Shown in pieces: positions 1-64,000 of a stretch of 64,000 nt of DNA. Numbering within the stretch: position 1 is the stretch's first letter; every line of letters begins with the position of its first letter. The translations under genes and the position numbers were made by a program. The notes under the pieces are model-generated. The model was not told the origin of the DNA and searched no databases. It worked only from the letters and a program-made list of their open reading frames with translations. The stretch comes from Datnioides undecimradiatus (taxonomy: Eukaryota > Chordata > Actinopteri > Lobotiformes > Datnioididae), in contig WARS01000030.1 of NCBI GenBank assembly GCA_008933995.1, positions 1,939,501 to 2,003,500 on the forward strand, in the 5' to 3' direction.

Positions 1-310
1 ACCATCCATCATCAACGGTTTGGCTGAAAGAGTGGTACAACTTTCAAAGAACTTTCAAAGAACTCATACAAAGTTACACAGAGCTTTGTTTAGCTGTCAC
101 ATCACCTCTCCACTGACAACTGGACTGTCTTCAGCTGAGATTATGATTGGTAGGAAATTGACTTGATCTCATACACCCTGACTTAAAGGTGGAAGCAAAA
201 CAAGCAAATCAAAAAGCTTACCATGAAAAACATGCCAAAGAATGAAACTTTGTGACAGGAAACTCATTCTATCCCCAAAACTATGGATCTGGACCTAAAT
301 ACAACCAAGG
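1..310 (+). pseudogene. Ty3/Gypsy integrase relict, upstream half
   Basis: Frame 3 reads a decayed retroelement integrase. An NGLAERVVQ-like stretch near position 20 is the usual sequence close to the catalytic glutamate. It is followed by a TTGLSSAEIMIGRKL stretch and a Lys/Gln-rich region. Stop codons interrupt the frame at about 163 and later. The reading stops making sense near 310, where LINE sequence begins. The C-terminal tail of the same kind of protein reappears at 1736, so the element was probably split by an insertion. The 5' part lies outside the window. The family is clear from motifs; the exact clade is not. Confidence 0.6.
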
Positions 311-314
311 AAAT

Positions 315-770
315 TATTGTTGACCCAGGGAGGAGGGGGGGGGGGCTGCACATATCACTGCAAATAGGTGAGACAGAGGTGGAGAGGGTGAAAACCTTCA
401 AATTCTTTGGCGTTCACATCAGTGAGGCTCTCACCTGTTCTCACAACACATAGCACATAATCAGGAAGTCCAAGCAACGGCCGCACTTCCTATTAAGGCT
501 GAGGAAATTTGGCATGCCAGCAAAACTTCTCAGCAACTTCTACAGGAGCACAATTGAGTGTCCTTACCAGCTCAATCACATTCTGGTATGGAAACTGCCT
601 GATCAGGACAGGAAGGCATTGCAGAAGCAGCCTTTCCCTCACTGCAGGACATTTACCAAACTAGGACCATCATGAGGGCCTACAACATCATCAGGGACAG
701 TACACACCCCCAACACAGCTTCTTCACACTTCTGCCTTCAGACAAACACTATGTAAGTATGACGTCCAGG
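315..770 (+). mobile_element. LINE ORF2 3' fragment (CR1/L2/Rex1 group), decayed
   Basis: Translation gives EVERVKTFKFFGVHISE, then HFLLRLRKFGMPAKLLSNFYRSTIE, read in pieces with stops. This is the region downstream of the reverse transcriptase core in fish CR1/L2/Rex1-type LINEs. A poly-G tract lies at its left edge (about 331-342). The fragment is 5'-truncated and has several frame breaks. It appears to continue as LINE 3' UTR after the insert at 779-1336. Confidence 0.55.
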
Positions 771-778
771 ACATCAAG

Positions 779-1336
779 TGGTGTTGTACGATACCAAATA
801 AATAAAGTGCCAGTATCGCCAATACCAATACGTTTTAATAATTAAGGTTGATGCATGATCAAATTGCTAAATCTGAATGAATTTTCATGAACTTAAAGTG
901 TTTTTATGATTTTTCCTTTGGATTATTAATTAATTAAAACCCAGGACAGAATTTGGTAAAAGTTTATAGGAAAATACTTTATTATCATAATAAAAGTTTT
1001 TGTTATGTAATACAAATACATTGTCATGTCTGAATTGTTTTATTAAATAAACAAAGTGCACAAAATTATCACTCGAGAACAAATTAAAACAAATTCTTTT
1101 TTTTAGGTAGAGTGTTCAGAAACAAAGGAGCAAAGTGCACCTGCTCCTGTGACAGGGGCGGTACTTGCACAGACACAGACAGCCAGGTCTCCTCTTTGAT
1201 GAAACCGTCGCAGTGCATACAGGAGAAAAAACTGAAACTAAAGTATCGATCTCATTACACTGGTATCAATCAATCAATATCAATACCAACAATGGTATTG
1301 ATATTATCAATATTCGGATTAATCCGCCCACCACTA
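779..1336 (+). mobile_element. hAT-like non-autonomous element with 8-bp target duplication
   Basis: The segment is flanked on both sides by the direct repeat acatcaag (771-778 and 1337-1344), the 8-base target duplication expected of hAT elements. The right end, read inward, starts tagtggtgggc; the left end starts with a similar tggtgttgtac, so the terminal repeats are imperfect. The interior is AT-rich and full of ataccaat/gatattga-type inverted words. The 107- and 129-codon frames here run through the TCTA microsatellite and are not genes. A diverged copy lies inverted at 8475-8815. Confidence 0.5.
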
Positions 1337-1359
1337 ACATCAAGGCTGAAAAATGGCGA

Positions 1360-1360
<1 letters not shown>

Positions 1361-1443
<83 letters not shown>
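1361..1443. repeat. (TCTA)n microsatellite
   Basis: About 20 perfect TCTA repeats. They lie in LINE 3' UTR-like DNA just right of the hAT-like insert. Confidence 0.95.
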
Positions 1444-1735
1444 GCTCTCTGCCCTTTGCAAACACTATACATGCAACTACAAAACTGACATCAAACCATA
1501 GCAATTGCACATGTAACTAAATTACTAAGTCAATTTTTTTTATCTACCTCAGATTTTGTCCCCTTTTCTCTTTGACTCCTGTTTTTCTCTTTTCTTTATA
1601 AGGGTTTTATGTTATATATTAAATTTCTTATTTTTATACTTTTTCTAGTAAAAGAGGATTAGCAAATTTCATTGTACAGTGTAACTGCCTGTTTTGCTGT
1701 CCGCATGGCAATAAAACCCTTGGATCTTGAATTTA
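1444..1735 (+). mobile_element. LINE 3' UTR remnant
   Basis: T-rich DNA ends in a fish-LINE-like terminus (gctgtccgcatggcaataaaaccc) with an AATAAA signal near 1710. Gypsy integrase sequence resumes directly after it. It is best read as the 3' end of the LINE that starts near 315. Confidence 0.45.
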
Positions 1736-2022
1736 AATGAATACCTGGACTGGTACAGGAGAGCACAGGACCAGTTTCCTACACCATGCTGCTGGGAAAT
1801 GGTAAAGTGGTTAGGAGATATGTAGATCAGCTGAGCCCAGAGCAAGAAGTGCCACTTCTGATACCAAATTCACCATGTGAAGAGGAGTGTGTGTTACCAT
1901 CAGCAGCAACCAGTGAGGAGCCACAGGATACAGTTGCTGCAAAACTGGATGACCTGCCCATGGTGAAACAAAACAAAAGGGGCAGTGCACCTGGTGGTTC
2001 ACCAATTGATGTGTTGTGCTGA
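1736..2022 (+). pseudogene. Ty3/Gypsy integrase C-terminal tail
   Basis: The frame reads a VSYTMLLGNGKVVRRYVDQL-like stretch. This is the C-terminal integrase motif (G-P-V-S-Y ... R-R-H/Y-V-D-Q) of Ty3/Gypsy pol, followed by an acidic, Pro-rich tail ending in a stop at 2022. It is colinear with the integrase relict at 1-310, with about 1.4 kb of LINE plus hAT between. No RT or RNase H follows, so this element has the usual order with integrase last, unlike the element at 55.5-61.6 kb. Confidence 0.55.
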
Positions 2023-2245
2023 CCTCAAAGGAACAGGAGGCACAGTTAAGACACTGTTCAGTTCAAGTAGTGTTGCAGTTGAGGTTATGTTGAGTTGTGA
2101 TAGCAATTGGAAGTGTGTACATTGGACATGTTGCACTGATATATGTTACAAGTGTTTATGTTCAGATCTAAGGTAGAAGAGAAGTGACTGTATGTGTAAT
2201 TGAAGCTCATGACCACTAAGGACTACAGTGTCACATGTACACAAG
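2023..2245. other. Gypsy 3' flank, nothing further recognised
   Basis: This could be the 3' untranslated part or LTR of the decayed Gypsy element. I see no polypurine tract or LTR boundary that I can defend. Confidence 0.3.
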
Positions 2246-2330
2246 GAATAGAATAGAATAGAATAGAATAGAATAGAATAGAATAGAATAGAAGTACTTT
2301 ATTAATCCCCTGAGGGAAATTGGGTACTAA
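2246..2330 (-). repeat. (GAATA)n microsatellite plus LINE 3' tail
   Basis: Nine GAATA units lead into agtactttattaatcccc. On the minus strand this reads as the ggggattaataaagtact terminus common to fish LINE 3' ends, followed by its pentamer tail. Only the last ~50 bases of the LINE are present. Confidence 0.65.
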
Positions 2331-2379
2331 GGAATATCCCAGTGTTACTGGCTCAAGATTAAGTCTCTGCAAGGTTTAA

Positions 2380-2686
2380 TTGATATCGGACAATATCGCA
2401 CCACGCACCCAAAGACCCCGCCATTGTATCATAAAGACAGACACCGTATTAATAAGTTGTGAATTTATGTATTGGTATCACAAACATTCATTTATTCAAT
2501 TCAAAGCTTCACACACCAGAGACATGGCGTCATTAAAATCACTCTGCCTGTTTTGCATTTATTGTCCACTTGATGGCACAGTAGAGCAAATGAAGCACCA
2601 TGAAGCTTTGGCCCATGAGTGGCCCAATTGGATGGAATGCTTCAATGCTTCATGAAGCTTCATCTCTGCATCACTAGCTATCAGAA
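2380..2686. repeat. Unclassified dispersed repeat
   Basis: The segment holds gatatcggacaatatcgc and repeated gaagcttcat/atgaagctt words resembling fish DNA-transposon ends. The short frames here have no recognisable domain. Satellite units begin directly after it. Confidence 0.3.
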
Positions 2687-5600
2687 TGACGCATTTTACT
2701 GTTCTGCCTTGATGAAGCACATTCAGTGTTTACTTCCAAAATCTGAAGAATTAGAAGTAAAAAGAAAACATTTGATCTCCGTAATTGGGGTTTCACTTCC
2801 TGAGTAAAGTTTTATTCATGTTTGAAAAGTTACTATTTGCTATATCAAAAGCAGTCAGTAGGTGGCAACATTGCCTGTTCTAACACTCCAATGTATACGA
2901 AATGTTAAAAAAAAACTATTGTAGGTTGTTCTTGCCTGAATTAATTTTTACAACTTGATTTTACAACTATTAAAAAACATTTAGAACCATAACAGAACAA
3001 TCAGTGCTATTTGAATGAGTGCATTTCAATGTTCCGAGTTGAAGAAGCATATCAAATGTATATTTCCTCATTCGGCAGACTTACTGAAACCAAACTCTTG
3101 TTGCATTCAAGTACATCAAAATGCGCACTATTCTGAGTTGGAAACCTGATTCTAACAATTTTCAGAAAATGACAGCTACTGCAAAACGGCCCACTTGAAT
3201 TAGTGCGTTGTACTGTTGTGAGCTGAAGATATATTGGGTATTTTCAAAATCTGCAGACTTACTCAAACCACCCTCATTTTCCCTTCAACAGGATCAAAAT
3301 ACACAGTATTCTGAGTTATAAATTTGATCCTAACATCTTTTGTCAGACAATGACAGCTATTTTGAAAGGGCCCATTTGAGTGAGTGCATTTTACTGTTGT
3401 GAGCTGAAGAAACAGATATACTAGGTATGTTCAAAATCTGACAACTTACTCAAACCACCCTCATTGTCCCTTCAACAAGATCAAAATGTACAGTATTCTG
3501 AGTTATAAACTTGATCCTAACAGCTTTTGTGACAAAAGTACTGCTTTTTCCGACAAGGCCCATTTGAGTGACTGCATTTTATTGTTGTGAGCTGAAGAAG
3601 TAGATATACTGGGTATTTTCAAAATCTGAAGACTTAATCAAACCAAACTCATTTTCCCTTCAACAACATCAAAATGCACAGTATTCTGAGTTGGAAAGTT
3701 GATCCTAACAGCTTTTGTTAGGAAATGACACTGTTTGCGACAGGGGCTATTTGAGTCAGTGCGTCTTACTATTCTGAGCAGAAGAGAAACAGTCCACAAA
3801 ATGGTCACTAAGGGGAGAGACCATCCTTTCTGTCATAACTCATTTGCAATGTATTTCGAGTGTTATCTTTACTACTTCCCTTTACTGTTGTGAGCTGAAC
3901 CAAACTCATTTTCCCTTCAACAACATCAAAGTGCACAGTATTCTGTACTGAAAAGTTTAATCTAACAGCTTTTTTAACGAAATGACTGCTTTTGCGACAA
4001 GGCCCCTTTGAGTGACTGCATTTTACTGTTGTGAGCTGAAGAAGCAGATATACTGGTTATTTTCAAAATCTGAAGACTTACTCAACAATATCAAAATGTA
4101 CAGTATTCTGAGTTGGAAACTCTATTCTAACAGCTCTTGTTTGAAAATGACAGCTTTTGCGACAGGGTCTATTTGAGTGAGTGTGTTTTACTGTTGTGAG
4201 CTGAAGAAGACGATATACTGCATATTTTCAAAATCTGAAGACTTAATCAAGCCAAACTCATTTTCCCTTCAACAACATCAAAATGCACAGTATTCTGCGT
4301 TGGAAACCTGATTCTAACAGCTTTGGTTAGGAATTGTCTACTTTTGTCATAGGGGTTTTTTGAGTCAGTGCGTTTTACTATTCTGAGCAGAAGAGAAACA
4401 GTCCACAAAATTGTCACTAGGGGACGAGACCATCCTTTCAGTCATAGCTCATTTGCAATGTATTTCGAGTGTTATCTTTACTACTTCCCTTTACTGTTGT
4501 GAGCTGAATTAAACTCATTTTCACTTACACAACATCAAAATCTGAACTGGAAAGTTGATTCTAACAGCTTTTGTAACAAAATGACTGCTTTTGCTACAAG
4601 GTCCATTTGAGTGACTGTGTTTTACTGTTGTGAGCTGAGGAAGCAGATATACTGGGTATTTTTAAAAAATCTGAAGACTGTTGTGGAGAAATTCTGATAC
4701 TAAAGGAGAAATCTTGTGAGAATGAGAGAAGTTCAAACAGACACGTAGCCAAGTAAAATCTGGAGAGGTTTTCCGCTGAACATAAAAAAGAAATATATAT
4801 AGTAAAACAATAACCAAGTATTCTTGTGTGGAGTGTGTCATATCACCTGATGTGGTGTGATGGAAGACTGTAGAAACAGTTACATGAAAACAGTTACATG
4901 AACAATCATATCACCAATGACGCTCTGTCTCTCCACCGTGACAGTGAACTCATGTGATTATCTGTATTGAAACAAACATCCTGTACTTTACTTGAAACAT
5001 TTGACTACAGAATATAATTTCCATTAGATTACTTAATCACACCCGCCATCAAACTCAAACATCAACATCAAAATGCACAGTATTCTGCGTTGGAAACTTG
5101 ATTTCAAAATCCTGTTGTTAGGAATTGTCTGCTTTTGTGATAAGGGTTATTTGAGTGAGTGTGTTTTACTGTTGTGAGCTGAAGAAGCAGATATACTGGA
5201 TAGTTTCAAAATCTGAAGACTTACTGAAACCACCCTCATTTTCCCTTAAACAAGATCTAAATGGACAGTATTCTGAGTTATAAACTTGATCCTAACAGCT
5301 TTTGTCAGACAATGACAGCTATTTCGAAAGGGTCCATTTGAGTGAGTGCGTTTTACTGCTGTGAGCTAAAGAAGTAGATAAACTGGGTATTTTCAAAATC
5401 TGAAGACGTACTCAAACCAAACTCATTTTCCCCTTAACATCATCAAAATGCACAGTATTCTCAGTTGGAAACTTGATTCTAAATCCTGTTGTCAGGAATT
5501 GTCTGCTTTTGTGATAAGGGTTATTTGAATGAATGTGTTTTACTGTTGTGAGCTGAAGAAGCAGATATACTGCGTATTTTCAAAATCTGAAGACTTAATC

Positions 5601-7437
5601 AAACCAAACTCGTTTTCCCTTCAACAACATCAAAATGCACAGTATTCTGAGTTGGAAACTTGATGCTAACAGCTTTTGTTAGACAATGACAGCTATTTCG
5701 AAAGGGTCCATTTGAGTGAGTGCGTTTTACTGTTCTGAGCTGAAGAAGTAGATAAACTGAAGACTTACTCAAACCAAACTCATTTTCCCGTTAACATCAT
5801 CAAAATGCACAGTATTCTCAGTTGGAAACTTGATTCTAAATCCGGTTGTCAGGAATTGTCTGCTTTTGTGATAAGGATTATTTGAATGAATGTGTTTTAC
5901 TGTTGTGAGCTGAAGAAGCAGATATACTGTGTATTTTCAAAATCTGAAGACTTACTCAAACCCACCTCATTTTCCCTTCAACAACATCAAAATGTACAGT
6001 ATTCTGAGTTGGAAAGTCTATTCTAACAGCTCTTGTTTGGAAATGACAGCTATTGTGACAGGGTCTTATTTGCGTGAGTGCGTTTTACTGTTGTGAGCTG
6101 AAGAAGTATATATACTGGGTATTTTCAAAATCTTCAGACTTACTCAAACCAAACTCATTTTCCCTTCAACAACATCAAAATGCACAGTATTCTGAGTTGG
6201 AAACTTGATCCTAACAGCTTTTGTTAGACAATGACAGCTATTTCGAAAGGGTCCATTTGAGTGAGTGCGTTTAACTGTCATGAGCTGAAGAAGGAGATAT
6301 ACTGTCTATTTTCAAAATCTGAAGACTTAATCGAACCAAACTCGTTTTCCCTTCAACAACATCAAAATGCACAGTATTCTGAGTTGGAAACTTGATGCTA
6401 ACAGCTTTTGTGACAAAATGACTGCTTTTGCGATAAGGCCCCTTTGAGTGACTGCGTTTTACTGTTGTGAGCTGAAGAAGCATATGTACTGAGTATTTTC
6501 AAAATCTGCAGACTTAGTTAAACTAAAGTCATTTTGCGTTCAACAACATCAAAATGTACAGTATTCTGAGTTGGAAACGCCATTCTAACAGCCCTTGTTT
6601 GAAAATGACAGCTTTTGCGACAGGGTGTATTTGAGTGAGTGCGTTTTACTGTTGTGAGCTGAAGAAGTAGATAAACTGAAGACTTACTCAAACCAAACTC
6701 ATTTTCCCGTTAACATCATCAAAATGCACAGTATTCTGAGTTGGAAACTTGATTCTAAATCCTGTTGTCAGGAATTGTCTGCTTTTGTGATAAGGGTTAT
6801 TTGAATGAATGTGTTTTACTGTTGTGAGCTGAAGAAGCAGATATACTGGGGATTTTCAAAATCTGAAGACTTACTCAGACCCACCTCATTTTCCCTTCAA
6901 CAACATCAAAATGCACAGTATTCTGAGTTGGAAAGTCTATTCTAACAGCTCTTGTTTGGAAATGACAGCTATTGCGACAGGGTCTGATTTGAGTGAGTGC
7001 GTTTTACTGTTGTGAGCTGAAGAAGTATATATACTGGGTATATTCAAAATCTGAAGACTTAATCAAACCAAACTCATTTTCCCTTCAACAGCATCAAAAT
7101 GCACAGTATTCTGAGTTGGAAACTTGATCCTAACAGCTTTTATTAGGAAATGAGAGCTTTTGTGATATGGGCAATTTGAGTGAGTGTGTTTTACTGTTGT
7201 GAGCTGAAGAAGCAGATATACTGGATAGTTTCAAAATCTCAAGACTTACTGAAACCACCCTCATTTTCCCTTAAACAAGATCAAAATGTACAGTATTCTG
7301 AGTTATAAACTTGATCCTAACAGCTTTTGTCAGACAATGACAGCTATTTCGAAAGGGTCCATTTGAGTGAGTGTGTTTTACTGTTGTGAGCTGAAGAAGA
7401 CGATATACTGCATATTTTCAAAATCTGAAGATTTACT
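2687..7437 (+). repeat. Diverged ~187-bp satellite array, left arm
   Basis: About 23 tandem units carry the recurring words ttttactgttgtgagctgaag, tcaaaatctgaagactta, cattttcccttcaacaac, atgcacagtattctgagttgg and ctaacagcttttgttagg. Spacing between successive gagctgaag words is 181, 188 and 187 bases (3220, 3401, 3589, 3776). Units differ by many substitutions and small indels, unlike the core at 11.28-31.68 kb. Most carry gttggaaacttgatt where the core carries gttggaaacgtcatt. Short frames here (for example 6271-6483) are periodic artefacts. Confidence 0.9.
4680..5050. mobile_element. Non-satellite insert in the satellite arm
   Basis: Satellite similarity stops at about 4678 in the middle of a unit and returns at about 5055. 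The ~370 bases between are unrelated to the monomer. The left edge is tgttgtggag and the right edge contains tcaaactcaaaca, loosely like an LTR (TGTT...AACA). I find no clear target duplication, so the class is unproven. Confidence 0.35.
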
Positions 7438-7585
7438 CAAACCAATGTCTATATCTATGTCTATATGTATATTGTTTAAATACAATAAGAATCACCCACA
7501 TTCATAGACCAATGCAGGCTGAATATTTAGTTTAGTATTGAACGTATTTGATGATCGGTGACATAGCTTTGGGCACGTTACTCAC

Positions 7586-7871
7586 ACAGCGGACTGTGGC
7601 CTTTCGTGTGTTCAGGCGGAGATTGTACGCTGGGACTGTTGTGGGACGCTCCTGAGAGGTGGAGGGCATGCTCAGGTTGGCCCGATAAGCAGCTGCCTGG
7701 CCTGTTGCTGTAGGCCTGCCATGGTTAAAAATGGAGCGAACTTCTTCTTCAGAAGAACGGGCAGTATTGGGCAGGGGTATCGGAAGGATTTTGTAACGCA
7801 TTCGGCAGTGTATTTATCATGTCCTCATTAGTTAATATTGCTGCAACGGGATTGCGGGCGGCCTGACTCAT
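7586..7871 (-). pseudogene. Decayed first exon of an unidentified, possibly transposon-borne gene
   Basis: On the minus strand an ATG at 7871 opens MSQAARNPVAAILTNEDM and continues as INTLPNALQNPSDTPAQYC. The sense shifts frame near 7750 and goes on as SSEEEVRSIFNHGRPTATGQ to a GTGAGT splice donor at 7580-7585. Composition looks coding (Ala, Pro, Ser, Asn-rich, few stops in the composite reading). I do not recognise the family. It sits in a non-satellite island (7440-8815) within the satellite domain. One frameshift means it is probably dead. Confidence 0.35.
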
Positions 7872-7898
7872 TGTCATTCAATTTACACACTGTTGCAC

Positions 7899-7936
7899 AA
7901 GATGGCTGCAGGCACTGCCGTGAAGTCTGACGTCAG
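7899..7936 (-). promoter_or_regulatory. CRE and YY1-like sites upstream of the 7871 start
   Basis: A palindromic TGACGTCA (7928-7935, a CREB/ATF site) and aagatggc (about 7900-7907, a YY1-like word) lie within 65 bases upstream of the minus-strand ATG at 7871. The pairing suggests the original promoter of this cassette. Activity is not shown. Confidence 0.35.
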
Positions 7937-8035
7937 TCAAGTTTCATTCAATATATTCAGGATTCATTCAAGAGTTTCATTCCATATATTCAAAGGTTTG
8001 ATTTCCTGAATGGCATGCCATAGTGTGTGTATATA

Positions 8036-8142
8036 TATATTTTATATTTCTTGTGTGCACTGTCCTTCTGGCTTTTTCTGCTGCTGTGGCACTGAAATTT
8101 CCCCGGTGTGGGACTAATGAAGGAAATCTAATCTAATCTATC
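8036..8142 (+). mobile_element. LINE 3' terminus with ATCTA tail
   Basis: The end cactgaaatttccccggtgtgggactaatgaagg is a typical 3' end of fish LINEs of the CR1/L2/Rex1 group. It is followed by aatctaatctaatcta. It is 5'-truncated to about 100 bases. Confidence 0.5.
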
Positions 8143-8443
8143 CATCCTCTGTGCCCGCTTTTTCCCTTTGTGGGGTCATGGGGTCGCTGGAGCCAATCTG
8201 GGCGAGGGCGGGGTACACCCTGGACAAGTCAGCCAGCTCATCGCAGGGCAAACACATAGACATACAACCATGCACACACTACAGGCATTTTTTTATAGCA
8301 ACCAATTAACCTATATGCATGTCTTTGGACTGTGGGAGGAAGCCAGAGTTCCCGGAGAGAGAACACGCAAACTCCACACAGGGAGCTGACCGGGAATCGA
8401 ACCCAGAGGCACGAGCGCTAACCACTGCACCACCGTGCCGCCC
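8143..8443 (-). mobile_element. tRNA-derived SINE
   Basis: Read on the minus strand from 8443, it has an A box (ggtgcagtggttagcgc) and a B box (ggttcgattcc) about 30 bases apart, the internal Pol III promoter of a tRNA-derived SINE. A body with cttcctcccacagtccaaag and a 3' part with cagcgaccccatgacccc follow, both widespread in teleost genomes. The length of about 300 bases fits a full copy. ATCTA-type repeats lie on both sides. The 73-codon frame inside it is not a gene. Confidence 0.75.
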
Positions 8444-8474
8444 TAATCCAATCTAATTTAATCTAATCTAAAAA

Positions 8475-8815
8475 AAAAAAGTTTTTTGAGTGATCATTTT
8501 GTGCACTTAAAAAAATCCAGACAATGTATGGGCAGGGGAAAAAATGTGACTGTTCTATTGTTTCTGAGCAAAAACTTTTATTACAAATATAAAGTATTTT
8601 CTATTTACCTATATACTTTCTGTCCTGGGTTTTAACTAATTAATAATCCAAAGGAAAAATCACATAAACACTTAAAGGTCATGACAGTTCATTCAGATTC
8701 AGCAATTTGATCATGTATGTAACTATTAAAAAGTATCAATATCAGTGATACTGGCCCTGTGTTTACATGGTATCAGATCAATACCAAACCTTCCTGTATC
8801 GCACACCACTAGAGT
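8475..8815 (-). mobile_element. Second, inverted copy of the hAT-like element at 779-1336
   Basis: The reverse complement matches 779-1100 closely: agtggtgtgcgatac at the end, then gatcaaattgctgaatctgaatgaa, tttttcctttggattatta and aaaacccaggacaga. The half corresponding to 1100-1336 is absent, so it is truncated. Diverged satellite resumes at about 8816. Confidence 0.55.
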
Positions 8816-9030
8816 GAATGCGCTTTACTGTTCTGAGCTGAAGAATCACATTACGTCTGTATTTCTTAAACGTGTCGACTTACTGAAACCAAACTCTGTT
8901 TGCCTTCATATGCATCCAGAAGTGCACTATTCACAGTTGGAACATAATTCTAAAGGCAAATGACCACTTTCTGTATCAGTGGTTTTTAATTGTGTATTTA
9001 TTTTCACTGAGGCACATGCTCTTTTTGTAT
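8816..9030 (+). repeat. Diverged satellite unit
   Basis: One degraded unit of the 187-base family (gcgctttactgttctgagctgaagaa, tgaaaccaaactc, cagttggaacataattctaa). It leads into the piggyBac-like fragment. Confidence 0.7.
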
Positions 9031-9049
9031 TGTCCCAAAAAAAAGTTGG

Positions 9050-9165
9050 AATGTGCTCCTAAAGAACACTCATCTGGACACTGCTGGGAGCTCCAGGGAT
9101 GACAAGAAGCCACAAATCATTCGGAATACAACCAGAACAACAGGGGAGCTGGCAACCATGACAAG
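9050..9165 (+). pseudogene. piggyBac-like transposase fragment, copy 1
   Basis: The frame reads NVLLKNTHLDTAGSSRDDKK then PQII; after a one-base slip the reading is YNQNNRGAGNHDK. This resembles the segment of piggyBac-family transposases containing the LLST-H motif, the KKPEII stretch and the YN-x-x-K-GGVD-x-x-D motif around the last catalytic aspartate. Here the GGVD is degraded. Only about 38 residues survive. Homologous pieces lie at 10390-10520, 32.5, 33.0 and 35.0 kb. Confidence 0.5.
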
Positions 9166-9780
9166 GTATTCTATTTTTTGAAACAATGCATTTCAAAGTT
9201 GCCTGACAACATAATTACATTTTTATTTGAATGATAAAGTATTTGGCCCTTGACAGTTTAAAATACTAATTTATTGTGCACGTCCTACATCTGACCCCAG
9301 TTCGGACTCACGGTAAGTTTGCATTAATGTTTGAATGGTTACACAACTTTTTAAGACTTACAATTTAATCCGAAAGACTTTATCAATTACAGCCTACCAG
9401 TTGTATTTGAATGAGTATATTTTACTGCTTCAAGATGAAGGTGCACATTTGTGTATTTCCTAAATCTTAAGATTTACTGATACCAAATTCTTTTTGCAAT
9501 CATATTTATCAAGATGGACAGTATTCTGAGTTGGATTGTAACAGCTTTCATAAGGAAAAGATTGCTTTTACTTTGAATGAGTGTAATTTTGTGGTTTGAG
9601 TTGCAGAAGCACATTGTTTAAATCTGAAGACTTACTGACACCAAACTCTGTTTGCCTTCATATCTGTCCAGATACACACTACTCTCAGTAAGAAACTTTC
9701 TAAAGGTTTTGGTTAGTAAATGACAGTCTTTACTATCAGTCCAATTCAAGTCAATGTATTTTGATGCTGAGAGTTCTCAC
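9166..9780 (+). repeat. Highly diverged satellite units
   Basis: About three degraded units (gactgtattctgagttgg-like, ttactgataccaaattc, tgccttcatatctgtcc) follow the piggyBac-like fragment. They retain the word order of the 187-base monomer. Confidence 0.55.
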
Positions 9781-9894
9781 ACATAATTATTGTTCATTAG
9801 CTAAACTGAATTTTGGATATTTTATGAAATCATACATTACCCATGTGACCTGGCCAACTGCAGGTGAGCCAATAGGCCAACGGGTCACTCTACT

Positions 9895-10054
9895 TTGACC
9901 TCAGTCGCACCTTCACATGCACACACACACACGCAGGCACACACACAAACATGCATTGAATACCAAAACTATCGCTGCCTAACAGACACCCCCATGCAAT
10001 CCACAAATGACACCTGTCTGAGACACACACCTCCTGTCCAAATAATGTGTTTGA

Positions 10055-10098
<44 letters not shown>

Positions 10099-10114
10099 CA
10101 CACACACACACACA
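9895..10114. repeat. CA-rich microsatellite block
   Basis: Interrupted CA repeats from about 9919, with a long pure run at 10055-10114. Frames of His-Thr or Val-Cys repeats on either strand are artefacts. The block has an inverted counterpart (TG run at 35430-35467) in the 35 kb arm. Confidence 0.9.
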
Positions 10115-10269
10115 TTAACTTAAAAGCTACAGATGAAAAAACATCACCCTTTGATCATCCTTTGCCTACATCTTGACAAGACAACAACAAACAAACAAAC
10201 TGAGTTTTGATGTGATCTTTGATCTTTCAAGGGGCCTGACACATTTGAACAATGAAGAGGAGCTACACT

Positions 10270-10520
10270 GCACTAGAAGTTTCTCATTTGAAACCCTGTG
10301 GAGGGTGAGAGAGACCAGAAGACCTACCTAGGAGGAGTGTCATGAGGAGAGGAGAAAAGTGAAAATTATGAGGATTATTCTTCAACTGTTGAGGAAGACG
10401 ATCTTGCAGAGTTTGAAGGTGCTTGCTTTTCATCGGGATACTGCTGTGAGCTACTGGCAAGACAAAAAGCCCAAAATCACTACAGTCAGAACAAAGGGGA
10501 AGTCAACAACCATGACAAGG
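10270..10520 (+). pseudogene. piggyBac-like fragment with acidic N-terminal part, copy 2
   Basis: This is the inverted counterpart of 34957-35310, with shared words such as tttgaaaccctgtggagg, gagagagaccagaa, cttgcagagtttgaagg and atcgggatactgctgtgagc. The reading has an acidic EED-rich part joined to HRDTAVSYWQDKK-like and KREVNNHDK-like transposase sequence. It has frame breaks and a deletion relative to the 35 kb copy. The join implies loss of most of the transposase. Confidence 0.5.
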
Positions 10521-10559
10521 TAATGGTATTTTTTATTCAATAGATTTCATTGTCGTGTT

Positions 10560-11283
10560 AGAGCATAACTATTCTCAGGTGGACACGTGATTCTGAAGGA
10601 TGTGGTTAGTACATGACAGCTATGGCTATCAGTGCAAAATGAATGTGCCTCTATCACAGTTCAGAGTTGAAGATGGACATTTAAGGTGTAATTCCCAAAT
10701 CTTCCTGAAACCAACCTTTGTTTGCCTTTAGATTTATAAAGATGCAAGCTATGCTGAGTTGGAAACTTGATTCTAACAGCTTTTGTTAAGAAATGACAGC
10801 TTGTGCGACAGGGGCTATTTGAGTGGCATTTTACTGCTGTGAGCTGTGGAAGCAGATATACTGTGTCTTTTCATAATCTGAAGCCTTACTGACAGCAAAT
10901 CCATTTTCCCTTCAACAACATCAAAATGCACAGTATTCTGAGTTGGAACCTTGATTCTAACAGCTTTTGTTAGGAAATGACAGCTTTTGTGAAAGGGGCT
11001 ATTTGAGTGAGTGTGTTTCACTGTTGTGAGCTGAGGAGAAACAGTCACTAGGGGGAGCAACTTAGCTTTCAGTCATAGCTAATTTGCAATGTACTTCTGG
11101 TGTTATCTTTACTGCTTCACTTTACTGTTGTGAACTGAGCCAAAACTCTTTCTGCCTTCAAGTGCATTGAGATGCACATTATTCTGAGTTGGGAACTTAT
11201 TCTAACTGGTTTGTTTAGAAATGACTGCTTCACTATCAGTACTATTTGAGTGCACTTTACTGTTATGAGCTGAAGGAGCAGAT
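10560..11283 (+). repeat. Diverged satellite leading into the homogeneous core
   Basis: About four units. The one at 10930-11135 carries an extra ~100-base insert (gaaacagtcactagggggag ... gttatctttactgcttcac) that recurs elsewhere in the domain. The last diverged unit spans 11124-11310 and merges into the core repeat. Confidence 0.8.
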
Positions 11284-14200
11284 ATACTGTGTATTTTCAA
11301 AATGTGAAGACTTAGGCACTGGAAACTCATTTTCCCTTCAAGAACTTCAAAATGCACAGTGTTCTGAGTTGGAAACGTCATTCTAACAGCTTTTGTTAGG
11401 AAATGACAGCATTCGCTATCACTGCTATTTGAGTGAGTGCGTTTTGCTGTTAAGAGCTGTGGAAGCTCAAATACTGTGTATTTTCAAAATGTGAAGACTT
11501 AGGCACTGGAAACTCATTTTCCCTTCAAGAACTTCAAAATGCACAGTGTTCTGAGTTGGAAACGTCATTCTAACAGCTTTTGTTAGGAAATGACAGCATT
11601 CGCTATCACTGCTATTTGAGTGAGTGCGTTTTGCTGTTAAGAGCTGTGGAAGCTCAAATACTGTGTATTTTCAAAATGTGAAGACTTAGGCACTGGAAAC
11701 TCATTTTCCCTTCAAGAACTTCAAAATGCACAGTGTTCTGAGTTGGAAACGTCATTCTAACAGCTTTTGTTAGGAAATGACAGCATTCGCTATCACTGCT
11801 ATTTGAGTGAGTGCGTTTTGCTGTTAAGAGCTGTGGAAGCTCAAATACTGTGTATTTTCAAAATGTGAAGACTTAGGCACTGGAAACTCATTTTCCCTTC
11901 AAGAACTTCAAAATGCACAGTGTTCTGAGTTGGAAACGTCATTCTAACAGCTTTTGTTAGGAAATGACAGCATTCGCTATCACTGCTATTTGAGTGAGTG
12001 CGTTTTGCTGTTAAGAGCTGTGGAAGCTCAAATACTGTGTATTTTCAAAATGTGAAGACTTAGGCACTGGAAACTCATTTTCCCTTCAAGAACTTCAAAA
12101 TGCACAGTGTTCTGAGTTGGAAACGTCATTCTAACAGCTTTTGTTAGGAAATGACAGCATTCGCTATCACTGCTATTTGAGTGAGTGCGTTTTGCTGTTA
12201 AGAGCTGTGGAAGCTCAAATACTGTGTATTTTCAAAATGTGAAGACTTAGGCACTGGAAACTCATTTTCCCTTCAAGAACATCAAAATGCACAGTGTTCT
12301 GAGTTGGAAACGTCATTCTAACAGCTTTTGTTAGGAAATGACAGCATTCGCTATCACTGCTATTTGAGTGAGTGCGTTTTGCTGTTAAGAGCTGTGGAAG
12401 CTCAAATACTGTGTATTTTCAAAATGTGAAGACTTAGGCACTGGAAACTCATTTTCCCTTCAAGAACATCAAAATGCACAGTGTTCTGAGTTGGAAACGT
12501 CATTCTAACAGCTTTTGTTAGGAAATGACAGCATTCGCTATCACTGCTATTTGAGTGAGTGCGTTTTGCTGTTAAGAGCTGTGGAAGCTCAAATACTGTG
12601 TATTTTCAAAATGTGAAGACTTAGGCACTGGAAACTCATTTTCCCTTCAAGAACATCAAAATGCACAGTGTTCTGAGTTGGAAACGTCATTCTAACAGCT
12701 TTTGTTAGGAAATGACAGCATTCGCTATCACTGCTATTTGAGTGAGTGCGTTTTGCTGTTAAGAGCTGTGGAAGCTCAAATACTGTGTATTTTCAAAATG
12801 TGAAGACTTAGGCACTGGAAACTCATTTTCCCTTCAAGAACATCAAAATGCACAGTGTTCTGAGTTGGAAACGTCATTCTAACAGCTTTTGTTAGGAAAT
12901 GACAGCATTCGCTATCACTGCTATTTGAGTGAGTGCGTTTTGCTGTTAAGAGCTGTGGAAGCTCAAATACTGTGTATTTTCAAAATGTGAAGACTTAGGC
13001 ACTGGAAACTCATTTTCCCTTCAAGAACATCAAAATGCACAGTGTTCTGAGTTGGAAACGTCATTCTAACAGCTTTTGTTAGGAAATGACAGCATTCGCT
13101 ATCACTGCTATTTGAGTGAGTGCGTTTTGCTGTTAAGAGCTGTGGAAGCTCAAATACTGTGTATTTTCAAAATGTGAAGACTTAGGCACTGGAAACTCAT
13201 TTTCCCTTCAAGAACATCAAAATGCACAGTGTTCTGAGTTGGAAACGTCATTCTAACAGCTTTTGTTAGGAAATGACAGCATTCGCTATCACTGCTATTT
13301 GAGTGAGTGCGTTTTGCTGTTAAGAGCTGTGGAAGCTCAAATACTGTGTATTTTCAAAATGTGAAGACTTAGGCACTGGAAACTCATTTTCCCTTCAAGA
13401 ACATCAAAATGCACAGTGTTCTGAGTTGGAAACGTCATTCTAACAGCTTTTGTTAGGAAATGACAGCATTCGCTATCACTGCTATTTGAGTGAGTGCGTT
13501 TTGCTGTTAAGAGCTGTGGAAGCTCAAATACTGTGTATTTTCAAAATGTGAAGACTTAGGCACTGGAAACTCATTTTCCCTTCAAGAACATCAAAATGCA
13601 CAGTGTTCTGAGTTGGAAACGTCATTCTAACAGCTTTTGTTAGGAAATGACAGCATTCGCTATCACTGCTATTTGAGTGAGTGCGTTTTGCTGTTAAGAG
13701 CTGTGGAAGCTCAAATACTGTGTATTTTCAAAATGTGAAGACTTAGGCACTGGAAACTCATTTTCCCTTCAAGAACATCAAAATGCACAGTGTTCTGAGT
13801 TGGAAACGTCATTCTAACAGCTTTTGTTAGGAAATGACAGCATTCGCTATCACTGCTATTTGAGTGAGTGCGTTTTGCTGTTAAGAGCTGTGGAAGCTCA
13901 AATACTGTGTATTTTCAAAATGTGAAGACTTAGGCACTGGAAACTCATTTTCCCTTCAAGAACATCAAAATGCACAGTGTTCTGAGTTGGAAACGTCATT
14001 CTAACAGCTTTTGTTAGGAAATGACAGCATTCGCTATCACTGCTATTTGAGTGAGTGCGTTTTGCTGTTAAGAGCTGTGGAAGCTCAAATACTGTGTATT
14101 TTCAAAATGTGAAGACTTAGGCACTGGAAACTCATTTTCCCTTCAAGAACATCAAAATGCACAGTGTTCTGAGTTGGAAACGTCATTCTAACAGCTTTTG

Positions 14201-17200
14201 TTAGGAAATGACAGCATTCGCTATCACTGCTATTTGAGTGAGTGCGTTTTGCTGTTAAGAGCTGTGGAAGCTCAAATACTGTGTATTTTCAAAATGTGAA
14301 GACTTAGGCACTGGAAACTCATTTTCCCTTCAAGAACATCAAAATGCACAGTGTTCTGAGTTGGAAACGTCATTCTAACAGCTTTTGTTAGGAAATGACA
14401 GCATTCGCTATCACTGCTATTTGAGTGAGTGCGTTTTGCTGTTAAGAGCTGTGGAAGCTCAAATACTGTGTATTTTCAAAATGTGAAGACTTAGGCACTG
14501 GAAACTCATTTTCCCTTCAAGAACATCAAAATGCACAGTGTTCTGAGTTGGAAACGTCATTCTAACAGCTTTTGTTAGGAAATGACAGCATTCGCTATCA
14601 CTGCTATTTGAGTGAGTGCGTTTTGCTGTTAAGAGCTGTGGAAGCTCAAATACTGTGTATTTTCAAAATGTGAAGACTTAGGCACTGGAAACTCATTTTC
14701 CCTTCAAGAACATCAAAATGCACAGTGTTCTGAGTTGGAAACGTCATTCTAACAGCTTTTGTTAGGAAATGACAGCATTCGCTATCACTGCTATTTGAGT
14801 GAGTGCGTTTTGCTGTTAAGAGCTGTGGAAGCTCAAATACTGTGTATTTTCAAAATGTGAAGACTTAGGCACTGGAAACTCATTTTCCCTTCAAGAACAT
14901 CAAAATGCACAGTGTTCTGAGTTGGAAACGTCATTCTAACAGCTTTTGTTAGGAAATGACAGCATTCGCTATCACTGCTATTTGAGTGAGTGCGTTTTGC
15001 TGTTAAGAGCTGTGGAAGCTCAAATACTGTGTATTTTCAAAATGTGAAGACTTAGGCACTGGAAACTCATTTTCCCTTCAAGAACATCAAAATGCACAGT
15101 GTTCTGAGTTGGAAACGTCATTCTAACAGCTTTTGTTAGGAAATGACAGCATTCGCTATCACTGCTATTTGAGTGAGTGCGTTTTGCTGTTAAGAGCTGT
15201 GGAAGCTCAAATACTGTGTATTTTCAAAATGTGAAGACTTAGGCACTGGAAACTCATTTTCCCTTCAAGAACATCAAAATGCACAGTGTTCTGAGTTGGA
15301 AACGTCATTCTAACAGCTTTTGTTAGGAAATGACAGCATTCGCTATCACTGCTATTTGAGTGAGTGCGTTTTGCTGTTAAGAGCTGTGGAAGCTCAAATA
15401 CTGTGTATTTTCAAAATGTGAAGACTTAGGCACTGGAAACTCATTTTCCCTTCAAGAACATCAAAATGCACAGTGTTCTGAGTTGGAAACGTCATTCTAA
15501 CAGCTTTTGTTAGGAAATGACAGCATTCGCTATCACTGCTATTTGAGTGAGTGCGTTTTGCTGTTAAGAGCTGTGGAAGCTCAAATACTGTGTATTTTCA
15601 AAATGTGAAGACTTAGGCACTGGAAACTCATTTTCCCTTCAAGAACATCAAAATGCACAGTGTTCTGAGTTGGAAACGTCATTCTAACAGCTTTTGTTAG
15701 GAAATGACAGCATTCGCTATCACTGCTATTTGAGTGAGTGCGTTTTGCTGTTAAGAGCTGTGGAAGCTCAAATACTGTGTATTTTCAAAATGTGAAGACT
15801 TAGGCACTGGAAACTCATTTTCCCTTCAAGAACATCAAAATGCACAGTGTTCTGAGTTGGAAACGTCATTCTAACAGCTTTTGTTAGGAAATGACAGCAT
15901 TCGCTATCACTGCTATTTGAGTGAGTGCGTTTTGCTGTTAAGAGCTGTGGAAGCTCAAATACTGTGTATTTTCAAAATGTGAAGACTTAGGCACTGGAAA
16001 CTCATTTTCCCTTCAAGAACATCAAAATGCACAGTGTTCTGAGTTGGAAACGTCATTCTAACAGCTTTTGTTAGGAAATGACAGCATTCGCTATCACTGC
16101 TATTTGAGTGAGTGCGTTTTGCTGTTAAGAGCTGTGGAAGCTCAAATACTGTGTATTTTCAAAATGTGAAGACTTAGGCACTGGAAACTCATTTTCCCTT
16201 CAAGAACATCAAAATGCACAGTGTTCTGAGTTGGAAACGTCATTCTAACAGCTTTTGTTAGGAAATGACAGCATTCGCTATCACTGCTATTTGAGTGAGT
16301 GCGTTTTGCTGTTAAGAGCTGTGGAAGCTCAAATACTGTGTATTTTCAAAATGTGAAGACTTAGGCACTGGAAACTCATTTTCCCTTCAAGAACATCAAA
16401 ATGCACAGTGTTCTGAGTTGGAAACGTCATTCTAACAGCTTTTGTTAGGAAATGACAGCATTCGCTATCACTGCTATTTGAGTGAGTGCGTTTTGCTGTT
16501 AAGAGCTGTGGAAGCTCAAATACTGTGTATTTTCAAAATGTGAAGACTTAGGCACTGGAAACTCATTTTCCCTTCAAGAACATCAAAATGCACAGTGTTC
16601 TGAGTTGGAAACGTCATTCTAACAGCTTTTGTTAGGAAATGACAGCATTCGCTATCACTGCTATTTGAGTGAGTGCGTTTTGCTGTTAAGAGCTGTGGAA
16701 GCTCAAATACTGTGTATTTTCAAAATGTGAAGACTTAGGCACTGGAAACTCATTTTCCCTTCAAGAACATCAAAATGCACAGTGTTCTGAGTTGGAAACG
16801 TCATTCTAACAGCTTTTGTTAGGAAATGACAGCATTCGCTATCACTGCTATTTGAGTGAGTGCGTTTTGCTGTTAAGAGCTGTGGAAGCTCAAATACTGT
16901 GTATTTTCAAAATGTGAAGACTTAGGCACTGGAAACTCATTTTCCCTTCAAGAACATCAAAATGCACAGTGTTCTGAGTTGGAAACGTCATTCTAACAGC
17001 TTTTGTTAGGAAATGACAGCATTCGCTATCACTGCTATTTGAGTGAGTGCGTTTTGCTGTTAAGAGCTGTGGAAGCTCAAATACTGTGTATTTTCAAAAT
17101 GTGAAGACTTAGGCACTGGAAACTCATTTTCCCTTCAAGAACATCAAAATGCACAGTGTTCTGAGTTGGAAACGTCATTCTAACAGCTTTTGTTAGGAAA

Positions 17201-20200
17201 TGACAGCATTCGCTATCACTGCTATTTGAGTGAGTGCGTTTTGCTGTTAAGAGCTGTGGAAGCTCAAATACTGTGTATTTTCAAAATGTGAAGACTTAGG
17301 CACTGGAAACTCATTTTCCCTTCAAGAACATCAAAATGCACAGTGTTCTGAGTTGGAAACGTCATTCTAACAGCTTTTGTTAGGAAATGACAGCATTCGC
17401 TATCACTGCTATTTGAGTGAGTGCGTTTTGCTGTTAAGAGCTGTGGAAGCTCAAATACTGTGTATTTTCAAAATGTGAAGACTTAGGCACTGGAAACTCA
17501 TTTTCCCTTCAAGAACATCAAAATGCACAGTGTTCTGAGTTGGAAACGTCATTCTAACAGCTTTTGTTAGGAAATGACAGCATTCGCTATCACTGCTATT
17601 TGAGTGAGTGCGTTTTGCTGTTAAGAGCTGTGGAAGCTCAAATACTGTGTATTTTCAAAATGTGAAGACTTAGGCACTGGAAACTCATTTTCCCTTCAAG
17701 AACATCAAAATGCACAGTGTTCTGAGTTGGAAACGTCATTCTAACAGCTTTTGTTAGGAAATGACAGCATTCGCTATCACTGCTATTTGAGTGAGTGCGT
17801 TTTGCTGTTAAGAGCTGTGGAAGCTCAAATACTGTGTATTTTCAAAATGTGAAGACTTAGGCACTGGAAACTCATTTTCCCTTCAAGAACATCAAAATGC
17901 ACAGTGTTCTGAGTTGGAAACGTCATTCTAACAGCTTTTGTTAGGAAATGACAGCATTCGCTATCACTGCTATTTGAGTGAGTGCGTTTTGCTGTTAAGA
18001 GCTGTGGAAGCTCAAATACTGTGTATTTTCAAAATGTGAAGACTTAGGCACTGGAAACTCATTTTCCCTTCAAGAACATCAAAATGCACAGTGTTCTGAG
18101 TTGGAAACGTCATTCTAACAGCTTTTGTTAGGAAATGACAGCATTCGCTATCACTGCTATTTGAGTGAGTGCGTTTTGCTGTTAAGAGCTGTGGAAGCTC
18201 AAATACTGTGTATTTTCAAAATGTGAAGACTTAGGCACTGGAAACTCATTTTCCCTTCAAGAACATCAAAATGCACAGTGTTCTGAGTTGGAAACGTCAT
18301 TCTAACAGCTTTTGTTAGGAAATGACAGCATTCGCTATCACTGCTATTTGAGTGAGTGCGTTTTGCTGTTAAGAGCTGTGGAAGCTCAAATACTGTGTAT
18401 TTTCAAAATGTGAAGACTTAGGCACTGGAAACTCATTTTCCCTTCAAGAACATCAAAATGCACAGTGTTCTGAGTTGGAAACGTCATTCTAACAGCTTTT
18501 GTTAGGAAATGACAGCATTCGCTATCACTGCTATTTGAGTGAGTGCGTTTTGCTGTTAAGAGCTGTGGAAGCTCAAATACTGTGTATTTTCAAAATGTGA
18601 AGACTTAGGCACTGGAAACTCATTTTCCCTTCAAGAACATCAAAATGCACAGTGTTCTGAGTTGGAAACGTCATTCTAACAGCTTTTGTTAGGAAATGAC
18701 AGCATTCGCTATCACTGCTATTTGAGTGAGTGCGTTTTGCTGTTAAGAGCTGTGGAAGCTCAAATACTGTGTATTTTCAAAATGTGAAGACTTAGGCACT
18801 GGAAACTCATTTTCCCTTCAAGAACATCAAAATGCACAGTGTTCTGAGTTGGAAACGTCATTCTAACAGCTTTTGTTAGGAAATGACAGCATTCGCTATC
18901 ACTGCTATTTGAGTGAGTGCGTTTTGCTGTTAAGAGCTGTGGAAGCTCAAATACTGTGTATTTTCAAAATGTGAAGACTTAGGCACTGGAAACTCATTTT
19001 CCCTTCAAGAACATCAAAATGCACAGTGTTCTGAGTTGGAAACGTCATTCTAACAGCTTTTGTTAGGAAATGACAGCATTCGCTATCACTGCTATTTGAG
19101 TGAGTGCGTTTTGCTGTTAAGAGCTGTGGAAGCTCAAATACTGTGTATTTTCAAAATGTGAAGACTTAGGCACTGGAAACTCATTTTCCCTTCAAGAACA
19201 TCAAAATGCACAGTGTTCTGAGTTGGAAACGTCATTCTAACAGCTTTTGTTAGGAAATGACAGCATTCGCTATCACTGCTATTTGAGTGAGTGCGTTTTG
19301 CTGTTAAGAGCTGTGGAAGCTCAAATACTGTGTATTTTCAAAATGTGAAGACTTAGGCACTGGAAACTCATTTTCCCTTCAAGAACATCAAAATGCACAG
19401 TGTTCTGAGTTGGAAACGTCATTCTAACAGCTTTTGTTAGGAAATGACAGCATTCGCTATCACTGCTATTTGAGTGAGTGCGTTTTGCTGTTAAGAGCTG
19501 TGGAAGCTCAAATACTGTGTATTTTCAAAATGTGAAGACTTAGGCACTGGAAACTCATTTTCCCTTCAAGAACATCAAAATGCACAGTGTTCTGAGTTGG
19601 AAACGTCATTCTAACAGCTTTTGTTAGGAAATGACAGCATTCGCTATCACTGCTATTTGAGTGAGTGCGTTTTGCTGTTAAGAGCTGTGGAAGCTCAAAT
19701 ACTGTGTATTTTCAAAATGTGAAGACTTAGGCACTGGAAACTCATTTTCCCTTCAAGAACATCAAAATGCACAGTGTTCTGAGTTGGAAACGTCATTCTA
19801 ACAGCTTTTGTTAGGAAATGACAGCATTCGCTATCACTGCTATTTGAGTGAGTGCGTTTTGCTGTTAAGAGCTGTGGAAGCTCAAATACTGTGTATTTTC
19901 AAAATGTGAAGACTTAGGCACTGGAAACTCATTTTCCCTTCAAGAACATCAAAATGCACAGTGTTCTGAGTTGGAAACGTCATTCTAACAGCTTTTGTTA
20001 GGAAATGACAGCATTCGCTATCACTGCTATTTGAGTGAGTGCGTTTTGCTGTTAAGAGCTGTGGAAGCTCAAATACTGTGTATTTTCAAAATGTGAAGAC
20101 TTAGGCACTGGAAACTCATTTTCCCTTCAAGAACATCAAAATGCACAGTGTTCTGAGTTGGAAACGTCATTCTAACAGCTTTTGTTAGGAAATGACAGCA

Positions 20201-23200
20201 TTCGCTATCACTGCTATTTGAGTGAGTGCGTTTTGCTGTTAAGAGCTGTGGAAGCTCAAATACTGTGTATTTTCAAAATGTGAAGACTTAGGCACTGGAA
20301 ACTCATTTTCCCTTCAAGAACATCAAAATGCACAGTGTTCTGAGTTGGAAACGTCATTCTAACAGCTTTTGTTAGGAAATGACAGCATTCGCTATCACTG
20401 CTATTTGAGTGAGTGCGTTTTGCTGTTAAGAGCTGTGGAAGCTCAAATACTGTGTATTTTCAAAATGTGAAGACTTAGGCACTGGAAACTCATTTTCCCT
20501 TCAAGAACATCAAAATGCACAGTGTTCTGAGTTGGAAACGTCATTCTAACAGCTTTTGTTAGGAAATGACAGCATTCGCTATCACTGCTATTTGAGTGAG
20601 TGCGTTTTGCTGTTAAGAGCTGTGGAAGCTCAAATACTGTGTATTTTCAAAATGTGAAGACTTAGGCACTGGAAACTCATTTTCCCTTCAAGAACATCAA
20701 AATGCACAGTGTTCTGAGTTGGAAACGTCATTCTAACAGCTTTTGTTAGGAAATGACAGCATTCGCTATCACTGCTATTTGAGTGAGTGCGTTTTGCTGT
20801 TAAGAGCTGTGGAAGCTCAAATACTGTGTATTTTCAAAATGTGAAGACTTAGGCACTGGAAACTCATTTTCCCTTCAAGAACATCAAAATGCACAGTGTT
20901 CTGAGTTGGAAACGTCATTCTAACAGCTTTTGTTAGGAAATGACAGCATTCGCTATCACTGCTATTTGAGTGAGTGCGTTTTGCTGTTAAGAGCTGTGGA
21001 AGCTCAAATACTGTGTATTTTCAAAATGTGAAGACTTAGGCACTGGAAACTCATTTTCCCTTCAAGAACATCAAAATGCACAGTGTTCTGAGTTGGAAAC
21101 GTCATTCTAACAGCTTTTGTTAGGAAATGACAGCATTCGCTATCACTGCTATTTGAGTGAGTGCGTTTTGCTGTTAAGAGCTGTGGAAGCTCAAATACTG
21201 TGTATTTTCAAAATGTGAAGACTTAGGCACTGGAAACTCATTTTCCCTTCAAGAACATCAAAATGCACAGTGTTCTGAGTTGGAAACGTCATTCTAACAG
21301 CTTTTGTTAGGAAATGACAGCATTCGCTATCACTGCTATTTGAGTGAGTGCGTTTTGCTGTTAAGAGCTGTGGAAGCTCAAATACTGTGTATTTTCAAAA
21401 TGTGAAGACTTAGGCACTGGAAACTCATTTTCCCTTCAAGAACATCAAAATGCACAGTGTTCTGAGTTGGAAACGTCATTCTAACAGCTTTTGTTAGGAA
21501 ATGACAGCATTCGCTATCACTGCTATTTGAGTGAGTGCGTTTTGCTGTTAAGAGCTGTGGAAGCTCAAATACTGTGTATTTTCAAAATGTGAAGACTTAG
21601 GCACTGGAAACTCATTTTCCCTTCAAGAACATCAAAATGCACAGTGTTCTGAGTTGGAAACGTCATTCTAACAGCTTTTGTTAGGAAATGACAGCATTCG
21701 CTATCACTGCTATTTGAGTGAGTGCGTTTTGCTGTTAAGAGCTGTGGAAGCTCAAATACTGTGTATTTTCAAAATGTGAAGACTTAGGCACTGGAAACTC
21801 ATTTTCCCTTCAAGAACATCAAAATGCACAGTGTTCTGAGTTGGAAACGTCATTCTAACAGCTTTTGTTAGGAAATGACAGCATTCGCTATCACTGCTAT
21901 TTGAGTGAGTGCGTTTTGCTGTTAAGAGCTGTGGAAGCTCAAATACTGTGTATTTTCAAAATGTGAAGACTTAGGCACTGGAAACTCATTTTCCCTTCAA
22001 GAACATCAAAATGCACAGTGTTCTGAGTTGGAAACGTCATTCTAACAGCTTTTGTTAGGAAATGACAGCATTCGCTATCACTGCTATTTGAGTGAGTGCG
22101 TTTTGCTGTTAAGAGCTGTGGAAGCTCAAATACTGTGTATTTTCAAAATGTGAAGACTTAGGCACTGGAAACTCATTTTCCCTTCAAGAACATCAAAATG
22201 CACAGTGTTCTGAGTTGGAAACGTCATTCTAACAGCTTTTGTTAGGAAATGACAGCATTCGCTATCACTGCTATTTGAGTGAGTGCGTTTTGCTGTTAAG
22301 AGCTGTGGAAGCTCAAATACTGTGTATTTTCAAAATGTGAAGACTTAGGCACTGGAAACTCATTTTCCCTTCAAGAACATCAAAATGCACAGTGTTCTGA
22401 GTTGGAAACGTCATTCTAACAGCTTTTGTTAGGAAATGACAGCATTCGCTATCACTGCTATTTGAGTGAGTGCGTTTTGCTGTTAAGAGCTGTGGAAGCT
22501 CAAATACTGTGTATTTTCAAAATGTGAAGACTTAGGCACTGGAAACTCATTTTCCCTTCAAGAACATCAAAATGCACAGTGTTCTGAGTTGGAAACGTCA
22601 TTCTAACAGCTTTTGTTAGGAAATGACAGCATTCGCTATCACTGCTATTTGAGTGAGTGCGTTTTGCTGTTAAGAGCTGTGGAAGCTCAAATACTGTGTA
22701 TTTTCAAAATGTGAAGACTTAGGCACTGGAAACTCATTTTCCCTTCAAGAACATCAAAATGCACAGTGTTCTGAGTTGGAAACGTCATTCTAACAGCTTT
22801 TGTTAGGAAATGACAGCATTCGCTATCACTGCTATTTGAGTGAGTGCGTTTTGCTGTTAAGAGCTGTGGAAGCTCAAATACTGTGTATTTTCAAAATGTG
22901 AAGACTTAGGCACTGGAAACTCATTTTCCCTTCAAGAACATCAAAATGCACAGTGTTCTGAGTTGGAAACGTCATTCTAACAGCTTTTGTTAGGAAATGA
23001 CAGCATTCGCTATCACTGCTATTTGAGTGAGTGCGTTTTGCTGTTAAGAGCTGTGGAAGCTCAAATACTGTGTATTTTCAAAATGTGAAGACTTAGGCAC
23101 TGGAAACTCATTTTCCCTTCAAGAACATCAAAATGCACAGTGTTCTGAGTTGGAAACGTCATTCTAACAGCTTTTGTTAGGAAATGACAGCATTCGCTAT

Positions 23201-26200
23201 CACTGCTATTTGAGTGAGTGCGTTTTGCTGTTAAGAGCTGTGGAAGCTCAAATACTGTGTATTTTCAAAATGTGAAGACTTAGGCACTGGAAACTCATTT
23301 TCCCTTCAAGAACATCAAAATGCACAGTGTTCTGAGTTGGAAACGTCATTCTAACAGCTTTTGTTAGGAAATGACAGCATTCGCTATCACTGCTATTTGA
23401 GTGAGTGCGTTTTGCTGTTAAGAGCTGTGGAAGCTCAAATACTGTGTATTTTCAAAATGTGAAGACTTAGGCACTGGAAACTCATTTTCCCTTCAAGAAC
23501 ATCAAAATGCACAGTGTTCTGAGTTGGAAACGTCATTCTAACAGCTTTTGTTAGGAAATGACAGCATTCGCTATCACTGCTATTTGAGTGAGTGCGTTTT
23601 GCTGTTAAGAGCTGTGGAAGCTCAAATACTGTGTATTTTCAAAATGTGAAGACTTAGGCACTGGAAACTCATTTTCCCTTCAAGAACATCAAAATGCACA
23701 GTGTTCTGAGTTGGAAACGTCATTCTAACAGCTTTTGTTAGGAAATGACAGCATTCGCTATCACTGCTATTTGAGTGAGTGCGTTTTGCTGTTAAGAGCT
23801 GTGGAAGCTCAAATACTGTGTATTTTCAAAATGTGAAGACTTAGGCACTGGAAACTCATTTTCCCTTCAAGAACATCAAAATGCACAGTGTTCTGAGTTG
23901 GAAACGTCATTCTAACAGCTTTTGTTAGGAAATGACAGCATTCGCTATCACTGCTATTTGAGTGAGTGCGTTTTGCTGTTAAGAGCTGTGGAAGCTCAAA
24001 TACTGTGTATTTTCAAAATGTGAAGACTTAGGCACTGGAAACTCATTTTCCCTTCAAGAACATCAAAATGCACAGTGTTCTGAGTTGGAAACGTCATTCT
24101 AACAGCTTTTGTTAGGAAATGACAGCATTCGCTATCACTGCTATTTGAGTGAGTGCGTTTTGCTGTTAAGAGCTGTGGAAGCTCAAATACTGTGTATTTT
24201 CAAAATGTGAAGACTTAGGCACTGGAAACTCATTTTCCCTTCAAGAACATCAAAATGCACAGTGTTCTGAGTTGGAAACGTCATTCTAACAGCTTTTGTT
24301 AGGAAATGACAGCATTCGCTATCACTGCTATTTGAGTGAGTGCGTTTTGCTGTTAAGAGCTGTGGAAGCTCAAATACTGTGTATTTTCAAAATGTGAAGA
24401 CTTAGGCACTGGAAACTCATTTTCCCTTCAAGAACATCAAAATGCACAGTGTTCTGAGTTGGAAACGTCATTCTAACAGCTTTTGTTAGGAAATGACAGC
24501 ATTCGCTATCACTGCTATTTGAGTGAGTGCGTTTTGCTGTTAAGAGCTGTGGAAGCTCAAATACTGTGTATTTTCAAAATGTGAAGACTTAGGCACTGGA
24601 AACTCATTTTCCCTTCAAGAACATCAAAATGCACAGTGTTCTGAGTTGGAAACGTCATTCTAACAGCTTTTGTTAGGAAATGACAGCATTCGCTATCACT
24701 GCTATTTGAGTGAGTGCGTTTTGCTGTTAAGAGCTGTGGAAGCTCAAATACTGTGTATTTTCAAAATGTGAAGACTTAGGCACTGGAAACTCATTTTCCC
24801 TTCAAGAACATCAAAATGCACAGTGTTCTGAGTTGGAAACGTCATTCTAACAGCTTTTGTTAGGAAATGACAGCATTCGCTATCACTGCTATTTGAGTGA
24901 GTGCGTTTTGCTGTTAAGAGCTGTGGAAGCTCAAATACTGTGTATTTTCAAAATGTGAAGACTTAGGCACTGGAAACTCATTTTCCCTTCAAGAACATCA
25001 AAATGCACAGTGTTCTGAGTTGGAAACGTCATTCTAACAGCTTTTGTTAGGAAATGACAGCATTCGCTATCACTGCTATTTGAGTGAGTGCGTTTTGCTG
25101 TTAAGAGCTGTGGAAGCTCAAATACTGTGTATTTTCAAAATGTGAAGACTTAGGCACTGGAAACTCATTTTCCCTTCAAGAACATCAAAATGCACAGTGT
25201 TCTGAGTTGGAAACGTCATTCTAACAGCTTTTGTTAGGAAATGACAGCATTCGCTATCACTGCTATTTGAGTGAGTGCGTTTTGCTGTTAAGAGCTGTGG
25301 AAGCTCAAATACTGTGTATTTTCAAAATGTGAAGACTTAGGCACTGGAAACTCATTTTCCCTTCAAGAACATCAAAATGCACAGTGTTCTGAGTTGGAAA
25401 CGTCATTCTAACAGCTTTTGTTAGGAAATGACAGCATTCGCTATCACTGCTATTTGAGTGAGTGCGTTTTGCTGTTAAGAGCTGTGGAAGCTCAAATACT
25501 GTGTATTTTCAAAATGTGAAGACTTAGGCACTGGAAACTCATTTTCCCTTCAAGAACATCAAAATGCACAGTGTTCTGAGTTGGAAACGTCATTCTAACA
25601 GCTTTTGTTAGGAAATGACAGCATTCGCTATCACTGCTATTTGAGTGAGTGCGTTTTGCTGTTAAGAGCTGTGGAAGCTCAAATACTGTGTATTTTCAAA
25701 ATGTGAAGACTTAGGCACTGGAAACTCATTTTCCCTTCAAGAACATCAAAATGCACAGTGTTCTGAGTTGGAAACGTCATTCTAACAGCTTTTGTTAGGA
25801 AATGACAGCATTCGCTATCACTGCTATTTGAGTGAGTGCGTTTTGCTGTTAAGAGCTGTGGAAGCTCAAATACTGTGTATTTTCAAAATGTGAAGACTTA
25901 GGCACTGGAAACTCATTTTCCCTTCAAGAACATCAAAATGCACAGTGTTCTGAGTTGGAAACGTCATTCTAACAGCTTTTGTTAGGAAATGACAGCATTC
26001 GCTATCACTGCTATTTGAGTGAGTGCGTTTTGCTGTTAAGAGCTGTGGAAGCTCAAATACTGTGTATTTTCAAAATGTGAAGACTTAGGCACTGGAAACT
26101 CATTTTCCCTTCAAGAACATCAAAATGCACAGTGTTCTGAGTTGGAAACGTCATTCTAACAGCTTTTGTTAGGAAATGACAGCATTCGCTATCACTGCTA

Positions 26201-29200
26201 TTTGAGTGAGTGCGTTTTGCTGTTAAGAGCTGTGGAAGCTCAAATACTGTGTATTTTCAAAATGTGAAGACTTAGGCACTGGAAACTCATTTTCCCTTCA
26301 AGAACATCAAAATGCACAGTGTTCTGAGTTGGAAACGTCATTCTAACAGCTTTTGTTAGGAAATGACAGCATTCGCTATCACTGCTATTTGAGTGAGTGC
26401 GTTTTGCTGTTAAGAGCTGTGGAAGCTCAAATACTGTGTATTTTCAAAATGTGAAGACTTAGGCACTGGAAACTCATTTTCCCTTCAAGAACATCAAAAT
26501 GCACAGTGTTCTGAGTTGGAAACGTCATTCTAACAGCTTTTGTTAGGAAATGACAGCATTCGCTATCACTGCTATTTGAGTGAGTGCGTTTTGCTGTTAA
26601 GAGCTGTGGAAGCTCAAATACTGTGTATTTTCAAAATGTGAAGACTTAGGCACTGGAAACTCATTTTCCCTTCAAGAACATCAAAATGCACAGTGTTCTG
26701 AGTTGGAAACGTCATTCTAACAGCTTTTGTTAGGAAATGACAGCATTCGCTATCACTGCTATTTGAGTGAGTGCGTTTTGCTGTTAAGAGCTGTGGAAGC
26801 TCAAATACTGTGTATTTTCAAAATGTGAAGACTTAGGCACTGGAAACTCATTTTCCCTTCAAGAACATCAAAATGCACAGTGTTCTGAGTTGGAAACGTC
26901 ATTCTAACAGCTTTTGTTAGGAAATGACAGCATTCGCTATCACTGCTATTTGAGTGAGTGCGTTTTGCTGTTAAGAGCTGTGGAAGCTCAAATACTGTGT
27001 ATTTTCAAAATGTGAAGACTTAGGCACTGGAAACTCATTTTCCCTTCAAGAACATCAAAATGCACAGTGTTCTGAGTTGGAAACGTCATTCTAACAGCTT
27101 TTGTTAGGAAATGACAGCATTCGCTATCACTGCTATTTGAGTGAGTGCGTTTTGCTGTTAAGAGCTGTGGAAGCTCAAATACTGTGTATTTTCAAAATGT
27201 GAAGACTTAGGCACTGGAAACTCATTTTCCCTTCAAGAACATCAAAATGCACAGTGTTCTGAGTTGGAAACGTCATTCTAACAGCTTTTGTTAGGAAATG
27301 ACAGCATTCGCTATCACTGCTATTTGAGTGAGTGCGTTTTGCTGTTAAGAGCTGTGGAAGCTCAAATACTGTGTATTTTCAAAATGTGAAGACTTAGGCA
27401 CTGGAAACTCATTTTCCCTTCAAGAACATCAAAATGCACAGTGTTCTGAGTTGGAAACGTCATTCTAACAGCTTTTGTTAGGAAATGACAGCATTCGCTA
27501 TCACTGCTATTTGAGTGAGTGCGTTTTGCTGTTAAGAGCTGTGGAAGCTCAAATACTGTGTATTTTCAAAATGTGAAGACTTAGGCACTGGAAACTCATT
27601 TTCCCTTCAAGAACATCAAAATGCACAGTGTTCTGAGTTGGAAACGTCATTCTAACAGCTTTTGTTAGGAAATGACAGCATTCGCTATCACTGCTATTTG
27701 AGTGAGTGCGTTTTGCTGTTAAGAGCTGTGGAAGCTCAAATACTGTGTATTTTCAAAATGTGAAGACTTAGGCACTGGAAACTCATTTTCCCTTCAAGAA
27801 CATCAAAATGCACAGTGTTCTGAGTTGGAAACGTCATTCTAACAGCTTTTGTTAGGAAATGACAGCATTCGCTATCACTGCTATTTGAGTGAGTGCGTTT
27901 TGCTGTTAAGAGCTGTGGAAGCTCAAATACTGTGTATTTTCAAAATGTGAAGACTTAGGCACTGGAAACTCATTTTCCCTTCAAGAACATCAAAATGCAC
28001 AGTGTTCTGAGTTGGAAACGTCATTCTAACAGCTTTTGTTAGGAAATGACAGCATTCGCTATCACTGCTATTTGAGTGAGTGCGTTTTGCTGTTAAGAGC
28101 TGTGGAAGCTCAAATACTGTGTATTTTCAAAATGTGAAGACTTAGGCACTGGAAACTCATTTTCCCTTCAAGAACATCAAAATGCACAGTGTTCTGAGTT
28201 GGAAACGTCATTCTAACAGCTTTTGTTAGGAAATGACAGCATTCGCTATCACTGCTATTTGAGTGAGTGCGTTTTGCTGTTAAGAGCTGTGGAAGCTCAA
28301 ATACTGTGTATTTTCAAAATGTGAAGACTTAGGCACTGGAAACTCATTTTCCCTTCAAGAACATCAAAATGCACAGTGTTCTGAGTTGGAAACGTCATTC
28401 TAACAGCTTTTGTTAGGAAATGACAGCATTCGCTATCACTGCTATTTGAGTGAGTGCGTTTTGCTGTTAAGAGCTGTGGAAGCTCAAATACTGTGTATTT
28501 TCAAAATGTGAAGACTTAGGCACTGGAAACTCATTTTCCCTTCAAGAACATCAAAATGCACAGTGTTCTGAGTTGGAAACGTCATTCTAACAGCTTTTGT
28601 TAGGAAATGACAGCATTCGCTATCACTGCTATTTGAGTGAGTGCGTTTTGCTGTTAAGAGCTGTGGAAGCTCAAATACTGTGTATTTTCAAAATGTGAAG
28701 ACTTAGGCACTGGAAACTCATTTTCCCTTCAAGAACATCAAAATGCACAGTGTTCTGAGTTGGAAACGTCATTCTAACAGCTTTTGTTAGGAAATGACAG
28801 CATTCGCTATCACTGCTATTTGAGTGAGTGCGTTTTGCTGTTAAGAGCTGTGGAAGCTCAAATACTGTGTATTTTCAAAATGTGAAGACTTAGGCACTGG
28901 AAACTCATTTTCCCTTCAAGAACATCAAAATGCACAGTGTTCTGAGTTGGAAACGTCATTCTAACAGCTTTTGTTAGGAAATGACAGCATTCGCTATCAC
29001 TGCTATTTGAGTGAGTGCGTTTTGCTGTTAAGAGCTGTGGAAGCTCAAATACTGTGTATTTTCAAAATGTGAAGACTTAGGCACTGGAAACTCATTTTCC
29101 CTTCAAGAACATCAAAATGCACAGTGTTCTGAGTTGGAAACGTCATTCTAACAGCTTTTGTTAGGAAATGACAGCATTCGCTATCACTGCTATTTGAGTG

Positions 29201-31676
29201 AGTGCGTTTTGCTGTTAAGAGCTGTGGAAGCTCAAATACTGTGTATTTTCAAAATGTGAAGACTTAGGCACTGGAAACTCATTTTCCCTTCAAGAACATC
29301 AAAATGCACAGTGTTCTGAGTTGGAAACGTCATTCTAACAGCTTTTGTTAGGAAATGACAGCATTCGCTATCACTGCTATTTGAGTGAGTGCGTTTTGCT
29401 GTTAAGAGCTGTGGAAGCTCAAATACTGTGTATTTTCAAAATGTGAAGACTTAGGCACTGGAAACTCATTTTCCCTTCAAGAACATCAAAATGCACAGTG
29501 TTCTGAGTTGGAAACGTCATTCTAACAGCTTTTGTTAGGAAATGACAGCATTCGCTATCACTGCTATTTGAGTGAGTGCGTTTTGCTGTTAAGAGCTGTG
29601 GAAGCTCAAATACTGTGTATTTTCAAAATGTGAAGACTTAGGCACTGGAAACTCATTTTCCCTTCAAGAACATCAAAATGCACAGTGTTCTGAGTTGGAA
29701 ACGTCATTCTAACAGCTTTTGTTAGGAAATGACAGCATTCGCTATCACTGCTATTTGAGTGAGTGCGTTTTGCTGTTAAGAGCTGTGGAAGCTCAAATAC
29801 TGTGTATTTTCAAAATGTGAAGACTTAGGCACTGGAAACTCATTTTCCCTTCAAGAACATCAAAATGCACAGTGTTCTGAGTTGGAAACGTCATTCTAAC
29901 AGCTTTTGTTAGGAAATGACAGCATTCGCTATCACTGCTATTTGAGTGAGTGCGTTTTGCTGTTAAGAGCTGTGGAAGCTCAAATACTGTGTATTTTCAA
30001 AATGTGAAGACTTAGGCACTGGAAACTCATTTTCCCTTCAAGAACATCAAAATGCACAGTGTTCTGAGTTGGAAACGTCATTCTAACAGCTTTTGTTAGG
30101 AAATGACAGCATTCGCTATCACTGCTATTTGAGTGAGTGCGTTTTGCTGTTAAGAGCTGTGGAAGCTCAAATACTGTGTATTTTCAAAATGTGAAGACTT
30201 AGGCACTGGAAACTCATTTTCCCTTCAAGAACATCAAAATGCACAGTGTTCTGAGTTGGAAACGTCATTCTAACAGCTTTTGTTAGGAAATGACAGCATT
30301 CGCTATCACTGCTATTTGAGTGAGTGCGTTTTGCTGTTAAGAGCTGTGGAAGCTCAAATACTGTGTATTTTCAAAATGTGAAGACTTAGGCACTGGAAAC
30401 TCATTTTCCCTTCAAGAACATCAAAATGCACAGTGTTCTGAGTTGGAAACGTCATTCTAACAGCTTTTGTTAGGAAATGACAGCATTCGCTATCACTGCT
30501 ATTTGAGTGAGTGCGTTTTGCTGTTAAGAGCTGTGGAAGCTCAAATACTGTGTATTTTCAAAATGTGAAGACTTAGGCACTGGAAACTCATTTTCCCTTC
30601 AAGAACATCAAAATGCACAGTGTTCTGAGTTGGAAACGTCATTCTAACAGCTTTTGTTAGGAAATGACAGCATTCGCTATCACTGCTATTTGAGTGAGTG
30701 CGTTTTGCTGTTAAGAGCTGTGGAAGCTCAAATACTGTGTATTTTCAAAATGTGAAGACTTAGGCACTGGAAACTCATTTTCCCTTCAAGAACATCAAAA
30801 TGCACAGTGTTCTGAGTTGGAAACGTCATTCTAACAGCTTTTGTTAGGAAATGACAGCATTCGCTATCACTGCTATTTGAGTGAGTGCGTTTTGCTGTTA
30901 AGAGCTGTGGAAGCTCAAATACTGTGTATTTTCAAAATGTGAAGACTTAGGCACTGGAAACTCATTTTCCCTTCAAGAACATCAAAATGCACAGTGTTCT
31001 GAGTTGGAAACGTCATTCTAACAGCTTTTGTTAGGAAATGACAGCATTCGCTATCACTGCTATTTGAGTGAGTGCGTTTTGCTGTTAAGAGCTGTGGAAG
31101 CTCAAATACTGTGTATTTTCAAAATGTGAAGACTTAGGCACTGGAAACTCATTTTCCCTTCAAGAACATCAAAATGCACAGTGTTCTGAGTTGGAAACGT
31201 CATTCTAACAGCTTTTGTTAGGAAATGACAGCATTCGCTATCACTGCTATTTGAGTGAGTGCGTTTTGCTGTTAAGAGCTGTGGAAGCTCAAATACTGTG
31301 TATTTTCAAAATGTGAAGACTTAGGCACTGGAAACTCATTTTCCCTTCAAGAACATCAAAATGCACAGTGTTCTGAGTTGGAAACGTCATTCTAACAGCT
31401 TTTGTTAGGAAATGACAGCATTCGCTATCACTGCTATTTGAGTGAGTGCGTTTTGCTGTTAAGAGCTGTGGAAGCTCAAATACTGTGTATTTTCAAAATG
31501 TGAAGACTTAGGCACTGGAAACTCATTTTCCCTTCAAGAACTTCAAAATGCACAGTGTTCTGAGTTGGAAACGTCATTCTAACAGCTTCTGTTAGGAAAT
31601 GACAGCAATCATGACAGGTCCTATTTGAGTGAGTGCGCTTTGGTGTTAAGAGCTGTGGAAGCTCAAATACTGTGTA
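11284..31676 (+). repeat. Homogeneous 187-bp satellite core, ~109 head-to-tail copies
   Basis: The word cttaggcact starts at 11311, 11498 and 11685, and again at 31320 and 31507. Between 11311 and 31507 the distance is exactly 108 x 187, so there is no net insertion or deletion in 20 kb. Units look identical apart from one position: units 1-5 and the last (109) have gaacttcaaaatg, units 6-108 have gaacatcaaaatg. The last unit diverges after about 31590. The monomer is 39% GC by count (73 of 187). Each copy contains gttggaaacg (11368-11377 in unit 1) and a perfect 6-base dyad ctaaca-gcttt-tgttag. No frame of 60 codons or more is open anywhere between 11060 and 31476. Size and homogeneity fit a centromeric or pericentromeric satellite. 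Confidence 0.97.
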
Positions 31677-32499
31677 TGAGTAACATGAAGCAGTAAAGAT
31701 AACACTAGAAGTACATTGCACCGTTGCTCGTCAGCTCATATCAGTGAAACACACTTACTCAAATAGCCCCTTTCACAAAAGCTGTCATTTCCTAACAACA
31801 GTTGTTAGAATCAATTTTTTTTAACCTCACTCGATATATCTGTCATTTCATAACAAAAGCTGTTAGAATGAAGTTTCCAACTCAGAATACTGTGCATTTT
31901 GATGTTCCTGAAGGGAAAATGACTTTGCTGTCTCTAAGTGTTCACATTTTGAAAATACACAGTATTTGAGCTTCAACAACTCACAACAGTAAAACGCACT
32001 CACTTAAATAGCAGTGATAGTGAATGCTGTCATTTCATAACAAAAGCTGTTAGAATGAAGTTTCCAACTCAGAATACTGTGCATTTTGATGTTCTTGAAG
32101 GGAAAATGACTTTGCTGTCTCTAAGTCATCACATTTTGAAAATACATAGTATTTGAGCTTCCACAACTCACAGCACTACAACACTCTCAGTCAAATAGCA
32201 GTGATAGTGAATGCTTTCATTTTTTAACAACAGCTGTAAGAATGAAGTTTCCAACTCAGAATACTGTGCATTTTGATGTTCTTGAAGGGAAAATGAGTTT
32301 GCTTTCCCTAAGCTTTCACGTTTTGAAAATACACAGTATTTCTTCTTCTTCAGCTTTTAACAACAAAAAGCACTCACTTAAATCGGCCCTGTTGTGTCAT
32401 GTCGAGCAGTGGTCTGATGCAGGACATATACAGTAAATTAATATTTTAAACTGTCATACATTATTAAAAAATACTAATGTATGTAATGTATGTTCTCAC

Positions 32500-32665
32500 A
32501 CAACGCTGAAATGCATTGATTTAAACAATAGAATTCTTTGTCATGGTTGTCAATTCTTCTGTTGTTCTGGTTATATCCAGGATGATTTGAGCCTTCGTCC
32601 CTGGATGTCCCAGCACTGTCCATACGATTAGTGTTGTTCAGGAGCACATTTTGCCTTTTCTTGGG
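32500..32665 (-). pseudogene. piggyBac-like transposase fragment, copy 3
   Basis: The minus strand reads gtgctcctgaacaacact ... gtgctgggacatccagg ... ataaccagaacaacag ... caaccatgacaaag, aligning throughout with the fragment at 9050-9165. The reading recalls YNQNNRRIDNHDK. It sits between diverged satellite units and is too short and broken to encode a protein. Confidence 0.45.
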
Positions 32666-32984
32666 AAAGTAGAAAACAAGAACATATGCCTCAGTGGCAC
32701 ACTAAACTCTCAATTATAAAGCACTAATGGAGAGAGCTGTTATTTACATTTGAAGGCGTTTAGAATTAAGGTTTCGGCTGCATCTGGAATAATACGAAGG
32801 CAAAAAGAGTTTGATTTCAGTAACTCTTCAAATATAGGAAAACTCTGCTCCTTCAACTGAGAACAGCAATGTGCACTCACTCAAATAGCACTGATAGTGA
32901 AAGCAGTCATTAATTGTAGTTTGACCTGTCAACAGTGAAATTTGTCATCCTTTAAAAAAAATGTAATCATGTTCTCACACAACA

Positions 32985-33125
32985 TTGAGATGCATTGATT
33001 AAAACAATAGAATACCTTGTCATGGTTATCAATTCCCCTGTTGTGGTTCTATTGCAAGATCCAGGGACACCTGCAGTTCCCAGCAGTGGCCATATGAAGG
33101 GTGTTCTTCAGGACCACATTTTGCC
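32985..33125 (-). pseudogene. piggyBac-like transposase fragment, copy 4
   Basis: A further copy of the same fragment, about 480 bases from copy 3 and in the same orientation (gtcctgaagaacaccct, cactgctgggaactgcagg, gataaccatgacaaggtattctattg). The spacing and shared flanks suggest tandem duplication of a mixed piggyBac-plus-satellite unit. Confidence 0.45.
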
Positions 33126-34956
33126 TTTTTTTGGGGGGGGAGTAGGAAACAACAACATAAGCCTCAGTGACACAATAAACACACAATTATGGAGCACTAA
33201 TAGAGAGAGCTGTCATTTACAATTAATAGCCTTTAGAATTAAAATTACAACTCAGAATAGTGTGCATCTGGATTAATACAAAGGCAGTCAGAGTTTGATT
33301 TCAGTAAGTCTTCAGATTTTGGAAATACACACTATATCTGCTACCTCAGATCATAACAGTAACGTGCGCTCAACTAGTACTGATAGTGAAGCAGTCATTT
33401 CCAACCAAATCAGTTAGAATAAGTTCCCAACTCAGAATACTGTGCATTTCGATGCTTTTGAAGGCAAAAAAACTTTGGTTCAGTTCGCAACAATAACATG
33501 AAGCAGTAAAGATAACACTAGAAGTACATTGCACCGTTGCTCCTCAGCTCATATCAGTGAAACACACTTACTCAAATAGCCCCTTTCACAAAAGCTGTCA
33601 TTTCCTAACAAAAGTTGTTAGAATCAATTTTTTTTAACCCCACTCGATATATCTGTCATATCTTAACAAAAGCTGTTAGAATGAAGTTTCCAACTGAGAA
33701 TACTGTGCAGTTTGATGATCTTGAAGGGAAAATGACTTTGCAGTCTCTAAGTCTTCCCATTTTGAATATACACAGTATTTGAGCTTCCACAGCTCCAAGC
33801 ACTGAAACGCACTCAGTCAAATAGCAATGATAGTGAATGCTGTCATTTCTTAACAAAAGCTGTTAGAATGAAGTTTCCAACTCAGAATACTGTGCATTTT
33901 GATGTTCTTGAAGGGAAATTTAGTTTGCTGTCAGTAAGTCTTCAGATTTTGAAAATACACAGTATATCTGCTTCCACAGCTCACAACAGTAAAACTCACT
34001 CACTGTCGCAAAAGCTGTCATTCCTTAACAAAAGCTGTTAGCAAGATGTTAGCTCCTTCAGCTCATAACAGTAAAGTGCACTCAAATAGTACTGATAGTG
34101 AAGCAGTCATTTCCAAACAAATAAGTTAGAATAAGTTCCCAACTCAGAATACTGTGCATTTTCATGTTCTTGAAGGAAAAATGAGTTTGGTTTTAGTAAG
34201 CCTTCAGATTTTTAAAATATACAGTATATCTGCTCCTTCAGCGCATAACAGTAAAGTTCACTCAAATAATACTGATAGTGAAGCAGTCATTTCCAAACAA
34301 ATAAGTTAGAATAAGTTCCCAACTCAGAATACTGTGCATTTCGATGCTCTTGAAGGCAAAAAGAGTTTGGTTCAATTCACAACAGTAACGTGAAGCAGTA
34401 AAGATAACACCAGAAGTACATTGCAAATTAGCTATGACTGAAAGCATAGTTGCTCCCCCTAGTGACCATTTTGTGCACTGTTTCGCCTCAGCTCAGAACA
34501 GTGAAACACACTCACTCAAATAGCCCATTTCACAAAAGCTGTCATTTCCTAACAAAAGCTGTTAGAATCAAGTTTCCAACTCAGAATACTATGCATTGAA
34601 GGGAAATTCAGATTCAGATTTTGAAAATACACAGTATATCTGCTTCTTCAGGTCACAACAGTAAACCGCACCCACTTAAATAGTTGCAAAAGCTGCCATT
34701 TCCTACCAAAAGCTGTTAGAATCAAGTTTCCAACTCAGCATAGCTTGCAGCTTTACAAATCTAAAGGCAAACAAAAGTTGGTTTCAGGACGTTATACGAT
34801 TCAGGAATTACACCTTAAATGTGCATCTTCAGCTCTAAACTGTGAATTCAGGCACATTCAAATTGCACTGATAGCCATAGCTGTCATGTACTAATCATAT
34901 CCTTCAGAATCATGTTTCCACCTGAGAATAGTTGTGCTCTAACACAACAATGAAAT

Positions 34957-35310
34957 CTACTGAATAAAAAATACCATTACCTTGTCAAGGTTGTTGACTT
35001 CCCTTTTGTTCTGGCTGTAGTTCAGGATGATTTGGAGCTTTTTGTCTTGCCAGTAGCTCACAGCAGTATCCCGATGAAAAATAACCACTTTTGAGTACCA
35101 ACCACCTTCAAACTCTGCAAGTTCGTCTTCCTCATCAGTTGAATCTTCCTCGACAGTTGAACAATAATCCTTGTCATTTTCAGTTTTCTCCTCTCCGCAT
35201 GACACTTCTTCCCCTTCTGCAGGTTTCTGGTCTCTCTCATCCTCCACAGGGTTTCAAATGATGACCTTCTAGTGCGGTGGAGCGTCCCTTCAATATTCAT
35301 GTGACAGGCC
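34957..35310 (-). pseudogene. Best-preserved piggyBac-like remnant, copy 5
   Basis: The minus-strand frame from about 35247 has an acidic N-terminal part (CSTVEEDSTDEEDELAEFEG) fused to VVIFHRDTAVSYWQDKK, LQIILNYSQNKREVNNLDK and a stop at 34957. The acidic start and the LLST-H / KKPEII / YN-x-x-K-GGVD-like tail match the two ends of piggyBac-type transposases. The ~400 residues normally between are missing, so this is an internally deleted relic. The family call rests on motif recall, not a search. Confidence 0.5.
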
Positions 35311-35422
35311 CACTGAAAGATCAAAGATCACATCAAAGCTCACGTTGTTTTTTTGTTGTTGTCTTGTGAAGACGTAACCGAAGGAACATCAAAGGGTGAT
35401 GTTTTAACATCTTTAGCTTTGA

Positions 35423-35428
35423 AAGTGA

Positions 35429-35471
<43 letters not shown>

Positions 35472-35640
35472 CAATGTCAGTTGGAAGTGAGGAATGTGTG
35501 TCAGACAGGTGTCATATGAGGTTGAGGTGTACGTGTCTCTTAGATGGAAGTAATCTGGGTACGTTATGTGTGTGTGCATGTGTGTGTATGTGTTTGAGTG
35601 GCAGTGCTTGTGCTCTCATTTACTGAGAGCACAATAGTGT
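35423..35640. repeat. TG microsatellite block, inverted counterpart of 9.9-10.1 kb
   Basis: A pure TG run at 35430-35467 and interrupted TG repeats to about 35595. Together with flanks such as atgtgaccca and gcccactgacctttg it mirrors 9840-10140 in reverse. Confidence 0.85.
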
Positions 35641-36105
35641 TTGCCCCTTTGGCCCACTGACCTTTGCCTAAGTCATATGTGACCCAGGAAGACCATAGAT
35701 GCTATATTTTTTTAATGAAAAACACAAAATTAAATTTAGCTAATGGCACATAATTGACAAGAAATCAAATCATATGTCTCATGAAAAAACACAACAGTGG
35801 ATCAAATTTTACCATAAGAAACAAGAAGGCTAAATAGCATGGACAGTTTTATTTTTCCCAACCAAACCTGCCAGTAAAAAAAGTTTTTTAGTTCTTTGAC
35901 TTAAAGGCAAAATCAAGGGTGTGCTGGGTCTTCAGGGGAAATCCATTTACTCGTCTTTATGTCAGCACCCCTGATTAAACCAGGACTAATACATGCGTTT
36001 TTTTTATGTAGTGGTCAGAGAAGGGCCTGTCTGTGGTTAAGGATTTTTATATTAACAACACATTTGCGTCCTTGGTGCAACTTCATCCATTTTGTTCATC
36101 CTCCT
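35641..36105. other. Edge of the inverted arm and unassigned DNA
   Basis: To about 35800 the reverse complement still resembles 9770-9850 (attagctaaa, catatgtgacc). From 35800 to 36105 I see only AT-rich DNA with no gene or repeat I can name. This interval must contain the outer breakpoint of the inversion. Confidence 0.5.
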
Positions 36106-38939
36106 CAGCTTTTGCGACAGGTCCCACTTTAGTGGGTGCGTTTTCTGTTGTGAGCTGAAGAAGCAGATATACTGTGTATTTTCAAAATCTGACGAGCTAC
36201 TGAAACTAAACTCATTTTCCCTTCAAGAACATGAAAAGGCACAGTATTCTGAGTTGGAAACTTGATTCTAACAGCTCTTGTGAGGAAATGACAGCTGTTG
36301 CGACAGGGCCCATTTTAAATGAGGGCGTTTTACTGTTGTGAGCTGAAGATATTATGTGCATTTTCATAATCTGAAGACATACTGACAGCAAACTCATTTT
36401 CCCTTCAAGAACATGAAAATGTACAGTATTCTGCATTGGAAATGACTGCATTCACTATCACTGCTATTTGAGTGAGTGCGTTTTACTGTTGTGAGCTGTG
36501 GAAGCAGATATTCTGTGAATTTTCATAATCTGAGGACATACTGACAGGAAACTCATTTTCCCTTCAACAACGTTAAAATACACAGTAACATGAGTTGGAA
36601 ACTTAATTCTAACAGCTTTTTTTTGGAAATGACAACATTCACGATCACCGCTATTTGAGTGAGTGCGTTTTACTGTTGTGAGCTGTGGAAGCAGATATAG
36701 TGTGTATTTTCATCATCTCAACACTTACTGGCAGCAAACTCATTTTCCCTTTAAGAACATCAAAACGCACAGTATTCTGAGTTGGAAACTTGATTCTAAC
36801 AGCTTTTGTTAAGAAATGACTGAATTCACTGTCAGCGCTATTTGAGCGAGTGCGTTTTACTGTTGTGAATTGTGGTAGCAGATTTTCTGTGTATTTTCAT
36901 GCGCTGGAAACTTGATTCTACCAGCTTGTGTTTGGAAATGACATTTGCAACAGTGCCCATTTTAGTGAGTGCGTTTTAATGTTGAGAATTGAAGAAGCAG
37001 ATATACTGTGTATTTTCAAAATCTGAAGATTTACTGACAGCAAACTCATTTTCCCTTCAAGAACATCAAAATGCACAGCATTCTGCATTGGAAACTTGAT
37101 TCTAACAGCTTTTGTTTGGAAATGACAACATTCACTATCACCGCTATTTGAGTGAGTGCATTTTACTGTTGTGAGTTGTGGTAGCAGATATACTGTGTAT
37201 TTTCATCATCTGAAGACTTACTGAAAGAAAACTAATTTTCCCTTCAAGAACATCAAAATGCACAGCATTCTGCATTGGAAACTTGATTCTAACGGCTTTT
37301 GTTTGGAAATGACAACATTCACTATCACCGCTATTTGAGTGAGTGCATTTTACTGTTGTGAGTTGTGGTAGCAGATATACTGTGTATTTTCATCATCTGA
37401 AGACTTACTGAAAGAAAACTAATTTTCCCTTCAAGAACATCAAAATGCACAGCATTCTGCATTGGAAACTTGATTCTAACGGCTTTTGTTTGGCAAAATG
37501 ACAACATTCACTAGCACCGCTATTTGAGTGAGTGAATTTTACTGTGGAAGCAGATATTCTGTGTATTTTCCTAATCTGAGGACATACTGACAGGAAACTC
37601 ATTTTCCCTTCAACAACATTAGAATACACTGTAATATGAGTTGGAAACTTAATTCTAACAGCTTTCGTTTGGAAATGACAACATTCAACATCTGTTTACT
37701 GTTGAGAGCTGTGGAAGCAGATATAGTGTGTATTTTCATCATCTCAACACTTACTGGCAGCAAACTCATTTTCCCTTTAAGAACATCAAAACGCACAGTA
37801 TTCTGAGTTGGAAACTTGATTCTAACAGCTTTTGTTAAGAAATGACTGCATTCACTATCACCGTTATTTGAGCGAGTGCGTTTTACTGTTGTGAGTTGTG
37901 GTAGCAGATATACTGTGCATTTTCATCATCTGAAGACTTACTGAATGAAAACTAATTTTCCCTCCAACAACATCAAAATGCACAGCATTGTGCGTTGGAA
38001 ACTTGATTCTAACAGCTTTTAAGAAATGACTGCATTCACTGTCAGCGCTATTCGAGTGAGATATATTGTGTATTTTCATCATCTGAAGACATACTGACAG
38101 GAAACTCATTTTCCCTTCAACAACGTCAAAATACACAGTATTAAGAGTTGGAAACGTAATTCCAACAGCTTTTGTTTGGAAATGACAACATTTGCAACAG
38201 TGCCCATTTTTAGTGAGTGCATTTTATTGTTGAGAGCTGAAGAAGCAGTAAGTGTTTGCTGCCAGTAAGTGTTCATCATCTGAACACTTACTGGCAGCAA
38301 ACTCATTTTCCCTTTAAGAACATCAAAACGTACAGTATTCTGAGTTGGAAACTTGATTCTAACAGCTTTTGTTAAGAAATGACAACATTCACTATCACCG
38401 CTATTTGAGTGAGTGCGTTTTACTGTTGTGAGCTGTGGAAGCAGATATACTGTGTATTTTCATCATCTGAAGATTTACTGAAACAAAACTAATTTTCCCT
38501 TCAAGAACATCAAAATGCACAGTATTCTGCATTGGAAACTTAATTCTAATAGCTTTTGTTAAGAAATGCCTGCATTCACTATCACCGGTATTTGAGTATG
38601 TTTTACTGTTGTCAGCTGTGGAAGGAGATATTCTGTGTATTTTCCTAATCTGAGGACATACTGACAGGAAACTCATTTTCCCTTCAACAACGTTAAAATG
38701 CACAGTATTCTGCATTGGAAACTTGATTCTAACTGATTTTGTTAAGAAATGACTGAATTCACTATCAGCGCTATTTGAGTGAGTGCGTTTTGCTGTTGTG
38801 AGCTGTGGTATCAGATATACTGTGTATTTTCGTCTTCTGAAGACTTACCGAAAGTAAATTCAGTATCCCTTCAAGAACATCAAAATGCACAGTATTCTAT
38901 GTTGGAAACTTGATTCTAACAGCTTTTGTTTGGAAATGA
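36106..38939 (+). repeat. Diverged satellite array, right arm
   Basis: About 15 plus-strand units (ttttactgttgtgagctg, gtattttcatcatctgaaga, cattttcccttcaagaacat, gcacagtattctg). Many carry caacattcactatcaccgctatttgag, a local subfamily. Several units are truncated (for example near 37540, 37700 and 38060). A tandem near-identical pair of units lies at about 37080-37480. Minus-strand frames of 65-104 codons here repeat MQNTVHFDVLEGKMS-like peptides and are by-products of the repeat. Confidence 0.9.
38254..38302. repeat. Perfect 21-bp inverted repeat with 7-nt loop
   Basis: The arm gtttgctgcc-agtaagtgttc (38254-38274) is the exact reverse complement of 38282-38302, separated by atcatct. The right arm is ordinary satellite sequence. 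The left arm replaces the gatatactgtgtatttt that neighbouring units have at this place. Confidence 0.9.
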
Positions 38940-39029
38940 ATATTCAGTACAATAACAACAATGATAATAGTAATACAATAATAATAAATGGTAGCAGTGG
39001 TCAATGAGCAGGTAGGAGGAGCCAGGCCA

Positions 39030-39490
39030 CAGCTCAAGTGTATTGGTCTGGTCCACCAGACCACCAGAGGTTGTTTAGCCCTGGAGCCACAGGTATCTGT
39101 ATAGAGAGATATATAGAGAGAGAGGGATCAGAGAGAACAAGCACGATAGGAGAGAGAGGACATAAAGTTAATGACATTTGGAATAGTTTACAGATGTGAG
39201 AATGGGTCTGAGGAGAGAGAGAGGAGAGAAGTGTGGAGATGATCATGGGACATCCCGCAGCAACCTAGGCTTACAGCAGCATAACGGAGGGATGGCATTA
39301 AGGAGTAATTGTGTCTAACTATGGGTTTAGTCATAATAATAACTAAGGCTAGCACTAGGTGTAAGCTTTGTCAAACAGGAAGGTTTTAAGCTCAATTTTA
39401 AAAGTAGAGAGGGGGTCTGCCTCTCAAACCCAAACTGGCAGCTGGTTTTACAGGAGAGGCTTGGCTAGGCTACGGCTTGTCTTACTGATC
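39030..39490 (-). mobile_element. L2-type LINE: ORF2 C-terminus and 3' UTR
   Basis: On the minus strand the sequence reads NQLPVWV, then LSTFKIELKTFLFDKAYT and a stop. This is the C-terminal end of ORF2 of a very common fish LINE, followed by its 3' UTR (cctaggttgctgcgggatg). A related copy covering an upstream part lies at 49835-50695, also on the minus strand. A GA-rich stretch lies at 39095-39225. Confidence 0.6.
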
Positions 39491-41368
39491 ATTTCTGTTG
39501 CACTGCTGCTCCTGTTCATTATGTTCTAACTTCTGACTTAGAAAATGGAATGTATGCTATTGTGTAAACTAATTATATACCACATCTGTTATGGATATGG
39601 ATATAACATCATTTATTTAGTCTTTCACTGATCATTTGTCAAACATCATTTATTACCTACAACCTCCACCTGCAGATTCTGGCATACAGCTGTAGCCTAG
39701 TGCTGAACCCACAGATGCTTCCAGGAACTCATAACTGCTGTTGTCACATGTTCCACACAGGGAACAGAAAAGCACTAGGGGATGTACCCAAATGCAGATA
39801 CAGAACACAGAGTAAACAATTCAAAAGGTTTTAAAACAAAAAATAACACAAAGCTTAACCTGCTGCCTCTGCCTTCATCCTCCTCAGGCCGCGGTTTTTG
39901 GCACAAAGGTATGATTCACACCTTCACTTGCAGTAACTTTAAAAAAATCTCAAGCCACCATCTATAGCCTCCGCCTATACCTCCTTCAAGTGGACTACAG
40001 AAACTCCCACTTCCATCTGAAAATTCTGTCTGAAAGCTGCAAACTAAACCTCCATCACCATTCTGACAAGTAGCCTGCCATCAAATACTTACTTCACCAA
40101 CTTTGTCAGAGAGGTGAAATGCAAGAAAAACAGAGCCACAATTTAAAACATGTCTGCAGCCCAGCAATCTGCAGCATCCTCCGACTTAAGAATGTGACTT
40201 AACACAGAGCTGCACTTCCTGCCTCTCCCGCCAGCAGCACCACCTAATCTTTAATGTGAAAACTGAAAGTTGCATCCAAAACCTCCACATAGAGCCTTGA
40301 CCAGTAACCTGCCATCAAATACTTACCACCACACGAAGCCTGTAGCCACCTTTACCTATATAAAACTGCAACCTTTGCCAGACACCTTGACCTCCATTTG
40401 TACGTGTCTTTATACTCAGACTGGATTTTCCTGCAGTCCATTAAGGTTTCTTGAACAGGAAAAAAGAACAATTCCTTTTAACCCTACTTTCACAACAAGT
40501 TTGGTGTTTAGTTCAATAAAACACTCAGACATATAAAGTGATCCTGTGTACTATGATGTATGACACGTGTTTAAATAGTAAATCAGTTGCAGGTGTCATC
40601 AAATGTAAAGTGGCTAAACACTCCTAAAATCCTGATCCAGGGTAACAGGAAATTTAGAAATGTCTTTTATATAAATATACACATCTATCATTTATAATAT
40701 ATTTAAAAGCTTTATTCTGCTATAAATCTGTAGCAACAAACTTGTAGTTAACAGGCCTGTGTAAGGAACTATTTCATGAAGAAAAACTACAAGTTCATAG
40801 TCATGTGAGCATGTAATGACTCAAATACTAGATCTATGAGCACAACTATCTGGACCAAAGTTATCACTCATCCTTGAAGTCATGTATATTATGTTGATCC
40901 TCTATACAGAAAACAATCTGTCATATTAAAAACATACTCAATTGGTATTTTAGATAAATGCAAAGCCTGACTCCAAAAGAGTCCATAAAAGCTGCATGTA
41001 GATGCAGCTGCTTCAGAGAACTGAGCTCTTTCTTACTCTGAGTGAACCATTATATTGTGTTTTTCTCAGTAACTGTGCTTTAAATCACTGTACTTCAATG
41101 CGAAAATGCATAATGAGACAGTTTAGGTTTTGTTTTGAATCATGTTAACATCATGACACCAATCAGAAGTCCTTCAGTAAACTTTTTCTCCCTAGCTTGA
41201 ACTGACTGTGACTGCATGACACACATGCATACAACATGAAACAGATCCAGTTAAAGAAGCTGTATTTATCTGAGAGGTGGACATTTTGCAGACATTCATC
41301 TTTGTGTTAATGACACTTGTGCAGGTAGATTCCGTCAGAATGGCCCATATTTCTTTTAACAATGCCCT
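39491..41368. other. No recognised gene
   Basis: AT-rich DNA without recognisable coding blocks; frames at 39782 and 40270 have no domain. A minus-strand AATAAA at about 40711-40716 (plus tttatt) could serve the candidate terminal exon at 41369-41419. Nothing else supportable. Confidence 0.5.
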
Positions 41369-41419
41369 TTATGTGGACAGGCTGAGCTCCTTCCGGATGT
41401 TGTTGCAGTCCTTCACCAC
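41369..41419 (-). CDS. Candidate terminal coding exon of a host gene
   Basis: The minus strand has a pyrimidine-rich acceptor (tgctgcacccccag) followed by 16 codons, VVKDCNNIRKELSLST, and a TAA at 41369. Codon use is GC-ending (ctg, ctc, gtg, aag), unlike the AT-rich surroundings, which suggests a conserved exon. I do not recognise the protein. Upstream exons would lie to the right; 43992-44040 and 45283-45454 are possible members, but I could not join them in one frame, so at least one exon would be missing. Confidence 0.35.
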   Translation of the reverse strand: MVKDCNNIRKELSLST

Positions 41420-41755
41420 CTGGGGGTGCAGCAGGACAAAACATGCAGGGTGAACAGTCAGAATTGAGGAGTTGAAAAACACAGAGAAAACATTGAAGAT
41501 GATTTTGTGTGCTGTTTTAGTTTGCATGTGTACCAACGTCCATGATTAGTACTTACAAGCACTGATGTGTCTTGTAACAGCAGTGGACTCTATTGTGAAC
41601 ACTGAAGTGGTAAAATGGAACTACATTTTTCCCAGAGGAAATGTATCAAGCACATATGAACCTTTGTGAGAACAGAAAACATAACTTATTGACTTTTATT
41701 GCTGCAGAGGAGAGAACTATAAAAATTACATCTTTGTGTTTTGGGCCTTAAAATA

Positions 41756-42170
41756 TAGAATAGAATGCTTTATTGTCACTGTAAAGCAGCAATGCAATGA
41801 GATTTAAAGTGCCACATCTGATCAGAGTTAAAGTGTTTTAAAAATGCATTTCAAAAACACACACCAGCCAACAGAAGTGGGATGATAAAAAGAAAATAAA
41901 TAGATAATCAATACTAGTGAAAGAAAAAAAAAAATCAGGTTATTGTAAGTAGCAGAGGGCAGGCACTATGGAGCAAACAGTGGGACGGCAGACAGGGCAA
42001 ACAGTGGGACGGCAGTACCTCCTCAGCTGCTCCAGGTACCTCAGTCCAGTGTGGAGGGCTATGTTGATGGTGTCTTCAGTTGATCTGTTTGCTCTGTAGG
42101 CAAGGGGTCAAAGCTGGGAGGATTTGTCCTACTGATTTGTCCAGGATTGGTGGTTGTAGCTAAGTCTCCG
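41756..42170 (-). mobile_element. CR1/L2/Rex1-group LINE fragment
   Basis: On the minus strand 42170-41990 reads LDKSVGQILPALT, then after a slip ANRSTEDTINIALHTGLRYLE, the N-terminal reverse transcriptase motif with R-x-N-R-S-T-x-D of these LINEs. It is joined to a 3' end (gtgacaataaagcattctattc) at 41756-41790. Most of ORF2 is missing. A 22-base direct repeat (gcaaacagtgggacggcag) is duplicated at 41972-42015. Confidence 0.5.
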
Positions 42171-42672
42171 TTATGATCATCGGGTAGCAATTGCAAATGG
42201 TGGGATTTCCAGAGATATGTAGATCCAGTTCTTCCGTTTTGTGTAATGGATCTTGCTTTGGAGAGGAAGAAACTTGATACTGGCGGCTTGTGCGGTTGTT
42301 TCCTCAGTCGGGCTCATAGGCCTGCCCGACAGCCCTGCTTTTGCCTTCCCTCCCCACGCCGTTTGCCATGCCTCTCCAAAGCGACAGCAATCCAGGTAGA
42401 GCCTGGTGGCTTCACTATGTCCTGTGGGATGTTGTGAGATTGGTGGAAGGTGTGCACAACATTGATCTGGCACCACAGTCTTATAAGCAGGTCTGTAGAC
42501 GTGTCTTGCCTGTGAACACATCCTTACATGGATTACAAACACTGCACATACTATCAAATAACACTGTATCAGAGAGCCACAAGCCACTGTGTCCATGCAT
42601 GCCTCCATCTTTAGTTATATATTTATTATATATGATGCATTTTTGTTACTTAAAGTAACAAAACAATAAGTA
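42171..42672. other. No recognised gene
   Basis: A 143-codon minus-strand frame (42177-42608) and 63- and 105-codon plus-strand frames overlap here. None has a recognisable domain or good splice context. GC content is higher at 42280-42480. It may be old transposon sequence attached to the LINE on its left. Confidence 0.3.
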
Positions 42673-43540
42673 GTGAGAATTTGCTCTGCAAACATTATAT
42701 GGACTGATGAAAGTAAGATTGTTCTTTTTGGGTCCAAGGGCTGCAGACAGTTTGTCAGACGACCCCCAAACACTGAATTCAAGCCACAGTACACTCTGAA
42801 GACCATGAAGCATGGTGGTGCAAGCATCATGATATGGGGCTGTTTCTCTTACTATGGTGTCGGGCCTATTTATCGCATACCAGGGATCATGGATCAATTT
42901 GCTTATATCAAATTGAAGAGGTCACGCTGCCTTATGCTGAAGTGGAAACACCCTTGAAATGGGTGTTTCAACAAGACAACAACCCCAACAACGCACCAGT
43001 AAGCGAGCAGCATCTTGGTTCCAGACCAAGTGTGGCCAGCCCAATCCCCGGACCTTAATCCAATAGAAAACTTGTGGGGTGACATCAAAAATGCTGTTTC
43101 TGAGGCAAAACCAAGAAATGCAGAGGAATTGTGGTTGTCAAATCATCCTGGGCTAGAATACCTGTTTACAGGTGCCAGAAGTTGGTCGACTCCACGCAGC
43201 ACAGATGTGAAGCAGTTCTCAAAAACAGTGGTTATACAACTAAATATTAGTTTAGTGATTCACAGGAATGTTAAATCTTAACATTTTTTTCAGTTTATTG
43301 GGTAAATATTTGAGTTTGTAATGAAAAATGCAGACACCGCTATTTTTTTGAACAGCCCAATATAATTTTTTCCTTCATTTTCTGAAAGTAATTTAAAATA
43401 CTGATACATTTTTCTTCATGTTTTGATGTAAAATATAATGTGCAGTGTTCCCAATGAATAGAAATGAAACAATATAAGGATTTTGAGCTTTACTCATGTT
43501 TTAAAAAACACTGCTATTATTTTAAACACAACTGTATATC
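42673..43540 (+). pseudogene. Tc1/mariner transposase, 5'-truncated and frameshifted
   Basis: The frame opens with ANIIWTDESKIVLFGSKGC, containing the first catalytic aspartate (TDES). It runs through HGGASIMIWGCFSYYGVGP to about 42957. The sense shifts frame to KWVFQQDNNPNNA (second aspartate), then again to [18 protein letters not shown] (the DDE-type glutamate). At least two frameshifts and a degraded C-terminus make it inactive. The N-terminal paired-like DNA-binding domain and left inverted repeat are absent. The ctgctattattttaaacacaactg near 43510-43535 looks like the 3' flank of such elements. Family certain, subfamily not. Confidence 0.9.
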
Positions 43541-43689
43541 AGCAATGATGGAAAACATATCAACAAATTAAGCATCAGAATTTTTGCCCTTGGACCACAG
43601 CAGATGTCTTTGCCAAACTCCAAATGTTTCTGTATAGCTGACAATTGCTTTATCACAAAATAGTAAAACAGAAAATAGACTGCATTTGT

Positions 43690-43890
43690 ACAGTATATAG
43701 CTTTTTACCTTAATGCACAAAGTGCTTTACAATGGGGCTCTCATTCACACAATTGCATATGGAAGACAACAGAGCTGCCATGTGCTGGCCAGTGTATTGG
43801 GAGCAACTTAATGTTCAGCGTCTTGCCCGAGGGCACTTTGGCTTGTGGAAAAGAGGACCTCCTAATCCACAGCTGCCCGAAATTTTTAAA
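43690..43890. repeat. Common fish dispersed repeat
   Basis: The words aaagtgctttacaatgg, ccattcacacaatt, gctgccatgtgctggcc, gcgtcttgcccgagggcactt form the widespread teleost repeat that usually precedes LINE or SINE 3' ends. I assign no name. The 77-codon frame over it is not a gene. Confidence 0.5.
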
Positions 43891-43991
43891 AAATACACGA
43901 TATCATGGAAAGCATTATTTTCATCACACAGTACATGCAGTACAAGACAACAGCTTCAAGAATGATGTAACAAACTAAAATGTGTTATTAC

Positions 43992-44040
43992 CTCTGCACT
44001 TTGCTGTTGATGTTGCGATCGGTGTCTTCATAAGATGTTG
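43992..44040 (-). CDS. Weak candidate internal exon
   Basis: The minus strand shows gagttacag / 49 bases / gtaataa. One phase reads TSYEDTDRNINSKVQ without a stop. Splice signals are ordinary and the exon is short, so chance is a real possibility. If real it would belong with 41369-41419 and perhaps 45283-45454. Confidence 0.2.
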
Positions 44041-44600
44041 CTGTAACTCTATGATTACAGCTCTTCATGTTTTATTTTCAGGTTCAATCTCTGCATTAGT
44101 CTTTGCCTGCTCCCCCAGCCTAAAACAGACATAAATATGGAATGACTACACTTTTCACTTCATATTTTAAGAAATAATACAAATATGTGTGTAAATAAAT
44201 TAGGTGAATCCATCTAGCTACTTTTAATAGAGAAGAGTACTGCACACAGAAATTATTAAAAGACCCCAAGTGAGTCACAGAGTGAACTAAGGAGTATCAA
44301 CATAATTACTTTGGGAATATTATGATTCCATGGCTCAATGATACTAGACTAGAAAAATATATATTTTTAATCAAACTAGCCAGCCTATATTCAGTGGAAA
44401 CCTTTCAGTTGTTGTGGTCCATCATAACTACATATCCATCTAGACCTGCAATGGTACTATGACAATAAGCAGGTTAATAGCAATGCTGAACTGAAGTTGA
44501 GTTCTCTCCAACAAATAAGTTTAAATCTGGTTTCAACAATTTGAAATATCCTTAATTTTTGTGGTTTCAAACTGTTGAAGATACATGTCATTGGTTAGGG

Positions 44601-44633
44601 TTATTATCATCATCATCATCATCATCATTATCC
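44601..44633. repeat. (ATC)n microsatellite
   Basis: About ten ATC/ATT trinucleotides in plus-strand phase. The Ile-repeat frame across it is an artefact. Confidence 0.85.
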
Positions 44634-45282
44634 CCTTCAGAGAACTAACCTCAAAGGATATGTTCTCTGAATTTCTTGATTGGTGTTCAACAGAGTGGAG
44701 ATTTTCTTATTCAGTCTCTCATAGTGAGGCCAAAAGTTTTGGGGGGGTTTCTTGTTTCTTCTTCATTGGCTTTTTTTCTGATTTTCTTGGATGAAAACAT
44801 ATGGATAAAAAAACAGTGTAATACAAGACTCACATACAAACAAACCAAGCAAGCAATGTGAAAGCAATGTATGATTACTGGCTTGATTAATACTGCAAGT
44901 GAAACTTGATATGAACTGATATGGGTGTATATGGCTAAAATGTCGCTGCAGAATATTTACAAACTTCATATATATTTTCACAGTGAAAACGTTATTTTAT
45001 TGTCTCGTTTTTAATTTTACTGTCCGTTAGCTGCGTAGCCGAATCCATCTCATCAAAGTGTAAACATTATCATCGGTGGAAGTTACGTAACAAAATGCTA
45101 CCCTGTGATTGGATGTTTACTACCGCAATGCTGCTTGGGAATTGAAGTTCTCTGTGTTATAAATATGTTTTTCTGTCTTATTTTCTCTCTATTAATTATT
45201 CCATGTAAAGCCTTATTATAGAATTCAGTTGAAGCCCTTTCCTTCCTCCTTGCCATCACGCCACTTAACAGAAGAAACGTAC

Positions 45283-45454
45283 ATTTTTGTCGTGACTTCC
45301 TGTCTGTTGGAGAGCTGCGGGAGTTGACTTCGTTAGGGTTCTTCATACACGGACGCGTGTCCCGTTTAAACAGGTCTTCCGTCATTTCTTCTTCGGTCTG
45401 TGGATCATGAACATGCGCAGTGTCATGCAATACAACAACAGCGGTCCGAGACAT
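45283..45454 (-). CDS. Candidate first exon of a minus-strand gene
   Basis: An ATG at 45454 opens MSRTAVVVLHDTAHVHDPQ, then TEEEMTEDLFKRDTRPCMKN and NEVNSRSSPTDRKSRQK, ending at a GTACGT donor at 45277-45282. Without splicing the frame would run to 45098 (118 codons) through AT-rich DNA with poor coding character. The start sits inside a CpG-dense patch, as expected for a vertebrate first exon. The peptide is hydrophilic with an acidic then a basic part; I do not recognise it. Confidence 0.4.
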
Positions 45455-45720
45455 TTTTCCATCTGTCGCGAGGGAGAAAGACGTTTAACGACAACCGTTA
45501 ACTCACGCGCTAGCTTGCCATAGTAACGAGCTAAACGTTTCGCTAGCTAGCACAGCTTGTCAGTTTAAAGCTGGGCAGTGACGCGACGGTGAAGTTTAAC
45601 AGTAACGTCTCTTTGAAAATGCACTTTTGAGTTTAAACTCAGCGGCGGGAAGCGCGCGAGCCATGAAGTCATCGCGCGTGTGTGTGCGTCAGATCCACGT
45701 CAGAGATACAGACTGAGACC
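45300..45720. promoter_or_regulatory. CpG-dense patch, likely CpG-island promoter
   Basis: I count about 35 CpG dinucleotides in 420 bases, against near absence in most of the window. This implies an unmethylated germline promoter. It overlaps the candidate exon at 45283-45454. A plus-strand tataaaa lies at about 45732. The nearest plus-strand coding sequence is a decayed LINE, so direction to the right is unsupported. Confidence 0.55.
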
Positions 45721-45794
45721 TGACAAATGTTGTATAAAAACTGTATTTTTAGAAGCTGTTCTGTACCAATACAAAAGAAAGTGAATTACCAACG

Positions 45795-46919
45795 TCTGTA
45801 ATCATGAAGTGCTTGGAGCGATCAGTCTCCCAGCACATCAGAGACTGCCTTCCCCCCTCCCTCGACCCCCACCAGTTTGCTTACAGGCCAAACCGGTCTA
45901 CGGAGGATGCCATCGCCCTCACACTCCACACAGTGCTGAGCCACCTGGAGAACAAGAAGAGCTATGTGAGGATGCTCTTTGTGGACTACAGCTCAGCGTT
46001 TAACACAATCATCCCGGACATTCTCTACAACAAACTACTCGAGCTACAGATCCCCCTCCCCACCTGCAACTGGATTAAAAACTTTCTGTTGAGTCGCCCA
46101 CAGTCTGAGACTCGGCCCCCACCACTCCTCCAGACTCACACTCAGCACTGGTTCCCCTCAAGGCTGCGTTCTGAGCCCCCTACTGTACACCCTGTACACC
46201 TACGACTGCTCTCCAACACACCCAACCAACCGCATTATAAAATATGCGGATGACACCACAGTGGTTGGACTCATCTGTGACGGGGACGAGACAGCATACA
46301 GGGCCAAGGTGGAGAAGCTGTCGCTCTGGTGCTCAGACAACAATCTGACCCTGAATGTCCACAAAACAAAAGAACTCATCATGGACTTCAGGAAGAACAG
46401 ACAGGACCACACCCCCTCCTCATAAACGGAGAACAGGTGGAAACTGTCACCACCTTCAGGTTTCTGGGCACCCTCATCTCCGCAGACCACTCCTGGACCT
46501 ACAACATCAAGGCCCTGGTTAAGAAGGCTCAGCAGCGGCTACACTTCCTGCGTGTCCTCAGGAAGAACAACCTGGACACGAAGCTGCTGCTGGCCTTCTA
46601 TCACTCCTCTATGGAGAGCGTACTGACGTACTGTCTGGGTGTGTGGTACGCAGGCTCCACAGCCGAGGACAGGATGGCAGTGCAGGGTCATAAACACTGC
46701 CCAAAAGATCATCGGCTCCCCTCTGCCCAGCCTGGAAAACGTCTCCACATCCTGCTGCCTAAGAAAGACCAAAGCCATCACAGGCGACCCCTCACACCCT
46801 GCCCACCCTCTGTTTGATCTGTTGCCCTCTGGGAGACGCTACAGATCAACAAAGTCCCACACCAGCAGACTGACAGACAGCTTCTTCCCCTGGGCCATAC
46901 GCACCGCAAACACCTATGG

Positions 46920-46959
<40 letters not shown>

Positions 46960-47255
46960 ATACACACACATGCACACACCACCCGGACAACAACCAACCC
47001 ATATTTATATTTTATATGTATATATTTATCTACATTGCACTACCACAGTCTACAGTATATGTGTACACAGACTACTCATCCCAGTTGTGCATATTGCACT
47101 TTCTCCTATGTATATTATACCCTCACCCTTCATGTCTCTGTTTTAAGAGAACACTGTTTCTTTATGCTCTCGTTTTTCTGCCCTTTTGTTCTGCCCCCCC
47201 ATGTACAATGACAATAAAGGACTATTCTATTCTTCTATTCAAAGTTTTTGTATAA
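45795..47255 (+). pseudogene. CR1/L2/Rex1-group LINE, 5'-truncated ORF2 and 3' end
   Basis: ORF2 enters inside reverse transcriptase: DPHQFAYRPNRSTEDAI, then YVRMLFVDYSSAFNTIIP (first catalytic Asp). After a frame break comes KYADDTTVVGLICDGDETAY (catalytic YADD at about 46240), then VETVTTFRFLGTLISADHSW, FYHSSMESVLTYCLGVWY and LFDLLPSGRRYRSTKSHTSR. At least three frameshifts separate these blocks. No endonuclease domain remains. The 3' UTR contains the CA run at 46918-46976 and ends gacaataaaggactattctattc. Confidence 0.85.
46918..46976. repeat. CA microsatellite in LINE 3' UTR
   Basis: A run of CA with a few TA interruptions. It directly follows the last recognisable ORF2 codons (IRTANTYGY). 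Confidence 0.95.
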
Positions 47256-48870
47256 TTCATCCACGAAATTATGTCTGATTTGTATCAGTCACTATGTATA
47301 AACTAATGCTGAAATAATGGTATTTAATTGGTGTATTTTATAAAATTTGCCAGTTTCTGTTAATCACAGGATCAAAAACTTAAGACTTACCTGATGATGT
47401 TATGATTAAAAATGTGTTTCAGGCCTTGCCCTTGAGTGATGACTGTGAAGATCTAATCAGAACAGGTTCACACGCAGCAGATGAGGGGGTAACAGAGTAA
47501 TATGCACATTAAATTTGTTGTAAGATATCATTTCACACTGGGCTATATGACACGTAGTTCTGTTTTTTTTAATGTGTTTATCCCATCTTTTATTTCCTCT
47601 TCTGCAGACCACATCTCCATCTGAGTATCTTCATATATTCAAATCCTGGTGGCACCATCGACCAGGTGGGCTCCTTTACCAACCACACTTGCAAATTGAT
47701 TGTTGTTGCATGTTGTTGTTGAAACGGTTTTCTAAAAGTTACTACTGTGTCTTCAGGATTTGCATCTCACTGATCAACACAGAGGTAAAGGGTGCAGAAT
47801 CCATTCACGCTTCAGCACTTGCGATGTTGAGAAAAGGCTTTACCCGCTATTTAAATTGTTTGCAAACATTATATCTGACTGGAGCATGATATGCATAATA
47901 GTAATGAATTTATTTTTTCAACATTGTGTTTGAGTCATCTGTTTTAAAAATCCCGTTCAACCGTCTGCCTCCCTAGTACAGTTCTCTTTGTCCTCTCATC
48001 AGCTTTGGAGGTTTATCCTGATCTATGCAATCTCTCTGTGGTGCCACATTTTCTCCACTTATTGATGATGGTTTTGACCACCTTCCATGTTATATATTTC
48101 TATCTCAATGTTGTTAAATGCTTGAACTTACAACTGATGTTGTAACTAACAATGATAAATTCATTTTTTTATACTTAAGTTTTTTATGCATTTGTGTGAG
48201 ATAATGGAATGTATTGAATTGCAGGACATAAATTATTAAACTTTCCTTGGGTTTTTGTTGTCTTTCATTTATAGTAGCTATATCTACAATGGGCATAAAA
48301 GTACTAGCTACATAAATATGTACAATGTAACATGCTTAAATGGCAATCCAGCATCACCTACACAACAAAGCAGGGACACCAGCATGAAGGTGATTGACCA
48401 GCATCATTACAGAGACCTTGCTGGTGGACCAGCTTCATGTGCTGGGCAACTAGACAGATATGATTGTTGAGATGTTACAAATTATATAATATATAATTAT
48501 ACAAATTATTTTTACTGCAGTCAACTGCTTGTTTGAGTGTATATAAATGGTGTTTGTCCTGCTGCCTGCCAGAGCAACAACTGACATGGTTGAGATTATA
48601 TATTCTCTTATAGACACATTATACATTACAAATTATATAATATATAGTTATACAAATTATTTTTACTGCAGTCAACTGTGTGTTTGAGTGTATATAAATG
48701 GTGTTGGTCTGTGACTCATGAGATAAAGGACATTTTTTTAATATATTATATATATCCTGTTTTACAGGATTTATTGGGTCCTGAAGGAAACATTTCAATC
48801 ATTATTTCTTCTCTGGCCTCTCAGCTCCCTCAGCCAAACCGCACTGTCTGATTACATTTCTTGTAAAATG
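47256..48870. other. AT-rich DNA, no recognised gene
   Basis: A 105-codon frame at 47572-47889 has no domain. The minus strand has a consensus donor (cag/gtaagt) at about 47393 ending a 62-base open stretch to 47454, possibly an orphan exon. A ~60-base segment (cctgaaggaaacattt ... ctggcctctc) at 48780-48836 recurs at 49437-49498. Nothing else is assignable. Confidence 0.4.
48477..48706. repeat. Direct repeat pair of ~79 bp
   Basis: The segment acaaattatataatatata ... gagtgtatataaatggtg occurs at 48477-48555 and, with few differences, at 48628-48706. Spacing is 151 bases and the orientation is the same. Confidence 0.85.
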
Positions 48871-48874
48871 TATG

Positions 48875-49191
48875 TGTGGTAGGGGGGTGTGGTTCAGCAT
48901 CAGCTGTGGGAGAGGGACGGGGAGTGGCTCACGGATGCGTCTCTGGCCACAGGTGTGAGTAATCGGACTGAATTGCTTCCTCTGCCTGCAGTAGCGGCTG
49001 GGTCGGGTGATAAAGACTCGCTCCCGGGAAAGGAGGGGGGGAGGATATCGGCATCGCGGTCGAGCGGGACCAGAGTGCGTGGATGCCGTGCTTTTCATTG
49101 AAGAAAATAAAAACCAGTTTGTACACCCGTGATTACCTGCCTGCTCGTGTGTGTATGTGTGTGTGGCTCCCGAGGAGAACCCAGTACTACA
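48875..49191 (+). mobile_element. Solo LTR, 317 bp, with 5-bp target duplication
   Basis: It starts TGTGGTAG and ends GTACTACA, with the direct repeat gtatg immediately outside both ends (48870-48874 and 49192-49196). An AATAAA lies near 49107, followed by a GT-rich stretch, as in an LTR R/U5 region. No internal retroelement sequence is adjacent, so it is a solo LTR from LTR-LTR recombination. The frames inside it (48889-49101 and overlapping) are not genes. Confidence 0.8.
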
Positions 49192-49196
49192 GTATG

Positions 49197-49834
49197 CAAA
49201 TGCATTATTTTAAAATTACAATATGTATTTAAGGCAAATTTACATATTAATGATGAAAGCCATTATTATTATTATTAAACAGGAAAACTAACAGTGAAAT
49301 ATAACTCCACTAAACTATAGAAACTAATATACAAAAAGTGAAATAGTGACACCAAATGGGAAAATACAATAATGCACAGAGTTGACTGACTTATAACAGA
49401 AACATAAATTATAACTTTAACAAAGGAGAACACATACCTGAAGGAAACATTTTAATACATTATTTCTCCTCTGGCCTCTCTCCTCCATACCTCAGCCGCT
49501 TAAACAAGCAATATAACAAAGTTTATATTCGGGAAAAGTATGTTGCAAAATCTGCTACATGGACACGTGACACCGATTGGAACCAGAACACAAATCAGGC
49601 CAAATTTTTAATGAAATATTTAATGAAGTGCATTTTCAACTCTGTTACAGATTGATGGATTAGGAAGTTGAAAGGTGTTAACATGTTTTATGAAAATTGT
49701 ACTCTCTAGTTGTAGTTAGGGATATGTGATGTGATGGTAGATAGATCTGTTTTTTCTTTCCCCCCACAGTGCCTCTAGTATCCTTTTGTTTGTGGCATAG
49801 TGACAGTGGTATTAAATGGAAATGAATGTTAAAA
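49197..49834. other. AT-rich DNA, no recognised gene
   Basis: Holds a short (ATT)n run at about 49264 and the second copy of the ~60-base segment at 49437-49498. No coding evidence. Confidence 0.4.
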
Positions 49835-50695
49835 GTCTGCTTCCCAAACCCAAACTGGCAGCTGGTTCCACAAGAGAGGTGCCTGATAGCTAAAGGCTCA
49901 GCCTCCCACTCTATTTTTGGAAATTCTGGCAACCAGAAGCAAACCTGGGAGTAAAGCGATCTGTTGGGGTAATGTAGAATAAGCATGTCATTGTTATACA
50001 ATTTAGCTTGGCCATTAAGGGCCTTGTAAGTAAGGAGAAGTATTTTAAAATCTATTCAGGACTTTATGGGGAGCCAATGAAGAAAAGCTAATACAGGAGA
50101 AATATGATCTCTCTTGCTAATTCCTGTCGGTACTGTCGCTGCAGCATTTTGAATCAGTTGCAGGCTTTTCAGCAGGTTAACTGGACATCCTTATAATAAG
50201 GAATTACAGTTGTCCAGCCTTGAAGTAACAAATGTATGGACTAGTTTTTGGGCATCACTTTGAGAAAGGATGTTCCTATTCTTGGCAATATTCCTAGTGA
50301 CTTGTCTAATATGTGAGTGAAAGGACATATCCTGGTCAAACATAACTCCAAGGTTCCCCACGGTTGAACTGGAGGCCAAGGTAATGCCATCCTGAGTACC
50401 TATATGGTCAGATAACCTGTTTCTGAGGTATTTAGGACCAAACACAATAACCTCAGGTTTGTCTGTGTCTAGGTGTAAAAAGCTCATCCATGCCTTCATG
50501 TCTTTAAGACATGTCTAAAGACTGACTTTAGATCTTCAGATCTGTTTCATCTGACCTCATAGATAAAGATAGCTGTTTATCATCAGCATAGCAATGGAAC
50601 TTTATGCTGTTCTTCCTAATAATGTTGCCTAGGGGAAGCATGTATAAAGTGAACAGTAATGGTCCAACATCCATGAATAACTCTTGTGTGCGTGG
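49835..50695 (-). mobile_element. L2-type LINE ORF2 3' part
   Basis: On the minus strand from 50695 the reading is [19 protein letters not shown], then [15 protein letters not shown] with the catalytic YADD at about 50579-50591. It continues as KPEVIVFGPKYLRNRLSDHI, ASSSTVGNLGVMFDQDMSF and NILSQSDAQKLVHTFVTSRL, with further decayed blocks to 49840. This is the C-terminal half of reverse transcriptase plus the downstream region of a very common fish LINE. It has several frame breaks and no endonuclease. Confidence 0.8.
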
Positions 50696-51029
50696 AGGAG
50701 TCTCTCTAAACTAACTCTAACTAACTCTAAACTAACTAAATACCCTTACCACAAAGTAAAAATCCTGTACATAAGTAAATAAATAATAATAATAATAGTA
50801 ATAAATTATAAATACAACAATCAACATCAAACAATTTAAATAACCACACCGTTTGCACACAATAACTCTATACATAAGCTACATTTACACTATGCAATAA
50901 CTATATACAAAAACTAAATAAAATAACTATTTACAAAAGCGATATAAAATACCTATATACAACTGTATGCAAAACTATGTAGACATCTAGTGGTGCTGCA
51001 TCCACTAGAGTGATAAACTATGCCACTAC
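50696..51029. other. AT-rich spacer between LINE and hAT
   Basis: Simple words such as ctaactctaaact and aataataataatag. I expected the left terminal repeat of the hAT element here and did not find a caggggtg-type end. Confidence 0.4.
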
Positions 51030-53290
51030 CTACTCAACCTCACCTCTCCCAGCAAAGTCATCTATGACATCATCATATGACAATTCACTGGAGACCACAT
51101 GATTTATGCTTATTATTGAAAGTCCACAAAGACGAGTTTGCATCATGGTAGACCTCAGGTAAGTTTTAATGAGTTTAAGCTCAGAAAAGCTTCTTTCAGC
51201 AGCAGCCACTGTGACAGGGAGAGTTGCAAAGATTCTTAGAGCAACCCACATGTTGGGATAAATTTCTGTCAGTTTCCTCTCATGCAGGAAAGTCAACAGA
51301 TCCATGTTGGTCATATTTTTTGATGGCAGAGGGGGAAAATTGTACATTTCCATTGCAAGTTCAGTGCCATCAATGTCTGTCTGGCTGTCATGGGTCAGAG
51401 CCGTGCTCAAGGTTTGACAATGTTTTAAAACCTCTTCTTTTTTATGTTAGGGAAGTTGAGGAGCACTCCAAATTTGTCTTTTACCTCTCCAAGGTTCTGA
51501 AATTTCTCATCAATAGAGGAGATGGCTGTATCCACAAGCACATTGAAAAATGTAGTTTCCATCCTCAATGGGCTCATCTTGAGACTCATAGCCAAAGTGC
51601 GTTTTTGTAGTTCTCAGCCACTTTTGTTTTAGCTCAGCCTCTGTATTCATTTCATTACACATTGCCTTTGCAGTTGTCTGTGTGTCAGAAAAGCCACTGT
51701 TTCTGTAGGACATGAGGGCATCTCTGGCTTTCTTCAGCAAGTCAACTGCCACATCTAGCTGCATGGAGTGACTGCATGAGTTTACTCACATGCTGGATCT
51801 TGCTGAGAACTTTATACCAAATAGCTGTACAAATGTAAAAGTGGTAAGATCCAATCTCCTCAGCCAAAGACTGGGCCTCAACTCTCACCACAGAGTTTGC
51901 AGTTGTTTCCCTCACCTCAAGAAGAGCCTCTCTGACTTGCCTAGCCGGATATCTTACAATCAATACTTCTTATCTTACTTTCCCATGTTTCAGGAGCATA
52001 TCCCACCTATGGTTGGAGGCTGAAAAGAGCTTGAATAACTTTGTTAAATACCCAAAGTAGCCAAAGGCATCTGGGGAGCTTTTCACAGCATCACCTACTA
52101 CCAGATTTAAGGTGGGCACCACCTGGGACAAAAAAAAGTTCTTGTGTTTACCTGAAGCAACCTTGCCTGAACACCTTTATTTTTGCCCTTCATGTTTGCA
52201 CCATTGTCATAGGACTGGCCTCTGCAGTCCTCAAAGGGGATGTTAAGCTCCTCTAGCCTTTTTAGGATGAGGGATGACAAACCTTCCTCTGTTGACTCCT
52301 CTGCAACGAGAAAGCCTAAGAAATGCTCTTTAACTTGAGGTATGTCTCCTAGTGTCACTATCCTGATTATGACAGAGAGCTGTTCCTTATGACTCAGATC
52401 AGGTGTGCAATCTAAAATGATGGAAAAATATTTGGATGTCTTGATCTCTTTCACAATGGCTTCTAGTATTTGAACTGATGGAGTCTATCAGTTCATTTTG
52501 TATATTTTTGCCCAGATAATGGAAGTGACTGCCAGCTTCACTTTCCACCCTGCTGACATGCTTCTTCATCACTGGATCAAATTTGGCCATGAGCTCCACC
52601 TCTTTTAGGAAATTGCCATTGTCTGGTTTGTTTAATGTGTCTGTGGACCCCCTAAAAGCCAGGTTTCTCTCAGCTAAGGACTGAATTATTGCCACCAATC
52701 GATGTAAAACTTCATGCCACCTTTTTCTCTCAGCCTTAACAAGTGCCATCTCCTGTTTATCTACTGTCAACCCTTTTGCTAAATGGACCTCCATGTCTTT
52801 CCATGTTGCCATGTTAGCATTGGGCTCCTGGCTATCCTCATGGACCTTGAACAAGTGGGTTGCATTTTTCCAGTCCTTTAGTCCTTCCCTATTCAATTTG
52901 TAATCTCTTTTTGAAAACATTTTGTAGCAGAAGCAGTGCAAGCTATCATCCTACAGTACATAGAGTACATGAGCCAGCTTCTCCTGATTTTTTTCCCCAT
53001 TGACTAAGAATCTGGTAAACTATTCATGTTTCCTTCGTCTGTCCTTTTGTTTTGGAAATGTGAAGCTGTTTTGAACTTGAAATGGACCTCTGTGAACTAA
53101 CTCTCTTTGTACTTGATCAGTTAGAGAAGATGGCCAGTCAGCACAGTCCAATGGTGCAGCCTTTGTTCCTGATGCTGCATCCCTGGGCTCTTCTGAGGTG
53201 GAGGGGACAGAAGGAGTACTTGAGGCTGCTGAAGTTGTGATATCCGTTGATGGCCAAACATTTGCAGAGGCTGGATTTGAATATCTCAAA
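51030..53290 (-). pseudogene. hAT transposase, ZMYM1-like/DUF4371 type, decayed
   Basis: Blocks on the minus strand, in order: an N-terminal Ser/Pro-rich tail leading to TDQVQRELVHRGPFQVQNSF (53289-53020), the lead-in to a TTF-type zinc finger. Then CFCYKMFSKRD and KKHVSRVESEAGSHFHYLG (52941-52399). Then KYFSIILDCTPDLSHKEQLS and FEDCRGQSYDNGANMKGKN (52454-52107), the RNase H-like core with its aspartates. Finally LLTFLHERKLTEIYPNMWVA and TVAAAERSFSELKLIKTYLR (51410-51030), the hAT C-terminal dimerisation region. Frameshifts separate the blocks, so no protein is made. Transposase-derived, not a host ZMYM gene. Confidence 0.85.
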
Positions 53291-53429
53291 AGTGCGTCTG
53301 AAGAGAGAAGAGGAATGTTACAGCTATTATATAAAAATGATGATTCCTAGAAAAAAATGAAAAACATAATAGATACATGTTGTCTACTATGCATGTATAA
53401 TATACAATGTATTTTTTTCTGATATGCAT

Positions 53430-53500
53430 ATTAGATTAGATACAACTTTATTGTCATTACAGTGAAATGTTGATTAGCAGATGCAAAGAAGCAGTAAACT
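53430..53500 (-). mobile_element. LINE 3' tail
   Basis: Minus-strand cactgtaatgacaataaagttgtatc with an ATCTAAT-type tail is the terminus of a CR1/L2-group LINE. It is only about 70 bases long and lies inside the hAT element upstream of its coding part. Confidence 0.5.
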
Positions 53501-53799
53501 GAAGTTTAATATGGCACGTGGGAATGCTCTTTACAAAACACTTCAAATTAGTTGAAAATTCTGAGGAAGAAAATTGGTGCAATTTCAAGAACACAATGCC
53601 TTAGTGATTGGAACTTAAACTTTGTCTCATATCGATCTACTATCTACTCTATCTACAAAGGCATACAACTTTAAGTCACAGCCTATCTGTGATTGAACAA
53701 AATACTCTGCTTAACATAATTGCTATTGCGACACCCAGTGGACACATTTAGAACAGCTGTTTCTTTCATTGAAAAATCGCAGCTAATTTAAACTTCAAA

Positions 53800-53871
53800 T
53801 CATCTCGCGGGCCGGATTAAACCCGTTTGCGGGCCTGATCTGGCCCGCGGGCCGTAAGTTTGACACCCCTG
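53800..53871 (-). repeat. hAT terminal inverted repeat and subterminal GC-rich end
   Basis: The minus strand begins caggggtgtcaaacttac at 53871, the classic hAT (Charlie-like) end, followed by ggcccgcgggcc-rich DNA. It marks the 5' end of the hAT element coding at 51030-53290. The matching left end was not found. Confidence 0.8.
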
Positions 53872-53879
53872 ACCTAGAC

Positions 53880-54270
53880 AGTCAGCGGTAGAATGACGAC
53901 ATGCGGCTAAACATGTCTTCCGTAGTCAAATTAGACGAGGGTCCAGAAAACTACCCAATATTGTTTTGGCAAAGTTACACACCGATTCCACATGGTGACG
54001 TCCGATTGCCCTAAACATGTCACACAACACATGTCATTACCACCAACATGAATAATTTTACCAAATCTACGCTTATCCTGTGCTAGCAGTTTAAAACAGG
54101 ATCATCGCCTGCTCTGGCCCCAGGTATGCATTTAAATGTAGCCAGCGGAGCTTCTCACTTCACATTTTGCAAAATGTACAGTCAGGTAATCGTGCTGTCA
54201 AAATATAACCCTGGGGTCCCCAGGAACACATTTTTAAACATTTATCTTTAATGAACTTCTTTTAACCCTT
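53880..54270 (-). pseudogene. Decayed LINE ORF1-like segment with esterase-like motif
   Basis: The minus strand reads RRFGKIIHVGGNDM, then after a frame break HHVESVCNFAKTILGSFLDP. This resembles the SGNH-esterase-like region (H-x-G-x-N-D) in ORF1 of fish CR1/L2 LINEs. It is broken by frameshifts and stops. It may be the 5' part of the LINE whose 3' part lies at 49835-50695, with the hAT inserted between, but most of ORF2 would be missing. Confidence 0.4.
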
Positions 54271-54276
54271 ACATAC

Positions 54277-54664
54277 TGTCATGGTTTTGAGTTCTGTCAT
54301 GGTTTTGAGTTGTTTCATGTTTTATTTTGAAGAGTCGTCTCCCTGGTGTGTGTAGTCTGCTTGTTTCTTTACCTTTGATTGGCCTATTGATTTCACCTGT
54401 CCCTCGTTTTGTTGCCCTCCCCTACCTATTTAAGTTTTGCCATTTGCCTTTGTCCTGGTCGTTGCATTAGTTGTAGATGAGTTTTGTTAGACCCCATGTT
54501 TTGCCAAGTTTTCATAGTCATAGTCAAAGAGATTTTGGATTTCTGGTTTTTTTGGTTTTTGACCCCACGTGTAAGCCTTTAATAAACTTTTTCTGCAAGA
54601 TCTTTGTGCATCCCTGTGCCTGCCTGCGTCTGGGTCCAGCTCACCCCAAAGCCCAGCCGTGACA
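54277..54664 (+). mobile_element. Solo LTR, 388 bp, with 5-bp target duplication
   Basis: It starts TGTCATGG and ends CCGTGACA, with the direct repeat catac on both sides (54272-54276 and 54665-54669). Inside are a tatttaag box near 54428, AATAAA near 54581, and a doubled tgtcatggttttgagtt at its start. No internal retroelement domain is adjacent. Frames over it are artefacts. Confidence 0.85.
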
Positions 54665-54669
54665 CATAC

Positions 54670-55506
54670 TGTGTTCATATTTAATGCCTTCATAGTATAG
54701 TCAGGGTCAATTTTGACCCAGACCAGAAATTCCCTCATAGTAAGTGTCTATACCAAATTTTAAACTACAGATCTATTTAGAATGTCTAAATAGCCTATGT
54801 CTAATAAATGTATGATTAGTCCTTAATAAATGTTTCAGAGAGCAGGGAGTGCATTTTATAAGTTTTACAACATTCATTTTTGGAGAAACAACTATTACAC
54901 GTTACCATATCCTGTTTTACATGAGACATAAAAACATAAGCCATATTGATTTAATTTCTATTTATTCCAAAATGAACTCTTCCACCTTCTTAACCTGGAT
55001 TTTTATATGTAGCCCACCCACTCAATTCTATAGCTCCTATTTTTAACCTTATAGTTTAGTCATATCGACATAGCAAGGTTTAAATTAAAACTTTAAATTT
55101 TAAACAAGCTGAACACATTTATTTAAAACAAAAAAATTAACAAAAAAATAAAATTAATTTGTTCCTCAGTCTACGGTACCATACACACGTTGGCGTGTAT
55201 ACGTTGAAAAACGATGTATATCTCTATTAATGATAACAGACTTCACACTGGTAATATCTGACCCAGGTCATGTTTCTATACATACAATTTTATTACATTA
55301 AAACAAACAAAATTAGTAGGGTACTACTACATTCAACGTTAAAACCTCTTACAGACTTTATGTTACCTCCATCTTTCATTCCGGTTATGATTTACCTGTG
55401 AAAAGATTAACAAAAGCACATTAGTCCTGGTCCTTAGCGTCTGTGTTGCTCTGAATTACTAGAGCTGTCCCACTCCATTAGTGATCGGCTTCAGCTTTCA
55501 ATACAT
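54670..55506. other. AT-rich DNA, no recognised gene
   Basis: Short frames (54849-55046) have no domain. It forms the left flank of the LTR retrotransposon. Confidence 0.4.
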
Positions 55507-55820
55507 TGTTACAGCCTGGCTCAACAACTGTAACAAATTGGGGAAGACAAGTGCTGTAGCAACCAAAAATAATTTATTTCAACCAAAAATCCAACAGCCA
55601 AACCAGAACACATGAAAAACGTCAGCCATCCCCTGCTGGGCTGGGAGATGGAATCTTCCCCCCGGAGTAAGCGAGAGAGAGAGAGAATGCAGGGTAAACG
55701 AGGTATATATCCGGGGAGCACACCGGGCCCAGGTGTAGCTCATACCCCAGACGATCCCTCCATTCAGCACCTGCAGAAGAACCCTAAACAGGGACACCTA
55801 GTGTCCAGGAGGGGTCGTCA
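55507..55820 (-). repeat. 3' LTR, 314 bp
   Basis: In plus orientation it starts tgttacagcctggctcaac and ends ggaggggtcgtca. It matches the other LTR closely but holds an extra ~75 bases (55715-55789) that the 5' LTR lacks. Confidence 0.9.
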
Positions 55821-55840
55821 CCCCCCCCCCCCCAAAAGAG
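55821..55840 (-). other. Polypurine tract
   Basis: On the minus strand ctcttttgggggg runs directly into the LTR start tgacgacc. Position and composition fit the primer for plus-strand DNA synthesis. Confidence 0.65.
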
Positions 55841-56110
55841 GGGTTCCCGTTGGGCAGCCCAGACGGCACTACTGAAAATCAAACATTAGTAAATTTCTCT
55901 TCTTTAAATAAACGTATGCAAACATCCTAGCTTTCACCAATTTTGTCTTGAATTTATAACTATACTCACCAATTCTGGAGTGACCTTACCAAACAGCCAA
56001 CCTCTGCCCTGCAACCCAGCAACCCCTGGCGCCTGGAGAAGCAAATTTAAGAGTGACAGTGGCAGTGTAAGCCCCGGACAGGTAACCAGAAAAGTGAGCA
56101 CCATTTCAAA

Positions 56111-56860
56111 TTAAGGTGATCTTGACAAAGCATCAGCCACCATATTAACCGAGCCTTTAGTGTGGCGGATGTCCAAACAGTATGACTGCAAAAACAAAAA
56201 CCAACGCATCAGTCTGCGGTTTGGACAACACAAGGAATGGAGAAATGTGATGGGATTATGGTCTGTGAAGACCAACAGAGGAACACTTGAGTCAACATAT
56301 ACATCAAAATGCTGTAAAGTCCACACAAGTGCAAGAGTTTCCTTCTCTATGACCGAGTAGTTCAACTGATAAGTGTTAAACTTCTTTGAGAAGAAACTCA
56401 CAGGATGCTCAACACTCAACACTTCTTATCAGCCTGTAACAGTACAGCACCTGCATCACTGGCATCCACCTGCAGCATGAACGGACGGTCCAGACAAGGA
56501 GCTACGAGGACTGGAGGTGAACACAGGACAGTTTTAATATTTTCAAAGGCTTGCTGGCATAAGGCTGACCAGACATATTTCACTCTTTTTCAACAGATTA
56601 AAGGAGCTACCACAGTTGCAAAGTTCTTACAGAACTCGCGGTAGTAACCTACCAGACCCAAGAAACACGAGCTCTTTCTTAGTTGTGGGCACTGGATACT
56701 GCTCAATAGCCGTAACCTTCGCTCGCAGTGGTCGCACCTGCCCTTGCCACACTACCTTCCCAAGGTAGGTAACGGTAGCTTTCACAAACACTTTGCCAAG
56801 TTCACCATCAGGCGCGCATCCCGTAGTCTGCCAAACAGTCCCCTAATGCGGTGGACATGA
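56111..56860 (-). pseudogene. RNase H domain of the Gmr1-like element
   Basis: The C-terminal half is open from 56422 to 56111: HPVSFFSKKFNTYQLNYSVI, then EKETLALVWTLQHFDVYVD, LLVFTDHNPITFLHSL and KGSVNMVADALSRSP. These are the standard Ty3/Gypsy RNase H blocks, with the aspartate of TDHNP and the final VADALSR motif. The N-terminal part (56860-56430) is broken by frame changes. Nothing coding follows before the polypurine tract, so RNase H is the last domain. Confidence 0.85.
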
Positions 56861-57560
56861 TCCTTCCAGGTGTTACTGTAAATTATCACATCATCCAAAT
56901 ACACCGCACAGCCCTCCAGACCAGACAACCATATTCATGAGTTGTTGAAATGTCGCTGGTGCATTTCGCAGTCCAAAACTCATTACAGAGTAGGAAAAGA
57001 GCCCAAAAGGAGTTATAAAAGATGAAACCTCCTTAGCCCTCTTGGTCAGTGGAACTTGCCAATACCCTTTAAGTAAATCAAATTTACTGGCAAACTTAGC
57101 TGAACCAACCTGGTCCACACAATCCTCCATACGTGGCAGGGGATAAGCATCAGGTTTTGTTACTGCGTTTACCTTACGGTAATCTGTGCAAAACCTGGGA
57201 CTTTTATCTGCCTTATCCACAAGCAAACACGGAGAGGCCCAGCCCAAAGATGAAGGTTCTGCTATGTTATTGTCAAGCATGTACTTGATTTCTTGTTCCA
57301 TTACTTTGCATTTTTCCTGTGACACTCTGTAAAAACGCTGACGGATCGGCTGCGCATCACCCATGTCAAAGTCATGTTCTAACAAATGAGTTCTAGTCAG
57401 AATGTCATTAAACAAACAGATAGTCATGCACAAGAGCAGTCAACTCACTGCACTGTTCCTCGGATAAGTGTCCAAACAGAGATTTTAAGTCACCCAGGGT
57501 TTCAGAGTTCTTTAACCGGCCCTGCAATCTACTCATCAGGCGGGACCACCCCATCATTCT
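56861..57560 (-). pseudogene. Reverse transcriptase domain of the Gmr1-like element
   Basis: The open block at 57433-56891 reads HDFDMGDAQPIRQRFYRVS, then PCLLVDKADKSPRFCTDYRK, PLPRMEDCVDQVGSAKFASK, FDLLKGYWQVPLT and FGLRNAPATFQQLMN. A frame change then leads to CAVYLDDVIIYSNTW with the catalytic YLDD at 56890-56901. All RT core motifs are recognisable, including the first aspartate in KFDLLKGYWQ. It follows integrase, which is the key feature for classification. Confidence 0.9.
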
Positions 57561-57679
57561 CCTGCACAGATGAGTTAACTGACAATTGGGTTCCTACTGA
57601 CTCTACAGCTAACACAGGATTAATCTCTGGTTGGGGCCTTTCTCCTGGTTCAGGAGATGGTGATGTCCTACTCAGGTAA

Positions 57680-58800
57680 GGTTTAAGTAGATTAATATGG
57701 CAAAGTTGAGTTTTTCCTTTTACGCTCTGGTGTCGCCAACAGGTAATTTTGCTCTGAAACTTTGCGCAACACTGTAAAAGGACCATGAAATCTTGCCTGA
57801 AATGGGGAAGTAACAAGGGGCAATATAGCCAGAACCTGGTCACCTGGCCTGAACTGGCGAACTTCAGTGTTACGGTCATACAGGTACTTCATCTTTACCT
57901 GTGAAGAGGCCAACTTTCCCTTTGCCCTCTCCCCAGCGACATATAAACGATGCCGAAAACCATTTACATAATTATCAGATTTTTGGGAGGTTCAGACTGT
58001 GCCACTGGGTCATACAACAAAGAAAGCGGCCCACGGACCGTATATCCAGACACCAGATCATTTGGACTAAAACCAGTACTTTCTTATACCACTTCCCTGG
58101 CAGCTAACAGCAACCACAGCAGCCCTTCTTCCCAGTCCTGATTTAATTCAGCACAGTATCCCTGCAACAGAGACTTAAGGGTTTGGTGAAACCTCTCCAA
58201 CGCCCCTTGACTCTGAGCATGATATGCAGAGGCCCTGTTATGCTTCACCCAGAGTTACTTCAAAACTTGAGCAAACAGGTGTGATGAAAAGTTGGAGCCC
58301 TGATCATTTTGAATAACCTTAGGAATGCCAAATACTGAAATGAACTGTCAGTGCCCTAACCACAGACTTTGCAGTAATGGCACGCAACGGATATGCAGCT
58401 GGATAACGTATGCTTTGACACATCACCGTGAGCAAATAATTACTCCCAGACTTTGAACGAGGTAAGGGACCAACACAGTCAATTATGAGATGCTCAAATG
58501 GCTGGGCAATTGCTGGAATAGGAAACAGAGGAGCTGGTTTAATGGTCTGATTGGGCTTCCCTGTCACCTGACAAATGACATGTCTGGATGTAACTCGACA
58601 TGTCCCTCTTCATCCTAGGCCAAAAAAAAAAAAAATACTTAAGATAGTTGTATGTCTTATGGACCCCTAAATGCCCCGATTGATCATGTGAAGTCCTCAC
58701 CACTTCTTCCCGAAATTTAAAATGGAACCACAACCTGGAAAACAGGACTCCCCACAAAGTTGTCCCATTGTGGCACCCATTTCCTCACCAACAAGTCACC
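57680..58800 (-). pseudogene. Integrase domain of the Gmr1-like element
   Basis: A zinc-binding part reads HDQSGHLGVHKTYNYL and FFWPRMKRDMSSYIQTCHL (58757-58600). The catalytic core starts with EHLIIDCVGPLPRSKSGSNY, then TVMCQSIRYPAAYPLRAIT (58567-58319). Decayed GALERFHQTLKSLL-like and WLLLAAREVV-like blocks follow at 58200-58060. The C-terminal part reads KMKYLYDRNTEVRQFRPGDQ and FQARFHGPFTVLRKVSEQNY (57913-57692), with HINLLKPYLSR at its end. Stops and frame changes lie between blocks. It lies between protease and RT. Confidence 0.88.
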
Positions 58801-58939
58801 CTGCAACAAAACCATTAGCAGCACTCTTCCCATCAACATTTGAAATCACTTTTTCCAGACAACCCACTAAGAGTAGGATCAGTCCATTGCTCTTCTACCA
58901 GATTACTGCGGAAAATAGACAAAAGAGAGTCAGGAACAG

Positions 58940-59446
58940 TCACAAAGAACGTCCCACTCTCTTTGGTTGGTTGTTACCTCCCCCATCTTTAGTTTCGGCT
59001 TCTCTATGGCACATTGCCCGGGTAACTGCACGAGCAGTGAAAACATCAGGAAAACTCCGTGCACTCTCATCAGGTAATTCAACAGAGGGGAAAGATGTAA
59101 CTACAGGTGACGGTGAACCCTCAGCCCACACACGACTACCAGCCAGGTCATTTCCCAGAATGATGTCAACCCCTTGGATTGGTAAAGCAGGAGAGACACC
59201 CATTTCTACCTCACCCTGAACCAAACCACAACTTAGTTTGACTTTATGCTCAGGAACAGGCAAAACATTTAAATCCATACCCCGCATCAAAATGCATTTT
59301 CCAGTGTCTGTTCTCTCAGAAAAAGGAAGTGCAGAACAATGAATGAATTGAAAGCCCCAGTATCTCTCTGAATTTTTACTGGTACCTTAATCCCAGTCTC
59401 TAAAGACAGGTGGCCATCAGAGGCAATTGCTGAGAAATCAGAATGC
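58940..59446 (-). pseudogene. Aspartic protease domain of the Gmr1-like element
   Basis: The catalytic motif DTGA is at 59352-59363 within VPVKIQRDTGAFNSFIV. After a frame break the domain continues from 59290 with DLNVLPVPEHKVKLSCGLVQ and closes with QGVDIILGNDLAGSRVW, the flap-to-end region with the I-I/L-G-N-D motif. It sits between the gag zinc knuckle and integrase. Confidence 0.8.
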
Positions 59447-60706
59447 TCAGGGTTGCCATCTAGGTTTCAAGTGTCCCCCAGGAAAAACACAGGAAGAAAC
59501 AACATCTGGAGAAATGGTAGGACTACAATTTCTAACCGGAGTACAAAATGCAATTGGCTTGACCTGCATATCCCTGAAGTCACTATTAGCATCAGACTTA
59601 CGAGGACATTCAGCTTTCCAGTGTCCCCTCCCTTTACAGTAGTTACACTCCTTGTTTGGATCAAACTGCAAACGGCGGTGTGAGGCCTTGTCTGGTTTAC
59701 TATGGCGAGGACTTGCACCCTCCTTCCATTTAACGGCTGTGTGAGACTTAACGCAATCAGCTTGATATCCAGCTTCGAGCACAGAGCCCACGATCAAACC
59801 TGTGTGTTAGCACAAATTCATCAGCTAGTTTAGCAGCCTCTGCAGCAGTTTTCACTGCATGTTCACCAATATATACAGCAAAATGGCTGGGAATTGAATT
59901 TTTGAACTGTTCCAAGACTACCAATTCACACAAAGCTTCATAAGTATGAACCCCCAGCGAAGTACACCACCGCTTAAAATGAGTGGTTAACTCCCTGGCA
60001 AACTCCATATGTGTCTGCCTACCAGCCTTCTCCCAGGACCTAAACTTCTGCCGGTAAGCCTCTGGCACCAACTCATAAGCCCTCAGTACTGTAGCCTTAA
60101 TTGTTGAATATACTTTACTTTCAGTCACTGTCAGAGCAGAGTAGGCTTCCTGAGCTTTTCCTGTCAAAACGCATTGCAAAAGTAAGGTGCAAGCCGAATC
60201 TGTCCACTCTCTGCTCTCAGCTACCTGTTCAAACAGTGAGAAAAATGTATCTGGGTCACGCTCACAAAACTGAGGAACCAATCGGAGATTACTGGCCACA
60301 TCAAAAGATCCTGAAGTAGAGCTTATACTTCCGGAAACACTTGAATTTAGCCTTTGCTCTTCCATCTCAAGTCTTTTAATCTCGGCCTCCCTCTTTAACT
60401 TCTCAATGGCCAGTCTTTCCCTTTCTGTGTGCAATAGGAGCAATTTCTCTGTTCAAATGTTAAACCCGCCTCCAATGGATCAGCTGCATCAAAAATGTTC
60501 AACCCTGGACCAACCGCATGCATCTTGGGTCTGACCACACCTTGTTCAAACAAATTGGCTCTAATGATAGCTTTAATGTTCTTCTTCATCCTTTTATCAC
60601 CCACGTCCAAGCTGAAATGCTCTGCCACCTTTATCAACTGCTCCCTTGAAAAGCAGTCCAATAACTCCTCAGAAGGAGACCTCAAAAAGTCCTCCACACT
60701 AGCCAT
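59447..60706 (-). pseudogene. gag of the Gmr1-like element, SCAN-like capsid and CCHC knuckle
   Basis: An ATG at 60706 opens MASVEDFLRSPSEELLDCF. A frame change near 60440 leads to a charged coiled-coil-like stretch (ERLAIEKLKREAEIKRLEME). Then come QFCERDPDTFFSLFEQVAES and a SCAN-like segment: SWEKAGRQTHMEFARELT, YEALCELVVLEQFKNSIP and AAKLADEFVLTHR. A second frame change near 59790 precedes a zinc knuckle, CNYCKGRGHWKAEC (C-x2-C-x4-H-x4-C), at about 59640. The SCAN domain of vertebrate zinc-finger proteins is held to derive from Gmr1-like gag, which agrees with the domain order of this element. Stop at 59447. Confidence 0.88.
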
Positions 60707-61311
60707 GGTTCATGAAACAGTCCACTTACAACATAACCTGGATACAACCCTGCAGCACCTGAACTCATACAGCCACAGCGCAAAATCCACCAGGTGACTG
60801 TAACCTGTCCCCCTAACTGCCGGTCCAAAGTTGAACTAAGCTCCTCCCTAGTCTTCAGGTGTTACTTGTGGTGGGTAATTAAGCACTGTAGCCCGTCAAC
60901 TCGGTAAGGCAACCACAAAAATGGCAACCCCCCTGCAGCTGCGGATGTGCCCCCGAGACAACTGCTCCAGCCACGTTCTCACCACTCTAGCAACCCCCCC
61001 AGCGAACTCCAAAGGGAAGATGCTCTTTAGCCTACTGGGGACAGAATAGCAACAATTTACAAAAGGATTTGCTCAGGGCTGACAGGGGCCAGAGCCCCAA
61101 AGACACCAAAATAACGCCGCCTAGCAATCCAAGACAAATCATCCATCTCTCAAAACAGCTGCTTAACACAACGTACAACAACAAAACAACCAGCTTGCCA
61201 CACTCATGTCCCCCCAACCAACCAGATGGTGCACTCAGCAACACAAGTGAGGCACAATCAGTTCTTGCGCATCTTGCCACATAATCACCAGTGCGCCACA
61301 AAGATTATCAA
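60707..61311 (-). other. 5' leader of the retrotransposon
   Basis: About 600 bases between the primer site and the gag ATG. Frames on both strands (61032-61301, 61069-61284) have no domain. Expected place of packaging and leader signals, none identified. Confidence 0.5.
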
Positions 61312-61329
61312 GGACCGGATGAGCCCCCA
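61312..61329 (-). other. Primer binding site, tRNA-Pro-like
   Basis: Two bases inside the 5' LTR the minus strand reads tgggggctcatccggtcc. Its first 15 bases match the standard proline-tRNA primer site at 14 positions. Confidence 0.65.
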
Positions 61330-61331
61330 CT

Positions 61332-61565
61332 TGTTACAGCCTGGCTCAACATCTGTAACAAATTGGGGAAGACAAGTGCTGTAGCAACCAAAAATAATTA
61401 ATTTATTTCAACCAAAAATCCAACAGCCAAACCAGAACACATGAAAAACCATCCCCTGCTGGGCTGGGAGATGGAATCTCCCCCCGGAGAAAGCGAGAGA
61501 GAGAGAGAATGCAGGGTAAACGAGGTATATATCCAGGGACACCTAGTGTCCAGGAGGGGTCGTCA
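61332..61565 (-). repeat. 5' LTR, 234 bp
   Basis: Matches the 3' LTR with a handful of substitutions, small indels of 4 and 6 bases, and one ~75-base deletion between ccaggg and acacc. It may extend five bases further (caaca) to give a TGTTG...TAACA symmetrical LTR. Confidence 0.88.
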
Positions 61566-61570
61566 CAACA

Positions 61571-62934
61571 TACACACATATAATTGTATGAAACACAACC
61601 AGACCCGATAGAAAATTAATAAAATTACATAGAAGTAATCAATATAGTAATGTTAACGTTTTAAGATTCTTAGCTGTTTTTAATGAGTTTAATTTGTAGC
61701 AAATATGCCACAAATATGTATTTCAAAAACAAATACAAATGAAACAGTAAATCCTGCAATCAGCATAATAGAAGTTTTCTGGGAAGGGAGGGCACCAGGT
61801 GGAACCAACTAGACAAGAAAGTTTGCTTGTTTTTGAAGTGGAATGACAGCTAAAGAAGTGACTGAAAAAGGTTTTTTTTAATATAGTCAGTACAACAAAC
61901 TAGTCTGGTCTCTAAGTCTGTCGGGTCAAAAATGAAGCTCCATAGCTTCCATAGTTCTCTATCTGAGCACACCTTTAAGTGGACACCCACTCCCATCCAT
62001 GCTAGTTTCATGCAATCAAATACATAAATATGTTATGTTTGCTGAATGGTTGGCTGTAATGGAATGCTTGCATATAGCAAGTTTTCATCCATCCCTATAG
62101 TTGGAACTATGCAGAAAATTACAGCTGTCTGCTCATGTGGCATACTTTCTGCTTGGCCTTCTGTTTGGAAGTGACCATAGGCCTTCACACAACTTTACTC
62201 TACCAATCAAATGCTAACATGTGAAAACTAATAGGGGGAGTTCAAATATCTTATATCTATAGCTAAATATCAAATATCTAAGGAGATTCCCTTAGAATTT
62301 GAAGGAATGTGTTCTTTATTACAAATAAAGTTGAAAGTATTAGCTGGTCTGTGTGTGTAGACTTATGCAATTGGGGTTTTAGGTTGTTTCCATTTAAAAT
62401 GATCCCGTGTTAGAACAGGTTGCAGTGCACCACTGCATAAACTGAAAATTATGAGTGAATCCAAATTTTGTGCGAAGGTTTATACTGCAGTAATTTTGCT
62501 TCTTTTTGCACAATCTTGGTGTTTGGTGTGTTCAGGTCACTGGGATATGGGAGTGGATATTTCAATTGCCAATATAGTCACCTGTTCACCTGCATGGGCA
62601 TGAATGAGGAAGAGGGTGAGTGGGTCATTTTTTCATGTCTATGCATTTCTACACAATCCTTGGCAGTTTTAGCAGTTTTACACTTTGAATGTATGAATGA
62701 ATGCCATGTATCGCTCTAGTGAGTGTGTTTTCCTGTTCCTGATATTGGATTGATTATTTTCTTGAAAGCATTTGATGCATATTTTGGATCTCAGCGATTG
62801 GTTTTTGGTAGCGTGTCACACAATAGCCTCAAAGTCCAAATTCAGCCTCTAAGCAACTTTTAAGTTTTGGTCGTTCCTACATTTTGTCACCTGAAAACAG
62901 TATAAGAGGAAACATAAAAAAGATGGTTCCAAAA
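61571..62934. other. AT-rich DNA, no recognised gene
   Basis: An 83-codon frame at 62468-62719 has no domain or splice context. No repeat that I can name. Confidence 0.4.
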
Positions 62935-62990
62935 TGATTAGATGAGATTAGATTATGCTTTATTTATCCCACAGTTAGGAAATGTAGATC
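62935..62990 (-). mobile_element. LINE 3' tail
   Basis: Minus-strand ctaactgtgggataaataaagcataatc with an ATCTAAT-type tail is a fish LINE terminus. Only the terminal ~50 bases are present. Confidence 0.55.
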
Positions 62991-63019
62991 AGCTCAAGGA
63001 CTGAAGAAAGAAAGAAAAA

Positions 63020-64000
63020 TACTCCATCGGTTCCTCGGGGTCAAGAGCCACCTGGTTAAGCCCAGGTCAGATCAACCTCCGCTGGTTCCTCGGGGTCAAG
63101 TCCCACCTGGGGTCCTAGGGGGGTCAGATCGGCCTCCATTGGTTCCTCTGTGTCAACAGCTATCTGCGCTTCCTCAGGAGCCACAGTTACCAGTGGTTCT
63201 TCGGGTGGTACTTCAGACTGTGGCTCTTTAGGGATCACAGCTACCTCCACGAGTTCTTTGGAGACAACAGCTACCTGTGCTTCCTCAGGAGTCACAGTTA
63301 CCAGTGATTCTACTGCTGGTACATGAGGCAGTGGCTCGCTGGGTGTCACAGCTACCTTCATCAGTTCCTTAGGGACTTCCTCAGATGGCACAGTTAACTG
63401 AGTTGGGAGCGACCTGTTGTGGTTTTCCGCCTCAGTGAACAAAGGCACCTGCTGTGGTTCTTCTGCCCCACCACTTTCTTGTGGTGCTTCCAACACAGCA
63501 GCTGTGTTTGGAACCTCCAGGTCCACAGGTAGCTCATGTCAGGCTCCAGTGCCTCAGTTGCTGGCATTGGCTTTGGAACCCTTTGTGGTTTTCTTTTCAC
63601 CACATCTGTCTGCAGACAATGCAGGCTTGTTCTGTGTATAGACCCCAGGATTTTTCTTAAAGGCACTGTTTGTATAACACTTTGTTCTGTATTTTTTAAC
63701 TTGTTGTTTTCCACCTGTCTTCATCTCAAAATTGTTTCTGGATGTTCTGGGACGAGGCCTTATCTCATCCCTTGTTGAGGCCTTTGATCTGTGTGGCCTG
63801 GTCAGCAGGCTGTGGCTCTTCTGGTGGCACGTTAGGCTGTGGTTCTTCAGGTGTAACAGCCACCAGTGGTTCTTTGTGGTCTGCAGCCACCAGTGGTTCT
63901 TTGTGGTCTGCAGCCAACTGTGGTTCTTGGTGGGCCACAGCCACATGTGGATCCAAGGGGATCACAGTCACATCCATTTGTTCCTTGGGGGGCACAGTTC
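63020..64000 (-). pseudogene. Decayed Pro/Glu-rich tandem-repeat coding sequence, runs off window
   Basis: On the minus strand 64000-63765 reads VAVAHQEPQLAADHKEP, LVAADHKEPLVAVTPEEPQ and so on, in modules ending in EP. Near 63780 the sense shifts frame to a basic stretch (RDEIRPRPRTSRNNFEMKTG, KKTTKGSKANASN). After TGA codons at 63554-63556 and 63539-63541 the same frame resumes as VDLEVPNTAAVLEAPQESGG and VAVIPKEPQSEVPPEEPLVT, with a stop at 63056. The repeat motif continues out of frame beyond that stop to about 63020. On the DNA a 27-base unit (agccaccagtggttctttg...) is doubled at 63857-63915. The modules imply a repetitive protein; I do not recognise it. Breaks suggest a pseudogene, though sequencing error in a repeat is possible. 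Confidence 0.45.

Follow-up and report, generated by a model that had tools for sequence, protein, structure and literature searches.

We favour, with modest confidence, the view that the satellite locus described here belongs to a set of old, non-coding cassettes with inverted arms, of which at least 19 contigs carry one each and which most likely mark the centromere or pericentromere of the chromosomes concerned. It is well supported that the core of the locus arose by recent amplification within an array of greater age. In what follows, the window is the whole stretch of 64,000 nucleotides that was analysed, and positions are those of the window.

A uniform core within older units

The core is defined by the landmark CTTAGGCACT, which occurs 109 times between 11311 (first) and 31507 (last) with all 108 spacings equal to exactly 187, whereas about 0.06 occurrences per strand would be expected by chance in 64 kb. 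The initial annotation had read off this recurrence at exactly 108 x 187 bases without net indel and had proposed a tandem-repeat finder as a check; TRF, run on the window, returns a single array at 11143-31677 with a period of 187, 109.9 copies, 99% matches and 0% indels. Counted from 11330, there are 108 full core units, 103 of which are identical, while the 5 at the left end differ from these by one common substitution, at unit position 17, in line with the earlier remark that the lines compared are the same apart from one site; the measured GC content of the unit, 39.0%, likewise agrees with the 39% given there. Identity at lag 187, computed per kilobase, is 0.999-1.000 at 12-31 kb and 0.24-0.61 in kilobases wholly outside the core. 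No higher-order repeat (multi-unit period) is present in the core, where 103 successive monomers are identical, and its long array of non-coding, head-to-tail tandem units makes it satellite DNA. The core, its edges and the unit blocks around it are arranged as follows.

11143..31677 (+): homogeneous 187-bp satellite core, 109.9 copies (TRF, spacing and monomer comparison)
12265..31525 (+): 103 consecutive units without a single difference (19,261 bp), all with A at unit position 17 (monomer comparison)
11330..12264 (+): five edge units, identical save for T at position 17 (monomer comparison)
11143..11329 (+): diverged left edge unit, grouping with the inverted right-flank units 33305-33469 and 34197-34361 (unit tree, support 100/100)
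31526..31677 (+): partial right edge unit with T at position 17; the switch in orientation coincides with the core end
11044..11142 (+): copy of the inter-unit spacer, at the left core edge, with relatives at 3780-3901 and 4389-4510 and, inverted, at 31679-31720, 33476-33533 and 34368-34466
31732..34928 (-): older inverted units, 72-95% identical to the core, whose closest relatives in the unit tree of the window are among them (fork support 93/79)
31681..32189 (-): segment with a direct-orientation duplicate at 33494-34002 (92%)
3000..7435 (+): outer left unit blocks, on average 75-80% identical to the core
36128..38939 (+): outer right unit blocks, on average 80-83% identical to the core

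Within the outer left blocks, 5060-6530 and 5979-7449 are 88% alike at an offset of about five units. The flanking units had been called strongly diverged, a description to be corrected: units of the left flank have 66-85% identity to the core, and the units directly to the right of the core are inverted, one full unit there reaching 91% and one 80-bp piece 95%. Neither the inversion of the units on this side nor the inverted arms had figured in the initial annotation. The unit-bearing region as a whole spans only 36 kb.

A recent amplification is supported because the centre is uniform, both of its edges carry the other allele (T17) and the flanks are old. We envisage a scenario whereby a single unit variant, A17, reached some 100 copies or more on this chromosome through unequal exchange or break-induced replication, and whereby its expansion moved the T17 units, which are older, outwards to the two edges, with the arms diverging further in the meantime. 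The core would have been replaced recently at this locus, inside a cassette associated with the (peri)centromere, and under assumed rates such a replacement could take place within at most some 16,000-156,000 generations.

Conceivably, uniformity and copy number are in part a product of the assembly, a doubtful explanation in our judgement and one that would fit either biological reading of the locus. A longer array might have been collapsed to roughly what the longest reads can span, one repeated unit might have been used to fill a gap, or short-read polishing might have erased variants. Contigs do end at other loci of the satellite family, and none of the other loci sampled shows a uniformity comparable to that of the core (maximum lag-187 identity 0.88, 19 probes). 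On the other hand, the core is anchored in one contig with diverged units on both sides, the T17 units at both of its edges form a pattern unexpected from a filled gap, and identical unit pairs occur also on contigs C4 and C28, so that exact copies are not unique to the core. Its copy number is nevertheless insecure, because 19.3 kb without any distinguishing base may have been collapsed or polished. An estimate of read length from the shortest contigs was abandoned, since the sampled contigs reach down to about 10 kb, which resembles a length cut-off and is little informative.

An inverted cassette on many contigs

The core lies between two arms, the left of which (10077-11142) is 83% alike to the reverse complement of the right (34368-35467). 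The cassette parts in the window, other than the unit blocks given above, are these.

10077..11142 (+): left inverted arm, type 1 clade, including units 10736-11037 (sequence comparison and arm tree)
34368..35467 (-): right inverted arm, type 2 clade (sequence comparison and arm tree)
7449..10076 (+): cassette part on the outer side of the left arm, non-coding, in which diverged units lie at 8812-8953 and 9450-9773
35467..36127 (+): cassette part on the outer side of the right arm, which also adjoins arms on contigs C4, C492 and C224

The order of parts in 7449-10076 is matched on C28 and partly on C12 and C478, and no open frame of at least 120 aa was found in 1502-38400. In a tree of nine arm copies, the left and right arms of the window fall into separate clades (100/99), and C4 carries the identical ordered pair. 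Since the window and C4 thus share the same ordered pair of arms from different old clades, the layout is older than its spread. Judging from arms about 17-20% apart and from usual substitution rates, the cassette probably has an age of millions to tens of millions of years. A CTCF-like core motif was considered for the spacer and dropped, as the strict motif has no match anywhere in the window.

With 40 of 41 candidates scored, a probe made from the arm gave 50 matches, distributed over 19 contigs with one locus on each, and the matches of any one contig lie within about 48 kb. Arms of both orientations are present on 8 of the 19 contigs and face inward on all 8, but 11 of the 19 show one orientation only; the contig end lies at most 60 kb away in 4 of these 11 and farther in 7. 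Units are present at 18 of the 19 arm loci, although C54 has only diverged pieces, outside the arm, and the remaining contig, C8, stops at the arm; probes set further toward the core side found units in 8 of 8 cases. C8 and C54 end within the arm, C13 and C189 within units, and C213, a contig of 19.6 kb, carries units over at least 1.5-10.6 kb. Among contigs longer than 1 Mb, the locus lies within 60 kb of an end in 3 of 17, against 0.40 expected (P 0.006). No units were seen at 17 readable contig termini that were sampled irrespective of arms. A hAT-like stretch taken as a dispersal control turned out to be single-copy and is therefore uninformative.

In 162 of 191 units the nearest neighbour lies on the unit's own contig, compared with a mean of 25 after shuffling, which points to local homogenisation. 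The closest relatives found for the core unit are on other contigs (94-95%, at loci that were fetched as best core matches), full units of its own flanks reaching at most 91%. The position of the loci near contig ends was also considered as an acrocentric sign: on six contigs longer than 10 Mb, the distances to the nearer end add up to 16.2 Mb, where 31.6 Mb would be expected at random (P 0.027). We do not rely on it because contig ends are not telomeres.

Does the cassette mark centromeres?

The initial annotation had read the array as a recent amplification within an old one, which holds, and had gone on to suggest a functional centromere, which does not follow, since unit size and uniformity do not show it. 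Independent but incomplete support for a candidate centromere comes from the genome-wide pattern: 19 contigs have one locus each, they share an inverted cassette, and some of them end in it. The single locus per contig is weak evidence by itself, as a conservative bound gives P up to 0.22, and contigs are not chromosomes; we do not take them as such because none of 20 contig ends shows more than one telomere hexamer in 300 bases. CENP-A chromatin may be expected on the array, with the arms as putative pericentric borders. CENP-A lies beside, not within, the most uniform layer of human chromosome 8, whereas on other human chromosomes it is found on recently homogenised repeats (PMC8997354, accessible text). 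A uniform core is an unreliable sign of the kinetochore site as well.

Two motif tests speak against a centromere. The ten-base stretch GTTGGAAACG looked like a striking candidate for a CENP-B box, and when scored against the box motif the core unit has 13 of 17 box bases (reached by 2 of 1000 shuffles), yet only 5 of the 9 essential bases are present, a score reached by 1000 of 1000 shuffles, and the candidate was rejected. Short dyad symmetry is not significant (38 of 200 shuffles reach it).

Alternatively, the locus may be a satellite block without a centromere role, that is, a heterochromatic cassette (pericentric, interstitial or other) that was copied between chromosomes and whose core happened to expand at this locus by unequal exchange. 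We hold this to be possible but rather unlikely. The block is small, at only 36 kb, and a gene, represented by a NETO-like exon, lies about 80 kb from the core; the kinship of the core unit with units on other contigs is what would be expected if copies move between chromosomes, and the inward layout may have been inherited from one ancestral block instead of being maintained by selection. One locus per contig on 19 contigs, together with contigs that end in arms or arrays, fits a chromosome landmark better. A foldback or Galileo-like transposon with long, internally repetitive inverted ends would account for long inverted arms that contain tandem repeats, but is very improbable and is set aside because unit homology, followed on five contigs, stops at seven outer ends that each have a different unit phase, an observation against fixed outer ends, and because no long frame is present; the loci are, moreover, few, and two separate loci on one contig were never seen.

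Returning to a centromeric cassette, we can speculate further, and quite tentatively, that one old cassette shared between chromosomes, with two inward-facing, non-coding arms of different ancestry, serves as the base of the centromeres in this vertebrate, while the satellite core between the arms is erased and regrown time and again, and that this locus has been caught just after regrowth. Position and layout would then be kept while the core turns over. If the locus is centromeric, the pairing of ancient inverted arms with a fresh core would be unusual in a vertebrate. It would separate a long-lived shared framework from a replaceable core, two things that are usually confounded, and would make it testable whether arms or array carry centromere identity and whether inverted flanks play a part in an animal, as in some yeasts. 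The 19 loci offer replicated stages of core turnover in one genome, and even a non-centromeric locus would clearly illustrate the saltatory expansion of a satellite whose edges are still intact.

Comparison with known systems

Among the search entries listed in an open-access library, neither this satellite nor a cassette of this kind is described for a fish. The layered organisation of human alpha-satellite arrays, with a young uniform centre and old diverged monomers at the edges, resembles that seen here, although our core is monomeric, without higher-order repeat and without CENP-B box (PMC8997354, accessible text). Centromeric satellites of medaka are likewise arrayed in tandem, for the most part at a single place on each chromosome, the arrays measuring 20-345 kb as assembled and differing between chromosomes; those arrays are confirmed by FISH, the accessible part of the report mentions no inverted cassette, and the present array is known from its sequence alone (PMC5705604).

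Centromeres of Candida tropicalis and of the fission-yeast-like type also have inverted repeats on both sides of a core, in a form that is similar from chromosome to chromosome (PMC4741521, in part). In those centromeres, however, the mid core is non-repetitive and 2-5 kb long, whereas the core here is satellite, and a centromere's left repeats most resemble its right ones, whereas the arms in the window belong to old, separate clades (same source). The likeness to these yeasts is one of layout, not of kinship. Macro-dyad arrays of Tribolium are kilobase satellite arrays, too, inverted and with diverged units at the turn; according to the accessible part of that report (PMC13081366), however, they consist of very abundant beetle satellites in multi-megabase regions, compared with a few tens of kilobases per locus and distinct non-satellite arms here. 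The EcoRI centromeric satellite of Sparidae, as described in the accessible text (PMC12731029), has the same unit length of 187 bp; it was rejected as a counterpart, the core unit having 0 EcoRI sites and 0 TCTGAAACG motifs on both strands, and GAATTC occurs in 2 of 51 flank pieces.

Period and uniformity of the satellite core

The core and its relatives in the window are arranged as follows.

3000-11037, + strand: same-family units, 66-85% identical to the core
11143-31677: 187-bp satellite array, a single array free of indels (TRF)
31732-34928, - strand: inverted block of same-family units, a full unit reaching 91% and an 80-bp piece 95%
36128-38939, + strand: same-family units, pieces 73-92% identical to the core
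3780-3901, 4389-4510, 11044-11142 and 34368-34466: copies of a spacer with CACTAGGGGGAGC or variants of it, CTCF-core-like by eye

The initial annotation had claimed an exact 187-base period without net indel and near-invariance apart from one site, and had proposed a tandem-repeat search as a check. The period holds: every spacing between the 109 occurrences of the landmark decamer in the window (11311 to 31507) is 187 bases, and that search, done with TRF, returned the one indel-free array. The near-invariance is borne out likewise, with 103 of the 108 full units counted from 11330 being identical and the five leftmost having T at unit position 17 where the others have A. The right-edge partial unit (31526-31677) also has T there, and the central block of the A17 variant, changeless over 19,261 bp, is bordered on both sides by the T17 variant. 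Compared with the commonest base of 51 flank pieces, the core differs at 19 sites; position 17 is not among them, so that the flanks most often carry A there and T is not merely the ancestral base. The core is most simply explained by a small T17 array within which a single A17 unit was amplified. If mutation is assumed to run at 1e-9 to 1e-8 per base per generation, 19,261 bp without change set an upper bound on the age of this state: given a correct assembly, the last complete homogenisation dates back less than about 156,000 generations at the lower rate and 16,000 at the higher.

In the unit tree of the window, the nearest kin of the core are inverted units (31920-32293 and 33733-33918), joined by a fork with 93/79 support, which is below the usual threshold; the diverged edge unit at 11143 joins 33305-33469 and 34197-34361 with 100/100 support. 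Aligned over 1137 columns, stretch 10077-11142 is 83% identical to 34368-35467 in reverse complement, and the core thus sits between two inverted arms. The spacer repeated between units measures about 100-120 bp; as a CTCF core it was rejected, the strict pattern matching nowhere in the window. No units were found in the 50 kb to each side of the window.

The arm cassette across the assembly

The assembly comprises 581.3 Mb in 497 contigs, of which C477, carrying the window, measures 7.19 Mb; its size and the types of element present suggest a fish genome. Beyond the window the landmark occurs 164 times in forward and 150 times in reverse orientation; among the matches listed (up to within contig C307) no 187-base spacing to the next landmark was seen by eye, so that within that listing this variant forms no array elsewhere. 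A genome query with the monomer gave 273 matches, the best at 95% identity among the 13 of 196 candidates scored. This search skips very common words, so identical copies elsewhere may escape it; the window's own core is absent among the matches listed. At other loci, identity at lag 187 ranged from 0.25 to 0.88 across 19 probes, values above 0.88 in a second probe set arose solely from pieces reading N, and single identical unit pairs are present on C4 and C28. The perfect core of the window is unusual among the parts of loci sampled. Identical units at one C4 stretch (L061) are spaced by 373 bases, hinting at a higher-order repeat of two units there.

An arm query (window 10120-10570) gave 50 matches on 19 contigs (40 of 41 candidates scored), confined on any one contig to about 48 kb. 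Arms occur in both orientations on eight contigs (C477, C307, C12, C325, C492, C28, C224 and C4), and in all eight they face inward, + copies lying left of - copies. The other 11 contigs have a single orientation; a contig end lies near the locus in four of these (C8, C54, C13 and C189) and not in the other seven. Eighteen of the 19 loci showed satellite units, C54 by diverged pieces alone, on the outer side of its arm; the C8 contig stops at the arm. Probes placed deeper on the core side were units throughout (8/8). Further parts of the window flank keep their order at C28 and partly at C12 and C478, and have far-side inverted copies on C492 and C28. A sequence common to the clusters at C224:915099-915136 and C12:4427440-4427480 is perhaps another part of the cassette.

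How old might this layout be? A tree of the nine collected arm copies that have more than 250 query positions within one match divides into two clades (support 100/99). The first unites the window's left arm with those of C12, C478 and C4 and with the right arm of C28; the second holds the window's right arm together with the C4 right arm, one C492 left arm (in mirror arrangement) and one C224 copy. Within this tree only the window and C4 hold both clades on one contig, each with a first-clade arm in + orientation on the left and a second-clade arm in - orientation on the right, which implies that two distinct arms existed before reaching these contigs. With the arm query, the window's arms, 80% identical to each other, are about as distant as the left arm is from full-length arms elsewhere (76-81%). 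Unlike the arms, satellite units are homogenised locally: 162 of 191 have their nearest neighbour on the same contig (shuffled mean 25), in a set skewed towards core-like units because loci were taken around best matches. The core is 94-95% identical to units on C28 and C4, while the full units flanking it reach at most 91%.

A candidate centromere

A single site on each of many contigs, built on a common framework and with arrays at which contigs stop, has a centromere-like appearance. Contig ends fall inside the arm at C8 and C54 and inside units at C13 and C189, C213, a contig of 19.6 kb, has units spanning at least 1.5-10.6 kb, and the locus lies less than 60 kb from an end in 3 of 17 contigs over 1 Mb (0.40 expected, P 0.006). 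Against this weigh 17 readable contig termini, sampled regardless of arms, which had no units, and a bound of P 0.22 for one locus per contig, obtained by giving every contig without a known length an infinitely small size; taken alone, this pattern is not decisive. On balance we lean slightly towards the cassette marking a centromere or pericentromere. That it is a satellite cassette of a non-centromeric kind appears less probable, though a serious alternative. Similarly tentative is a notable contribution of the assembly to the perfection or copy number of the core, which would be compatible with either biological reading. No open frame of at least 120 aa lies within 1502-38400, and a transposon is very improbable. 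In the last 300 bases of C189 (L137) unit orientation flips, the contig breaking at an inversion point.

Published centromeres and satellite arrays serve for comparison. Medaka centromere arrays measure 20-345 kb as assembled (PMC5705604), so the size of the window's array does not exclude such a role. On human chromosome 8 the array is oldest in its edge monomers and youngest in its middle repeats, with CENP-A beside that youngest layer, whereas on other human chromosomes CENP-A tracks recently homogenised repeats (PMC8997354); a young core alone hence does not locate the kinetochore. All seven Candida tropicalis centromeres are described as a core between inverted repeats (PMC4741521), and Tribolium satellite arrays as macro-dyads (PMC13081366), layouts like that of the cassette but without kinship to it. 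Inverted repeats are present at a vertebrate centromere in the cattle X, there without the usual satellites (PMC12663436). Tests of the core unit for a CENP-B box, a dyad and the sparid satellite were negative.

Neighbouring elements and genes

A CUB-domain stretch (L018:7961-8533), some 80 kb to the right of the core, has neuropilin and tolloid-like protein 2 as its closest match; this ordinary gene is the only one with a strong search match behind it. Two frames look CAP-superfamily-like by eye (L017:7217-7612 and L018:2183-2599); Pfam gave no match above cut-off for either, and the former has one weak PDB match (E 0.0007). Within the window, 45753-46253 holds a fragment of reverse transcriptase from a LINE-like element, and 51030-52950 has its hAT-type dimerisation and DUF4371 domains encoded in different frames; its hAT-like part, 52107-52484, had no second match in the genome, which is odd for a transposon. 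Pieces of reverse transcriptase and SCAN domains at 56891-60452 (- strand) are retroelement-like, and minisatellites of 111 bp and 27 bp lie at 63154-63944, in or beside - strand open frames.
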